Below, piece by piece: positions 1 to 49,361 of a stretch of DNA of 49,361 nucleotides. The notes under the pieces are model-generated. The model was given only the letters and a program-made list of their open reading frames with translations, did no database searches and was not told the origin of the DNA. Source of the DNA: an uncultured bacterium (GTDB lineage Bacteria; Patescibacteriota; Minisyncoccia; Moranbacterales; GWC2-37-73); assembly GCA_903851135.1 (NCBI GenBank), contig CAINNK010000035.1, forward strand, positions 1 through 49,361. The letters are read 5' to 3'. Numbering within the stretch: the first letter of the stretch is position 1; each line of letters begins with the position of its first letter. The translations under genes and the position numbers were made by a program.

Positions 1-310
1 TACCAGGAATCCAAGTCAGATTGTTCCAGCAAGTGGTGGTGTTACAAGTGAGCGCGGCGCAAGAATTGTCGGCGCAAATCTTGGTGCCTTGAACGGTAGC
101 AATGGAGTTGTTGCAGGTGGTAGTAGTGCAAGTGTTGGCGGTGCAACCGTTGTCACAAGGCTTGGTGCCGGGAGTTGTTGGGTTGATACCATTATCACAA
201 GTGTCAGTGGTGCAAGTGGTTGCAGCACAGCCATTGTCACATGGCTTGGTGCCAGCAACTATTGATATACCATTGTCGCAAGTTTGACCGATACAAGTGG
301 TGTCAGCACA
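1..310 (-). repeat. Tandem ~84-bp repeat coding Cys-rich units
   Basis: About 3.5 units of 27-28 codons lie inside the surface-protein gene. Each unit carries the pattern C-x4-C-x4-C-(D/N)N-x8-GTKxC. The array continues past the left edge, so the copy number is unknown. Confidence 0.8.
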
Positions 311-2239
311 ACCATTGTCTAATTTTGGGGCGCTGCAAGAAGCTTTTGAATTGCCATCATTGCTAGCACAAGTCCAAGTGAAAGAAGTTCCCGCATCAAC
401 AACTGATGAAGCTGCACCATTTTTGCAAAGATTCGAAACTGGCGAATTGCCTTGCGGTGCATTGTTTGCCGTACCACATGTAGGAAGTAATAAATCAAAA
501 GAAAAATTCAAAGGAATGAGACCCAAATCGTAGCTGCCATAAGTACCAACTCCCGCTTGACCCAAAACTTCTACATGATCGTAACTTTTAAAAGGAGAAG
601 GATTTATTGTCTTCGTCGGTATTTGCATTAATTGAGAGAAATATTTAGTACCGCCATATACATGGGACTCTTCAGCGCTAAAATAATCACCAAAATAGAA
701 CATCGATGCACTTGTGCAAGATGTTTCATCTTGAAATGGACACAGATTTAAACTACCATCAACTATCCAACCAGTGCCATGATTGGCACATTCAACAAAT
801 ACAAATGAACCAGTTAAAGAAACTTTTTCTCCAAAAGAGTAAACATATGAACTCGGATGTCCTGTGTTGATATCTACAGTATAAAGACCGTTATCAAAAG
901 TCACCGCCTTCGCCCCTCCCCCTCCCAACAGTCCCCCAGCCACAAAAATCAGAAATAGCAAAGCTTTCACTCCCTTTTTTTTGTCTTTGACTTTCCAAAA
1001 GATACTAGCAATAATTACAATTAACACAATCAGCAGTAGTATCAACATAGCAGTCTTGGAAGCTGAACTGTTTTTGGCAGGCTGAGTCTTTGAACTTTCA
1101 ATCTTCATACTGTCTAGCTGCTTGCCCCCGGCTGAAAGCGCAACACTGGCTTTAGGACTACTGCAATCTTTGAGCGTTGGAATAGTTAGCGTTGAGACAG
1201 CTTTATCCACTGTAACTTCTTGAGAAAATGGTGTGATGCAAGAATTGCCATTAGCATCAGTGATAGACAGGTTGATGGTAGTTTTGGGTAGTTGAGTGCC
1301 TTTGTTTCTAGAGTTTTGGAAACTGTCAGCTGAAGGAGTCCAAAAGAGGGTGGCTAAGATGTTGTCACCTTTAGCATAGGTTTCTTTATCCAGTTGGATG
1401 TTTTGAATGGTAGCGCTTTGACCTTGCAGAACGTAGTGGGCAATAATTTTTTCTGCCAGGGGAAGATTGTTTTGATTAAGTGAGATAACCGCGTCGTAAG
1501 CTTGGGGTTCCGTCGGCTTGGTGATGATAATGGAAAAGTCTTTTTTTTCTTGAGGAGCAAAAGTAATATTTTCCGGAGTTGGATAATTAATATTTACCAG
1601 CGGGCCGTATTGACTGCGACGGAAAGTATTGATAACAGGAGCAATGGTTAGTTGAGCATTGGAACTGTTTTGAGCGTTGCAAGTTAGAGTTAAAGTTTCA
1701 TTTGAAGCCAAATCGACGCCTTGAGCAAGGTTATAGGTTGGTTGCTCATTGTTGATTTTCAGCAGACAAGAATCAGGGGTGATGGTTAGTGAAGTTTGTT
1801 TTTGGGCAAGGTTAACTTTGCCAGCATTGCCAAGACCTAGATCTAGACCATTGGTAGTTTTACTGATAGCCCAAACGTCATATTCTCCATTTAGATAGGT
1901 TGGAATTTGATATTGAATTTCTTTGTGCAAAAGTTGCTTGGGAGTCAGGGTGAGGATTTCTGGAGAGATAAAAGTATCAACCAGGGTTTGTCCTTCCTTG
2001 GTAGTTTTAAGAATTTCAATCCCATATCTAATGTCTGATTGTGGAGTATTGCCTTGGTTTTCTAAATCTAAACCGATAGTAATTGCTTGGGGAGTTTCTT
2101 TCAGGATAGTTGCTCCGGATAAGTTAATGTTAGCCACAATGATAGGCTTAGCATTGGGGTCTGGAACTGTTTGAGCCAGGGTTAGGGCTGGAAACAAAAT
2201 GAGCAAAGCAACTAGCGGGAGAAGATTTTTACTACACAT
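1..2239 (-). CDS. Secreted Cys-rich surface protein, 3' end beyond window
   Basis: An uninterrupted frame of 746 codons runs from an ATG at 2239 off the left edge, so the C-terminus is missing. The N-terminus MCSKNLLPLVALLILFPALT is a signal peptide. Residues about 25-380 look like beta-rich extracellular domains, with phrases such as DLENQGNTPQSDIRYGIEIL that recall CARDB/adhesin-type folds. A strong membrane segment lies near 397-415, followed by basic residues (KVKDKKKG) and then a second hydrophobic stretch (about 425-447) that itself looks like a signal peptide ending before AVTFDNG. The last ~100 residues are 27-28-residue repeats with four Cys each. The internal membrane segment plus signal-like stretch suggests two secreted proteins joined in one frame. 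No Shine-Dalgarno is visible. Function unknown; probably cell-surface attachment. Confidence 0.75.
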   Translation of the reverse strand, partial: MCSKNLLPLVALLILFPALTLAQTVPDPNAKPIIVANINLSGATILKETPQAITIGLDLENQGNTPQSDIRYGIEILKTTKEGQTLVDTFISPEILTLTPKQLLHKEIQYQIPTYLNGEYDVWAISKTTNGLDLGLGNAGKVNLAQKQTSLTITPDSCLLKINNEQPTYNLAQGVDLASNETLTLTCNAQNSSNAQLTIAPVINTFRRSQYGPLVNINYPTPENITFAPQEKKDFSIIITKPTEPQAYDAVISLNQNNLPLAEKIIAHYVLQGQSATIQNIQLDKETYAKGDNILATLFWTPSADSFQNSRNKGTQLPKTTINLSITDANGNSCITPFSQEVTVDKAVSTLTIPTLKDCSSPKASVALSAGGKQLDSMKIESSKTQPAKNSSASKTAMLILLLIVLIVIIASIFWKVKDKKKGVKALLFLIFVAGGLLGGGGAKAVTFDNGLYTVDINTGHPSSYVYSFGEKVSLTGSFVFVECANHGTGWIVDGSLNLCPFQDETSCTSASMFYFGDYFSAEESHVYGGTKYFSQLMQIPTKTINPSPFKSYDHVEVLGQAGVGTYGSYDLGLIPLNFSFDLLLPTCGTANNAPQGNSPVSNLCKNGAASSVVDAGTSFTWTCASNDGNSKASCSAPKLDNGCADTTCIGQTCDNGISIVAGTKPCDNGCAATTCTTDTCDNGINPTTPGTKPCDNGCTANTCTTTTCNNSIATVQGTKICADNSCAALTCNTTTCWNNLTWIPG

Positions 2240-2346
2240 AGTTTTTTGTGTTTGTGTTTTTAGTTAGGTTAAAAGTGTTTTTATTATACCACATAAATGA
2301 AAAAGATCATATAGCAATTCAAAATATTTTTAAAAAGACTTTCAAC

Positions 2347-2376
2347 AAAAAAGACAAGTTTTTTCTTGTCTTTTTT
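2347..2376 (-). terminator. Rho-independent terminator after ftsZ
   Basis: The stem AAAAAAGACAAG / CTTGTCTTTTTT with a T-rich loop lies just after the ftsZ stop. It is symmetric and could act on both strands, but only ftsZ ends here. Confidence 0.75.
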
Positions 2377-2406
2377 GAAATATAAATTGGAAATCAAAAA
2401 TCATTT

Positions 2407-3648
2407 TTATCTTTCCATTTTTCTCCTGATGAAGGCCGGAATTTCCAATTCATCATCTTCCTCAACAGCCTTGGCTTCAACAGCGTGGTTAATGGGACGA
2501 GGTTGAATCTTTTCTTCAATAATCATATCTGGTTTGAGAATTCTTTTTGTAGGGAAAGTTGTTTGCCTAAATTCATCTTCCTCTTTCTTGGTTTCAGTCT
2601 CATTGGTAGTTGCACCATAAACATTTGCAGCAACAACCGGAGCTGAAACAACTGCACTTGCTCGACGCACCAATGGACTATCTTTCATTTTGTCCACATC
2701 AAAGCCTGTGGCAACAACCGTAATAATGATTTCGCCTTTTTTGACTTGATCATCAATAACCGCTCCGAAGATGACCTTAGCATTCGGATCAATACTCTCT
2801 GTAATTATATTTGCAGCTTCATTAATTTCAAGCATTCCCAAATCGCTTGAGCCAGAAATATTAAAGAGCACACCTTTGGCGCCATCAATAGAAATTTCCA
2901 AAAGCGGACTATTGATAGCAGCCTTGGCTGCTTCCGTGGCCCTATTTTCACCTGAGGCGATTCCAATACCCATCAAAGCACTACCACTATCAGCCATAAT
3001 TGCGCGCACATCAGCAAAGTCAACATTAACAATTCCCGGTTTTGTGATCAAATCGGAAATTCCTTGCACGCCTTGTCTGAGCACATCATCAACAATTTTG
3101 AAAGCGTTTATCAACGTAGTCTTGCGATCAATAATAGCCAGCAATTTGTCATTTGGAATTGTAATCAAAGAATCAACTCGATCCTTAAGATTTTGCAAAG
3201 CTTCCTCTCCGATTGAACGACGTTGGGCGCCTTCAAAAGAAAAAGGTTTGGTCACAACCGCCACAGTCAGCGCGCCCAATTCCTTGGCAGTCTCTGCCAC
3301 CACTGGAGCAGCGCCTGAACCTGTGCCACCGCCCAAACCGCAAGTAACAAAAACCATATCAGCGCCTTTAAGCACATCTTGAATTTCGTCTCGATTTTCT
3401 TCTGCTGCTTGTCTACCTATTTCAGGATTCATACCAGCTCCAAGACCCTTGGACAAGTTTTTTCCAATGTGTACTTTTTCACCAGCCTTGGAATGATGTA
3501 GGGCTTGCGCATCAGTATTAATCGCTACAAATTCGACGCCTTTGATTTTAGCATCGATCATCCGACTGATTGCATTGTTTCCCCCACCTCCAACTCCAAC
3601 AACTTTAATTCTAGCAAATGTTTCAATATCAGGTTTGATTTCTGCCAT
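2407..3648 (-). CDS. ftsZ: Cell division protein FtsZ
   Basis: Tubulin-like GTPase that polymerises into the division ring. The 413-residue protein has the N-terminal nucleotide fold ([16 protein letters not shown], residues ~14-29), the tubulin signature [10 protein letters not shown] near residues 103-112, and the T7-loop region with NVDFADVR. A variable acidic linker (~320-395) is followed by a classical C-terminal binding peptide, EIPAFIRRK, which in other bacteria contacts FtsA. That motif matches the presence of ftsA 197 bp upstream on the same strand. Length and motifs are ordinary for the family. A likely promoter lies in the ftsA-ftsZ gap and a terminator follows the gene, so ftsZ can probably be expressed on its own. 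Confidence 0.98.
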
Positions 3649-3787
3649 ACTTTTTCAATCTTCAATTAAAAAAAATTATTTTTCTGAAATGACACCCATT
3701 TTGTTTTGATATTTTTGTTTTACTGTTGAAAATGACCAACCAACCAAAGCTGACTTTTTTGAATCTAGCAAATTTCTTAGTACTTAA

Positions 3788-3816
3788 ATCTATCACATTT
3801 ATAAATCCCGTGTCAA
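3788..3816 (-). promoter_or_regulatory. Possible sigma-70 promoter for ftsZ
   Basis: On the minus strand TTGACA (3811-3816) is followed 17 bp later by ATAGAT (3788-3793). The -35 is perfect and the -10 is weak. It lies between ftsA and ftsZ, pointing at ftsZ. Confidence 0.4.
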
Positions 3817-3845
3817 GCACGTTTTTCTCACTCCCCATGCTAGTT

Positions 3846-5111
3846 TTAAGGCAAAAATTTCTTAAACAAACCTTTGATTTTTTCCACCGTACCTTCAGTT
3901 GAACCAGAAAAAACCTCAAAAGCTTTGATTTTGCTCAAGCCAAAGCCGTCTTTTTTCTCTTCGGTTTGATACTGTCCCCATAAAACCAAGCCCGCAACTG
4001 TCGCAAAAGAAGGATCATCAACCTTATCCAGAATACCGCCCAGGCCAGCAGGAAAACCAATTTGGATTGGCAAGCCCAGAACATCTTTAGCAAGTTCAGC
4101 AATCCGCGTCATCTTTGCTCCCCCACCAACCAAAACCGCCCCAGAAGGAAGCAGGCCTGATTTACCGATTAATTTTAATTCCTTTTGAACCAGCGCAAAA
4201 ATTTCTTCTAGCCTAGCTTCGATAATTTCCGCCACATGGTGCCTTGAAATGACACCTTCCTCTCTTGAATCTATCTGCGCAAGATCTATGCCATCATTTT
4301 TATCCACATCACTAGCCAAAGCACTACCATATTCAAGTTTGATTCGTTCGGCAACTTCCACTGAGGTTCGAAGTCCAATAGCTATGTCATTAGTAACGTG
4401 TCCGGCACCGACAGGCAAAATGGTTGAGTGCAACAATTCGCCTTCTTCATACACTGCAAGTGAGGTTGTTCCACCACCGATGTTTATCAAAACAACCCCA
4501 AGTTCTTTCTGCTTTTTGGTTAAAATTGATTTTGCAGCCGCCAATGGTTCCAAAACCAAATCATCAATTTCAATTCCAGCCTGATATGCAGCCTTGCTGA
4601 TATTTTTCACTTGAGAACTGGAGCTTTCAATCACTAACGCATCCACCTCCAACCTAACACCTTTCATCCCCAATGGGTCTTTAATGTTATCTTGATCATC
4701 AAGTCGATATTTTCTGGCGATAACGTGCACGATTTCTTTATTAGCTGGAAGTTGAATCATCTGAGATTCCCCAATGACTCTGTTGATATCATCTTCTGAA
4801 ACTTCCCCATCTGCCCTCCCAATTGCAATCACGCCTTTTGAATTAGCAAACTCAATTTCTGAGCCACCAATATTAAAAATTGCATGCTTGACTGGAAAAC
4901 CAGACATTCTCTCCGCACCCTCAACAGCTTCGCCAACAATTTTAGCAATATCCTCCACGTCAATAATCACCCCGCGCCTGATTCCAACCGAAGCAACGGA
5001 ATTAACTCCAATCACGCGAAGATTTTCTTCGCCCTTAACTTGCTGTGCTACAATTGTCCGAATATTTGAAGAGCCAATATCAATACCAGCTATAATGAAA
5101 TCTTTAGACAT
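3846..5111 (-). CDS. ftsA: Cell division protein FtsA
   Basis: Actin-like ATPase that tethers FtsZ to the membrane. The protein opens with the phosphate-1 motif IAGIDIGSSNIRTIVAQQ and contains the SHS2 insertion typical of FtsA. The later actin-fold motifs are INIGGGTTSLAVYEEGEL (phosphate 2) and VLVGGGAKMTRIAEL (adenosine motif). The C-terminus FSGSTEGTVEKIKGLFKKFL ends in a basic amphipathic helix, the expected membrane anchor. I place the start at the ATG at 5111 (MSKDFI); a TTG three codons upstream is also in frame but less likely. ftsZ follows on the same strand, the usual order. Confidence 0.96.
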   Translation of the reverse strand: MSKDFIIAGIDIGSSNIRTIVAQQVKGEENLRVIGVNSVASVGIRRGVIIDVEDIAKIVGEAVEGAERMSGFPVKHAIFNIGGSEIEFANSKGVIAIGRADGEVSEDDINRVIGESQMIQLPANKEIVHVIARKYRLDDQDNIKDPLGMKGVRLEVDALVIESSSSQVKNISKAAYQAGIEIDDLVLEPLAAAKSILTKKQKELGVVLINIGGGTTSLAVYEEGELLHSTILPVGAGHVTNDIAIGLRTSVEVAERIKLEYGSALASDVDKNDGIDLAQIDSREEGVISRHHVAEIIEARLEEIFALVQKELKLIGKSGLLPSGAVLVGGGAKMTRIAELAKDVLGLPIQIGFPAGLGGILDKVDDPSFATVAGLVLWGQYQTEEKKDGFGLSKIKAFEVFSGSTEGTVEKIKGLFKKFLP

Positions 5112-5384
5112 AGTTTGCAAAAGAAATGAATGGGAATTCTCCGATTAATCCTCTATTTTTAATTTTTTTATTATTTTACCAAGCAAGAATAAGTTCGAGA
5201 TAAGCCAAACACCAACCCGAAAAGCTTTGGAGTATCAAAGCGAGAAAAAACGATGCAGTAAAGAGTTTAATACTCTTTTATTTTTATTTAAAAAACAGCC
5301 TAAACCAAAACTCGGCAACACTTCTGCCACTTGGTCAATTATATATGAAATTGTGTTTTATCGCAAAAACCAAAATTCTATTCA
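5112..5384. other. Gene-free spacer dgkA-ftsA with small hairpins
   Basis: There is no credible ORF. Two short hairpins are visible: AAGCTTTG-gagtat-CAAAGC near 5220-5239 and AAAGAGT-ttaat-ACTCTTT near 5257-5280 followed by T-rich sequence. No clear promoter for ftsA was found. Confidence 0.5.
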
Positions 5385-5771
5385 CTAAAAAGTTTTCAAA
5401 ACTTCAATTAATTCTCTGAAATAAGGATAAAAAATGATAATTCCCACAACTACCGCCACTACTGATGAAATCAAAACAGCTCCAGCCATCAAGTCCTTAA
5501 TCAGATGAGCATAAGGATGAATGCGCGGCTTCAAAATGTCTACCACTCTTTCAAGCACAGTGTTTATCAATTCTGCTATCAACACCCACATAATCATCAA
5601 AATCAAAACAATAGCTTCCCAGCTCTTTACTCTAAAAATGAAAATAAAAGAAATCACTAAAATGGCCACCACAATTTCAATGCGAAAATTCTTCTCGTGA
5701 GCCAGCGCATATGAAAGTCCATCAATGGCATGCCCTAAACTTTTTAAAAATTTTTTTATTTCATTTTTCAT
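5385..5771 (-). CDS. dgkA: Diacylglycerol/undecaprenol kinase (DgkA family)
   Basis: Small integral membrane kinase that phosphorylates diacylglycerol or, in Gram-positive-like lineages, undecaprenol, feeding cell-wall lipid carrier recycling. Three membrane segments are visible (residues ~30-50, ~54-75, ~95-120). The family signature ELINTVLERVVD followed by HLIKDLMAGAVL contains the conserved acidic residues and the Asn. At about 128 residues the length is standard. I start at the ATG at 5771 (MKNEIKK); upstream in-frame TTG codons are possible but less natural. It follows ybeY on the same strand by about 110 bp. The preferred lipid substrate cannot be read from sequence. Confidence 0.92.
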   Translation of the reverse strand: MKNEIKKFLKSLGHAIDGLSYALAHEKNFRIEIVVAILVISFIFIFRVKSWEAIVLILMIMWVLIAELINTVLERVVDILKPRIHPYAHLIKDLMAGAVLISSVVAVVVGIIIFYPYFRELIEVLKTF

Positions 5772-5879
5772 ATTGAGCAACAAAACCCAATAGCCAGCAG
5801 CTAATTCGATTTCATTTTTTAAATTTGAGCAAATTGCAATTTTTATTAACTAGCAAGTAATCATCATGAGAAAACTTTT

Positions 5880-6347
5880 TTATTTTTTGTCAGCAAGTTC
5901 AGCTGCCACCATTCGCTGCAAAGCAAACATTTTCTTTCCATGAGAAAATCCCAACAAATGTAGTATACCATGGGAGATAATATGGGTCATGGCATATTCA
6001 AAAATTTCCCCATCTTCCAGGGCATTTTTCTTGACATAAGCAGGACAAAGAATCAACTCACCCAGAAAAGTTTCACTTCCTTGCGTTTTTAAATTTTTCA
6101 AAAGTAAAGCTTGCTTTCCCTCATATTCAGCAAAAGAAAGCACGTCAGTGACAGCGTTCTTCTTGCGATACTCCTTGTTTAAAGTTTTGATTTCCTCTTC
6201 GCTCACCAAGGCCAAGCTAAGCTCGAATTTTTCTCCCTCAAAAGATTCACGCAATGCCAAATAAACTGTTTTTTCAAAAACAGTTTTAATTTTTTTCTTG
6301 GAGATTTTTTCTTTGGTTTTGTTGTTTATTTCAACGACGTACTTCAT
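5880..6347 (-). CDS. ybeY: Endoribonuclease YbeY (rRNA maturation)
   Basis: Metal-dependent single-strand endoribonuclease acting in 16S rRNA 3' maturation and ribosome quality control. The defining zinc motif is present as SHGILHLLGFSH (three His, residues ~128-139), preceded by the family's EELILCPAYV-type strand (here GELILCPAYV) and NKEYRKKNAVTDVLSF, the typical N-R-x-T-D-V-L-S-F region. The length of 155 is standard. Its start lies 12 bp after the stop of the yqeY-like gene, so the two are probably co-transcribed. Confidence 0.96.
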   Translation of the reverse strand: MKYVVEINNKTKEKISKKKIKTVFEKTVYLALRESFEGEKFELSLALVSEEEIKTLNKEYRKKNAVTDVLSFAEYEGKQALLLKNLKTQGSETFLGELILCPAYVKKNALEDGEIFEYAMTHIISHGILHLLGFSHGKKMFALQRMVAAELADKK

Positions 6348-6358
6348 GGAATATTGTT

Positions 6359-6814
6359 TTATTTCTCAAGCTGGCTTTTCACAATTTCGCGCACAAGATT
6401 GCCATCGGCTTTGCTCTTGAGGCGAGCCATAACTTGACCCATGATTTTTCCGAGGTCGGCCGAGGTTGGATTTTCGCTAGTGGCCAAAATTTCAGCCACC
6501 ACCACTTCAATTTCAGCTTGCGAAAGTTGCGCCGGCAAATATGGCATAATTATTTCAAGTTCTGCTTTTTCACTTTCAGCTAAATCTGGACGACCGCCTG
6601 CTTCAAACTGTCGAACAGAGTCCTGACGTTGTTTGACGGCGCGTCCAAGCACTTCCAAAACTTCTTCATCAGAAAGTCCTTCTTCGCGTTTCTTTTTTTC
6701 TATTTCACTGTTTTTAATAGCACTATCAACCAAACGCAAAGTGTCTCGACGAAGAGCATCGCCCGCTTTCATTGCCTCTTTAAGATCTGAAGTAATTTTT
6801 TCTTTTAGGGTCAT
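6359..6814 (-). CDS. yqeY: GatB/YqeY domain protein
   Basis: A 151-residue helical protein of the YqeY family, which resembles the C-terminal tRNA-binding domain of the amidotransferase subunit GatB. The opening TLKEKITSDLKEAMKAGD, then LRLVDSAIKNSEIEKKK and PYLPAQLSQAEIE, and the final GKIMGQVMARLKSKADG are the family's typical blocks. Proposed to act on or bind tRNA; the exact function is not established. It sits between rpsU and ybeY on the same strand, a translation-linked neighbourhood and a common pairing (rpsU-yqeY) in many bacteria. Confidence 0.95.
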   Translation of the reverse strand: MTLKEKITSDLKEAMKAGDALRRDTLRLVDSAIKNSEIEKKKREEGLSDEEVLEVLGRAVKQRQDSVRQFEAGGRPDLAESEKAELEIIMPYLPAQLSQAEIEVVVAEILATSENPTSADLGKIMGQVMARLKSKADGNLVREIVKSQLEK

Positions 6815-6825
6815 ATTTTTTATTA

Positions 6826-6858
6826 CGGATTAACACGGATTATTCGACGGATGATTAT
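6826..6858. repeat. Word repeat ACGGATTA upstream of yqeY
   Basis: Three near copies of (A)CGGATTA/ACGGATGA occur in about 33 bp. The same CACGGAT word recurs near 37880-37985 and, as an in-frame insert, inside atpD near 35330-35388. Confidence 0.6.
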
Positions 6859-6907
6859 AGTACATAAAATAATCAAGTAACCTAAAATTTAATTTATTTT
6901 TTATTAA

Positions 6908-7015
6908 GCTAGCATACTTTTTCTTTTTTCGCTTGAAAGTGGTTTACTTTGGTGTCAAAAAATTCCAAGAGCTAAAAAACACTTTCACTGGGATAAAAAG
7001 AAAAATGTATGCGAG
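6908..7015. repeat. MITE-like inverted repeat, about 108 bp
   Basis: The ends pair as GCTAGCATACTTTTTCTTTT and the complement of AAAAAGAAAAATGTATGCGAGC. Inner arms GAAAGTG and CACTTTC also pair. It lies in the rpsU-yqeY gap. I found no second copy in this window, so mobility is a guess from structure. Confidence 0.5.
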
Positions 7016-7101
7016 CGAAATATAATTTTAAAGTAAAGGATTACAAAAATACCTAGCCATTAAGCATCCGTCCTAAATCAATGCAAATCAATTGAATAGG
7101 T

Positions 7102-7350
7102 TTACATTTTTCGTTTGATGTTTTTCAAAGCTTCGTCATCGAACTTGCCAAGTTTTTTAAGCTTATCAATTTCTTTGCGAATTTTTACTTTATAGAGTGC
7201 TTCGTCGCGTTTTTCAGTTTTACTTTTTTCATCCTTCAAAAATCGCGTTCGGCGAGCACGAACAAGCACGCCGCTTTGTTGCATCTTGCGTGAAAATCGT
7301 CTCATCAGACTTTCTGTTGTTTCCTTTTCTTTTTTTCTTACTTCAATCAT
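7102..7350 (-). CDS. rpsU: 30S ribosomal protein bS21
   Basis: An 82-residue, strongly basic protein. The N-terminus MIEVRKKEKETTESLMRRFSR followed by SGVLVRARRTRFLKDEKSK fits the bS21 pattern (VRxxEs...LRRFKR...GxLxExRRRxxFEKPS). The tail is longer than in Escherichia coli (70 residues) and lysine-rich. bS21 sits near the anti-Shine-Dalgarno region of the small subunit and helps initiation. yqeY follows on the same strand. Confident because of the motif and the rpsU-yqeY neighbourhood. Confidence 0.93.
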   Translation of the reverse strand: MIEVRKKEKETTESLMRRFSRKMQQSGVLVRARRTRFLKDEKSKTEKRDEALYKVKIRKEIDKLKKLGKFDDEALKNIKRKM

Positions 7351-7532
7351 GAAAAACCTCCTTTCTCAAATTTTATCAAAATCTATGATTTTGTCTTTTA
7401 ATTAATTTTGAAATACCAATTGAGCATATCTCTTCTTTTTCTCACTAAGATACAAAGAAAAAACCTACCCAAACAAAATATTCCAACTTCCATTGAACTA
7501 GTTTACTATACAGCCAATTTCAAATAAGTCAA

Positions 7533-8990
7533 TTACTCGCCCTCACCTTGAGCTTTCAACTCATCACTATGCGAAACAACCACGTTGTTTTTCAGGATTT
7601 TTTTGACAGCATTAACCAATTTTTCATTAGTCACAGTTTCCTGTGTGCCACTGGTCATATCCTTGATAATCACAGTTTCATCCAGAGCTTCTTTTTGCCC
7701 AATAATCAAAGTGATTTCAACTCCAATACGGTCAGCGACTCGCAATTGGGATTTCAAGCTTCCTCGTCCAAAACTTTCCGCCACCAAAATTCCATTTTTC
7801 TGCAATTCCGCAAAAATTCGCAAACTTTTTTTCTTGGCCAAATCTCCCAGCTGAGCCAGAAAAACTCTTGGCTTTGGTCCATTGTATGATTTTGCGTGTA
7901 CTCTTTTCATTTCCGCCACTAATCTATCCAGACCTAATCCAAATCCAATGGCTGGAGTGTGCTCTCCACCTAATTGCTCAATGAGATAATCATAACGCCC
8001 GCCGCCTCCAAGTGAGTGTTTTTTGCCCTCTTCGTCACTAGACCAAATCTCAAAAACGGTTTTCGTGTAATAACTCAAACCTCGCACCAAACGAGGATTA
8101 ATAACGTACGGCAAATCAAGCTCATCCAAATATTCCAAAATATTCTTGAAATGCACTCGACATTCCGGACAAAGCCTATCAACCGATTGTGGCGCCATTT
8201 CAGCTACTTGAATGCATTTATCTTCCTTGCAATCCAAGATTCTCAGTGGGTTTGTCTCCAATCTTCGCTTGCAATTCAGGCACAACTTTTGCTTCTTCGA
8301 TTCGAAATAGGCCACCAAAAGATCTTGATATTCCTTGCGACATTTTGGACAACCAAGTGAATTTATTTGAAACTGAACATTTTTAATACCAAGACTTACC
8401 ACCACCCGATGCGCCAATTGAATAAGTTGAGCATCTAAGATCGGGTCCTGTTCGCCAAAAGCATCAAAATTTGCTTGAAAATGTTCGCGATAGCGACCTT
8501 CCTGCGGTCGATCATAACGATAAACCGGACCAGTCGAGAAAAGTTTGACCGGCTTAGAAAGCACGTTCATGCCGTGTTGAATGTAAGCGCGAGCAATACC
8601 AGCCGTCATCTCTGGTCGCAATGAAACTTTGTCTCCACCTTTAGTATTGAAAACATACATTTCTTTATCCACAATGTCCGTTCCATCGCCAATCGAACGC
8701 ACAAACAAATTAGCATATTCAACCGCTGGTGTGTCTATCCGTTGAAAACCATATTCCAAAGCCATTCGAGAGATAACCCTACGAATCTGATCCCAGTATG
8801 GCTGCTCACCAGGCAAAAGATCTCTCATTCCACGCGGAGGTTGCATCAAAATTTCTTCCACTACTTGCGGTTTGGCCTTTTCTTTGCCTTTTGGTTTGAC
8901 AACCTTGATCGTTTTTTTTGCAGCAATTGTCTTTTTTTCAATTTTTTTCACAATTTTCTTCTTTATAATCTTAGCTTTTGCTTTAGCCAT
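7533..8990 (-). CDS. hisS: Histidine-tRNA ligase
   Basis: Class II aminoacyl-tRNA synthetase charging tRNA-His. The catalytic core begins at PPRGMRDLLPGEQPYW; motif 2 lies in VYRYDRPQEGRYREHFQANFD, the histidine-binding loop in LVRGLSYYTKTVFEIW, and motif 3 in AIGFGLGLDRL. An insertion has several CxxC pairs (GCPKCR, LCLNCK, DCKEDKC, LCPECR), probably binding zinc. The C-terminal anticodon domain starts near PRVFLAQLGD. A lysine-rich N-terminal extension of about 48 residues precedes the core and is unusual; it may bind RNA non-specifically. The total of 485 is longer than the typical ~425 because of that extension and the tail. Confidence 0.97.
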   Translation of the reverse strand: MAKAKAKIIKKKIVKKIEKKTIAAKKTIKVVKPKGKEKAKPQVVEEILMQPPRGMRDLLPGEQPYWDQIRRVISRMALEYGFQRIDTPAVEYANLFVRSIGDGTDIVDKEMYVFNTKGGDKVSLRPEMTAGIARAYIQHGMNVLSKPVKLFSTGPVYRYDRPQEGRYREHFQANFDAFGEQDPILDAQLIQLAHRVVVSLGIKNVQFQINSLGCPKCRKEYQDLLVAYFESKKQKLCLNCKRRLETNPLRILDCKEDKCIQVAEMAPQSVDRLCPECRVHFKNILEYLDELDLPYVINPRLVRGLSYYTKTVFEIWSSDEEGKKHSLGGGGRYDYLIEQLGGEHTPAIGFGLGLDRLVAEMKRVHAKSYNGPKPRVFLAQLGDLAKKKSLRIFAELQKNGILVAESFGRGSLKSQLRVADRIGVEITLIIGQKEALDETVIIKDMTSGTQETVTNEKLVNAVKKILKNNVVVSHSDELKAQGEGE

Positions 8991-9012
8991 ACAATTAAAT
9001 TATTTTATAAAC

Positions 9013-9095
9013 TTAATTTTAGTTCACAGTTATTGGTTCACAGTTCATAATTTCAATTTTATTTACAGACTGCGAACTGCGCACTAAGAACTAAA
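9013..9095. repeat. Iterated word array (GTTCACAGTT type)
   Basis: Between lepB and hisS, AGTTCACAGTTATTGGTTCA is followed by an imperfect inverted counterpart containing ACAGACTGCGAACTGCG. The same word occurs around the four-helix-bundle gene at 41.0-41.46 kb. Confidence 0.6.
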
Positions 9096-9100
9096 GACTA

Positions 9101-9727
9101 TTAGAGTACTTCCGCCTTTGAAAATGGCCACGCTCTAATTAATACTTTTCCAACAACATCATATTTCGGCAATGGTCCCCAAACTCTAGAATCAGAGCTA
9201 TTAGCTCGATTGTCACCGAGCACAAAATATTGATCTTGACTCAAAGTAATCTCCGTAGTTCCACCAGTGGAAAGTCCCTTAGGCAAATAGGCATTTTCAT
9301 CCAAGATTACCCCATCTGGATTTTCTTTGTTGAAAATTCGCACCTTGCCATCTGCAACCTTAACCTGTTCGCCAGGAAGTCCAATCACTCTTTTGATGAA
9401 ATATTGCTGCGGATTTCTAGGATAACGGAAAACTACAACTTCTCCCCGCTTCAAGTCCCTCACCTCACCAACCGTAAACAGATGTTTACCAACAACGTCA
9501 ATACTTGTTTCTTTGTAGCCAAGCTCATTAACCACCAGATAGTCACCGTTTTTAAAATTAGGTTCCATGCTGGCGCCTTGCACAAAAAACGGTTGAAAAA
9601 GAAAAACTCTAATCGGCAAAATAATGACCAGCGCCCAAAAGAAAACTTTCACAATCTCCAGAAGAAAACTTCCAACGCCATAGTAAACTTCTTCATTTTC
9701 CCCTGAATTATTTTTTAATTTCTCCAT
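9101..9727 (-). CDS. lepB: Signal peptidase I
   Basis: Membrane-bound serine protease that removes signal peptides from exported proteins. One N-terminal membrane segment (~residues 20-45) precedes the catalytic serine box QGASMEPNFKNGDYLVV. The lysine box is YFIKRVIGLPGEQV, and the box LGDNRANSSDSRVWGPL closes the active site. All catalytic residues (Ser-Lys dyad) are present. At 208 residues it is typical of the Gram-positive-like form. It lies just upstream of hisS on the same strand, separated by an iterated-word repeat. Confidence 0.97.
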   Translation of the reverse strand: MEKLKNNSGENEEVYYGVGSFLLEIVKVFFWALVIILPIRVFLFQPFFVQGASMEPNFKNGDYLVVNELGYKETSIDVVGKHLFTVGEVRDLKRGEVVVFRYPRNPQQYFIKRVIGLPGEQVKVADGKVRIFNKENPDGVILDENAYLPKGLSTGGTTEITLSQDQYFVLGDNRANSSDSRVWGPLPKYDVVGKVLIRAWPFSKAEVL

Positions 9728-9871
9728 GATTTTACAAAATATATATTACTCAGTTAAGACACTTATTCCTAATCCTAAAGTACAGCCATCATACCACGTA
9801 TCCGGGCTAAATGCAAGGGTTTCTTTTTGGCTAAATCGAGCCAAAAGATTGACTTTCTAAAAATCGGGAAT

Positions 9872-9900
9872 TTGACACATTTTTCAAAATATGCCAAACT
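9872..9900 (+). promoter_or_regulatory. Putative promoter for small ORFs at 10.0-10.5 kb
   Basis: TTGACA (9872-9877), 17-bp spacer ending AAAATATGC, then CAAACT (weak -10 with an upstream TG). Spacer and TGC end resemble the promoters at 43945 and 44735. A hairpin (GGCT-aaatcg-AGCC) lies just upstream near 9830-9845. Confidence 0.45.
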
Positions 9901-10011
9901 ATTGAATCTTTTTATTAACGATAAACAAGATAAAAAATCAGGTCTTTTAAAATCGAATTTTTGCGTTTTTATTTTTTCGAAAAAATTCCAACAACCCTAA
10001 AAGCAACCGCG

Positions 10012-10242
10012 ATGACAACTGCAACAAAAAAACAACCCAATACTATGTCTTCAATTGAAGCTCAAGAGGCTTTTGAGAAAGGCAAGCCAGTGATGAATTC
10101 TCTTGGTGAAATTTACACACTAAGCCTGGAATCCAACTCAACTTCATTGAGTTTTCAAGATACACCAAAAGACCTTCGCGTCATTCTCGAAAAGCCAAAC
10201 TTTAATCTTCATCCAAGTGGCTGGGTCATTGTTGAGGATTAA
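10012..10242 (+). CDS. Hypothetical small protein, 76 aa
   Basis: Not recognised. The frame starts at an ATG at 10012 (MTTATKKQ); upstream in-frame TTG at 9961 and a further ATG at 10045 (MSSIEAQEAF) are alternatives, and none has a good ribosome site. The product is soluble, with no signal or membrane segment, and ends in HPSGWVIVED. It sits behind a promoter-like TTGACA box and is followed closely by another small ORF, with a single terminator after both, so the two may form a short operon. It could be non-coding, although the even codon use argues for a gene. Confidence 0.5.
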   Translation: MTTATKKQPNTMSSIEAQEAFEKGKPVMNSLGEIYTLSLESNSTSLSFQDTPKDLRVILEKPNFNLHPSGWVIVED

Positions 10243-10323
10243 AAGTTTTTTTGAAAAAATTTCATCAATCAAACTCGTCACTCAGATGAATTTCACTGCG
10301 TGATTATAAAACAAGGAAACAAT

Positions 10324-10515
10324 ATGTCTTATTATCTTGGACAGCTTACGGGATTCTTAGAATTACTTGTAAAACATGGGGAAATTGAAGAGCGCGAGCT
10401 TATGAATCTTCCAATAAAACTCATCAGCAAGGAAAATAAAGAAGAAATTAATCTTTCAGTTCTCACTGTTGCGATTAATAAAGAAAAGAAAAGTTTTGAA
10501 ATCATCGTTAAGTAG
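10324..10515 (+). CDS. Hypothetical small protein, 63 aa
   Basis: Not recognised. ATG at 10324 is preceded by an AAGGA ribosome site at a good distance, which fixes the start better than an upstream in-frame alternative. The product MSYYLGQLTGFLELLVKHGE continues with a charged middle and a beta-like end (LTVAINKEKKSFEIIVK). No membrane segment or cysteine. A strong terminator follows 15 bp after the stop. It is a stand-alone or two-gene unit between lepB and the LCP gene. Confidence 0.65.
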   Translation: MSYYLGQLTGFLELLVKHGEIEERELMNLPIKLISKENKEEINLSVLTVAINKEKKSFEIIVK

Positions 10516-10530
10516 CAACTCAATTCCCGA

Positions 10531-10579
10531 AAGGCACCAACTAAGCTTTAAGCCTAGTTGCGCTGCCTTTCTTTTTTTT
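10531..10579 (+). terminator. Rho-independent terminator
   Basis: AAGGC-acc-AACTA pairs with TAGTT-gcgct-GCCTT, followed by a long T run (TTTCTTTTTTTTG). It closes the small-ORF unit. Confidence 0.75.
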
Positions 10580-10631
10580 GTCTCAAAAAACATCACTTCA
10601 TACATGATACAAAATACTATATACTACTCTC

Positions 10632-12239
10632 ATGGACAGTTTACGCAAAAAAAATACTATTGAAACCAAAAATAACTTGCCGGAAAGGCTAGCTTTTTCT
10701 GAGTCAAAAAAACCCAAACCAGAAGCGCTTTTCATCTCACGTCAAGAATCTCAAGAGCTGGATGCAAAATATGAAAAGAAATTCAATCGAGGAGAAAAGA
10801 TTAAAAAAATTTCCCTGGCTGTTTTTATTTTTCTGTTTTTAGCCTTAGTTTCATATTTGAGTTATTTTGTTTGGAAGACAATCTCAGTAGCCAACAAGAT
10901 GGGTAGCTTGCAAAATACGCGACCATCGACTTTGTCTCAAGATGTGCGTGCCATTATCTCACCCATAATTCCAGCCGTCGCAAAACCTCTCAAAGGAGAA
11001 GCTGAAGGACGCATTAATATTTTGCTCCTTGGAGCTGCTGGCGAAAAAAATGCCGGCCGAGATTTGACTGACACGGTCATGGTCATGAGCGTGGACACTA
11101 AAAACAAAAAAGTTGCCCTACTATCTCTCCCTCGTGATCTTTATGTCAACATTCCCGAGACTCAAACTTTCACCAAAATCAATAGTGTTTACAAAATAGG
11201 CCTGAGTCAAAAACTTGGACCAGCCCTGATTAAAAAAACCGTAGAAAATATAACCGGAATCACAATCAATTATTATTTGATTGTAAATTTTGATGGTTTT
11301 GTGAAAATCATCGACAATATTGGTGGTATTAACATCATTTCACCGCGTGATTTTTATGATGCCAGTTATCCCGGGCCAAATTATAGCTATGAGACTTTCT
11401 CGCTCAGCAAAGGTTTTCATGCCCTTGATGGCAAAGTGGCCTTACAATATGTCCGCGAACGACACAGCGATCCTGAAGGCGATTTTGGTCGAGCCAAACG
11501 CCAACAGCAAGTCATTCAAGCTGTCAAAAGTAAGTTGTTTTCCATGGAAACTTTTTTTAATGCTAGCAAGCTCAACGACGTTCTAGACACCCTTGGCAAC
11601 AACATTCAAACTGACATCCCGCTGGAAGACCTTGGAAGCTTTGTCAATTTAAGCAAAAATGTGGACACGCAAAATATCAACAACGTCGTGGCAGATGCCT
11701 GGAAACCAGATAGTTTACTCAAAGTTTCCCATGTGAATGTTGGCGATGTTGCAGCTTTCATCTTGGTCCCACGAGTTGGAAACTATAGCGAGATTCAAGA
11801 CCTGGCGCAAAACATTTTCAATCAAGCCGAACTGAAAAAACGCCAACAAGCCATTGCCGACGAAAAAGCCAACATCGAGATCATCAATCGAAGTAGCGAC
11901 AACCAACTGGGCAGCAAAGTCAGAAAATTACTCACTGAAAATCTTGGCTTGAAAAATGTGCGGGTTGTGCAAGAAACAAATTCAGATGCCTTTTTCAGCA
12001 AAACAATTGTTACTGACAATTCCAAAGGCCTGAAAATTTTCACCACCGATGAACTCCTAAAAAAACTGCCAGCGATTCTTTCAACTCAAAACAATTCCAC
12101 AACAAATTCCAAGGCTGATCTAGTGATTACACTAGGTGAAGATTTGGTAAATTCCTACAAATTTGAAACAGATTCAATTGAGGATTATAATAAAGCACAG
12201 GACAGTCAGGCGAATTTTGATTTCACTAAAGAAAACTAA
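10632..12239 (+). CDS. LytR-CpsA-Psr (LCP) family cell-wall ligase
   Basis: LCP proteins transfer undecaprenyl-linked glycopolymers to peptidoglycan at the outer face of the membrane. Residues ~1-55 are cytoplasmic and charged; one membrane segment follows (ISLAVFIFLFLALVSYLSYF). The LCP domain (~130-300) shows ILLLGAAG, GRDLTDTVMVMSVD, VALLSLPRDLYV, INSVYKIG, DGFVKIIDNIGGI and the arginine-rich LQYVRERHSDPEGDFGRAKR, with the Asp and Arg residues that bind the polyprenyl phosphate. A C-terminal LytR_C-type domain (~415-510, from NIEIINRSSDNQLGSKV) is present. Length 535. Downstream pth is separated by a structured repeat, so probably monocistronic. Confidence 0.93.
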   Translation: MDSLRKKNTIETKNNLPERLAFSESKKPKPEALFISRQESQELDAKYEKKFNRGEKIKKISLAVFIFLFLALVSYLSYFVWKTISVANKMGSLQNTRPSTLSQDVRAIISPIIPAVAKPLKGEAEGRINILLLGAAGEKNAGRDLTDTVMVMSVDTKNKKVALLSLPRDLYVNIPETQTFTKINSVYKIGLSQKLGPALIKKTVENITGITINYYLIVNFDGFVKIIDNIGGINIISPRDFYDASYPGPNYSYETFSLSKGFHALDGKVALQYVRERHSDPEGDFGRAKRQQQVIQAVKSKLFSMETFFNASKLNDVLDTLGNNIQTDIPLEDLGSFVNLSKNVDTQNINNVVADAWKPDSLLKVSHVNVGDVAAFILVPRVGNYSEIQDLAQNIFNQAELKKRQQAIADEKANIEIINRSSDNQLGSKVRKLLTENLGLKNVRVVQETNSDAFFSKTIVTDNSKGLKIFTTDELLKKLPAILSTQNNSTTNSKADLVITLGEDLVNSYKFETDSIEDYNKAQDSQANFDFTKEN

Positions 12240-12255
12240 TACACCAAAAGCGAAC

Positions 12256-12411
12256 AGAAATTTTTGAAAGATATTTTTTCAAATAACCTCGCCGCTCTTT
12301 CTTTTCTAGCTAAAATTTTCCCTCAATCGACGGCAACCAATGGAAAATTTTAGAAAAAAGAAAGGCTTGCTCAAGCAAAATATTCTCAAAAATATCATCC
12401 AAAAAATTTCT
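12256..12411. repeat. Structured repeat A, copy 1 (inverted relative to copy 2)
   Basis: About 156 bp forming one long imperfect hairpin: outer arms AGAAATTTTT / AAAAAATTTCT and inner arms CTAAAATTTTCC / GGAAAATTTTAG. The reverse complement closely matches 32341-32482, with a shared core of GCCTTTCTTTTTTCTAAAAT and AGAAAGAGCGG. It sits between the LCP gene and pth. Confidence 0.75.
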
Positions 12412-12446
12412 AGTCCAAATTTTTTATCCTTAACCTTTTCACAATT

Positions 12447-12977
12447 ATGAAATTAATTATCGCTCTTGGAAATCCTGGCCAGCAATATGAAAACACCAGG
12501 CACAATGCGGGCTTCATCATCGCAGACGAACTGCAAAAAAGTTTGGGCTTTTCGGAATTTGAAAAAAATTCCAAGTTCGAAGCATTGGTTTGTGAGAAAA
12601 ATTTGAATGGCGAAAAAATTCTATTGGCCAAACCACAAAGCTTCATGAACAAAAGTGGACAAGTTGTCAAAAAAATGTTGGACTTTTTCAAAATTCCCAA
12701 AGAAAATTTAACAGTTTTGCATGATGATTTAGACATTAAACTTGGCAGTTTCAAAATTTCCACTGATTCTTCCGCCGCCGGACACAATGGCGTTCAATCA
12801 ATCATTGACGATCTCGACAGCCAACAATTCAAAAGAATCCGAATTGGGATTGAAGGAGCCGAAAAGAAAAAAGACCGTATTATCCCTGGTGAGGTTTTTG
12901 TGCTGCAAGACTTTTCAGCGGAAGAATTGGGGGTTATTAAGAAGCTGGGAGAAGAAATTTCAAGAGAAATCCTCTAA
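12447..12977 (+). CDS. pth: Peptidyl-tRNA hydrolase
   Basis: Releases peptides from prematurely dissociated peptidyl-tRNA. The opening MKLIIALGNPGQQYENTRHN carries the conserved Asn and the catalytic His. Further signatures are LLAKPQSFMNKSGQ, LHDDLDIKLG (the Asp) and AAGHNGVQSI (the second Asn), ending in IRIGIEG. The length of 176 is close to the usual ~190. The stop codon directly abuts the left inverted repeat of the GIY-YIG element. Confidence 0.97.
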   Translation: MKLIIALGNPGQQYENTRHNAGFIIADELQKSLGFSEFEKNSKFEALVCEKNLNGEKILLAKPQSFMNKSGQVVKKMLDFFKIPKENLTVLHDDLDIKLGSFKISTDSSAAGHNGVQSIIDDLDSQQFKRIRIGIEGAEKKKDRIIPGEVFVLQDFSAEELGVIKKLGEEISREIL

Positions 12978-13006
12978 CTGTCATTCCCGTGAAAACGGGA
13001 ATCCAG
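12978..13006. repeat. Left palindrome of GIY-YIG unit
   Basis: TCATTCCCGT-gaaa-ACGGGAATCCAG forms a hairpin (ATTCCCGT/ACGGGAAT). It could also act as a weak terminator stem for pth. Confidence 0.8.
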
Positions 13007-13030
13007 GTTACGTATTTTAAAAAGAGCACT

Positions 13031-13348
13031 ATGTTTCAAGGAAAAACTTACTCTGTATATATTTTAGCAAGTCACAGGAATGGAACGCTTTATATTGGAG
13101 TTACAAATAATTTAATCAAGAGGGCCTGGGAACACAAAAATAAATTAGTTAAGAGTTTTACTGAAAAGTATAATGTGGATAAATTAGTTTATTATGAAAC
13201 CACAAACAATATTAATGCTGCGTTGTTAAGAGAGAAGCAATTAAAAAAATGGAACAGACAGTGGAAATTAGAACTAATCGAAAAAGAAAATCCAGACTGG
13301 ATAGACTTATCAACTGAATATTATAAAAATAAAAGTGAGATTGAGTAG
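13031..13348 (+). CDS. GIY-YIG nuclease (UPF0213-like), 105 aa
   Basis: Single-domain GIY-YIG endonuclease-like protein. The motif is split as YSVYIL...GTLYIGVTNN, followed by LIKRAWEHK with the catalytic Arg and, later, the conserved Glu and Asn-like positions in LREKQLKKWNRQWKLELIE. The start is the ATG at 13031 (MFQGKTYSVYIL). The family is common in many genomes as stand-alone genes; substrate and role are not established. Here it is flanked by inverted palindromic repeats, which suggests the gene moves with, or is maintained by, these repeats. Confidence 0.9.
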   Translation: MFQGKTYSVYILASHRNGTLYIGVTNNLIKRAWEHKNKLVKSFTEKYNVDKLVYYETTNNINAALLREKQLKKWNRQWKLELIEKENPDWIDLSTEYYKNKSEIE

Positions 13349-13350
13349 GG

Positions 13351-13381
13351 CTGGATTCCCAATCAAGTTGGGAATGACAAG
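13351..13381. repeat. Right palindrome of GIY-YIG unit
   Basis: CTGGATTCCCAATCAAGTTG followed by GGAATGACAAG. Inverted relative to 12978-13006, with ATTCCCAA/TTGGGAAT stems. Confidence 0.8.
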
Positions 13382-13414
13382 TTTTTTGAAAAAGTTTTGT
13401 AATTTCGTAAGCCC

Positions 13415-13458
13415 AGAAGAAGAAGAAGAAGAAGAAGAAGAAGAAGAAGAAGAAGAAA
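13415..13458. repeat. (AGA)n microsatellite, about 14.7 units
   Basis: 44 bp of uninterrupted AGA/GAA. It lies between the GIY-YIG unit and the terminator of the neighbouring cassette gene, outside any credible coding frame. Confidence 0.95.
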
Positions 13459-13468
13459 ATGAGCGGAT

Positions 13469-13502
13469 AAAAAAACCACATCCTAATGTTGAACGGATGT
13501 GG
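13469..13502 (-). terminator. Terminator of cassette gene 1
   Basis: On the minus strand the stem CCACATCC / GGATGTGG is followed by a run of seven T. Its sequence resembles the terminator at 36485-36522 (CTACATCC / GGATGTAG). Confidence 0.8.
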
Positions 13503-13522
13503 CAAATAGATAAATATGTTTT

Positions 13523-13804
13523 TTATCCATTTAATTTCATTAGGACAATTCTACTAAGGATTTCTTTCGGAAGCATGAGGATATGTTTTCGAATAATTTC
13601 CTTGCGGACTTCGCGTGTAGAATTAGTCGCAAATTCCAGGAGGTTGACAGCCCATTCTTTTTTGTCTGAACAGCTGAACGCCAACGATATTCTACCACTG
13701 GGAAGACCTTTAAAATATTCATACCCATCCCAGGTAGACCAGCCACCGTGGAATAATGGATAAATGTTTTTTACCCAAATTTTTTTAATGAAATAATATT
13801 TCAT
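13523..13804 (-). CDS. Cassette-borne small protein, family X, copy 1 (93 aa)
   Basis: Unrecognised. It is a clear paralogue of the 97-residue protein at 36169-36462: both contain KIWVKxIYPLFHxGWSTWDG, then YEYFKxLP, and end with LPKEILSRI-like segments. The middle is divergent. There is no signal peptide; residues 5-20 are aromatic and basic. An AGGAG ribosome site (TCAGGAGAAATTCC) precedes the ATG at 13804. It has its own consensus promoter, a leader of about 100 nt and its own terminator. Function unknown. Confidence 0.8.
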   Translation of the reverse strand: MKYYFIKKIWVKNIYPLFHGGWSTWDGYEYFKGLPSGRISLAFSCSDKKEWAVNLLEFATNSTREVRKEIIRKHILMLPKEILSRIVLMKLNG

Positions 13805-13902
13805 TGGAATTTCTCCTGATTTTTTTGTTAAGATAGTTGTTAAGATAGAATGAAATTAATTTATTAAAACTGCTGAAATCTATAAACTTTTACTGATTTT
13901 TA

Positions 13903-13931
13903 ATTATACTCCCAAATCCCCATTTTGTCAA
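13903..13931 (-). promoter_or_regulatory. Consensus sigma-70 promoter of cassette 1
   Basis: Minus strand TTGACA (13926-13931), 17-bp spacer AAATGGGGATTTGGGAG, TATAAT (13903-13908). Spacer differs from that at 36052 by one base. Confidence 0.9.
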
Positions 13932-13971
13932 GCACCCACCCGAAATGGAATATCGTGGCGGGCAGGCTATT

Positions 13972-14020
13972 GAAATTCTTACTCTGTTTATGGCTCAAGA
14001 AAGCCACAGATAGAGGAAGG
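13972..14020 (-). repeat. Conserved upstream hairpin of cassette 1
   Basis: On the minus strand CTCTATCTGTGGC...GCCATAAACAGAG, which forms a 13-position imperfect stem. It matches the upstream blocks at 35996-36050 and 39813-39870. Between it and the promoter lies about 40 bp containing GCCTGCCCGCC. Confidence 0.75.
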
Positions 14021-14049
14021 GATTCGAAAAAAATTGTCACAATAAAAAA

Positions 14050-14185
14050 ATATGTCATGCTGAACTTGCCTGTCCGCCTTTGGAGGGTTTCAGCATCTTG
14101 GTTACGGGTAGTGTTGTAAAACAAAGAAAGTAGATTCTGAAACACGACAGCCGTGCGGCATCGCTATGAAGTTCGCAGTAACAAG
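14050..14185. repeat. Degenerate dispersed repeats
   Basis: Fragments of widespread bacterial repeats: TGTCATGCTGAAC...GTTTCAGCATC (about 14053-14098) with a GC-rich insert GCCTGTCCGCC, and later GCATCGC...GCAGTAAC. No ORF. Together with 13805-14049 this fills a 465-bp gene-free stretch. Confidence 0.5.
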
Positions 14186-14190
14186 CTCCC

Positions 14191-14228
14191 ATTTGTAGAT
14201 TTGTAGCAGATTTGTATATTTGTGGGTT
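14191..14228. repeat. Iterated word array (ATTTGTAG type), left of dprA
   Basis: Four copies of ATTTGTAG/ATTTGTAT in tandem. The complementary array CACAAATCTACAAAT starts at 15385 just after dprA, so dprA is bracketed by complementary words. Confidence 0.7.
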
Positions 14229-14269
14229 CACCTAATAAGCTAAAGCCTAAAAAGCTAATAACCTATTTT

Positions 14270-15349
14270 ATGAAGTATCTCAATGCCCTTCTCACCATCG
14301 ACGGAGTGGGCAATCAAAAAATTTCACTGCTGCTTAATCATTTCGAAACTGCCAAGCAAGCTTGGGAGGCTGATGCGGCAGAACTAGTCAAGGCTGGCCT
14401 TTTGGAAAGATTGGCCAATTTAATTGTGGAAAAAAGAAAATCAATTAACCCGGATGAACTCTGGGAAAAAATAAGCAAAGAAAATATTAAACTCATCACA
14501 ATCCAAGACGAAGACTATCCCGAATTACTGAAACAAATTCCTGCCCCTCCCTACCTGCTATATGCCAAGGGAAATTTAAATTGCCTCAAAATGCCAATGA
14601 TTTCCATTGTGGGATCGCGAAAATTCACGCCCTACGGTCAGCAAATGACCACCAATTTTGCCAAGCAACTTTGCCAAGCTGGTTTTTGCATCGTCAGCGG
14701 TCTGGCGCTTGGCATTGATGCTATTGCTCATCGTGGTGCGCTTGACGGCGATGGCAAGACTATCGCCGTCTTGGGCAATAGTTTGGATGATATCAACATC
14801 TATCCGCGCAATAATTTCGCTTTGGCTCAAGAAATTATCGCCAAAGGCGGACTGCTGCTGAGCGAATTTCCCGTGCCGACCCATGCCAATGTGGGAACTT
14901 TTCCCATGCGTAATCGCATTGTAGCTGGACTTTCCTATGGCACACTCGTAACCGAAGCAGCGCAGGAAAGCGGAAGCCTTATTACAGCTAATTTTGCCGT
15001 GGAGTTTAACCGTGAAATTTTTGCCGTGCCAGGAAATATTTCTTCGCTTCAATCAGAGGGCACCAATAATTTAATCAAAAAAGGTGCCAAAATGACAACT
15101 AGTATCAGTGATGTTTTGGAAGAAATCCGATTTCAAACGCAACCCCAGCAAATTCTAGCAACAACCTTAATTGAGCTTAATAATGAAGAGGAAAAAGTTA
15201 TGCACATACTATCAACTGAGCCGACTCACATTGACATAATACGTAAACTGACTAAACTGGAAACATCGACCATCTCTGGAATTTTAGTGGTGCTCGAGAT
15301 AAAAGGGGCTATAAAGAACATCGGAGGGCAAAATTATATCAGGCTATAA
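14270..15349 (+). CDS. dprA: DNA-processing protein DprA
   Basis: Loads RecA on incoming single-stranded DNA during natural transformation. The Rossmann-like core carries ISIVGSRKFTPYGQQ, FCIVSGLALGIDAIAHRGAL, TIAVLGNSLD, LLSEFPVPTHA, FPMRNRIVAGLS and TLVTEAAQESGSLITANFA, all standard blocks. An N-terminal helix-hairpin-helix-like part (TIDGVGNQKISLLL) and a C-terminal winged-helix segment (HILSTEPTHIDIIRKLTKLE) frame it. I start at the ATG at 14270; an upstream GTG at 14222 lies within the word repeat and is unlikely. Its presence hints at DNA uptake, common in this radiation. Confidence 0.96.
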   Translation: MKYLNALLTIDGVGNQKISLLLNHFETAKQAWEADAAELVKAGLLERLANLIVEKRKSINPDELWEKISKENIKLITIQDEDYPELLKQIPAPPYLLYAKGNLNCLKMPMISIVGSRKFTPYGQQMTTNFAKQLCQAGFCIVSGLALGIDAIAHRGALDGDGKTIAVLGNSLDDINIYPRNNFALAQEIIAKGGLLLSEFPVPTHANVGTFPMRNRIVAGLSYGTLVTEAAQESGSLITANFAVEFNREIFAVPGNISSLQSEGTNNLIKKGAKMTTSISDVLEEIRFQTQPQQILATTLIELNNEEEKVMHILSTEPTHIDIIRKLTKLETSTISGILVVLEIKGAIKNIGGQNYIRL

Positions 15350-15382
15350 GGTTTGTAAAGTTAAAAGTTATAAAGTTCATAA

Positions 15383-15473
15383 AGCACCCACAAATCTACA
15401 AATTGGCTACAAATCTACAAATCCTTTTGAATTTATTTGTATATTTGTAGTTGATTTGTACATTCGTAGGGAA
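15383..15473. repeat. Iterated word palindrome between dprA and topA
   Basis: CACAAATCTACAAATTGGCT plus a second copy, then ATTTGTATATTTGTAGTTG and ATTTGTACATTCGTAGG. The halves are complementary, giving a long imperfect hairpin. The same words occur at 14191, 39597 and 42403. Confidence 0.75.
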
Positions 15474-15487
15474 TAAATAAAATTCAA

Positions 15488-17743
15488 ATGAAATTAATCA
15501 TAGTAGAAAGTCCGACTAAGGCAAAAACAATTTCAAAATTTTTAGGCAAAGGCTTTTCCGTAAAGTCTTCTTTTGGTCATGTGCGCGATTTGCCAAAAAG
15601 TGACATGGGAATTGATATTGAAAAAGATTTCGCCCCACATTATATAACGCCACTAAAAGCCAGACCAAAAGTCACTGAGCTCAAGCAAGCCGCCGAAAAA
15701 GCCACGGAAATCATTCTGGCATCCGACGAAGACCGCGAAGGAGAAGCAATTTCCTGGCATCTGGTTGAAGCACTCGGCCTGGAAAAGAAAAACAAGAAGC
15801 CTTATAGTCGCATCGTTTTTCATGAAATTACCAAAACTGCCATTGAACATGCCCTGGCCAATCCACGCACCATCGATTTGAATTTGGTTGATGCACAACA
15901 AGCTCGCCGCGTGCTTGACCGCTTGGTTGGCTATGAACTTTCGCCTTTTCTTTGGAAAAAAATTCGCCGAGGTTTGAGCGCCGGACGCGTGCAATCTGTG
16001 GCCTTGCGCTTGATCGTGGAAAGAGAAAGAGAAATTGAAAAATTTGCCAAGGAAGAATTTTGGACCGTTGGGGCGCGCCTTAAAAAAGAAGGTGACGCGC
16101 AAGAATTCGAGGCCAACTTACTCGAACGTGGCGGTGAAAAGATTGACCAATCAATCACTTTGGAATTATTCGGCGGAAATTATAAAACTAAAAAGACAAA
16201 CATTGCCTCAAAAAAAGTTGCTGACACAATTACTAGTGATTTAAAAAAAGCAATTTACACTACTGCCGATATCACCAAAAAGGAAACACTGCGAACACCA
16301 CCAGCGCCATTGACCACTTCAACTTTGCAACAAGCAGCAATTTCCGCTCTCGGCTGGAGCGCCAAACAAACTATGATGACTGCCCAAAAGCTTTATGAAC
16401 TCGGACACATCACCTATATGCGAACGGACAGCTTGAATCTTTCATTGGAATCTTTGATGGCTTGCCAAAAAACCATCACTAAAGAATTTGGCAAAGAGTA
16501 TGCTCTGGAAAGTCCACGCTATTTCAAAAACAAATCCAAGTCAGCTCAAGAAGCTCATGAAGCTATCCGACCAACTTTCCCTAATATTTTGCCAGAGGAA
16601 TTAAAAACCGCCCTTGATCCAGGACAGTATAAACTTTATCGTTTGATTTGGAACCGCACCATTGCTTGTCAAATGCAAAACGCGAAACTTAACTCCGTTA
16701 AAGTTGACATCAACGCCAAAGCTGCAAAAAATAATTATCTGCTACGTGCCAATGGCTCAACTATTGTGTTTGATGGGTTTTTGAAGGTTTATGGTGAAAA
16801 ATCAAAAACTGCGGAAACTTTTTTGCCAGACTTGGAAATAGGCGACCCTCTTGAACTTGTTGAAGTGATTGGTTTGCAAAAATTCACTCAATCACCTCCA
16901 CGCTACAACGAAGCTACCCTAGTAAAAGTGTTGGAAGAAAATGGAATCGGCAGACCTTCTACTTATGCCCCAACCATTTCAACTGTCATTGAAAGAAAAT
17001 ATATCGACAAAAACGAAGAGAAAAGACTTTACCCACTTGAGATTGGCATGTTAGTCAATGACTTGTTGGTCCAACATTTTCCAGAAATTGTCAGTATCGA
17101 ATTTACCGCTACCATTGAAAAAGATTTCGATGAAATAGCCGAAGGAAACAAAGGCTGGGTGCCGGTGATCCGAGCTTTCTATGAACCTTTTCACAAAAAT
17201 CTGGAATCAAAAACTGAAACGGTCAAAAAAGAAGAAGAAAAACTTGGTCGCAAATGCCCGCTTGATGATGGAGAATTAATCATGAAACACGGACGCTTTG
17301 GAAAATTCATCGCTTGCTCAAACTATCCAACTTGCAAATACACCGAGAAAACTGAGACCGAAAAGAAAGAAGACGAAGAAAATTCCGGTATTGTTTGCGA
17401 CAAATGCGGCGCGCCCATGGTAGTTAAACGTGGTAGATTTGGAGCTTTTCTAGGCTGCAGTAAATATCCAGAGTGCAAAAACATCCTGAACATCGAACAA
17501 AAAACCGGGGTCAAATGTCCGAAATGCCAAGTCGGCGACGTGATTGCCAGAAAATCCAAGAAAGGTAAAATGTTTTACGGCTGCAATAAATATCCCGCTT
17601 GCGATTTCGTAATGTGGAACAAGCCAACTGGTGAGCCTTGCCCTAAATGCAGTCAACCCTTAGCCTTTGCCGCCAAAGGCAAAATTGTTTGCTCTAATAA
17701 GGAATGCAAGTTCACAAAGGAAGCAGAAGACGTTACAAATTAA
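15488..17743 (+). CDS. topA: DNA topoisomerase I (type IA)
   Basis: Relaxes negative supercoils. The Toprim domain starts KLIIVESPTKAKTISKFLG with ASDEDREGEAISWHL; the RVQSVALRLIVEREREI helix follows. The active-site tyrosine is in GHITYMRTDSLNLS, and the motif FKNKSKSAQEAHEAIRPT is present. The C-terminus has four zinc-ribbon-like units: GRKCPLDDGEL...CSNYPTCKY, GIVCDKCGAPM...CSKYPECKN, GVKCPKCQVGD...CNKYPACDF and GEPCPKCSQP...CSNKECKF. The length of 751 is normal. It is followed 29 bp later by a transporter gene. Confidence 0.98.
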   Translation: MKLIIVESPTKAKTISKFLGKGFSVKSSFGHVRDLPKSDMGIDIEKDFAPHYITPLKARPKVTELKQAAEKATEIILASDEDREGEAISWHLVEALGLEKKNKKPYSRIVFHEITKTAIEHALANPRTIDLNLVDAQQARRVLDRLVGYELSPFLWKKIRRGLSAGRVQSVALRLIVEREREIEKFAKEEFWTVGARLKKEGDAQEFEANLLERGGEKIDQSITLELFGGNYKTKKTNIASKKVADTITSDLKKAIYTTADITKKETLRTPPAPLTTSTLQQAAISALGWSAKQTMMTAQKLYELGHITYMRTDSLNLSLESLMACQKTITKEFGKEYALESPRYFKNKSKSAQEAHEAIRPTFPNILPEELKTALDPGQYKLYRLIWNRTIACQMQNAKLNSVKVDINAKAAKNNYLLRANGSTIVFDGFLKVYGEKSKTAETFLPDLEIGDPLELVEVIGLQKFTQSPPRYNEATLVKVLEENGIGRPSTYAPTISTVIERKYIDKNEEKRLYPLEIGMLVNDLLVQHFPEIVSIEFTATIEKDFDEIAEGNKGWVPVIRAFYEPFHKNLESKTETVKKEEEKLGRKCPLDDGELIMKHGRFGKFIACSNYPTCKYTEKTETEKKEDEENSGIVCDKCGAPMVVKRGRFGAFLGCSKYPECKNILNIEQKTGVKCPKCQVGDVIARKSKKGKMFYGCNKYPACDFVMWNKPTGEPCPKCSQPLAFAAKGKIVCSNKECKFTKEAEDVTN

Positions 17744-17772
17744 TTGAATAAATTTTAAAATGCTTAAAAAAT

Positions 17773-18621
17773 ATGCTAATTTTCTTAAGCTATATTTTTT
17801 ATTTTATCGCCGCAACCACTTCTCCACTTCAGCGACGATGGTTAGCCACAAAACAAAAAGATAACTTAGGGCAAATAAATTTTGCTTTTCAGGTATCTTT
17901 TATTGTAGTTATCTTAAGTTTACTGCTGCCATTTTTTCAACCTTTTCTTCTTCAAGGAAATCTTTTTTCATTATTTTGGTTATCATTGGCTTGCGGGATT
18001 TTTGGCGCTGGCTATTTTATCAGTTATTTTGTTGCGCAAAGACATGTCGAGGCTGGTGTCAGCACATTGGTTAATAATATCTATACACCCATAACTATTC
18101 TACTTGCAACTTTGTTTCTAAATGAAAAACTCACAACTATTCAAATATTTGGGACAATATTTCTGCTTGTTGGCATGGTCATAGTTTCCAAGAAACATCG
18201 TATAGGAAAATTAAAATTTGATAAATACTTCATGTTAGTTGTTTTTTCTGGCGTTTTTATGGGTATCCTATTAACTGCCGAAAGAGCCCTGCAAAAAATA
18301 ACAGGCTTTACTGCAGGAACTATGCTCAGCTGGTGGGCAACATGTTTATTTTTAGGAATATTAACCCTCATCACAAAAAATAAAAACACTCACACGCAAA
18401 AAGATATAGCTGTCACTGGCGTGTTGCGTTTTTTTCAATCACTTTCCTGGGTCATTTTGATTTTCATGGTTGGGAATCTAAGCTTAGTGTCTTCAATTAC
18501 GACTTTTAAGGTTGTGATTGTTTTTATTGCAGCTGCAATTTTTCTGAAAGAACGAGAAGATTTACCAAGAAAAATCCTCGGCAGCCTAGTTGCGCTAGTT
18601 GGATTACTACTAATGAAATAG
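17773..18621 (+). CDS. EamA/DMT-type membrane transporter
   Basis: A 282-residue protein with about ten hydrophobic helices arranged as two repeats, the drug/metabolite transporter layout. The end of the first half has NNIYTPITILLATLFLNEKL followed by GTIFLLVGMVIVSKK; the second half has the matching TTFKVVIVFIAAAIFLKERE and GSLVALVGLLLMK. These repeated E-x-(L/D) helix-end patterns are the EamA signature. Substrate cannot be inferred. It starts 29 bp after topA on the same strand and is followed by a strong terminator. Confidence 0.85.
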   Translation: MLIFLSYIFYFIAATTSPLQRRWLATKQKDNLGQINFAFQVSFIVVILSLLLPFFQPFLLQGNLFSLFWLSLACGIFGAGYFISYFVAQRHVEAGVSTLVNNIYTPITILLATLFLNEKLTTIQIFGTIFLLVGMVIVSKKHRIGKLKFDKYFMLVVFSGVFMGILLTAERALQKITGFTAGTMLSWWATCLFLGILTLITKNKNTHTQKDIAVTGVLRFFQSLSWVILIFMVGNLSLVSSITTFKVVIVFIAAAIFLKEREDLPRKILGSLVALVGLLLMK

Positions 18622-18667
18622 CAGGATTCTTTATTACCTACCACCACACTACACGAAAACGGAAACT

Positions 18668-18707
18668 GGCAAACACTTTGATACTTTCGAGTATCAAAGT
18701 GTTTGCC
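18668..18707. repeat. Perfect 18-bp stem with TTCG loop
   Basis: GGCAAACACTTTGATACT is followed by TTCG and then its exact complement. No T run follows, so it is not a standard terminator. It may stabilise the 3' end of the transporter mRNA. Confidence 0.85.
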
Positions 18708-18724
18708 GCTAAAGGAATTTAGAC

Positions 18725-18757
18725 AAAAAAATTACGTAACTTGTTACGTAATTTTTT
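18725..18757 (+). terminator. Terminator after the EamA gene
   Basis: AAAAATTACGTAAC-tt-GTTACGTAATTTTTTATT, a strong stem with T tail. Symmetric, but only the plus-strand gene ends here. The rest of the spacer to 18882 has TTACTAGTTACTGATTACTG words and no ORF. Confidence 0.85.
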
Positions 18758-18882
18758 ATTGCTTTTCTATTTTCATAGTTACTAGTTACTGATTACTGGT
18801 TACTATTTTTATTCTTGCCTCATTTCCCCTGCTAACCTATACTTAAATCAACTAAAGTTCCGCTTAAAATAAATTTAAGATT

Positions 18883-20376
18883 ATGAACAATTTAACTTTG
18901 CAAGATATTTTTAATGCTTTTCGAAATCCACCAACTGACGATCGCAAAAAAGTGATTGCCAGAGCTTATGAGTTGGCTGTAAAGGCTCATGAAGGTCAAA
19001 AAAGGCGCAGCGGCGAAGAATATGTTCAACACCCCATCGCCGTAGCCATAATCTTGGCTGGCCTTGGGATGGGTGGCAAAACCATTTCAGCTGGACTTTT
19101 GCATGATGTGCCAGAAGATACTCCGGTTCCCCTGGCTGAAGTTGAAAAACAATTTGGCAAAGAAATTGCCAGTTTGGTTGATGGGGTCACCAAGTTGGGA
19201 AAAATAAAGTTGCGCGGCTCGCATGAAGAATACTATTTGGAAAATTTACGCAAAATGCTTTTAGCTATGGCTACCGACATTCGGGTGGTGATTATCAAGC
19301 TAGCCGACCGACTTCACAACATGCGCACTTTGGAATTTAATCCGCCCGACAAGCAAATCCGCATTGCCCATGAAACCATGGAGGTTTTTGCGCCGATTGC
19401 CAATCGACTTGGAATGGGAGAAATGAAATCGCAATTGCAAGACTTGGCCTTTAAATATCTCGATCCTGAAAACTTTCAGCTTGTTAAAGAATTGGAAGAC
19501 AAACACTACGCCGAAAAAGAAAAGTATGTGCTTCAAGCTATCCAAGAAATCGAAACCGAAATGAAAAAAGCTGGCGTCGTTATCCTTGAAACAAGCGGAC
19601 GAGCCAAGAGCATTTACAGTCTTTTTCTGAAAATGCAAAAACATGATATGGACATCAATCGCGTTTATGACCTGGCTGCCGTGCGTATTATTGTGCCAGA
19701 AGTAGCTGATTGCTATGAAACCCTTGGCATTGTGCACAAAAAATATCGCCCCATGATTGGACGCATCAAAGACTATATTTCTCTGCCAAAACCCAACGGC
19801 TATCAATCAATTCACACCACTGTTTTTGGACCAGATGGGAAAATTATTGAAGTTCAAATTCGCACCAAAAAAATGCATTCCGAGGCAGAATTCGGAATTG
19901 CCGCTCACTGGTTTTACAGTGAAAGTAAAAAGAAAAAATGGAAAGATTATATTTTCAGATCAGCCAAAAAAACCGAGCCGGTCAAAGAAATTGAATGGGT
20001 CAAACAACTGCGAGAATGGCAAACTGAGATTGGTCGAGACGATGAAGAATTCATTGAAAGTCTTAACATTGATTTTTTCAAAAATCACATTTTTGCCTTC
20101 ACGCCCTTGGGTGACATAATTGACTTGCCTGAAGAAGCCACACCAATTGATTTTGCCTACGCCATTCATGGTGAAATCGGCAATCACGCCGTGGGAGCCA
20201 AAATCGACAACAAGATGGTTTCCCTTGATCATCACATTAAAAATGGTGAAGTTGTTGACATTCTGACCTCCAAAGACCGCAAGGGACCAAATCAGGATTG
20301 GCTTAAATTCGTCAAAACTTCCGCCGCCAAATCGCATATCAAAAGGGAGTTAAGGAAAGAAGGGCTAATTAAGTAG
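18883..20376 (+). CDS. RelA/SpoT-type (p)ppGpp synthetase/hydrolase, short form
   Basis: Stringent-response enzyme. The HD hydrolase domain shows EYVQHPIAVAIIL and AGLLHDVPEDT (HDxxED), and later IKLADRLHNMRTL. The synthetase domain has GRAKSIYSLFLKMQK, YDLAAVRIIVP and IGRIKDYISLPKPNGYQSIH followed by VQIRTKKMHSEAEFG. A TGS domain follows (IFAFTPLGDIIDLPEEATPI). At 497 residues the protein stops after TGS and a short helical tail; the ZFD/ACT regulatory part of canonical ~740-residue Rel is missing. Both active sites look intact. Convergent with parB, sharing a bidirectional terminator. Confidence 0.95.
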   Translation: MNNLTLQDIFNAFRNPPTDDRKKVIARAYELAVKAHEGQKRRSGEEYVQHPIAVAIILAGLGMGGKTISAGLLHDVPEDTPVPLAEVEKQFGKEIASLVDGVTKLGKIKLRGSHEEYYLENLRKMLLAMATDIRVVIIKLADRLHNMRTLEFNPPDKQIRIAHETMEVFAPIANRLGMGEMKSQLQDLAFKYLDPENFQLVKELEDKHYAEKEKYVLQAIQEIETEMKKAGVVILETSGRAKSIYSLFLKMQKHDMDINRVYDLAAVRIIVPEVADCYETLGIVHKKYRPMIGRIKDYISLPKPNGYQSIHTTVFGPDGKIIEVQIRTKKMHSEAEFGIAAHWFYSESKKKKWKDYIFRSAKKTEPVKEIEWVKQLREWQTEIGRDDEEFIESLNIDFFKNHIFAFTPLGDIIDLPEEATPIDFAYAIHGEIGNHAVGAKIDNKMVSLDHHIKNGEVVDILTSKDRKGPNQDWLKFVKTSAAKSHIKRELRKEGLIK

Positions 20377-20426
20377 CTTTTCAGCTTCTTAGGCCGTAGC
20401 TTTTTAGGTATTAAAATTCAAGCGAT

Positions 20427-20462
20427 AAAAAATACTTCACGAAATTATGTGAAGTATTTTTT
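20427..20462. terminator. Bidirectional terminator rel/parB
   Basis: AAAAAATACTTCAC-gaaattat-GTGAAGTATTTTTT between two convergent genes. T runs on both strands. Confidence 0.88.
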
Positions 20463-20483
20463 ATTTTGTTCACTGCTCAATAT

Positions 20484-21410
20484 TCATTGAATATTGTTAG
20501 AAATTTTTTCAATCAATGACTCCAGATCTTCATGGGAATAATATTCAATCAAAATTTTTCCGCCGTCGCCGGATTTTGAAACTCTGACTTTAGTGCCAAG
20601 CAAATTGACCAGCTCATCTTCAACTCGTTTAAGCTCCGGATCAACACTGGTTGAGCGATGATATGATCGCACAGAAACTTCCTTAGTTTTGTCTTCTGCC
20701 TGCCTAACAGTTAAATTACTTTTCAAAATAAGCTCATAAAGTGCGCGCTGTTTTTCAGGATTGTCCAAGGATAAAATTGTTTTAGCGTGACCCTCAGTGA
20801 TTTTCCCATCAATAAGTCCCTTTTGAACTTCAATTGGCAAATTCAAAAGGCGCATTTTGTTGGCCACCAGACTTCGGCTCTTGCCCATTTTAGCAGCAAT
20901 TTCTTCCTGACTCATTTGATGCTGCTCAGCCAAAGTTTGATAAGCCCTGCCCTCCTCAATCGGATTCAGATCATGCCGTTGAATGTTTTCAATGATCGCC
21001 AACTCCAATTTTTCAAGTTCATTGACATCCTTGACAATCACGGGAACTTTTTTGAGTCCCGCCAGCTTGGCGGCTTGAAACCGGCGCTCACCAGCAATCA
21101 ACTCATATTGATTGCCATTTTTACTGACTACCAATGGTTGGATGATCCCATGATTCTTGATTGAATCGGCCAAATTTTGCAATTTTTCCTCATCAAAAAA
21201 ATGCCGCGGTTGATGAGGATTGGCCACGATATAGTTAACATCAACTTCAATGATATATTTGTCACCACGAATCGATTCTTCACTGGAAGTGGCTGTTGTT
21301 TTTTGCGCAAAAGAGTCCGAACTCTGTGTCGGTTCCGGAACACCTTGTTTGTTTGGAATAAGCGAAGACAATCCCCTGCCAAGTCCGAATTGTTGACTCA
21401 TATTTGTCAT
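20484..21410 (-). CDS. parB: Chromosome-partitioning protein ParB
   Basis: DNA-binding CTPase that spreads from parS sites. The ParB/Srx domain shows NPHQPRHFFDEEKLQNLADS, GIIQPLVV, YELIAGERRFQAAKLAG and KVPVIVKD; box II is NIQRHDLNPIEEGRAYQ, followed by the helix-turn-helix QEEIAAKMGKSRSLVANKMRLL and LIDGKITEGHAKTIL. The start is at the ATG at 21410 or at 21401 (MSQQFGLGRG); neither has a clear ribosome site, and the upstream region is an iterated-word array. parA lies upstream on the same strand. I saw no canonical parS (TGTTTCACGTGAAACA-like) in the window. Confidence 0.96.
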   Translation of the reverse strand: MTNMSQQFGLGRGLSSLIPNKQGVPEPTQSSDSFAQKTTATSSEESIRGDKYIIEVDVNYIVANPHQPRHFFDEEKLQNLADSIKNHGIIQPLVVSKNGNQYELIAGERRFQAAKLAGLKKVPVIVKDVNELEKLELAIIENIQRHDLNPIEEGRAYQTLAEQHQMSQEEIAAKMGKSRSLVANKMRLLNLPIEVQKGLIDGKITEGHAKTILSLDNPEKQRALYELILKSNLTVRQAEDKTKEVSVRSYHRSTSVDPELKRVEDELVNLLGTKVRVSKSGDGGKILIEYYSHEDLESLIEKISNNIQ

Positions 21411-21414
21411 ATTG

Positions 21415-21478
21415 CTAAATTGTTAAATTGTTATATTGTTTTTTACTAGCAATATATCAATATAGCAATATAGCCATT
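21415..21478. repeat. Iterated word array (TATTGTTA type), parA-parB gap
   Basis: ATTGCTAAATTGTTAAATTG on the left and AGCAATATATCAATATAGC on the right form an imperfect palindrome. Related words occur upstream of parA and upstream of atpE/F. Confidence 0.7.
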
Positions 21479-21496
21479 TAAGCTTAAATTTTTCAG

Positions 21497-22276
21497 TTAT
21501 TGCTTTGCTGCTGCTTCGTCCTTTGCGATAATTTCTCGGGCCAAGGATTTGTAGGAGCGAGCGCCCTTGGAAAGACTATCAAAACTCAAAATTGACTTGC
21601 CATAACTCGGGGCTTCCGCTAAACGCACACTGCGCGGAATCACGCTGTCAAAAACATAACCCGGAAAATGATTTCGCATTTCTTTGACCACTTGCCGAGA
21701 AAGACGATTGCGACGATCATACATCGTCAGGATTGCCCCCATAATCTTCAAATTTGGCTGTAAATGAGTTTGCACCAGTTGAATGGTCTGCAGCAATTGA
21801 CTGAGCCCTTCCAGGGCATAATATTCGGTCTGAACCGGAATCAGCACCTCATCGCTGGCAACCAATCCATTAATGGTCAACAATCCTAAACTTGGCGGAC
21901 TATCAATAATGATATAGTCATAATCGCTACGAACCTGACGCAAAACGTCATACAATTTAAATTCTCGATTGTCCAAATGCACCATTTCAACTCCCGCCCC
22001 AGCCAAGTCTTGCGAAGATGGCATCAAGTCATGCTTAGCGCCATCCAGCCGCATGATGACTTTACTAGGATGAAGACCACCAACCAAAGTGTGATACAAA
22101 CCTTGCTCAAGATTGCGAATATCAATTCCCAATCCAGACGAAGCATTACCTTGTGGATCCAAATCAACCAGGAGAACCCTTTTATTGGAATCAGCCAAAT
22201 AGGTTGCAAGATTGATAGCGGTTGTCGTTTTGCCAACGCCGCCTTTTTGATTTATCAGTGAGATTATTTTAGCCAT
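21497..22276 (-). CDS. parA: Chromosome-partitioning ATPase ParA/Soj
   Basis: Deviant Walker-type ATPase acting with ParB in chromosome segregation. Features are the P-loop SLINQKGGVGKTTTAINLA (with the signature lysine KGG), VLLVDLDPQGNASSGLG, the Walker B strand DYIIIDSPPSLGLL, and the helix IPVQTEYYALEGLSQLL. The late block PRSVRLAEAPSYGKSI is typical of Soj. Length 259 is standard. Both flanks are iterated-word arrays. Confidence 0.97.
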   Translation of the reverse strand: MAKIISLINQKGGVGKTTTAINLATYLADSNKRVLLVDLDPQGNASSGLGIDIRNLEQGLYHTLVGGLHPSKVIMRLDGAKHDLMPSSQDLAGAGVEMVHLDNREFKLYDVLRQVRSDYDYIIIDSPPSLGLLTINGLVASDEVLIPVQTEYYALEGLSQLLQTIQLVQTHLQPNLKIMGAILTMYDRRNRLSRQVVKEMRNHFPGYVFDSVIPRSVRLAEAPSYGKSILSFDSLSKGARSYKSLAREIIAKDEAAAKQ

Positions 22277-22385
22277 CTTTTACATTGCTATATTGTTATA
22301 TTGTTACATTGCTAAAAATTCTACAGAATGCAAAGCCACAAACAGTAACAAAACAATGTGACAATGAAACAGTGCAACAATGTAA
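22277..22385. repeat. Iterated word array upstream of parA
   Basis: TTGCTATATTGTTATATTG on the left, then AACAAAACAATGTGACAATG and ACAGTGCAACAATGTAATA on the right. The TTGTTA/TAACAA-type words pair imperfectly. Confidence 0.7.
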
Positions 22386-22395
22386 TAATAGCACA

Positions 22396-22424
22396 TTGAC
22401 AAATGACTTTCAAATAGCTATGAT
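22396..22424 (+). promoter_or_regulatory. Sigma-70 promoter of tRNA-Leu
   Basis: TTGACA (22396-22401), 17-bp spacer, TATGAT (22419-22424), 28 bp before the tRNA 5' end. Confidence 0.85.
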
Positions 22425-22452
22425 GGAGTAGTTGTAAAGTTTACAAAACATT

Positions 22453-22537
22453 GCCCAAGTGGTGGAATTGGTATACACGCACGACTCAAAATCGTGTGGC
22501 GCAAGCCATAAGAGTTCGAGTCTCTTCTTGGGCACCA
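22453..22537 (+). tRNA. tRNA-Leu (anticodon CAA), CCA encoded
   Basis: The acceptor stem GCCCAAG pairs with CTTGGGC, then discriminator A and encoded CCA. The anticodon arm CACGA-CTCAAAA-TCGTG gives anticodon CAA. A long variable arm (TGGCGCAAGCCA) and T arm AGAGTTCGAGTCTCT support a class II leucine tRNA. It has its own promoter and terminator. Confidence 0.96.
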
Positions 22538-22541
22538 CATT

Positions 22542-22569
22542 AAAAAAACCTCATTGCTGAGGTTTTTTT
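22542..22569. terminator. Bidirectional terminator tRNA-Leu / DUF4349-like gene
   Basis: AAAAAAACCTCA-ttgc-TGAGGTTTTTTT. It closes the plus-strand tRNA and the convergent minus-strand gene. Confidence 0.9.
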
Positions 22570-22587
22570 ATATTTTCGCAAGCAAAA

Positions 22588-23580
22588 TTATTTTTTCTTG
22601 AATTTCACAATCTTCTTTCGATTTTTTGAAATTTGGCGAGTGACAGTGGTCTGGGCAATTTTGTTTTTTCTTTCTGCTCTGGCGTGACGCGAAATCTTGA
22701 AACTCTTTGCAACCAACAAAATCAAGAGCACCAATAACAACATCACAAAAAGAATTTTAATAAAGAAGGCAATCCATAGTTTGCTGCTAATATCTCGTTG
22801 AACTGTTGCCGCACTTCGATTATCATCAACAAAAGTCACCTTAATATAACCTTTATCTTGGACTGTCTGCGGATAATAAACCGGTGCAATGGCAATCGAT
22901 GGCATTGCGGCTGAAGTTGAAGTGGTTTCGCTGTTTGCAACTGATTTACTATCAACATTATTTGCATTTGCACTGTCAGAAGTTGCCTTCGGAGTTTCCA
23001 CTGGGGATCCCTGAGTTGCTGACATCGGATAAATAATATTATTTCTCAATTCAATTTTTTGAGTTGATTCTTGAAAAATTTTGGTTGCGAGCAATTTGAG
23101 CGCATCAAAAGTTTTTTCAAATTGTTGAGCTGGAACCTGCACCACAATAACACCTTTCTTAGGAGCACTTGAACCATAGGTTATATGAGTCGAATAAACG
23201 CTGCCTCCATTTTTTTCGGCAACAGTGATGACATTCTTTTGGGTCTGAATCACATCAGAAACCGCCAAAGAAAGTTCACCATTTTCAATGGCGTCGCCAG
23301 GAACATAAAATTGGTCAGCGTTTTCAATCGGAGAAATTGAAGTTGCATAGGCAGCGCCAGCGGCCCCCGAGGAAACACTTGCGCTATCACTGCCGACCAC
23401 CGCTGGAACGCTTGCGCGCAACTTTCGCTCGGAAAATTTAGCCGCAACAATAAGTCCTGCAAAAAGCAAACCAGCCAAAAGCAGAAAAAGCAAAATTGTT
23501 TTTTTTCTTTTGACGTGAATCACATCACTTTTTGTTTCAATCTTTTTTTCGCCTCTGGCGAGATTTTCTTTTGTGTTCAT
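22588..23580 (-). CDS. Membrane protein, DUF4349-like
   Basis: A 330-residue protein with one N-terminal membrane segment (ILLFLLLAGLLFAGLIVAA, ~30-48) and a second near the C-terminus (FFIKILFVMLLLVLLILLVA, ~278-297) followed by a basic tail. The extracellular part has the DUF4349 pattern: ENGELSLAVSDVIQTQKNVI, NGGSVYSTHITYG, GVIVVQVPAQQFEKTFDALK, then an I-x-L segment. A Ser/Ala/Thr-rich linker (SDSANANNVDSKSVANSETT) separates it from the last strand. The Cys or coiled-coil part of some DUF4349 members is absent. Function unknown; probably an envelope protein. Confidence 0.7.
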   Translation of the reverse strand: MNTKENLARGEKKIETKSDVIHVKRKKTILLFLLLAGLLFAGLIVAAKFSERKLRASVPAVVGSDSASVSSGAAGAAYATSISPIENADQFYVPGDAIENGELSLAVSDVIQTQKNVITVAEKNGGSVYSTHITYGSSAPKKGVIVVQVPAQQFEKTFDALKLLATKIFQESTQKIELRNNIIYPMSATQGSPVETPKATSDSANANNVDSKSVANSETTSTSAAMPSIAIAPVYYPQTVQDKGYIKVTFVDDNRSAATVQRDISSKLWIAFFIKILFVMLLLVLLILLVAKSFKISRHARAERKNKIAQTTVTRQISKNRKKIVKFKKK

Positions 23581-23644
23581 TTTATTGTTTTTAAAAAAGT
23601 TTTTTACCTACAAACATTATACCACTTTTTTGGAAAAGGAAAAA

Positions 23645-23669
23645 GGCACCACTATAAAATAGCGATGCC
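23645..23669 (-). terminator. Terminator of the CsoSCA-like gene
   Basis: Minus strand GGCATCGCTAT-ttt-ATAGTGGTGCC followed by TTTTTCC. The stem has two G-T pairs. Confidence 0.65.
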
Positions 23670-23695
23670 CCGACCTCATTAATTATAATAAGATC

Positions 23696-24844
23696 TCAAT
23701 TAACAAAAACAATTTGCTCTCCTGGACGCACCTCATCATATGCGACAGGCTCAAGAGGTTTAAATTCAAGAGTAACAGGATCCATATCAACCAAGGTAAG
23801 TTCTTTAGTTTCAATGTTGATAATGACCGATAACACCCTTAGTCTTTCATGAAAATCTGGTCGATGAGAATAGATATGCTTCAACGCGAAATGAGTCAAA
23901 TCTCTTGTTTGTTCAGTTGCAGCGGGAATTTTAGAAACATCCCTGTAAGGAGTACAGACAACCAAAAGACAACCATTTTTTACTCTTCCCATTTCTTCAT
24001 TCCTTGCTTGAATATCAACTGCTTGCAATATTTCTTTCAAGGAATTCAATGATGGGTTTATAATAATTCCACGATGAGGCGGAAACCATTGAAACATCTT
24101 ACCAAAACAAATGGCTATTTCATGATGATGGAGATGCACACTGATTTTGTCTTGAGTTTTTCTACATTTTTCAATGTGAGAAATGTTCCCCTTGATAAGT
24201 CTTAGTAAATATTTCTTAACATTTTGAGGAATAAATCTGCCCATCACTAATTGTATTTTCTCATAAATCACTGCATCTTGAAAGCCAATTAATTCAGAAC
24301 ATGAAATAAATCTTTCCGGTATTTCATCAAAAATTGTTAACTCCTCACTTGAAGTTTTAATGCCAACGACAATTGGGCAAACACCACCAGCAAAAACTCT
24401 GCGGATTTGATCACGTAATCTGAAGGCATTTTTCTTGGCTTTTTCCGTGTTGTTACGCCAACCAGCACAACATTTTTCTGGATCATCATCATAGTGAAAA
24501 GTAATAAAAAACAGTAAAGTTTTGTTAAGTTCTTTTGCATAGGCTACTGCTTCATTAAATTCTTTCTTAAAGGCTGACTCTCCATAATGAAAAATTCCGC
24601 CAATACTGCGATACGGGAAAACTTCACCTTCGAAACATTCTCCGCATTTAGCAAGATTAACTCGCCCATCACTACACATAGCACAATACACAAGAAGTGA
24701 ATAATTATCATAAACTTCTTGCACATTCCATGCATCATGAGCCACTGTTTCCACATACTCCTTACCAACCTTTAATAATTCTTCTAGTCTTTGTTGATTT
24801 TGCCAAGTCGACCAATGACGGCCTTTTTCCTTCAATTTAATCAT
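23696..24844 (-). CDS. CsoSCA-like beta-carbonic anhydrase
   Basis: A 382-residue soluble protein. It carries a beta-carbonic-anhydrase Cys-x-Asp-x-Arg box, MCSDGRVN (C57, D59, R61), followed by FPYRSIGGIF, and a second ligand region FHYDDDPEKCCAGW (H117, C125/C126). Layout and phrasing resemble the alpha-carboxysome enzyme CsoSCA (which has PCADGR, then a His and a Cys about ten residues apart, then an IGVDTDTD-like strand; here VGIKTSSEEL). Similarity continues with a helix KKYLLRLIKGNISHIEKC and GIIINPSLN. No shell protein or Rubisco gene is nearby. Own promoter at 24946-24974, ribosome site GGGAG and own terminator make it a stand-alone unit. Catalytic activity is inferred. Confidence 0.65.
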   Translation of the reverse strand: MIKLKEKGRHWSTWQNQQRLEELLKVGKEYVETVAHDAWNVQEVYDNYSLLVYCAMCSDGRVNLAKCGECFEGEVFPYRSIGGIFHYGESAFKKEFNEAVAYAKELNKTLLFFITFHYDDDPEKCCAGWRNNTEKAKKNAFRLRDQIRRVFAGGVCPIVVGIKTSSEELTIFDEIPERFISCSELIGFQDAVIYEKIQLVMGRFIPQNVKKYLLRLIKGNISHIEKCRKTQDKISVHLHHHEIAICFGKMFQWFPPHRGIIINPSLNSLKEILQAVDIQARNEEMGRVKNGCLLVVCTPYRDVSKIPAATEQTRDLTHFALKHIYSHRPDFHERLRVLSVIINIETKELTLVDMDPVTLEFKPLEPVAYDEVRPGEQIVFVN

Positions 24845-24945
24845 TGAAAACTCCCATGATTTTAAAACATTCTTAAATCCAGATAACTATTTTTTTATTT
24901 TTTAAATAAACCAAACATTGTCTATGTTTTCATACACAACTATAA

Positions 24946-24974
24946 ACATTACTCCCCCTTTTCATTCTTGTCAA
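24946..24974 (-). promoter_or_regulatory. Promoter of the CsoSCA-like gene
   Basis: Minus strand TTGACA (24969-24974), 17-bp spacer, TAATGT (24946-24951). The start codon follows about 100 nt later. Confidence 0.75.
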
Positions 24975-25044
24975 TACATTTTTTGCTAAATAAAAAAATA
25001 TTTTTAAGTCACTTTTCATGCCTATTTTGAGCCATTTTTAGGCA

Positions 25045-25068
25045 CAAAAAACCCGCCGAGTGGCGAGT
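25045..25068 (-). terminator. Terminator of the complex I-like operon
   Basis: Minus strand ACTCGCC-actc-GGCGGGTTTTTTG, downstream of the NuoCD-like gene. Confidence 0.85.
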
Positions 25069-25100
25069 CTTTTTGAAGAAAAAGTGGATAACTCTTGATG

Positions 25101-25213
25101 TTCTACGAATTACGAATTTTTACGAATGTACGAAAAAACTCCAATATATGCTTTGCATAAAAACGCAAATTAATTTCACATTCGTACATTCGTATTTTTC
25201 GTAATTCGTAGAG
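25101..25213. repeat. Iterated word palindrome (ACGAATTACGAA type)
   Basis: TTCTACGAATTACGAATTTT and TACGAATGTACGAA on the left pair with the complement on the right (TTCGTACATTCGTATTTTTC, GTAATTCGTAGA) across a ~38-nt loop. It starts 5 bp after the NuoCD-like stop. The left-arm words recur at 39548 upstream of atpA. Confidence 0.85.
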
Positions 25214-25217
25214 AAAA

Positions 25218-26798
25218 TCAAAGGTCTGTTCCCGAGTAACTTAGATTCAAAGATTTATTAATAAGTGGGAAATCCGGCACAATGTTACCTGGTCCCATGA
25301 TGCCAAAAAGTGCCCAATTGCAAAAAGACGGATCGCGAGGAAAACATCTCTCAATCACTCCGTTTTTAATTTCCAGCGCGCACAAAATTTCTCCGCGCCA
25401 AGATTCAACCGCACCCAAAGCAAAACCATCCTTAATTTCAAAAGCAGTTTTAATTTCTCCCGCTGGAATATTTTTGACAATTTTTTCAATCAAGGCCAGC
25501 GAAGTTTTCAGCTCTTGAATTCTCACTAAATATCTTGAGTGGACGTCACCCTTGCTCTCTCTGGCAACTTCGATTGGATATTCCTTGTAAGCGCCGTGCG
25601 GATGATCTCGGCGAATGTCGCGATCAAGTCCGGAACCGCGCGCTGCGATGCCAAGGGCGCCAAAAGCCTTAGCTGCTTCCAAGGGCAGCACTCCCGTGGT
25701 TTGCAAGCGATCCAAAAATCCATCCGAAGCCAAGGCTTGAGCGACAATTTTTTGCATCTCATCGCAAGCATCTTTGGAAATCAAAAGAATTTTTTCCAAC
25801 TTATGATTATCAATATCAAATGAAACCCCACCAGGAATAACAAAACCTAGCCAAAAACGATTACCAAAAATGATACCGGAAAGTCGCATCATTCGCTCTT
25901 TGATGCGAAAACCATTAGCCGCAATGAAAGAATACCCAGTTCCCATCCCGCCAATATTAGCCAGGTCATGAATATGCATAGTGATTCTTTCCAGTTCGCA
26001 AACCAAGGTTCGCAAATGCTCGGCGCGCGATGAAACTTGGCAAGCCGCAATTTTTTCAGCCGCTTGCGCAAAAGCCAGGCCGTGCGCTGCAGCCATGTCG
26101 CCTGAAAGTCGCTCGCTAAATGGCAACGCTTGCTCAACCGTTTTTCCCTCCAACAATTTTTCCACCCCTTTGTGGGTGAAAAAAAGTTTTCCTTCCAGAG
26201 TCAAGATTCTTTCGCCAGCCACATTGAAACGAAAATGTCCCGGCTCAATGATTCCAGCATGAATCGGCCCAACCGGAATTTCAAAAATTCCTTCTCCTGC
26301 CACATGATGCATTGGATAAGGAACACTGGCTTTTTCAAGTTTTGCGTTCAGTGCAAAATCTTTCCGCAAAGGAAAAGTTCCCACTGGAATGTTTTCATGA
26401 TTGACTAAGCGTCTTGGATCCGGATGCCCTTTGGCAACCACGCCAAACATGTCTTGCAAGTAGCGTTCATACCAATGAGCAGCCATGACAGTTTTAGTGA
26501 TTGAGGGATATTGCGGATCACTAGCGGGAACTGAGGTTGAAAGTTTGAGCCATTGCTGCGCTGAGTCATTGCCAAAAATCACATGCACACCGAAAGTTTG
26601 ATTTTCCTTGCGATTGTCACTGCCAAAAAGCGATGACAGACTAAGCCCATATTCATTGACCAAAATCGTTGTCACATAGGCCAAGTTTTCCCGCTGGACC
26701 GAAGCGAAAACAGTGTCACCTTTTTGATCAATCACTTGAATCTGCGAAAAATTTTTGAGAATATCAATAATGTTCATAATTATATTTTTATAGTTCAT
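25218..26798 (-). CDS. NuoCD/HyfG-like large subunit lacking Ni-Fe cysteines
   Basis: Fused NuoC-like (1-150) and NuoD/hydrogenase-large-subunit-like (165-526) protein. The NuoC part ends with AAHWYERYLQDMFGV, GHPDPRRL and GTFPLRKDF; the large-subunit part shows VGPIHAGIIEPGHFRF, FFTHKGVEKLLEGKT and ELERITMHIHDLANIGG, all typical of group-4 hydrogenases. Where active enzymes have RVCGxC it reads R230-L-S-G-D-M235, and where they have DPCxxCTDR it ends N518-L-S-Y-S-G-T-D-L526. So no Ni-Fe ligand remains. It is the last gene of the operon. An internal ATG at 26777 is an alternative start. Known relatives without these cysteines are complex I NuoD and Ehr-type complexes. Confidence 0.9.
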   Translation of the reverse strand: MNYKNIIMNIIDILKNFSQIQVIDQKGDTVFASVQRENLAYVTTILVNEYGLSLSSLFGSDNRKENQTFGVHVIFGNDSAQQWLKLSTSVPASDPQYPSITKTVMAAHWYERYLQDMFGVVAKGHPDPRRLVNHENIPVGTFPLRKDFALNAKLEKASVPYPMHHVAGEGIFEIPVGPIHAGIIEPGHFRFNVAGERILTLEGKLFFTHKGVEKLLEGKTVEQALPFSERLSGDMAAAHGLAFAQAAEKIAACQVSSRAEHLRTLVCELERITMHIHDLANIGGMGTGYSFIAANGFRIKERMMRLSGIIFGNRFWLGFVIPGGVSFDIDNHKLEKILLISKDACDEMQKIVAQALASDGFLDRLQTTGVLPLEAAKAFGALGIAARGSGLDRDIRRDHPHGAYKEYPIEVARESKGDVHSRYLVRIQELKTSLALIEKIVKNIPAGEIKTAFEIKDGFALGAVESWRGEILCALEIKNGVIERCFPRDPSFCNWALFGIMGPGNIVPDFPLINKSLNLSYSGTDL

Positions 26799-26834
26799 AT
26801 GTAATTTATGGTTTCAACTAAAGACTACTTCTAA

Positions 26835-26991
26835 ATTTTTACGAGCTTGTTTGCTTTTTAGACCATTATGAGCGACAGCGAATTCTGAGCGATTGGTTAT
26901 AGTTCCTAACCAAGAGCGTGTCCTAAAAAGTAAACAAGGGAAGTAAAAATTTCTAACTTAGTTTCTGAAAACCCTAATTTATATATGACCA
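26835..26991. repeat. Structured repeat B, copy 1
   Basis: Direct copy of 28517-28673 at over 85% by eye. The internal palindrome has outer arms TTTTTACGAGCTTGTTTGCT / GTAAACAAGGGAAGTAAAAA and an inner hairpin TTGGT-tatagttcct-AACCAA. It lies after the HyfF-like gene. Confidence 0.9.
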
Positions 26992-26995
26992 ATAT

Positions 26996-28471
26996 TTACC
27001 TACTTATATAAATCGTATTTTTAGCAATTGAATCAATAAAAGCAAAGCCGTTGCTCGAAGAAAAAAAGAAAGTCAGACCCACAATTAAAACCAACTGCAA
27101 AGTCATAACCCAGTGCGTGACGTTCCATTTTTCTTTTTTAATCTCTGATTCATTTTCAGCTGAAGCAAAAAGCATATCAACAGTTGAGCGAAGCATTGCA
27201 TAAGCGATGACACTCAAAGCCAGAAAAACACAAAGGGCCAAAACCGGATGAAGCGCGAAAGCCGCTGTAAAGATCGTATACTCACTCACAAACAAAATTG
27301 AAGGTGGCAGCGCAACGATTGCTAGAATGCCAAGCATGAAAAGGACTGCTGTGTAAGGGGCTTTTTTGAGTAATCCCTTCACTTGCTGCGTTTGCGTAGT
27401 TTTATAGTTTATCAAAATTTCGCCAGCTCCAAAGAACAACATTGATTTTGTCAGAGTGTGCCCGATCATGTGAATGACGCTGGCCAGTGCTCCCAAAGGT
27501 GAAAGTGCCAGAGCAAAATTGATCAAGCCCATATGCTCAACACTGGAATAAGCCAACATACGTTTATAATTGTTCTGCACTAACATCATTAAGGCTGGCA
27601 CCACAATTGAAATGAAACCAAAAAATAGAAAAAGCCGCCCAGTCCAAGTGCTGCTGCCAAGTGCCAGGTCAGTGATAAACCGAAAACGAATAATACCATA
27701 AAGCGCAATGTTTAGCAGGATTCCAGAAAACAAACCGGAAATCGGTGAAGGCGCATTACTGTGAGCATCAGCCAACCAAATATGCATCGGAACAATTCCA
27801 AGCTTAGCCCCAAAACCAATAAACAAAAAGATGAAAGACCATTTCACAATGTCAGGCGAAATCAAGTGCGCATTTTTGAAAAGTGAAGTCAAGGTAAAAA
27901 TACCTTCGGTTTTTAGTCCGCCCACAGAAGAACCGTAACCAAAAAGTAAAATCCCCAACAAACCCAAACTAATGCCAGTTGAGCAAATGATGATATATTT
28001 CCAGGCTGCTTCAGCAGAAGTCTTTTTGCGATAAAGTCCAACCAAGAAAGTAGAAGAAAGCGTCGTGCCCTCCAGTGCCATCCACAAAAGCAACGTATTG
28101 TTAGCCAAAACAGTCAGCACCATACAAAGCGCAAACACATGAAACAACGCAAAATACAATTTCAAATCAGCCAAGGTGATGATTTTTTCGTCGTGTTCAT
28201 GCCAAATATATCGCACACTGACTAAGGCTGCCATCAAATAAACAAAAACTATTAAGGTGGCCATCAAAGCTGAAAAGCCATCCAAGAGCCAAATTGAATC
28301 GTGCCAACTTTCAGTCTGCTGAAAAAGCACCGGCAGTGAAATTGCAAAAACTGAAGCACTGCCCAACAACGCGAACACCCAAGTGCTCAATAAGATCTGT
28401 TTTTCTTTTTGCAGAAAAATTGCAAAACCGCTACCTGCCAGAATAAAAATGATTGTGATAATTGGAGTCAT
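26996..28471 (-). CDS. HyfF/NuoN-like antiporter subunit
   Basis: A 491-residue membrane protein with about 14 hydrophobic segments, of the complex I/Mrp antiporter family. Ion-path residues are kept: the Glu in LLLWMALEGTTLSS, the Lys in GFGAKLGIVPMHIWLADAHS, the YKRMLAYSSVEHMG segment, and the Lys of HMIGHTLTKSMLFFGAG. It thus looks able to move ions. By order and length it corresponds to HyfF (hydrogenase-4) or NuoN. Both flanks are copies of structured repeat B, so it sits in a repeat-bounded interval inside the operon. Confidence 0.92.
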   Translation of the reverse strand: MTPIITIIFILAGSGFAIFLQKEKQILLSTWVFALLGSASVFAISLPVLFQQTESWHDSIWLLDGFSALMATLIVFVYLMAALVSVRYIWHEHDEKIITLADLKLYFALFHVFALCMVLTVLANNTLLLWMALEGTTLSSTFLVGLYRKKTSAEAAWKYIIICSTGISLGLLGILLFGYGSSVGGLKTEGIFTLTSLFKNAHLISPDIVKWSFIFLFIGFGAKLGIVPMHIWLADAHSNAPSPISGLFSGILLNIALYGIIRFRFITDLALGSSTWTGRLFLFFGFISIVVPALMMLVQNNYKRMLAYSSVEHMGLINFALALSPLGALASVIHMIGHTLTKSMLFFGAGEILINYKTTQTQQVKGLLKKAPYTAVLFMLGILAIVALPPSILFVSEYTIFTAAFALHPVLALCVFLALSVIAYAMLRSTVDMLFASAENESEIKKEKWNVTHWVMTLQLVLIVGLTFFFSSSNGFAFIDSIAKNTIYISR

Positions 28472-28516
28472 ATGAATTAGTTATTTTGCTAAGATTATTT
28501 TAAATTTATTATACTT

Positions 28517-28673
28517 ATTTTTACGAGCTTGTTTGCTTTTTAGACCATTATGAACGACAGTGAATACTGAGCGATTGGTCATAGTTCCCGACCAAGAGCG
28601 TGTCCTAAAAAGTAAACAAGGGAAGTAAAAATTTCTAACCTAGTTTCCGCAAGCCATAATTTACATATGACCA
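28517..28673. repeat. Structured repeat B, copy 2
   Basis: Direct copy of 26835-26991, located between the HyfC/E-like fusion and the HyfF-like gene. Compensated changes in the inner stem (TTGGTcatagttccCGACCAA versus TTGGTtatagttccTAACCAA) suggest a folded RNA or a hairpin element. Confidence 0.9.
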
Positions 28674-28704
28674 CCAATGTTTATCGTAATATTCGCATCG
28701 CTCC

Positions 28705-30300
28705 TTATTCCGTCAAACTGCGCAATTCTTCCGTGTCAGTTGAACCATAAAACTCTCGAATTCTTGCCCCCAGAATCGACAAAATGAAAGCGCTCACCAC
28801 AATAATCACAAACACTCCCAGCTCAATCACTAGCGGCAAAGACTTAACCGTCACCAGCGTGAAAACCGTGACTCCATTTTCCATGGTGAGCAATCCCAAC
28901 ACTTGCGACAAGATGTTGCGATGCACAATCATTGTCGCCAGTCCAATACCAATAAGGGCAATTGAGACATACAGCAGCGTGTCAAATTCCACAATCCCCA
29001 CAATTGGCGTATGCTGCATAATGAAAAAGGTCACCCCAAGAATAGCCACGATTACAAAATAACTCGAGGCAGGTCTCAAAAAGGATGGCGCACTGATCAA
29101 ATCCTTGTGCTTTTTCTGAGCATATCTAATGACGTATGGCACCATGATAGCTTTAATTAAAATAGTCACAGCGGCGAAAATCCACAGATGCATTTTCTCT
29201 GTCTGAAAAAGAAAAGACAAACCAAGTGCAATGCCCGCAATTGAAAGCGAAGAAAGTGCGTAATAGCGCACCATGGCATAACTTCTGGCGCGACCAAAAA
29301 GCAACACCACAAAAAACACTGCCAGTGCTCCGAAAATTGTGTGCCAACCAATATTAACATTAAGAAAAGCTGAAAACAGCGCAATCAGCATGCCAGCCAA
29401 GGCCGTGAAAAAAGCAATCGACATATATTCTTGCAAGCGATAAAATCTCATCTTCACGATGGTTGATTCCAAAAGTGCCAACAACCCCATTGCAACCAAA
29501 ACTTTCAGGGTTCCCAAAATGATTGCGAAAATTACGCCCAAAAAACCAAGGCTCGCAACTGCCAAAACCGTGGTTGGGAAAATAAAGTTAGCCAGCAAAA
29601 TTGCAAAGACTGTCAATTTAATAGCACTGGCATATTCCAACATCGCCAAATATGGTCCGGAATATTCCAAAATCATCGCTTCATGCACCATCGTCAATTC
29701 CAAATGAGTGGCAGGATTATCAACTGGATAGCGAGCGTTCTCCGCCAAGGTGACCAAGAAAAAAGCAAAGACGGAAAGAATCAAATACGGATGAGCAATG
29801 ATCAATGATTGCCCCATCATTCCATCAATAGCAAAAGTGCCAGACACAAAACCCATCGCCACGAAAACCATAATCAGCGTCGGTTCAATCAGCGTGGCAA
29901 TCGTCATTTCACGACTAGAGCCCATGCCCCCGAAAGCACTGCCAGTATCCAGACCACCCAAGACCAAAAAAATCGAACCAATCATCAACACGCCAGCCAC
30001 AAACAGAAAATCACTCAAGCTGGCCAGCTTGCCGCCCACAAAAAGCAATGGCAAAACAAAAGCCAAAACCACTGAAGTTGAGAGCACCACAAATGGCACC
30101 ACCCGAAAAACCCAAGAAGTGACATCGGAAATTACCATTTCCTTTTTGAGCAAAGTTGCAAAAGTGTAGTATGGCAAAAATGGTGAAGCCCCCAAGCGCC
30201 CTTGCAAACGCGCCTTGCAAAACCTGACCGTTCCCATTGCCAATGGCGCCACCGCCAGAATAAAAATAGCTTGTAATAAAGTTGCTAGAATTGAAATCAT
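28705..30300 (-). CDS. HyfC (NuoH-like) fused to HyfE (NuoK-like) membrane subunit
   Basis: 531-residue fusion. Residues 1-~305 match HyfC/HycD/NuoH: LQGRLGASPFLPYYTFATLL, FGGMGSSREMTIATLIEP, and ARYPVDNPATHLELTMVHEA followed by MILEYSG, with the conserved acidic residues of the quinone/ion-path region. Residues ~315-531 look like HyfE: many helices and the late ENGVTVFTLVTVKSLPLVIE followed by LGVFVIIVVSAFILSIL. In Escherichia coli these are separate genes (hyfC, hyfE). The start ATG overlaps the HyfB-like stop by 4 bp, showing translational coupling. No hyfD equivalent lies between. Confidence 0.88.
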   Translation of the reverse strand: MISILATLLQAIFILAVAPLAMGTVRFCKARLQGRLGASPFLPYYTFATLLKKEMVISDVTSWVFRVVPFVVLSTSVVLAFVLPLLFVGGKLASLSDFLFVAGVLMIGSIFLVLGGLDTGSAFGGMGSSREMTIATLIEPTLIMVFVAMGFVSGTFAIDGMMGQSLIIAHPYLILSVFAFFLVTLAENARYPVDNPATHLELTMVHEAMILEYSGPYLAMLEYASAIKLTVFAILLANFIFPTTVLAVASLGFLGVIFAIILGTLKVLVAMGLLALLESTIVKMRFYRLQEYMSIAFFTALAGMLIALFSAFLNVNIGWHTIFGALAVFFVVLLFGRARSYAMVRYYALSSLSIAGIALGLSFLFQTEKMHLWIFAAVTILIKAIMVPYVIRYAQKKHKDLISAPSFLRPASSYFVIVAILGVTFFIMQHTPIVGIVEFDTLLYVSIALIGIGLATMIVHRNILSQVLGLLTMENGVTVFTLVTVKSLPLVIELGVFVIIVVSAFILSILGARIREFYGSTDTEELRSLTE

Positions 30301-32300
30301 AAAAATATAATTAAAGCGACAATTAAAGTTCCCAACACGAAAAGCAAATAAAATTGAATCCGACCGCCCTGAATCACTTTCACCCGCTCAGCAATAAACT
30401 TCAAAATAAAAATAATCGGCTGATACAACTTCTCTTTCCAAATTGAATCGAATGACAAAGAAAAAGCATAATTGCGAATCCACGGATTGGTTTCAATCAC
30501 TGGATGAGATTGCAACTTTTTGTTGCGCTTGATTAATTGCAAAAAGAAAAAACGAATCGGCGCAGAAAAAGCCGTGGCGCTATATTCCATCGTTTCATTG
30601 ATAGGCTGTCCACAATCCCAAGTTTGATATTTTCTTTCGGTAATATTTTTCTTGAAATAACCATATAGCAAAAAGATAATTGCTAACAAAACGGCCGGCA
30701 CCAGGAAAACTGCCGCGGAAGATAATTGACTGCCCACAAAATAATTTGCTTGAACGGAAAGACCAGTCAAAAAATTGACATTGAGATTCAAAAAGCCAAG
30801 TAGATTTTTGGCAAAAATTCCCAATCCGACTACAATCAACGCCAGCGCCATAATCGGCAAAATAAGTCGCAAATCTTTTTTCTCGTCGCGATTCTCGACA
30901 TGCTTGTTGCGAGCCAGTCCCAGCATAGAAATTCCGAAAACTTTCACCATTGCAAAAGTCGCCAAACCACTAATTAGTCCTATCAAAGAAAGCGTCCCGA
31001 CCATCACAATTGCCACCTGAGTTCCAAGAGTTGAATCATGCAGCAACATGACAATGTTCTGAATAAAACCCCATTCTCCATAAAAAGTCCCCAGCGGTGG
31101 CAATGGCAAGGAAGCCAAAATAGCTAGCAGAAAAGCAAAGGAAAAAATCGGCATCAGTTTAGCCAAGCCGCCCATAACTTCCAAGCTGCGACTATGGAAA
31201 CGATTAATTGCCACGCCGCTACTCAAGAAAAGTGCGGTTTTGAAGAACGCATGACTCACTGCATGAAAAATTGCAAACACTAAAATCAAATTGGCAATCT
31301 CAACTAGATTCGCATTACCGTTTTGAGCCAACAGATAAAGAGAAGTTCCCAGCATCGCAAAAATAATTCCAATATTTTCAATACTACTAAAAGCAAAAAT
31401 TCGTTTCATGTCTTTTTCAATCACCGCATTCAATGCTCCAATAAGGCCAGATAGTAATCCCAAAGCCAGTACCATCAGTCCTGCCCAACTTGGCAATCCA
31501 ACAAAAGCAAAAACAACTCGGATAAAACCATAGACTGCCACCTTAAGCATCAGACCAGACATCAAAGCTGAGACATTGCTTGGAGCCTCAGGATGCGCTT
31601 CCGGAAGCCACACATGAAATGGAACCAGTCCAGCCTTGCTGCCAAAACCAAACAAAAACAAAAGAAAAGTTGTGGCTTGCAAAGTTGGTGAAAGAAGCTG
31701 CCAAGCTCCAGTGAGATTTGAAAAATCGAAAAGCAGTGAACCATTACCCAAAATCAAAAATCCTCCCAAAATTGCCGAGGCTCCCAAATGCGTCATCACA
31801 AAATAAAAGAAAGCGGCTTTCAGGGATTGCTCTTGTCTATCTGCAAAAACCAAAAAGAAGGAGGAAATCGACATCACTTCCCACAAAAGCAAAAAAGAAA
31901 AAGTATTGTTAGCAAAAAGCACTCCCTGCATTCCAAAAACAAAAATCACAATCAAAAATTGTGTCAACGCCGGTTCATAGGTTTCCTTATACAGCTCCAG
32001 GTATCTGCAACCATAAACTCCAACTAGGCCGGCAACCAAACTAATAAGGGTAAAAAAGATAGCGGAAAGCAGATTTAGGCTTGGCGAGAATTGAAAAAAC
32101 CAATCCACTTTTGCCAGAAATATTTGTTTTGTGGCAAAATTAACCAAAAAAGAAACGCCAGCAATAAACCCAATCATATTTGAAAGTACAAAAAGTTGAA
32201 TTGATTTTTTCCAGTGATTGCCAAAAATTGCAAAGCCAGCTGAAAAAATCAGTCCCAAGAAATATGCAAACACTGCGTACGCTATGAAATTTATCGTCAT
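30297..32300 (-). CDS. HyfB/NuoL-like antiporter subunit
   Basis: A 667-residue membrane protein of the complex I/Mrp antiporter family. Conserved ion-path residues: Glu in LLLWEVMSISSFFLV, Lys in FGSKAGLVPFHVWLPEAHPE, and the EKDMKRIFAFSSIENIG and HAVSHAFFKTALFLSSG blocks. The C-terminal region (after ~residue 480) has additional helices and a loop containing KYQTWDCGQP, the (Y/K)xTWDCGQ-like motif typical of HyfB/HycC. This motif and length favour a hydrogenase-4-type rather than a NuoL-type subunit. The structured repeat A copy 2 lies just upstream. Confidence 0.93.
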   Translation of the reverse strand: MTINFIAYAVFAYFLGLIFSAGFAIFGNHWKKSIQLFVLSNMIGFIAGVSFLVNFATKQIFLAKVDWFFQFSPSLNLLSAIFFTLISLVAGLVGVYGCRYLELYKETYEPALTQFLIVIFVFGMQGVLFANNTFSFLLLWEVMSISSFFLVFADRQEQSLKAAFFYFVMTHLGASAILGGFLILGNGSLLFDFSNLTGAWQLLSPTLQATTFLLFLFGFGSKAGLVPFHVWLPEAHPEAPSNVSALMSGLMLKVAVYGFIRVVFAFVGLPSWAGLMVLALGLLSGLIGALNAVIEKDMKRIFAFSSIENIGIIFAMLGTSLYLLAQNGNANLVEIANLILVFAIFHAVSHAFFKTALFLSSGVAINRFHSRSLEVMGGLAKLMPIFSFAFLLAILASLPLPPLGTFYGEWGFIQNIVMLLHDSTLGTQVAIVMVGTLSLIGLISGLATFAMVKVFGISMLGLARNKHVENRDEKKDLRLILPIMALALIVVGLGIFAKNLLGFLNLNVNFLTGLSVQANYFVGSQLSSAAVFLVPAVLLAIIFLLYGYFKKNITERKYQTWDCGQPINETMEYSATAFSAPIRFFFLQLIKRNKKLQSHPVIETNPWIRNYAFSLSFDSIWKEKLYQPIIFILKFIAERVKVIQGGRIQFYLLFVLGTLIVALIIFL

Positions 32301-32340
32301 ATAATTTAATTAAATTTAGAACCTATCAAATAAAGTCGCT

Positions 32341-32482
32341 GAAGAATAAATTTTTTGAAAAATATATTGCTCGAGTAAGCCTTTCTTTTTTCTAAAATTT
32401 TCCACTGGATGCCGTTGATTGAGGGAAAATTTTAGTTAAAAAAGAAAGAGCGGTGAGGATATTTGAAAAAAATTTATTCTTC
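32341..32482. repeat. Structured repeat A, copy 2
   Basis: The outer stem GAAGAATAAATTTTTT pairs perfectly with AAAAAATTTATTCTTC; the inner stem is CTAAAATTTTCC / GGAAAATTTTAG. The core matches the complement of 12256-12411. It lies between the NuoB-like and HyfB-like genes. Confidence 0.85.
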
Positions 32483-32497
32483 AGTGATTTACAAGAT

Positions 32498-33034
32498 TTA
32501 AACTTTACTTTTTAAAGCATGCAAAACTCCACGCAAAATTTCCGTCGGAGTCGGCGGATCGCCAGGAATTTTGATATCAACCGGAATCACCTTTTCAACA
32601 CCGCCAACCACCGCATATGAATCTTTCCAAATGCCACCGTCACAAGCACCATCCCCAACCGCCACTACGATACATGGACGCGGAGCAGCTTCATAGGTTG
32701 TGCGCACCGCTGTTTCCAAATTGCGCGTCACTGGCCCAGTCACAAAAAGCATATCCGCATGCCGCGGAGATGCCACAAAAGAAAGACCGAAACGGTCAAT
32801 ATCATAATAAGCATTGTTTAGTGCTGTCAGTTCAATCTCTTCTGCATTGGTCGAGCCACCATCAACCGCCCGAATGCGCAATGACCTGCCACCATAAAGC
32901 TTTTTCACAATCAAAGCCACCTGCTCGCCCACTTCCTGAAAAGCGGCGTCTTCAGGGAAGTCTCTTAATTTTTTTTCATCTTCAGTAACTTTTGGACCAA
33001 AAAATAAGATTTTTAACAATTGAAGAGATTTCAT
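32498..33034 (-). CDS. NuoB/HyfI-like small subunit lacking the N2 cluster cysteines
   Basis: 178-residue homologue of the small subunit that holds the [4Fe-4S] N2 cluster. Strong family context: RIRAVDGGSTNAEEIELTAL, DIDRFGLSFVASPRHADML, LFVTGPVTRN, YEAAPRPCIVVAVGD, YAVVGGVEKVIPVDIKIPG. The four usual cysteines are replaced: GSCNGCE reads G60-S-T-N-A-E-E66, GDC reads GDG (G129), and PGCPP reads PGDPP (D159). Only one nearby Cys (C131, not a canonical ligand) and C121 remain. So the cluster is almost certainly absent. First gene of the operon, 175 bp after atpC on the same strand. Confidence 0.92.
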   Translation of the reverse strand: MKSLQLLKILFFGPKVTEDEKKLRDFPEDAAFQEVGEQVALIVKKLYGGRSLRIRAVDGGSTNAEEIELTALNNAYYDIDRFGLSFVASPRHADMLFVTGPVTRNLETAVRTTYEAAPRPCIVVAVGDGACDGGIWKDSYAVVGGVEKVIPVDIKIPGDPPTPTEILRGVLHALKSKV

Positions 33035-33124
33035 AAAAGATAGTTAAAACTTGAGGTTTATGAGTATTTATAATACAACCGAATCACATAACATCCATTC
33101 TGCTTGATATTTTGATTTTTGGCA

Positions 33125-33240
33125 AGAGGGAGAGACAATATTTAACATTCAATAACCAACATCCAACAAAGCAAAATTCTTCATCTAATCTGCATGTTTG
33201 TATTTTTGATTATTGTATATTGTCTATTGTACGTTGTCTA
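33125..33240. repeat. Iterated word array (TTGTCTATTGTA type)
   Basis: ATTGTATATTGTCTATTGTA and GTTGTCTAC-type words. The right part overlaps the atpC 3' end, so the last residues of AtpC (RQRTIDNIQ) are coded by the words. Confidence 0.6.
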
Positions 33241-33650
33241 CTATGATGTTTTTTGGCAACGCGGATGCGGGCTGATTCTCTTTCGATAGCCGCCGCCACG
33301 CGAGCATATTCTTGCTCACTCATGGAGACTTTTTCATTCTTCAAATCTTGCGCTCTTTTGACTGCCTCCTCCGCTCTTTGCAAATCAATTTCTCCAACTG
33401 CTTCCGCTGTGTCAGCCAACACCACCAATTCATTGTTGTTAAATTCAATAAAGCCGCCTGAAGTTGCCATGGCAGTTTCTTTGTCATCAGCTTTAAACAT
33501 AATTTCGCCAGGTTTCAGGGATGCAATATAGCTACGATGACCAGGCAGAATGGTCACTTGCCCATCCGAAACCGGCAGTGTGATTTGCTCAATCTCCTGC
33601 TCAAAAAGAGTTTTTTCAGGAGTAACAATCTTAAACTTTATTTTTTGCAT
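33210..33650 (-). CDS. atpC: ATP synthase F1 subunit epsilon
   Basis: 146 residues from the ATG at 33650 (MQKIKFKIV). The N-terminal beta-sandwich shows VTPEKTLFEQEIEQITLPVS, GQVTILPGHRSYIASLKPGE and ELVVLADTAE; the C-terminal helical hairpin carries RAEEAVKRAQ and RVAAAIERESARIRVAKKH. An upstream in-frame start (33692) would be inside the ACAGAA-word array and is unlikely. The last ~9 residues are encoded by an iterated-word array. It is separated from atpD by a GxxExxY gene, an insertion in the otherwise canonical D-C order. Confidence 0.95.
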   Translation of the reverse strand: MQKIKFKIVTPEKTLFEQEIEQITLPVSDGQVTILPGHRSYIASLKPGEIMFKADDKETAMATSGGFIEFNNNELVVLADTAEAVGEIDLQRAEEAVKRAQDLKNEKVSMSEQEYARVAAAIERESARIRVAKKHHSRQRTIDNIQ

Positions 33651-33702
33651 AAACAGATAAACACAGAAATTAACAGAACGACACAGAAACACAGAAAAAT
33701 AC
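33651..33702. repeat. Iterated ACAGAA word array, left of GxxExxY gene
   Basis: AAACAGATAAACACAGAAAT plus AACAGAACGACACAGAAACA. Complementary (TTCTGTGT) words flank the other side at 34187-34300, so the gene lies between inverted arrays. Confidence 0.75.
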
Positions 33703-33704
33703 TG

Positions 33705-34133
33705 TTAATTTTTGGCGCTTAATAATAAATTTTTTTTATCGTTAGTGTAAATAATTCTTTTAAAATAAAGTGGCATCACACCAAAATTAATCAAATAACC
33801 AACTTCGTATTGCGTAGTCTTTATATATTCAGAAAGTTGAATCTCGTCACATTTGAAAACCACTGGCTTAGCTTTTAACTCAACCATGATTTTATTTTCA
33901 ACAAGAAAATCAGGCACATAATAACCTAGCTTATTACCAGTTTCCTTGGAAAAAACTTTTACCATAGGCTTTGACAGGTGAATAATATTTTCTTTTTCGA
34001 GCTTTTCTTTTAACACATTATGGTAAATACTTTCCCGGTGAAAATTTCCATATTCTTTTTGAATTTCCATACAAAGACCAACTATCTTATAACTCAATTC
34101 TTTATACAAAAATTCTTTCCCTGCGCTTTCCAT
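33705..34133 (-). CDS. GxxExxY family protein
   Basis: 142 residues matching the GxxExxY family: YKIVGLCMEIQKEYG, then HRESIYHNVLKEKLEKENII, the PD-(D/E)XK-like strand YYVPDFLVENKIMVELKAK with Asp and Glu-x-Lys, QLSEYIKTTQYEVGYLINFG and FKRIIY. The signature itself is slightly changed (YGNFHRESIY in place of GxGFLExxY). The family's role is unknown; the ELKAK motif suggests a nuclease fold. It is inserted between atpD and atpC and is bracketed by inverted ACAGAA-type arrays, one of three small orphan genes in this window with such brackets. Confidence 0.88.
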   Translation of the reverse strand: MESAGKEFLYKELSYKIVGLCMEIQKEYGNFHRESIYHNVLKEKLEKENIIHLSKPMVKVFSKETGNKLGYYVPDFLVENKIMVELKAKPVVFKCDEIQLSEYIKTTQYEVGYLINFGVMPLYFKRIIYTNDKKNLLLSAKN

Positions 34134-34186
34134 AAATTAATTTTATTTTTATTTTTTTATTACTCAAAACTTTTTCCACATCCTTA

Positions 34187-35773
<1,587 letters not shown>

Positions 35774-35819
35774 TTATTAATTTCTAATTAAAATTTTAGT
35801 TAAAAATACTTTCTATTTA

Positions 35820-35990
35820 AAGATACAAACACCAAGATACAATAACCAAACAAATTTCAAATTCCAATATCCAAAAATACAAAAGGTTTGAATGTTTGAG
35901 TTTTGATTATTGAATTTTGTTTGGTGCTTGTATCTTGTTTCTTGGTTATTTTGAAATTACCTTTATTTCTTGTATCTTGGTTATTCGTTT
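35820..35990. repeat. Iterated word palindrome upstream of atpD
   Basis: Left: AGATACAAACACCAAGATAC and AATAACCAAACAAATTTCAA; right: TTGTTTGGTGCTTGTATCTTG and TTTCTTGGTTATTTTG. The halves are inverted complements around a ~20-nt loop. Nothing else is visible in this part of the 400-bp gap. Confidence 0.8.
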
Positions 35991-36051
35991 CAAACTTCCT
36001 CCTCTATCCACGGCTTTTCTTAGCCATAAACAGAGCAAGAATTTCGAGGGA

Positions 36052-36080
36052 TTGACAAAATGGAGATTTGGGAGTATAAT
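36052..36080 (+). promoter_or_regulatory. Consensus sigma-70 promoter of cassette 2
   Basis: TTGACA (36052-36057), 17-bp spacer AAATGGAGATTTGGGAG, TATAAT (36075-36080). Both hexamers match the consensus exactly. Confidence 0.95.
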
Positions 36081-36168
36081 TTAAAGTTAGTGAAAGTTAT
36101 AGATTTTAGCAATTTTAATAAATTAATAATTTAATTTTATCTCAATAAAAATATCAGGAGAGATTACA

Positions 36169-36462
36169 ATGAAAAATTTCATTGTAAAAATTTGGGTAAA
36201 AATCATTTATCCATTATTTCACAGGGGCTGGTCAACTTGGGATGGATATGAATATTTCAAATATCTTCCTGAAAAAAGAAGAAGGCTATCCGTAATTCAA
36301 ACGTACGATGGTGGAAAAACAAAGTGGACCTCTACACTCATTGATCTAAAATCAAACAGGAATGTAGCGATCACAGAAAAAATGGAAGTTGAAATCATGA
36401 AACACCTCAAGATGCTTCCAAGGAAACTCCTCGAACGAATTGCCTACCTTACTATAAAATAG
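36169..36462 (+). CDS. Cassette-borne small protein, family X, copy 2 (97 aa)
   Basis: Unrecognised. Paralogue of the 93-residue protein at 13523-13804, sharing KIWVKIIYPLF, GWSTWDGYEYF and a C-terminal HLKMLPRKLLERI segment; the middle (RRRLSVIQTYDGGKTKWTST) differs. Basic, soluble, no signal peptide. Ribosome site TCAGGAGAGATT just before the ATG is strong, unlike the housekeeping genes here. It lies antisense to the ATP synthase genes with its own promoter and terminator. Confidence 0.88.
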   Translation: MKNFIVKIWVKIIYPLFHRGWSTWDGYEYFKYLPEKRRRLSVIQTYDGGKTKWTSTLIDLKSNRNVAITEKMEVEIMKHLKMLPRKLLERIAYLTIK

Positions 36463-36484
36463 CCAAAATTACATCGACTACTTA

Positions 36485-36522
36485 GCTACATCCATTCAGT
36501 ATCAGGATGTAGCTTTTTTATT
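36485..36522 (+). terminator. Terminator of cassette 2
   Basis: GCTACATCC-attcagtatca-GGATGTAGC followed by TTTTTTATTT. Confidence 0.9.
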
Positions 36523-36589
36523 TCCACATCCTCTACTTTTTCAATATCAAAATTTCAAATCTACTATCAGCATTTAATTTTTCAAAAGA

Positions 36590-36695
36590 ACAAACATCTG
36601 AACCACTGATTAGCACTTGATTTTTCTGATTACACTGATTTTTATTTTTTATCAGTGAGATCATTTTTATCATGGGTTAATCAGTGGTTCTGACA
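36590..36695. repeat. Iterated CACTGATTA word palindrome
   Basis: CTGAACCACTGATTAGCACT ... ATTACACTGATTTTTAT, then TATCAGTGAGATCA and GGTTAATCAGTGGTTCTGAC. The outer ends pair (GAACCACTGATTA / TAATCAGTGGTTC). Confidence 0.8.
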
Positions 36696-36717
36696 TTATC
36701 AAAAGCAACTTCATTTT

Positions 36718-36842
36718 CTTCCTCTCCCTCTGGGAGAGGATGTCAGGTACTCCTGACAGGTGAGGGCACGCTGCAAAATTCTGCTCCCCTCCCCTCATCC
36801 GCCCTACGGGCACCTTCTCCCACAGGGAGAAGGTGATATTGA
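36718..36842. repeat. GC-rich dispersed repeat next to atpG
   Basis: CCTCTCCCTCTGGGAGAGG, CAGGTACTCCTGACAGGTGA and CCTTCTCCCACAGGGAGAAGG: several hairpins of a type seen dispersed in many bacterial genomes. It stands out from the AT-rich surroundings and ends at the atpG stop. Confidence 0.75.
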
Positions 36843-36847
36843 ATGGA

Positions 36848-37876
36848 CTATTCTAGGGCTGCCCTTCCCGCACTTATCTCAGCGATTTCCTGGGTGATCT
36901 TTCCTTGCCTGATCTGATTGTATGCCAGGGTCAAATCTTCGGACATTTCCCCGGCAGCATCCGTAGCGCTTTTCATGGCCACCATGCGAGCGCTGTGTTC
37001 AGAAGCAGCTGATTCCAACACGCCATGGAAAAGTTGCATCTCAATCAGACGCGGAAAAATGAATTCCAAAACTTCCTGCGGACTTGGCTCAATCTTATAT
37101 TCAACTTTGGCCTCAGCCAATCCATATTCTTTGGCCACCACATCCATTTCGGCAATTTGTTTTTCAATGTCAATTTTTGAAATCGGCAAAATTTGACGAA
37201 TCCGAGTTTGCTGCGTCACGGCGCTGACATAGTCAGTATAAATCACCACAACTTTGTCATATTTTTTTGCCAAATACGCATCCATCACAATTTTTGAAAG
37301 CGGCTTGATATCATTGGCCACGGAAAAAGCAGCCCCGTCTGGAAAAGTAGCAATGATATCCCCGCCTGCAGCGCTATGTGCAGCATTGCGGGCAGGATTA
37401 CCCAATCTTCTAACTATCGCTTCACCTTTTTTCCCAATGGTAATAAAATCGATTTTTAGGTCGAGAGAATCCTTGGGGACTAAGTCCCCAATTGGGGACT
37501 TAGTCCCCAAGGATTCGATTTTCCTTACACCGATCCTATTAATTGTTAATTTTTCCGGGTTAGCAATTTCTTCTCTGATTTTTTTGGCAATTTGAGTGTT
37601 AAATGATCCACAAAGTCCCCTGTTTGAAGTCACCACAATCATTAGCACGTTTTTCACGGGCCTAATTTCCAAAAAACCATGCCCTGAAAATTCTTCGAAG
37701 GCTTTGGACAAATTTGTCAGCACGCTCCACGCTGCATGGGCATATGGTCTGATTGCCAACACACTCGCCACTGCTCGACGCATTTTGGCAGCCGAAACCA
37801 TCTCCATCGCTTTGGTGATTTTTTTGGTAGAGTTGATTGAACGTATTCTTCTTTTGATGTCTAGAGAGGATGCCAT
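36848..37876 (-). CDS. atpG: ATP synthase F1 subunit gamma
   Basis: Central rotor shaft, 342 residues against about 290 in most bacteria. The N-terminus ASSLDIKRRIRSINSTKKIT followed by KAMEMVSAAKMRRA and the C-terminus MKSATDAAGEMSEDLTLAYN followed by QIRQGKITQEIAEIS are textbook. SNRGLCGSFN is present. Extra length includes [12 protein letters not shown] (residues ~125-136), encoded by a 50-bp perfect palindrome, and GNPARNAAHSAAGGD (~157-171), encoded by a GC-rich imperfect palindrome. Both fall in the Rossmann-like globular part, not in the coiled-coil shaft, so rotation need not be affected. Confidence 0.96.
   Translation of the reverse strand: MASSLDIKRRIRSINSTKKITKAMEMVSAAKMRRAVASVLAIRPYAHAAWSVLTNLSKAFEEFSGHGFLEIRPVKNVLMIVVTSNRGLCGSFNTQIAKKIREEIANPEKLTINRIGVRKIESLGTKSPIGDLVPKDSLDLKIDFITIGKKGEAIVRRLGNPARNAAHSAAGGDIIATFPDGAAFSVANDIKPLSKIVMDAYLAKKYDKVVVIYTDYVSAVTQQTRIRQILPISKIDIEKQIAEMDVVAKEYGLAEAKVEYKIEPSPQEVLEFIFPRLIEMQLFHGVLESAASEHSARMVAMKSATDAAGEMSEDLTLAYNQIRQGKITQEIAEISAGRAALE
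37360..37396. repeat. GC-rich imperfect palindrome inside atpG
   Basis: CCCCGCCTGCAGCGC and the partly complementary GCATTGCGGGCAGG. It encodes NPARNAAHSAAGGD, which looks foreign to the family. The GGCGGGCAGG motif also occurs near 13957. Confidence 0.55.
37467..37516. repeat. 50-bp perfect palindrome inside atpG
   Basis: Centred at 37491/37492, self-complementary from GAATCCTTGGGGACTAAG to its mirror CTTAGTCCCCAAGGATTC. The inner 32 bp are identical to the palindrome in atpD and give the same peptide [12 protein letters not shown] in frame. Confidence 0.97.
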
Positions 37877-37879
37877 ATA

Positions 37880-37985
37880 TATTTACAGATTTACACGAAT
37901 TTATTACTGATTCTCACGGATCACGGATTTATTATTAAGAATCATCCGTGATTAGTGTTTATCCGTCAATCATCCGTGTTCATCA
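37880..37985. repeat. Iterated CACGGAT/ATCCGTG word palindrome
   Basis: GATTCTCACGGATCACGGAT on the left and ATCATCCGTGATTAGTG, TTTATCCGTCAATCATCCGT on the right. Fills the atpA-atpG gap. Confidence 0.75.
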
Positions 37986-38017
37986 GTTTGAAATTACCTT
38001 AAGCAAACAAAACAAAC

Positions 38018-39520
38018 TTATTTAGCATAGATATCTTTATAATCACGAATCGCTTTTTCCAACGCTGCCACCACTTCATCAGAAAGTTCTTTCTTTTCGG
38101 CAATCAGAGTGACAACTTCTTTGGCGGATGAATCGAGATATTTGTGAAAATCTTTTTCCCAATTGCGAACCTCGGAAACTTCCACGTCATCCACATAGCC
38201 ATTGGTCAGTGCATAGAGAATCGCAACTTGATGCTCGACGGCCATTGGTTCATATTGTCCTTGTTTGAGAATTTCCACTGATCTTCTTCCACGTTCGATT
38301 TGAGCGCGAGTTTTTTCATCGAGGTCTGAGCCGAATTGGGCAAAGGCTTCAAGTTCACGGAACTGCGCCAATTCCAAACGGATTTTGCCAGCAACTTTTT
38401 TCATGGCTTTAATTTGCGCACTTCCTCCCACGCGAGAAACGGAAAGCCCCACGTTTACTGCCGGACGAATTCCCTTGTAGAACAAATCTGATTCCAAAAA
38501 GATTTGACCATCAGTGATTGAAATCACATTGGTCGGGATGTAGGCTGAAACGTCGCCGGCTTGAGTTTCAATGATTGGAAGCGCGGTCATGCTGCCGCCG
38601 CCAAAATCTTCATTAAGCTTGGCACTGCGTTCCAAAAGTCGAGAATGCAAATAGAAAACATCTCCAGGATAAGCTTCGCGTCCTGGTGGTCGTTTCAAAA
38701 TCAAAGAAACTTGGCGATACGCCCAAGCGTGGCGAGAAAGGTCATCAAAAACCACCAACACGTCTTCGCCCTTGTCCATGAAATATTCTCCCAAAGCGCA
38801 ACCTGAATATGGGGCAATAAAAGAAAGTGCGGCACTGTCAGAGGCTCCAGCCACAATGATGGTGGTGTATTCCATGGCACCCTTCTTTTCAAGTTCGCCC
38901 ACGATGCGAGCAATCTTGCTTTCCTTTTGACCAATCGCAACATAGATGCATTTCATGTTCTGTCCTTTTTGGTTGATGATAGTGTCCACAGCAATGGCAG
39001 TCTTGCCAGTCTGACGGTCACCAATAATCAGTTCACGCTGTCCGCGTCCAATCGGAATCATCGCGTCAATCGCTTTGATGCCAGTTTGCACTGGTTGATG
39101 CACTGATTTTCGTGTGATCACACCTGGCGCAATTTTTTCGACAGGATAAAATTTCTCAGCCACAATGTCACCTTTGCCATCGACTGGAATTCCCAAAGGA
39201 TTAATCACACGGCCAATCATTTTGTCTGAAACCGGAATTGATAAAACTTTGCCAGTGGCCTTGACTTCGTCGCCTTCTTTGATGTCGAGATAACTGCCCA
39301 ACACCATCGCGCCCACACGGTCTTCTTCGAGATTAAGCGCCACGCCAATTTCTCCATTTGGAAACTCAACCATTTCGCTGGCCATCAAATCCGAAAGGCC
39401 TGAAATTCTGGCGATGCCATCTCCCACTTCAATCACCTTGCCAACTTTTTCAGTTGACACTTCATTCTTGAAACCTTCAATTTGTTTTTTCAATTGCTCG
39501 ACGATAAAATCTTTATTCAT
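38018..39520 (-). CDS. atpA: ATP synthase F1 subunit alpha
   Basis: 500 residues, normal length. P-loop [40 protein letters not shown], the [20 protein letters not shown] block with [20 protein letters not shown], and [18 protein letters not shown] are all standard. No palindromic insertion is evident, unlike AtpD and AtpG. On the 5' side lies a 477-bp gap containing cassette 3 promoter parts and repeats, instead of atpH. Confidence 0.98.
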
Positions 39521-39547
39521 AATGTTTATTTAAGTTTAGTTAAATTT

Positions 39548-39650
39548 ATTTGAGATCTCTACGAATTACGAACTTTTACGAATGTACGAATGCCCCACAA
39601 ATATACAAATTTGCTACTCGCCTACCGTCGAGGCAGGCAAATCTACAAAT
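39548..39650. repeat. Iterated words upstream of atpA (two word types)
   Basis: TCTACGAATTACGAACTTTT and ACGAATGTACGAATG (as at 25101), followed by CACAAATATACAAATTTGC and CAAATCTACAAATG (as at 15383). A GC-rich hairpin GCCTACCGTCGAGGCAGGC splits the second array. Confidence 0.7.
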
Positions 39651-39654
39651 GAAT

Positions 39655-39785
39655 TCGCTCCTCCCTTTGGAAAAGTGGCGAATGCGAGCGAGTGCAGCAT
39701 TCGCGGAGGGATTTGAAAAACTTTCTTTGTCTAAGTTAATCTTTCAAATCCCCCTCATTCCCCCTTTTCTAAAGGGGGAAGAAAA
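39655..39785. repeat. Dispersed repeats upstream of cassette 3
   Basis: CTCCCTTTGGAAAAGTGGCG ... GCGGAGGGATTTGA and AAATCCCCCTCATTCCCCCT with TTAGAAAAGGGGG-type complement, the commonly dispersed CCCCCTTT/AAAGGGGG kind. No ORF. Confidence 0.6.
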
Positions 39786-39901
39786 TGCATTTGCGGTTTT
39801 TTCTTTTCGACGTTCCTCCTCTATCTGTGGCCTTCTTGAGCCATAAACAGAGCAAGAATTTCGAAGGACTGTGGCACGTGGTCATACTAGACTTTACGTG
39901 C

Positions 39902-39930
39902 TTGACAAAATTGAGATTTGGGAGTATAAT
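39902..39930 (+). promoter_or_regulatory. Consensus sigma-70 promoter of cassette 3
   Basis: TTGACA (39902-39907), 17-bp spacer AAATTGAGATTTGGGAG, TATAAT (39925-39930). One base differs from the spacer at 36058. Confidence 0.95.
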
Positions 39931-39997
39931 TTATGGTTAGTAAAAATCAACGAATTTTTTATTCAGCAGCTATTTTAACAAAAACAGGAGTTATATC

Positions 39998-40294
39998 GTG
40001 AAAAAACGTTCTATTATTGGAGCCGTGGCTCTGGCTGCTACAACTATCGCAATATCATCTATTGTTAGTGACGAAGTTTCTAACATAATAATAGCAGCAG
40101 CTATTATTATTCCTATATTCTTTATCCTGGGAACTGCCAACCCCAGAGTAAGTTACAGGGAAATTATTTTCGTGATTGCAGTGGTTAGCATGAATTTTTT
40201 AAGCTCTCTTTTCGCGGTCAACATTTTCGGACTGTGTATGGGAGCTTTAGCGCTACTTGGCCTATATTTTTCGATGGCCAGACGTATTTCTTGA
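39998..40294 (+). CDS. Cassette-borne membrane protein (98 aa)
   Basis: Unrecognised small membrane protein. Four hydrophobic stretches are visible (about residues 6-24, 29-46, 55-73, 76-93), with MKKR at the start and MARR at the end as basic anchors. The start is a GTG at 39998, chosen because the strong ribosome site ACAGGAG lies 8 bp upstream, as in the other cassettes. No similarity to family X. Own promoter and terminator; antisense to atpA and atpH. Confidence 0.82.
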   Translation: MKKRSIIGAVALAATTIAISSIVSDEVSNIIIAAAIIIPIFFILGTANPRVSYREIIFVIAVVSMNFLSSLFAVNIFGLCMGALALLGLYFSMARRIS

Positions 40295-40296
40295 AT

Positions 40297-40352
40297 CTCA
40301 TCGTTGAAGTTATGTTCTTAACAGGGACTAACTTTGACGATGAGTTTTTTAT
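40297..40352 (+). terminator. Terminator of cassette 3
   Basis: CTCATCGTTGAAGTTA pairs with TAACTTTGACGATGAG, followed by TTTTTTATTT. Confidence 0.9.
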
Positions 40353-40454
40353 TTCCCATTTTTTCAAATCTACTATCAGCATTTAATTTTTTCAAATTGA
40401 AGGCTGAATTGCGTATTTGAAAACTCTACAAATTACAGGTTAAAGAATTTCCTA

Positions 40455-40556
40455 TTTCGTCTTTGCGAGGAGGTAATCCTCCGAATCAATCCAGGGTTCT
40501 GTAGCTTCCTGGATCGCCACAGATTTTGATTACAAAATCTTCGCGATGACAATCAT
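40455..40556. repeat. Dispersed repeat (GTCTTTGCGAGGAGG...CGCGATGACA type)
   Basis: CGTCTTTGCGAGG ... GAATCAATCCAGG ... CTTCCTGGATCGCCACAGA ... TTCGCGATGACA, a repeat type known from many unrelated bacteria. It fills the gap between cassette 3 and atpH. Confidence 0.7.
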
Positions 40557-40589
40557 ATTTCATTTCTGCATTTCCTAAAAAGCTAAAGC

Positions 40590-40991
40590 CTAGGAAGCTA
40601 AAAGCTTTCTAAGTTTCTCCAACTGCCCTCCAACACTCGCGTCCAAAACTTCGTCGCCGACTCTGATTATAATTCCGCCTTTGATATTTTCATCAACCAC
40701 AATTTTTAGCTCAACCTTTTTGGCTCCGTATTTTCTTTTCACGAATTCTTCAATTTCTTTGATATTCAGATTTTCAGGTTTTTGGCTGGTTGTTATCTGT
40801 GCCATCACAATTCCATTCTTACTGTTATATAAATCAGAAAACTTTTCCATAATTTTGTCAGCGTTTTTCAGTTGGCCGTCACTTTTGAGTTGCTCGGCAA
40901 ATTTTGCAAGCACATCCAAAGCTTCCTGCTCGGATTTTCCGTCGGTCAGATCTAGTAAGGTTTGGGCGTATTGTTGAGTGGAAATCTTCAT
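40590..40991 (-). CDS. atpH: ATP synthase F1 subunit delta (short)
   Basis: 133 residues, shorter than the usual ~180. The N-terminus STQQYAQTLLDLTDGKSEQE and the C-terminal block KIVVDENIKGGIIIRVGDEV with LDASVGGQLEKLRKLL are clear OSCP/delta motifs. The central helical part is shortened, with NIKEIEEFVKRKYGAKKVEL remaining. Position between atpF and atpA supports the call, although a four-helix-bundle gene now separates it from atpF and cassette 3 from atpA. Confidence 0.92.
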   Translation of the reverse strand: MKISTQQYAQTLLDLTDGKSEQEALDVLAKFAEQLKSDGQLKNADKIMEKFSDLYNSKNGIVMAQITTSQKPENLNIKEIEEFVKRKYGAKKVELKIVVDENIKGGIIIRVGDEVLDASVGGQLEKLRKLLAS

Positions 40992-40999
40992 AATATAGT

Positions 41000-41095
41000 T
41001 CTTGGTTCTTAGTTAACAGTTCACAGACAATTTAAACACACATTCCATAAACCAAAAACTGTCGACTGTGAACTATTATATCAGCAGTTCACGGA
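41000..41095. repeat. Iterated CACAGTTAACAG-type words, left of four-helix gene
   Basis: GGTTCTTAGTTAACAGTTCA on one side and ACCAAAAACTGTCGACTGTG on the other form an imperfect palindrome. The right part runs into the 3' end of the four-helix-bundle gene (last residues SVNC). Confidence 0.7.
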
Positions 41096-41431
41096 TAGTT
41101 TTAATTTATTTAGCATTTTTATTATTATTTCTAGTTCGGTATAAAAATATTCAAATTCTTTTTCAGTAATATAATTTCTTCTTCTGGCTATCTCTGCAAT
41201 AGCACTACATTCATATGCTGATGTTCTAGCCATATTGAGAAAATGTGCAAATTCTTTTTTGGTTCTGCCACTTCCCTCGGCAATATTTAATACTATCGAC
41301 GTGACTGCTCTTCTTAATTGATTCGAGAGTGCAAACATTTCCTCCTTGGGAAATTTCAAAGTTAATCCGTAGGCATAATCCACAACATCAAGAGATTTCT
41401 GATACACATTTAGTTTTTCAAAATTATGCAT
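41081..41431 (-). CDS. Four-helix-bundle protein (23S rRNA-intervening-sequence type)
   Basis: 116 residues, all helical. Family signature: FEKLNVYQKSLDVVDYAYGL, FPKEEMFALSNQLRRAVTSI followed by VLNIAEGSGR, EFAHFLNMARTSAYECSAIA. This is the protein family often found in 23S rRNA intervening sequences and also as stand-alone genes; its role is unknown. Here it is inserted between atpF and atpH. The flanking sequences are word arrays whose copies begin right at the atpF stop and overlap this gene's own stop. Confidence 0.92.
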   Translation of the reverse strand: MHNFEKLNVYQKSLDVVDYAYGLTLKFPKEEMFALSNQLRRAVTSIVLNIAEGSGRTKKEFAHFLNMARTSAYECSAIAEIARRRNYITEKEFEYFYTELEIIIKMLNKLKLSVNC

Positions 41432-41465
41432 ACTGTTGACTGTGAACCAATAACTGTGAACTACC
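41432..41465. repeat. Iterated word array, right of four-helix gene
   Basis: ACTGTTGACTGTGAACC then AATAACTGTGAACTACC. On the minus strand it begins right at the atpF stop codon. Confidence 0.7.
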
Positions 41466-41949
41466 TAATCACTTTTGCAATTAAATCCGCATCTTTCTCG
41501 CTATCAATCTTCTCTCCAATCACTTTCCCTGTCGCGGCAATCACCAGTTCGGCGATTTGACCTTTGACTTCCTGCATCATCTGATTTTTTTCTTGTTCAA
41601 TTTTCTTGGCTGAATCTGACAAAATCTTTTCGGATTGATTTTTGGCTTCAATGATAATTTCCTCTTTGTTCTTCTTGGCAATCTCCTCGGCCTTGGTCAC
41701 AATTTCTTGAGCTTGCTTGCGGGCCTCAACCAAAACTTGTTTTTCTTTTTCAGCAATTTCTAGAATTTTCTTTCCGGCGCTTTCCGCATCCGCCATGCCT
41801 TTTTCAATTTTGTCCGTACGTTCCTGCATCATTCTCAGCACCGGACCGTAGGCATAGCGCTTCAGCACAAACAGCACAATGCCAAAGTTGACCAATTGCG
41901 CTAGGATTAGTTTCCAATCGATGTGAAATGTTTTTATTAATTCTTCCAT
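41461..41949 (-). CDS. atpF: ATP synthase Fo subunit b
   Basis: 162 residues: one N-terminal membrane segment (KLILAQLVNFGIVLFVLKRY) followed by a long charged helix (MQERTDKIEKGMADAESAGK onward) that forms the peripheral stalk. Length and layout are standard. It follows atpE by 163 bp with an intercistronic hairpin and word array between. Confidence 0.95.
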   Translation of the reverse strand: MEELIKTFHIDWKLILAQLVNFGIVLFVLKRYAYGPVLRMMQERTDKIEKGMADAESAGKKILEIAEKEKQVLVEARKQAQEIVTKAEEIAKKNKEEIIIEAKNQSEKILSDSAKKIEQEKNQMMQEVKGQIAELVIAATGKVIGEKIDSEKDADLIAKVIR

Positions 41950-41951
41950 AG

Positions 41952-42040
41952 CTCTATATTGCCATATTGCTAAATTGTTATATTGTTAAAAAATTCAAAA
42001 TACGTTTCAACAATATAACAATATATCAATATAACAATTT
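41952..42040. repeat. Iterated word palindrome upstream of atpF
   Basis: TATTGCTAAATTGTTATATTG on the left, CAACAATATAACAATATATC on the right. The same words occur around parA. Confidence 0.75.
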
Positions 42041-42068
42041 CTTTTTTATCTAATAATGTTCTCATTTT

Positions 42069-42095
42069 GGCACCTCGCAATAAATACGAGGAGCC
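42069..42095. other. Intercistronic hairpin after atpE
   Basis: GGC-a-CCTCG-caataaata-CGAGG-a-GCC. No T run follows on the minus strand, so it is not a terminator there. It may stabilise the atpE end of the mRNA, matching the high copy number of subunit c. Confidence 0.5.
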
Positions 42096-42112
42096 ATAAA
42101 AAAACACTGAAA

Positions 42113-42397
<285 letters not shown>

Positions 42398-42399
42398 TT

Positions 42400-42485
42400 A
42401 ATACCCACAAATCTACAAATTTCTTACAAATCTACAAATGCGAGTTATTTGTATATTTGTAGCAAATTTGTATATTTGTAGGGAC
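42400..42485. repeat. Iterated CAAATCTACAAAT word palindrome, atpB-atpE gap
   Basis: CCACAAATCTACAAATTTCT plus a second copy, then ATTTGTATATTTGTAGC and ATTTGTATATTTGTAGG. Close to the array at 15383-15473. Confidence 0.8.
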
Positions 42486-42561
42486 TAAACTTCATTCACT
42501 TAAAAGTTTACAAAATACTCTTTTACTTTATAAACTTTATAACTTTATGAACTTTCAACTT

Positions 42562-43419
42562 TTAATGTTCTTCTGCCGTCGTTGCAATGCTCATAAAAGC
42601 CAGCGTCAAAATTGAAAACACCAAAGCCTGAACTATTCCAACAATAATTTCCAAAAACATAAACGGCAGCGGCAAAATGAAAGCTGACAGTGCCATCATT
42701 GAGGCAATCAAAACTTCTCCAGCAAAAATGTTGCCAAAAAGCCTGAGACTGAGAGAAGCCACTTTGGCAATTTCACCCACAATTTCAATCAGGCCCACGA
42801 AAATTTTGATTGGATTAACCATTAAAATTGTTGGGTCTTTTTTGATTTTTTTCGGAATCTCCAGAATTGCTTTGAAATTGACGAATTTGTTGAAATGATT
42901 CCAGGCGCCAACAGCAATAACTCCAAGAATATGTGACATCACAATTGAAAAAAGTCCAATCGCCAAGGTCGTGTTGAGATCTGCGGTCGCTCCACGCAGC
43001 AGTGGCACAAAAACTTTGCCATGTTCTCCAGTCTCCACAAAACCAATAGTACCAACTCCCGGCAAAAGTCCCATCCAATTGCTGACCAAAATGAAAAGAA
43101 AAAGCGCAAAAACGATTGGCAAAAACTTGATGGTTTTTTTGCGGTCGCCCGTGACGGAATCCGCCATATTCAAAGCTTGTTCCAGCAAAATTTCAAAAAG
43201 ATTTTGAATGCCAGTTGGAGCAGCTTGTTTGGTTTTTTTATTCTTTCCACCTTTGACAGCTTTGCCAACCAACATAAAAAAGGTCACCAAAATAGCAACC
43301 GTGATCCAGCTCATAATCAAGGAATTGGTGATGGTGAAATTTCCCACATTCAAAATTGGTTCAGCAAAAAGAGTGGACTCGTGGCTTATTTCTAGGTTGT
43401 TAGTATTTTCTGTAGACAT
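42562..43419 (-). CDS. atpB: ATP synthase Fo subunit a
   Basis: 285-residue membrane protein. The essential Arg lies in VASLSLRLFGNIFAGEVLIA, and the last helix has VQALVFSILTLAFMSIA. The N-terminal part ESTLFAEPILNVGNFTITNS and a WMGLLPGV loop (ILVSNWMGLLPGVGT) are typical. Length is slightly long owing to loops. It follows a small AtpI/AtpZ-type gene and precedes atpE. Confidence 0.97.
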   Translation of the reverse strand: MSTENTNNLEISHESTLFAEPILNVGNFTITNSLIMSWITVAILVTFFMLVGKAVKGGKNKKTKQAAPTGIQNLFEILLEQALNMADSVTGDRKKTIKFLPIVFALFLFILVSNWMGLLPGVGTIGFVETGEHGKVFVPLLRGATADLNTTLAIGLFSIVMSHILGVIAVGAWNHFNKFVNFKAILEIPKKIKKDPTILMVNPIKIFVGLIEIVGEIAKVASLSLRLFGNIFAGEVLIASMMALSAFILPLPFMFLEIIVGIVQALVFSILTLAFMSIATTAEEH

Positions 43420-43449
43420 TCTCTTATTTAAGAAGCTAATTTATACAAA

Positions 43450-43550
43450 TACGATTTAAATTCTAAATTCTAAATCCTAAATCCTAGTTTTTGACATTTG
43501 TATTTTAGATTTCATTAGTCATTGGAAATTTAGATTTAGGATTTCCTGTT
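43450..43550. repeat. Iterated AAATCCTAAAT word palindrome
   Basis: AAATTCTAAATTCTAAATCC on the left and AAATTTAGATTTAGGATTTC on the right. The right part overlaps the end of the AtpI-like gene. Confidence 0.75.
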
Positions 43551-43790
43551 ATCGTTTTCAATTTTCTTAAATTCTTTGTTTCCAATAACAATCAACGCTC
43601 CCATGGAAATTACAAATGCCACAGTGGTGCTGAGCAGAAAAAGCCAGGGCTCGCTGTGATATTTTCGGTCCAGCCATTTTCCCACAAAGACCGCGATAAT
43701 AATCGGTCCGCCAATCCAACCACTGAGCTTCAGAAACAATTCCATTCCCGGTTGCCACCAAGCAACTTTTGATTTGTTTTCAATGGCCAT
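43536..43790 (-). CDS. AtpI/AtpZ-like small membrane protein
   Basis: 84 residues with two membrane helices (LSGWIGGPIIIAVFVGKWLD and LFLLSTTVAFVISMGALIVI), the layout of the small AtpZ/AtpI proteins that precede atp operons and assist assembly of the c-ring or carry Mg2+/Ca2+. GKWLD after the first helix is a typical family feature. It is the first gene of the cluster, directly behind a good promoter. Confidence 0.8.
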   Translation of the reverse strand: MAIENKSKVAWWQPGMELFLKLSGWIGGPIIIAVFVGKWLDRKYHSEPWLFLLSTTVAFVISMGALIVIGNKEFKKIENDNRKS

Positions 43791-43887
43791 ATTCTTCGCT
43801 TTTTTTATTTAACAGATTTAAATCAATCTTTCTTGTTCGTAGATTCGTCTCTGTTTCGTAGTTTCGTATCGGCCTGAAACTTTATCC

Positions 43888-43916
43888 ATTATCTCGCAGA
43901 ATTGGCTTTACGTCAA
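43888..43916 (-). promoter_or_regulatory. Promoter of the ATP synthase cluster
   Basis: Minus strand TTGACG (43911-43916), 17-bp spacer, GATAAT (43888-43893), about 100 bp before the first gene. Confidence 0.75.
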
Positions 43917-43944
43917 GCAAAAATGGGCCACAAAGCCCAACCTA

Positions 43945-43973
43945 TTGACTTTTTTCTCAAAATGTGCTATGTT
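43945..43973 (+). promoter_or_regulatory. Promoter of the 145-aa orphan gene
   Basis: TTGACT (43945-43950), 17-bp spacer ending AAAATGTGC, TATGTT (43968-43973) with extended TGC. A hairpin GGGC-cacaaa-GCCC lies just upstream. Divergent to the atp promoter. The rest of the 327-bp spacer has TTCGTAG words and no ORF. Confidence 0.7.
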
Positions 43974-44117
43974 TAGGCGTCGCAGCTCCTTAAAAACTGG
44001 TCTTTTGAAAAATTGCATCCAGCGTTGAACCGATGAATTTGCTCGTCGTTTTGAAGCTGTAATGTAATTTTTATTTTTTATGAACCGCAGGACTTTCACC
44101 AAAAACAGGGGAAAAAA

Positions 44118-44555
44118 ATGAAAAAAGAAGAATTGGCCAGAAATATCCTTTCAGAATTCCTTTTGGAATTAAAAAGGAACGACTCAACAAAAATAACTTT
44201 TCAAGGGGATAGGATGTGTCTTTCATACCGCATGGATGAGATAAATCCACCGAAAAAAGTAATTCGACATGAGATTTTCTGGTTTGAATATGGCTTTATA
44301 AACTTTCGCACTATTGTAGAGAAACCCAAAAAAATGCGATGGCTGCGTAGCTTTTTACACCAGCCAGTCTCGGAAATGTTCGAAGTGCCAGACGGAAGTG
44401 GAGAAAATCCCCTTACTTGTGCTGAAATGATTGCATTATTGAATATAATCCCTGAAGCTTTTCTCTATTTCGATGACTCTCCGTTTGCTATCAGCCTGTA
44501 TCGGTTGGCATCAGAGAAGGCCAAGAGAAAAGCTCGAGAACTTGATGCCGATTAA
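44118..44555 (+). CDS. Hypothetical protein, 145 aa
   Basis: Not recognised. ATG at 44118 follows a ribosome site (CAGGGGAAAAAA). The sequence is soluble and mixed alpha/beta: EELARNILSEFLLELKRNDS, then strands (KITFQGDRMCLSYRM, HEIFWFEYGFINFRTIVE), a proline loop and a helical end (KAKRKARELDAD). One Cys in each half. It stands alone behind its own promoter, with a ~145-nt leader and own terminator, between the atp cluster and another small plus-strand gene. Confidence 0.75.
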   Translation: MKKEELARNILSEFLLELKRNDSTKITFQGDRMCLSYRMDEINPPKKVIRHEIFWFEYGFINFRTIVEKPKKMRWLRSFLHQPVSEMFEVPDGSGENPLTCAEMIALLNIIPEAFLYFDDSPFAISLYRLASEKAKRKARELDAD

Positions 44556-44570
44556 AATTGAAGTGCACAA

Positions 44571-44597
44571 GTGCAGTGTTTCTTAAAAACACTGCAC
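44571..44597 (+). terminator. Terminator of the 145-aa gene
   Basis: GTGCAGTGTTT-ctta-AAACACTGCAC followed by a T-rich (not pure) tail GCCTTCTTTC. Confidence 0.7.
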
Positions 44598-44652
44598 GCC
44601 TTCTTTCATCTTTGTTTAGAATTAGAATATTAGCCAATCTCATCACCCCTTA

Positions 44653-44683
44653 AACCCGCCGACGAAATCGTGGCGGTTTTTTC
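44653..44683 (+). terminator. Second, gene-less terminator
   Basis: ACCCGCC-gacgaaatcgt-GGCGGTTTTTTCTT. No ORF lies between this and the terminator at 44571-44597, so either it is a backup or it ends a short RNA. Confidence 0.75.
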
Positions 44684-44734
44684 TTGCCAAAAACAACTTC
44701 CTCACTCTCGAGAAACTTGCTGAATTAATTTATC

Positions 44735-44763
44735 TTGACTCTTGCCTTAAAAAATGCCATTAT
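44735..44763 (+). promoter_or_regulatory. Promoter of the small membrane protein gene
   Basis: TTGACT (44735-44740), 17-bp spacer ending AAAAAATGC, CATTAT (44758-44763), same layout as at 43945. Confidence 0.65.
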
Positions 44764-44828
44764 TTGTTATCATAGCTCATTCAAAACATCAATATTTTCC
44801 AAAAATCACACACAAACCAAGGAACATT

Positions 44829-45029
44829 ATGACGAAAATCTTGCTCTACCCATTCTATATAATGGCAGTAATAAGTCTTTCAGCTTTTTCCATTTGGGCT
44901 CTTTGGCTCATATTCCTTTATCTTTTATCCTATTTAATTGCAATTGCCTACATGACAATCTGCTTTTTTGGCCTAATTATTTACCTTGTTTTTGCCTTGC
45001 TTAGTGGCAGTATTCATTTTCACTGGTAG
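44829..45029 (+). CDS. Small membrane protein, 66 aa
   Basis: Unrecognised. The ATG at 44829 follows an AAGGAAC ribosome site, which argues against a longer upstream start. The product is almost wholly hydrophobic: helix 1 LLYPFYIMAVISLSAFSIWA, helix 2 LIFLYLLSYLIAIAYMTICF, helix 3 LIIYLVFALLSG, ending SIHFHW. It has a promoter of the class seen at 43945 and ends before a structured spacer. Role unknown; could be a toxin-like or stress peptide, but there is no partner gene to support that. Confidence 0.65.
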   Translation: MTKILLYPFYIMAVISLSAFSIWALWLIFLYLLSYLIAIAYMTICFFGLIIYLVFALLSGSIHFHW

Positions 45030-45074
45030 CAACTTGCCAAGAAAAAATAAGGTGTTAAAATTAAATTAGCAATA

Positions 45075-45235
45075 TGTCTGTTCTTTTCCAAGAACTTTCG
45101 ACTAATCAACGGATTAGTACAACGGGAGTTTCCCAGAACAGGCACTATTAAAAGAAGGGCAAGAGTAGAAGTGGAAAAATTCTCAACGCATTTATTTTCC
45201 ACCAACCGCTCTTAGCCCTTCTTTCCACTTTTAAG
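45075..45235. other. Structured spacer, candidate RNA or MITE-like element
   Basis: Nested complementary arms: CTGTTCT (45078) with AGAACAG (about 45136), inside it GACTAATC-aac-GGATTAGT, and then GAAGGGC-AAGAG / CTCTTA-GCCCTTC with inner GTGGAAAA / TTTTCCAC. No ORF. Could be a small RNA or two adjacent hairpin elements. Confidence 0.45.
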
Positions 45236-45242
45236 TGTCAAA

Positions 45243-45277
45243 AAAACCAGTTGCCTTTTCACGAGCAACTTTTTTTG
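45243..45277. terminator. Bidirectional terminator before tatD end
   Basis: AGTTGC-cttttcacga-GCAACT with T runs on both strands, between convergent transcription from the plus-strand unit and tatD. Confidence 0.7.
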
Positions 45278-45288
45278 TTTTCCAAAAA

Positions 45289-46170
45289 CTATAAACCAAG
45301 AATTTCTTTGGCATTTTGCGAAGTTACTTTCGCAACATCTTCAAGTGAAATGTTTTTGACATCGGCGATTTTTTGAGCAACATGGCTGACAAAAAGCGGC
45401 TCATTGCGAGTTCCCTTTTCCAGGGGTCGTGGAGTCAGATAGGGACAATCAGTTTCCAAGACGATATTTTTCAAATCGATTTCTTTGATCAAGCGGTCAT
45501 AACCGTCGCCATAGGTGATGATGCCATTTAGTCCAAGCTTGTAGCCAAGGGCAATGAATTTATTGGCGGTTTTGTATGACCCAATGAAGCTGTGGATGAT
45601 TCCTTTTTTTGCCACGGGAAAATTAGTTAGAATTTCCAGCAAATCATCATAGCCATCCCAGCAGTGAATCATCACAGGTTTTTTCACAACATTTGCGAGC
45701 TGGATAAATTTGAGCAACGTTTCTTTTTGCAAATTTTTCAAAAAATCCACGTCATCATTCTCCTCGAAATGATGATAGTCCAAACCGACTTCGCCGATGG
45801 CTACAACTTTTTCGTCGCGAGCCAGCTCCAAATATTTTACATAGTCAAAAGTTTCTCCTGTCGTGGTAATTTCCTGCTCAGTCAATTCTTCAGGATCAAT
45901 GTGCGTAAAACTTCCCTTTTTCAGGTGGACTGGATGAATGCCAATGGCTGCGTAAATTCCCCCCTCGAAGGTTGAACCTTCGTCCGAAGGTTGAACCTTC
46001 GAAAAGTTTGCAAATTTGTGAGCATATTCAATTGCCCTTTTGCTGGTGGAATACTGCGAACCAACATTGACCACACTCATGCCAGCTTCAAAACAGCGAC
46101 GCAGAACTTCTTCTCCGTCGTCTTTAAAAGCATTGAAATTAACATGGGCATGGGTATCGAAAAGATTCAT
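45289..46170 (-). CDS. tatD: TatD family metal-dependent DNase
   Basis: 293 residues, TIM-barrel hydrolase. Metal ligands: NLFDTHAHVNF, VVAIGEVGLDYHHF, KKPVMIHCWDGYDDLLEIL, IIHSFIG, VLETDCPYLTPRPL. The length is about 35 above the usual ~260. Part of the excess is SKVQPSDEGSTFEGG (residues ~57-71), encoded by tandem GAAGGTTSAACCTTC palindromes just before IYAAIGIHPVH. Family members degrade DNA (3'-5' exonuclease) or remove D-amino acids from tRNA; the role here is not fixed by sequence. It follows metG on the same strand. Confidence 0.95.
   Translation of the reverse strand: MNLFDTHAHVNFNAFKDDGEEVLRRCFEAGMSVVNVGSQYSTSKRAIEYAHKFANFSKVQPSDEGSTFEGGIYAAIGIHPVHLKKGSFTHIDPEELTEQEITTTGETFDYVKYLELARDEKVVAIGEVGLDYHHFEENDDVDFLKNLQKETLLKFIQLANVVKKPVMIHCWDGYDDLLEILTNFPVAKKGIIHSFIGSYKTANKFIALGYKLGLNGIITYGDGYDRLIKEIDLKNIVLETDCPYLTPRPLEKGTRNEPLFVSHVAQKIADVKNISLEDVAKVTSQNAKEILGL
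45965..46002. repeat. Tandem palindrome inside tatD
   Basis: TCGAAGGTTGAACCTTCG then TC then CGAAGGTTGAACCTTCGA. The whole 38 bp is a near-perfect palindrome and is in frame, encoding the extra VQPSDEGSTF segment. Confidence 0.9.
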
Positions 46171-46268
46171 GTATAAAGTATTATGTAGAATGTATTATGT
46201 AGAATGTGCTGAATGCATTTATACAAAATACATTATACTTTATACATTCTACAGTATACAGTATACAT
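46171..46268. repeat. Iterated TATGTAGAATGT word palindrome, metG-tatD gap
   Basis: TATAAAGTATTATGTAGAAT and TATTATGTAGAATG on the left; CATTATACTTTATACATTCT and ACAGTATACATTCTAC on the right. Halves are complementary. Confidence 0.8.
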
Positions 46269-46269
46269 T

Positions 46270-47685
46270 CTACACTTTTATGCGTTGAAAAAGTGGTTCG
46301 ATTTGTTTGGTTTCGAGGGCGGTTTTTATTTTGGCAGAAGTTTCGGGGAGAAAAGACTCTAAGTGTTGCACAATTATATTAAGATCCACGAAAAGTTTCA
46401 TCATGACATCCCCAAACTTTTTTATGTCAGACTTTGCTAACTCCCAAGGTTTATTATCTTCAATAAATTTATTGTCCTCTCGCACTTTTTCCCAAATATA
46501 TTCCAAACATTTACCCATTTCCATTGAAGCGACAAGTCTTGAAAAATCATTGCTGATTTTAATTTCCCCATTAAATTTACATTCATATTCATTGCCAAGT
46601 TTTATAATTCTTGAAACTAAATTTCCCAAACCATTGGCCAAATCGGCGTTGTATTTTTCAGTCAGACGCTCCCAGGTGATGTCCATGTCTTCGCCAAAAT
46701 TTCCACCACTAAGCAGAAGATAGCGTGTGCCATCAATGCCAAATTTTTCCACCATTTCAGCTGGCGAAATCACGTTGCCAACGCTCTTGCTCATTTTTTG
46801 TCCATCAACCGTGATGAAACCATTAATAAAAATCTGTGCAGATGGCGCGATATCAGCCGACATCAACATTGCTTGCCACATCGCTGATTGCTGACGGAGA
46901 TTGTCCTTGCCGGCCAGTTGCACCACTGGCCAAAAAGAATTGAATTTTTCCATATCAGTCGGCCAACCGATAGCGCTGATATAATTAACCAATGCATCAA
47001 ACCAAACATACATCACATGATCTGGACTACCAGGAACTTCAATTCCCCAAGGCATTTTTTCTTTCAACCGTGAAATTGAAAAATCTTCCAAACCGCCAGC
47101 GACAAAATTTTTGATTTCTTTCAAACGATTCTTTGGCAGCACAAACTCAGGGTTTTTTTCATACAAATCCAAGAGGGCTTGCTGATATTTTGAAAACCTG
47201 AAAAAATGATTTTCTTCTTCAATGACTTCCAAGTTAACGCCAGGATGAAGTGGGCACTTTCCATCAACTAACTCTGAGTCGGTTTTTTCCAATTCGCAAC
47301 CAACACAATATTTTACTTTATAAATCTTGGTATAGATATCACCGGCAGCTTCACATCTTTTCCAGAATTCTTGCGCTGCGGCAATGTGATGCTGATCAGT
47401 GGTGCGGATAAAATTATCGTAGCTAAGATCCAAAATATCTTTCAATTGTTTGAAATTTTCAGCTTGCTGATCAACATAAGCTTGCACATCCATCTTGAGC
47501 TCCCCAGCCTTGCGATAAAGTTTCAAACCATGCTCATCAGTGCCAGTGTTAAAAAAAACTTCTTTGCCAAGATTGCGATTAAAACGCGCCAGCACATCGG
47601 CCTCAATAATTTCCATTGCAAAACCGGCGTGCGGCTCAGCGTTTACATAAGGAAGCGTAGTAGTAATGTAAAATTTTTCTTGCAT
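46270..47685 (-). CDS. metG: Methionine-tRNA ligase (minimal form)
   Basis: Charges tRNA-Met. The HIGH-type motif is in LPYVNAEPHAGFAMEIIEAD, the KMSKS motif is exact (GQKMSKSVGNVISP), and the CP domain has one zinc knuckle (YCVGCELEKTDSELVDGKCP). The anticodon domain (WERLTEKYNADLANGLGNLV) is present. With ~471 residues it lacks the C-terminal tRNA-binding (EMAP-like) domain of longer MetRS. I start at the ATG at 47685; a TTG nine bases upstream overlaps the previous stop. It starts 5 bp after the lytic transglycosylase gene, so the two are co-transcribed. Confidence 0.97.
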   Translation of the reverse strand: MQEKFYITTTLPYVNAEPHAGFAMEIIEADVLARFNRNLGKEVFFNTGTDEHGLKLYRKAGELKMDVQAYVDQQAENFKQLKDILDLSYDNFIRTTDQHHIAAAQEFWKRCEAAGDIYTKIYKVKYCVGCELEKTDSELVDGKCPLHPGVNLEVIEEENHFFRFSKYQQALLDLYEKNPEFVLPKNRLKEIKNFVAGGLEDFSISRLKEKMPWGIEVPGSPDHVMYVWFDALVNYISAIGWPTDMEKFNSFWPVVQLAGKDNLRQQSAMWQAMLMSADIAPSAQIFINGFITVDGQKMSKSVGNVISPAEMVEKFGIDGTRYLLLSGGNFGEDMDITWERLTEKYNADLANGLGNLVSRIIKLGNEYECKFNGEIKISNDFSRLVASMEMGKCLEYIWEKVREDNKFIEDNKPWELAKSDIKKFGDVMMKLFVDLNIIVQHLESFLPETSAKIKTALETKQIEPLFQRIKV

Positions 47686-47690
47686 ATTGA

Positions 47691-49040
47691 TCAATAGTAT
47701 TTATCGTAGTTATCCTTGAGACATAAAACTTTTTCGCCGTAGTTGTGAATTGAAGATCCACTGCAATTGACGTCGGAATAATCACTTTTGTATTTACTAG
47801 CGCTGCCGTAGCAGTAGCTGCCCCAATTGCCACCGGCCAGATAAACACAATATGATTTGGCTTCATCAAATCTTTTTTTGGAATCAGCTCCATCATTGGA
47901 CAATTTGCTGGCCATCGCCACCACGCCGTCCACCAAGTTCCAAGGATCTGGCGGGTTATGTCCAGAAAGCGAAGCGATAGTGCTTTTGTAACCGAGCCAG
48001 GTCGTTGGCATGAACTGTGGCACACCCATAGCACCGCCCGTTCCCTTGTAGGCATTTGAAGGACACGAAACTTTTTGTTTGGTGTAGTCATAGCCAAGTT
48101 CTTTCGTGATAGTTTTGAAAGCCGTCAATTGAGCTGCCGGCATGCGACTAGTTTTATAGTTGCAGCCTCCCACGTTTTGACCCTTGTTAGATTCTTGAAC
48201 CAGCACACCCAACAAAAAAGACTTATTGATATTAGTTGCACCCGCGGCAAATTTAGCTGCAGCCACAATATCGTTTGTACTAATTGATTTTCCTAAAGCG
48301 GCGGAATATTGACTTTGCAGCTTGTCCAACTCACCTTGCAATTGCGCAATGGTTTTGGCCTTATCTTGAATGTCTGATTGAACCTGACTTTGGTCTGCCA
48401 GCAAACCTTGTTGCTGCACAACTGTGGCACTTAAAACTTTTTCGTGTTGTTGCTTAGCTTCAGCTAACTGAACCTTATCTTGATCAACCTGGACTTTCTT
48501 GGAATTTATGTCAGCAATTATGCCAACAATTTTTTCATCTAGCGTACTCAGGTGTTCAGCGCCACTGAGCAAATCAGAAAAATTTCCGGCTGAAAGCACC
48601 ACACTCAAAATCGGTTTATTCTGAATGTAATAAGCCTGTTGAATGAAATTTTTCAACATTTCTTGTTGCAATGCAATTTGATCGTTAAGATTATTGATTT
48701 CCTGCTCTTTGCGAGAAATGTTGGTCACTGTGTCGGTGATAACTGCTTTCGTGGTGCTGATTTTTTTCTGAGTGATACCCACCGATTGCTTGATTTGACC
48801 CAGACTGGCTTCCAATTTGGCTTTGGCTTTTTGCGCTTTATCAAGTTCTGATTGCACTTTCTTGGCTGCATCAGTAGCATCCTGAATTGCTTGTTGCTGC
48901 TCAGGCGTTAGCGTAGACGTGGTTGCGTCAGCCGCAGCAACCGTGGCAGTTTTCCAAAAAGAAATTTGAGACGCCAAAAAAACAGGGACGACCAAGGCCC
49001 ACACCAAAATAAAAGCAATTTTTTTTGCGGTTTTTTTCAT
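47691..49040 (-). CDS. Secreted coiled-coil protein with C-terminal lytic transglycosylase domain
   Basis: 449 residues. A signal/anchor segment (IAFILVWALVVPVFLASQIS) is followed by a long EnvC/PcsB-like coiled coil (~45-260, with QQQAIQDATDAAKKVQSELD and a break at YYIQNKPILSVVLSAGNFSD typical of PcsB). The C-terminal part (~275-449) looks like an SLT/MltB-type domain: LLGVLVQESNKGQN with a likely catalytic Glu, then GTGGAMGVPQFMPTTWLGYK and DPWNLVDGVVAMASKLS. In other bacteria such coiled coils recruit and activate division hydrolases; here the hydrolase seems fused. Several Cys near the end may form disulfides. It precedes metG in one transcription unit. Confidence 0.85.
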   Translation of the reverse strand: MKKTAKKIAFILVWALVVPVFLASQISFWKTATVAAADATTSTLTPEQQQAIQDATDAAKKVQSELDKAQKAKAKLEASLGQIKQSVGITQKKISTTKAVITDTVTNISRKEQEINNLNDQIALQQEMLKNFIQQAYYIQNKPILSVVLSAGNFSDLLSGAEHLSTLDEKIVGIIADINSKKVQVDQDKVQLAEAKQQHEKVLSATVVQQQGLLADQSQVQSDIQDKAKTIAQLQGELDKLQSQYSAALGKSISTNDIVAAAKFAAGATNINKSFLLGVLVQESNKGQNVGGCNYKTSRMPAAQLTAFKTITKELGYDYTKQKVSCPSNAYKGTGGAMGVPQFMPTTWLGYKSTIASLSGHNPPDPWNLVDGVVAMASKLSNDGADSKKRFDEAKSYCVYLAGGNWGSYCYGSASKYKSDYSDVNCSGSSIHNYGEKVLCLKDNYDKYY

Positions 49041-49112
49041 ATACCCATTGTAACACGTCTCATATTATAATCAACGATTTGCAAGAATATCTATACCTAA
49101 AAAAACTCCACC

Positions 49113-49142
49113 AAAAAAGACAAGGTCTCCCTTGTCTTTTTT
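49113..49142 (-). terminator. Terminator of the right-edge gene
   Basis: AAAAAAGACAAGG-tctc-CCTTGTCTTTTTT, minus-strand T run after the partial gene. The core sequence matches the ftsZ terminator (GACAAG/CTTGTC). Confidence 0.85.
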
Positions 49143-49162
49143 ACTTGAAGTTTTTTTGAAAC

Positions 49163-49361
49163 CTATTTTACAATCGTGATTTCCAAAGCGTTGGTGTCTT
49201 TGTCGACAGTTACGCTAAGTTTGGCATCTTTTTTAAGTAAACTAAGATTGCCAATTTTAGGATCAGTGCCATTTTTAACCGGGGTGGTAGCTGAGATGTT
49301 GATAGCAGCTCCTTTACCATCAGCCAGTTTGACGTAGATTTGTTTTTCATTAGCAGAAACA
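49163..49361 (-). CDS. 3' end of an unidentified gene
   Basis: The last 65 codons of a frame entering from the right edge: KQIYVKLADGKGAAINISAT ... VTVDKDTNALEITIVK, then TAG (49163-49165). Beta-rich with no family recognised. The terminator at 49113-49142 follows closely, supporting a real gene end. Confidence 0.7.
   Translation of the reverse strand, partial: VSANEKQIYVKLADGKGAAINISATTPVKNGTDPKIGNLSLLKKDAKLSVTVDKDTNALEITIVK

Follow-up and report, generated by a model that had tools for sequence, protein, structure and literature searches.

Carboxysome-free homologs of the carboxysomal carbonic anhydrase (CA) CsoSCA were reported in 2022 under the name CsoSCA2, their active sites being intact and the N-terminus short, and the holders listed are Ca. 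Moranbacteria (nine genomes), Falkowbacteria, Magasanikbacteria and Uhrbacteria; the text of that paper nowhere mentions hydrogenase, NuoL, SulP or ATP synthase (PMC9164163). A CsoSCA without a carboxysome, such as an earlier note proposed for the DNA studied here, is already known and is not new as such. Carbonic anhydrases have also been described together with proton-channel proteins. Specifically, in DAB2 the beta-CA-like DabA2 sits on the NuoL-like DabB2 (PMC13144422), and the cyanobacterial, redox-driven NDH-1MS carries a Zn carbonic anhydrase module (PMC6981117). In addition, a hyf cluster adjoining a beta-type CA gene was reported in 2013 on a genomic island of Acidithiobacillus caldus (hyfBCEFG-car), where CO2/pH homeostasis via H2 evolution by an H2-evolving hydrogenase was proposed (PMC3826726).

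The locus analysed here lies in a 1.28 Mb genome of the order of Ca. Moranbacteria (46 contigs, completeness estimate 100%); by the window we mean the whole stretch of 49,361 nucleotides that was analysed. As the earlier note had it, the window contains a real open reading frame at 23696-24844 on the minus strand, encoding a 382-aa protein with CSDGR at residues 57-61, H117 and C125-C126. Upstream of this gene, on the same strand, lies the ATP synthase operon and then a Hyf-like operon (HyfI, HyfB, HyfC+E, HyfF, HyfG), and downstream of it are DUF4349 and then parA-parB. The features of the locus are the following:

20484..22276, minus strand: parA-parB, downstream anchor of the slot
22588..23580, minus strand: DUF4349 membrane protein gene, downstream flank of the slot
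23643..23671, minus strand: terminator hairpin of the CA gene, 13 bp plus T-run (hairpin search, folding)
23650..24932, no strand: swapped segment, absent from sister G003, which has Pro_CA_2 there instead; flanking DNA aligns at 80-92%
23696..24844, minus strand: CsoSCA2-like carbonic anhydrase gene, 382 aa; catalytic domain ~45-185, then a ligand-less second half
24125..24127, minus strand: H240 codon, H-x-E motif of the second half; H invariant in 99/99 homologs, carboxysomal CsoSCA included
24329..24358, minus strand: lineage-specific departures K163, S165, F172 (family alignment; nearly all homologs have E/D, D, H)
24467..24469, minus strand: codon of Zn ligand C126 (99/99 homologs)
24494..24496, minus strand: codon of Zn ligand H117 (99/99 homologs)
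24662..24676, minus strand: codons of CSDGR 57-61 (Zn ligand C57, D59/R61 dyad), invariant in 99/99 homologs
25046..25073, minus strand: hairpin terminator separating the Hyf-like operon from the CA gene, 12 bp, -16.0 kcal/mol
25218..26798, minus strand: HyfG/NuoCD-like large subunit without any of the four [NiFe] cysteines (HycE CGIC to SGDM; CYSC to SYSG)
26996..28471, minus strand: HyfF-like proton-channel subunit; conserved E134, K223, H230, K303, H334, H338, K342
28705..30300, minus strand: HyfC+HyfE-like fused membrane subunit
30297..32300, minus strand: HyfB-like proton-channel subunit; conserved E141, K222, H229, K253, K299, H346, H350, K354
32498..33034, minus strand: HyfI/NuoB-like small subunit, Fe-S cysteines lost (CNGCE to TNAEE; GCPP to GDPP)
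33210..43419, minus strand: F1Fo ATP synthase operon (epsilon 33210, beta 34259, gamma 36848, alpha 38018, delta 40590, b 41461, a 42562)

Taken alone, the window protein stayed below threshold for every family in the Pfam, NCBIfam and PDB searches and gave hints only, namely Pro_CA (PF00484; E=0.007, 17.1 bits, cutoff 25.7) and TIGR02701 (E=0.07, over the C-terminal half), with no match to PF20686 or CsoSCA_C (PF08936); a contig search with it as single query returned zero relatives. In the order, phmmer found homologs in 17 genomes besides that of the window (E down to 1e-33, ~25% identity), and among the aligned family members CsoSCA_cat PF20686 is matched by 18/19 and TIGR02701 by 19/19. 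The family profile matched CsoSCA 2fgy in the PDB at E=1.2e-10, ordinary beta-CA at only 1e-3, and retrieved the carboxysomal CsoSCA of Thiobacillus at 4e-15. The AlphaFold model of the window protein (pLDDT 80, pTM 0.81) gave CsoSCA 8thm, 2fgy and 9g4t as best fold matches, over its full length (E 1e-12 to 6e-12, ~380 columns aligned), followed by the tandem beta-CA 1ddz. The earlier note had named a profile search and a predicted structure as checks of a CsoSCA-like identity: the predicted fold bore it out, and the profile search did so for the family but not for the single sequence, whose insignificant scores against CsoSCA and beta-CA profiles the note had listed as speaking against it. 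Because homologs and fold, and not the single-sequence score, make the link to CsoSCA, we regard the window protein, on alignments and a predicted model, as a CsoSCA-fold protein of very divergent sequence, its membership running through a chain of homology.

Specifically, C57, D59, R61, H117, C126, N220 and H240 are invariant in 99 aligned homologs, carboxysomal CsoSCA included. The zinc-site residues proposed earlier stand with the exception of C125: since C126 is invariant and position 125 is Gly in 95 of the 99 homologs, C126 is the ligand and C125 is not. The H-C spacing had been called CsoSCA-like, and rightly so, being X8 in the window protein (H117-X8-C126), X9 in the Moranbacteria family and X10 in the Thiobacillus carboxysomal CsoSCA (L113), nearer to CsoSCA than to the H-X2-C of ordinary beta-CA. 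Neither H-X2-C nor a PF00484 score above cutoff, the marks of a classical beta-CA, was found in the window protein. The RuBisCO-binding N-terminal domain is absent, only ~48 residues standing ahead of the first core strand (E50-57).

On these residues and the modelled fold, the window protein very likely has carbonic anhydrase activity. An altered or lost activity is possible because the protein departs from its homologs at near-invariant positions (K163, S165, F172 and D119, where nearly all others have E/D, D, H and S), has an H-C loop one residue shorter and lacks a significant single-sequence match. The K163/S165/F172 substitutions and the shortened loop, together with the long branch described below, would also suit a non-catalytic or repurposed CsoSCA descendant acting on another substrate or as a scaffold or regulator. 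We consider such a descendant decidedly improbable, as all five catalytic residues are kept at ~25% identity and two other CA families substitute for the enzyme in sister genomes, which indicates CA as the common function.

A profile scan with subset A2 of the family alignment found 407 encoded relatives, and those among the matches listed belong to Pseudomonadota, Nitrospirota, Desulfuromonadales, Myxococcales and Patescibacteria; a plasmid search found no CsoSCA2 homologs on plasmids. The free-standing branch of the CsoSCA family predicted from the sequence was supported: the window has no RuBisCO or shell gene, and BMC shell (PF00936) and RuBisCO (PF00016) profiles had 0 matches in the whole genome, even at E<=1. 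In the trees, the window copy falls outside the clade of the other copies from its own taxonomic family. As judged from its sequence it is a long-branch xenolog and not the lineage's own copy, so that the epithet 'ancestral' is not borne out. A tandem CsoSCA2 pair occurs in G114 (L127:5571-7795), its second copy having CSDPR in place of CSDGR. This second copy groups with the window protein with a support of 98/93; the program warned of long branches, and the grouping may be due to long-branch attraction.

As regards transcription signals, the terminator assigned to the gene was found, as a 13-bp hairpin and T-run at 23671-23643. Its supposed own promoter was not recovered by a sigma-70 scan, which remained at chance level (6 found, 6.5 expected), although the upstream stretch 24933-25096 is conserved in genus mates. 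Because the terminator at 25046-25073 separates the CA gene from the Hyf operon, the CA gene of the window is probably transcribed alone, and its inclusion in the Hyf-like operon was rejected. As a separate observation, a GxxExxY (PD-(D/E)XK-like) gene lies at 33705-34133, on the same strand, between the genes for ATP synthase subunits beta and epsilon, and ORFs resembling it are present in or near the atp/par locus of G039 (L251:4341-4781) and G017 (L237:10738-11232).

The large subunit of the neighbouring complex has HycE of formate hydrogenlyase as best PDB match (5e-68), with SGDM for CGIC and LSYSG for PCYSC. The NiFe cysteines are absent from the large subunit in 28/28 aligned sequences, one of them ending before the second motif, and the two CxxC motifs by which [NiFe] hydrogenases of group 4/FHL are recognised were not found in the neighbouring operon. 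In the small subunit HyfI of the order, the cysteines of CNGC and GCPP are gone as well, whereas the proteobacterial relatives, in which the NiFe ligands are also missing, keep the Fe-S cysteines. The proton-channel residues of HyfB and HyfF are invariant (26-27 sequences). Since the NiFe and Fe-S ligands are all gone, an electron-driven role is hard to see. A CA acting as partner of formate hydrogenlyase and disposing of formate-derived CO2 was rejected as first choice, given a large subunit without a NiFe site. On plasmids of Variovorax, Burkholderia, Rhizobium and Methylocalor (L256-L259), HyfBCEFGI genes are annotated as hydrogenase 4 and one gene as nickel-dependent hydrogenase large subunit; there, the C-terminal NiFe motif is missing, as is the N-terminal one where matched. 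No CA was seen alongside the Hyf/Ehr clusters on the inspected proteobacterial plasmids.

We then define as the slot the site downstream of HyfG and ahead of parA-parB, the window genome being G000. The survey covered MAGs, with one representative genome per species; the slots of G002, G005, G085, G130 and G123 are broken by contig ends, and the loci of G006, G007 and G013 lay outside the reading. The slot holds CsoSCA2 in G000, G004, G015 and G018, Pro_CA_2 in G001, G003, G014, G022 and G088, and gamma-CA in G005 (gene split by the contig end), G009, G016 and G127. In the genera g1 and g5, all ten readable genomes have a CA-family gene of one of these three families in the slot, and g5 alone contains gamma-CA (G009, G016), Pro_CA_2 (G014) and CsoSCA2 (G015, G018). 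DabA (UPF0753/PF10070) was not among the slot proteins, whose profile matches are CsoSCA, Pro_CA_2 or gamma-CA. The best matches of the gamma-CA proteins, in which the H-x4-H histidines are retained, are CcmM (4e-36) and Methanosarcina Cam (1e-32). For Pro_CA_2, C-x-(D/E)-x-R and H-x2-C are present in 8/8 aligned proteins, and modelling gives a beta-CA fold of two halves in which the second is the active one, a mirror of CsoSCA. That the CsoSCA2 genes in the slots of the window and of G004 are fast-diverging orthologs was rejected, the two proteins being 23% identical against 89% for the neighbour and separately placed in the tree.

The exchange is clearly evident from the comparison with sister G003, whose slot contains a 317-aa Pro_CA_2 (PF20393, E=5e-13) that BLASTP did not match significantly to the window protein, between flanks nearly identical in the two genomes (protein identity 99% for HyfG, 98% for ParA and 99% for ParB). 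The DNA homology between G000 and G003 ends at 24933 and restarts at 23649; therefore, the enzyme gene alone has been exchanged. A 128-bp stretch over the CA terminator and the DUF4349 start (23543-23669) is 95% identical to G001 in surroundings of ~75%, and could be a recombination anchor for cassette exchange. Near-identical flanks permitting such exchange, and a CA gene with its own terminator, would be expected if the enzyme were an ordinary housekeeping CA and the atp-par interval a recombination-prone cargo site, its content selected independently of the complex. Random cargo, however, is not what the ten readable slots contain, and the wider distribution of the genes bears on this explanation as well.

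CsoSCA2 lies between atpC and HyfI in G085 and G117, and directly before HyfI in G127 and G022, both of which have a second CA after HyfG. Where the Hyf complex is absent, a short Pro_CA_2 comes after atpC, and in 27/27 Pro_CA_2 genomes of the order this gene lies at the atp/Hyf/SulP locus, either immediately or with one gene intervening. A SulP+STAS transporter, whose PDB matches include BicA 6ki1 at 1.5e-25, is found at the Hyf position in G012 (beside CsoSCA2) and G017 (beside Pro_CA_2). The arrangement atpC-CsoSCA2 also occurs in G438 (L129), from the same phylum but outside the order. Nine of the 18 CsoSCA2 copies of the order do not adjoin the atp/Hyf locus; an adjacent CA gene is missing from 4/18 close-type Hyf operons and present in 2/9 of the distant type. 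The presence of Pro_CA_2 after atpC even without the Hyf complex, and of half of the CsoSCA2 copies elsewhere, would fit the cargo site, but the exact replacement of the Hyf complex by SulP and the linkage outside the order argue against it, and we hold this explanation to be doubtful. Outside Patescibacteria, NuoL/Hyf-type or SulP genes are within 5 kb of 16/64 CsoSCA2 loci; these neighbourhoods are weaker evidence, because the Hyf/NuoL-type neighbours are convergent where inspected.

By a rough estimate (~1000 genes per genome), an acquired gene falls within ~10 genes of the locus with a chance of ~1% per acquisition. At least five acquisitions were counted (Pro_CA_2, gamma-CA and three CsoSCA2 arrangements), and for this reason a chance origin of the linkage is very unlikely, shared descent making the exact number uncertain.

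Two further observations were made on related loci. In family f10, the ORFs of ~200 aa that precede HyfI, at first candidates for beta-CAs, are VTT-domain proteins; a membrane protein of this kind is repeatedly found immediately upstream of the Hyf-like operon of the distant type (f10; L211, L215, L216, L217), and no carbonic anhydrase is adjacent at these f10 loci. The contig of L034 (DYDB01000006.1), as also L119/L208, is titled 'Micavibrio sp.' but shows synteny with the atp-Hyf loci of Moranbacteria, and this title is probably wrong.

The invariant NuoL-type channel residues in a complex that has lost all NiFe and Fe-S ligands, the recurring CA neighbour, the SulP at the equivalent position and the published analogues DAB2 (PMC13144422) and NDH-1MS (PMC6981117) might be read, by analogy, as a vectorial CA driven by the proton motive force (PMF), in which the slot enzyme would dock on the Hyf-like complex and proton flow through HyfB/HyfF would drive one-way CO2 hydration. 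A specific docking interface is hard to reconcile with three unrelated CA families in the slot; the same families are found without the Hyf complex, and the CA proteins showed no identifiable transmembrane or docking segment. We therefore consider a vectorial CA of this kind unlikely.

All together, these data make it probable that the window enzyme is the CA of a modular inorganic-carbon/proton unit, one of several interchangeable CAs in a fixed slot. The enzyme would be a cytosolic zinc CA of the CsoSCA2 kind (CO2 + H2O <-> HCO3- + H+), a duplicated beta-CA whose first half would be active and whose second half lacks the ligands. The unit would consist of the ATP synthase operon, followed by the redox-dead proton-channel Hyf-like complex or a SulP anion transporter, plus the CA, and the partner most likely moves bicarbonate, CO2 or associated protons. 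On balance, a functional coupling of the CA to its neighbours as an inorganic-carbon/proton module also seems likely: the transport complex would move or energise the inorganic carbon or protons that the enzyme releases or consumes, and in a small fermenting cell the purpose may be to supply carboxylations with bicarbonate and/or to manage pH/PMF. The link to bicarbonate/proton balance that had been guessed from the gene is in this way supported by the locus context, to a greater degree than could have been known to its reader. Only tentatively do we suggest a PMF-linked unit joined to the ATP synthase operon, in which a complex-I/Hyf-like assembly free of redox sites has been turned into an ion-driven CO2/bicarbonate machine, exchangeable for SulP and with its CA swapped among three families.

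No report of class swapping, ATP-synthase linkage or SulP replacement was found in the literature searched (subscription papers and preprints being outside its scope). For organisms that can hardly be cultivated, the replacement of one CA class by another, as a single gene at a constant position, provides strong evidence on function, and it offers a shared, testable role for the puzzling NiFe-less Hyf/Ehr complexes and for the unstudied CsoSCA2 enzymes. The locus pattern points to a mode of CO2, bicarbonate and proton handling that has gone unrecognised.

Compared to the known systems, the window copy has in common with CsoSCA2 (PMC9164163) the fold, the active-site residues, the short N-terminus, the carboxysome-free state and a Moranbacteria host, but it is only ~25% identical to any of them, its E/D-T-D...H positions are broken and it lies outside the clade of its own family. 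Carboxysomal CsoSCA (2FGY, 8THM, 9G4T) is likewise a duplicated beta-CA, active in its first half and ligand-less in its second, and has C-x-D-x-R and a long H-C spacing; the window protein differs in lacking the RuBisCO-binding domain and a carboxysome, with 17% identity to the Thiobacillus sequence. The Hyf gene order and the NiFe-less state are shared with Ehr/hydrogenase-4-like complexes (PMC6349859). The Moranbacteria complex, additionally without the Fe-S cysteines in HyfI, appears from its genes to resemble them and to have gone one step further.

The A. caldus hyfBCEFG-car island, like the Moranbacteria locus, has hyf genes beside a CA and a proposed CO2/pH role, but it is a single case, and neither class swapping nor SulP replacement is described there (PMC3826726); if its hyf cluster were also NiFe-less, the H2 part of that proposal would fail and the CO2/pH part would stand. 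Finally, DabA-DabB/MpsAB (DAC, DAB2) shares the theme of a CA-like protein and a NuoL-family proton channel, and accumulates inorganic carbon. In contrast, the Moranbacteria CAs are of other families, and their putative membrane partner is a whole Hyf-like arm with a redox-dead soluble arm. Should the redox-dead complex indeed handle inorganic carbon, it would add to NDH-1MS and DabAB a third architecture in which complex-I-type proton channels are joined with a carbonic anhydrase, and this one would be found in non-autotrophic bacteria with reduced genomes.
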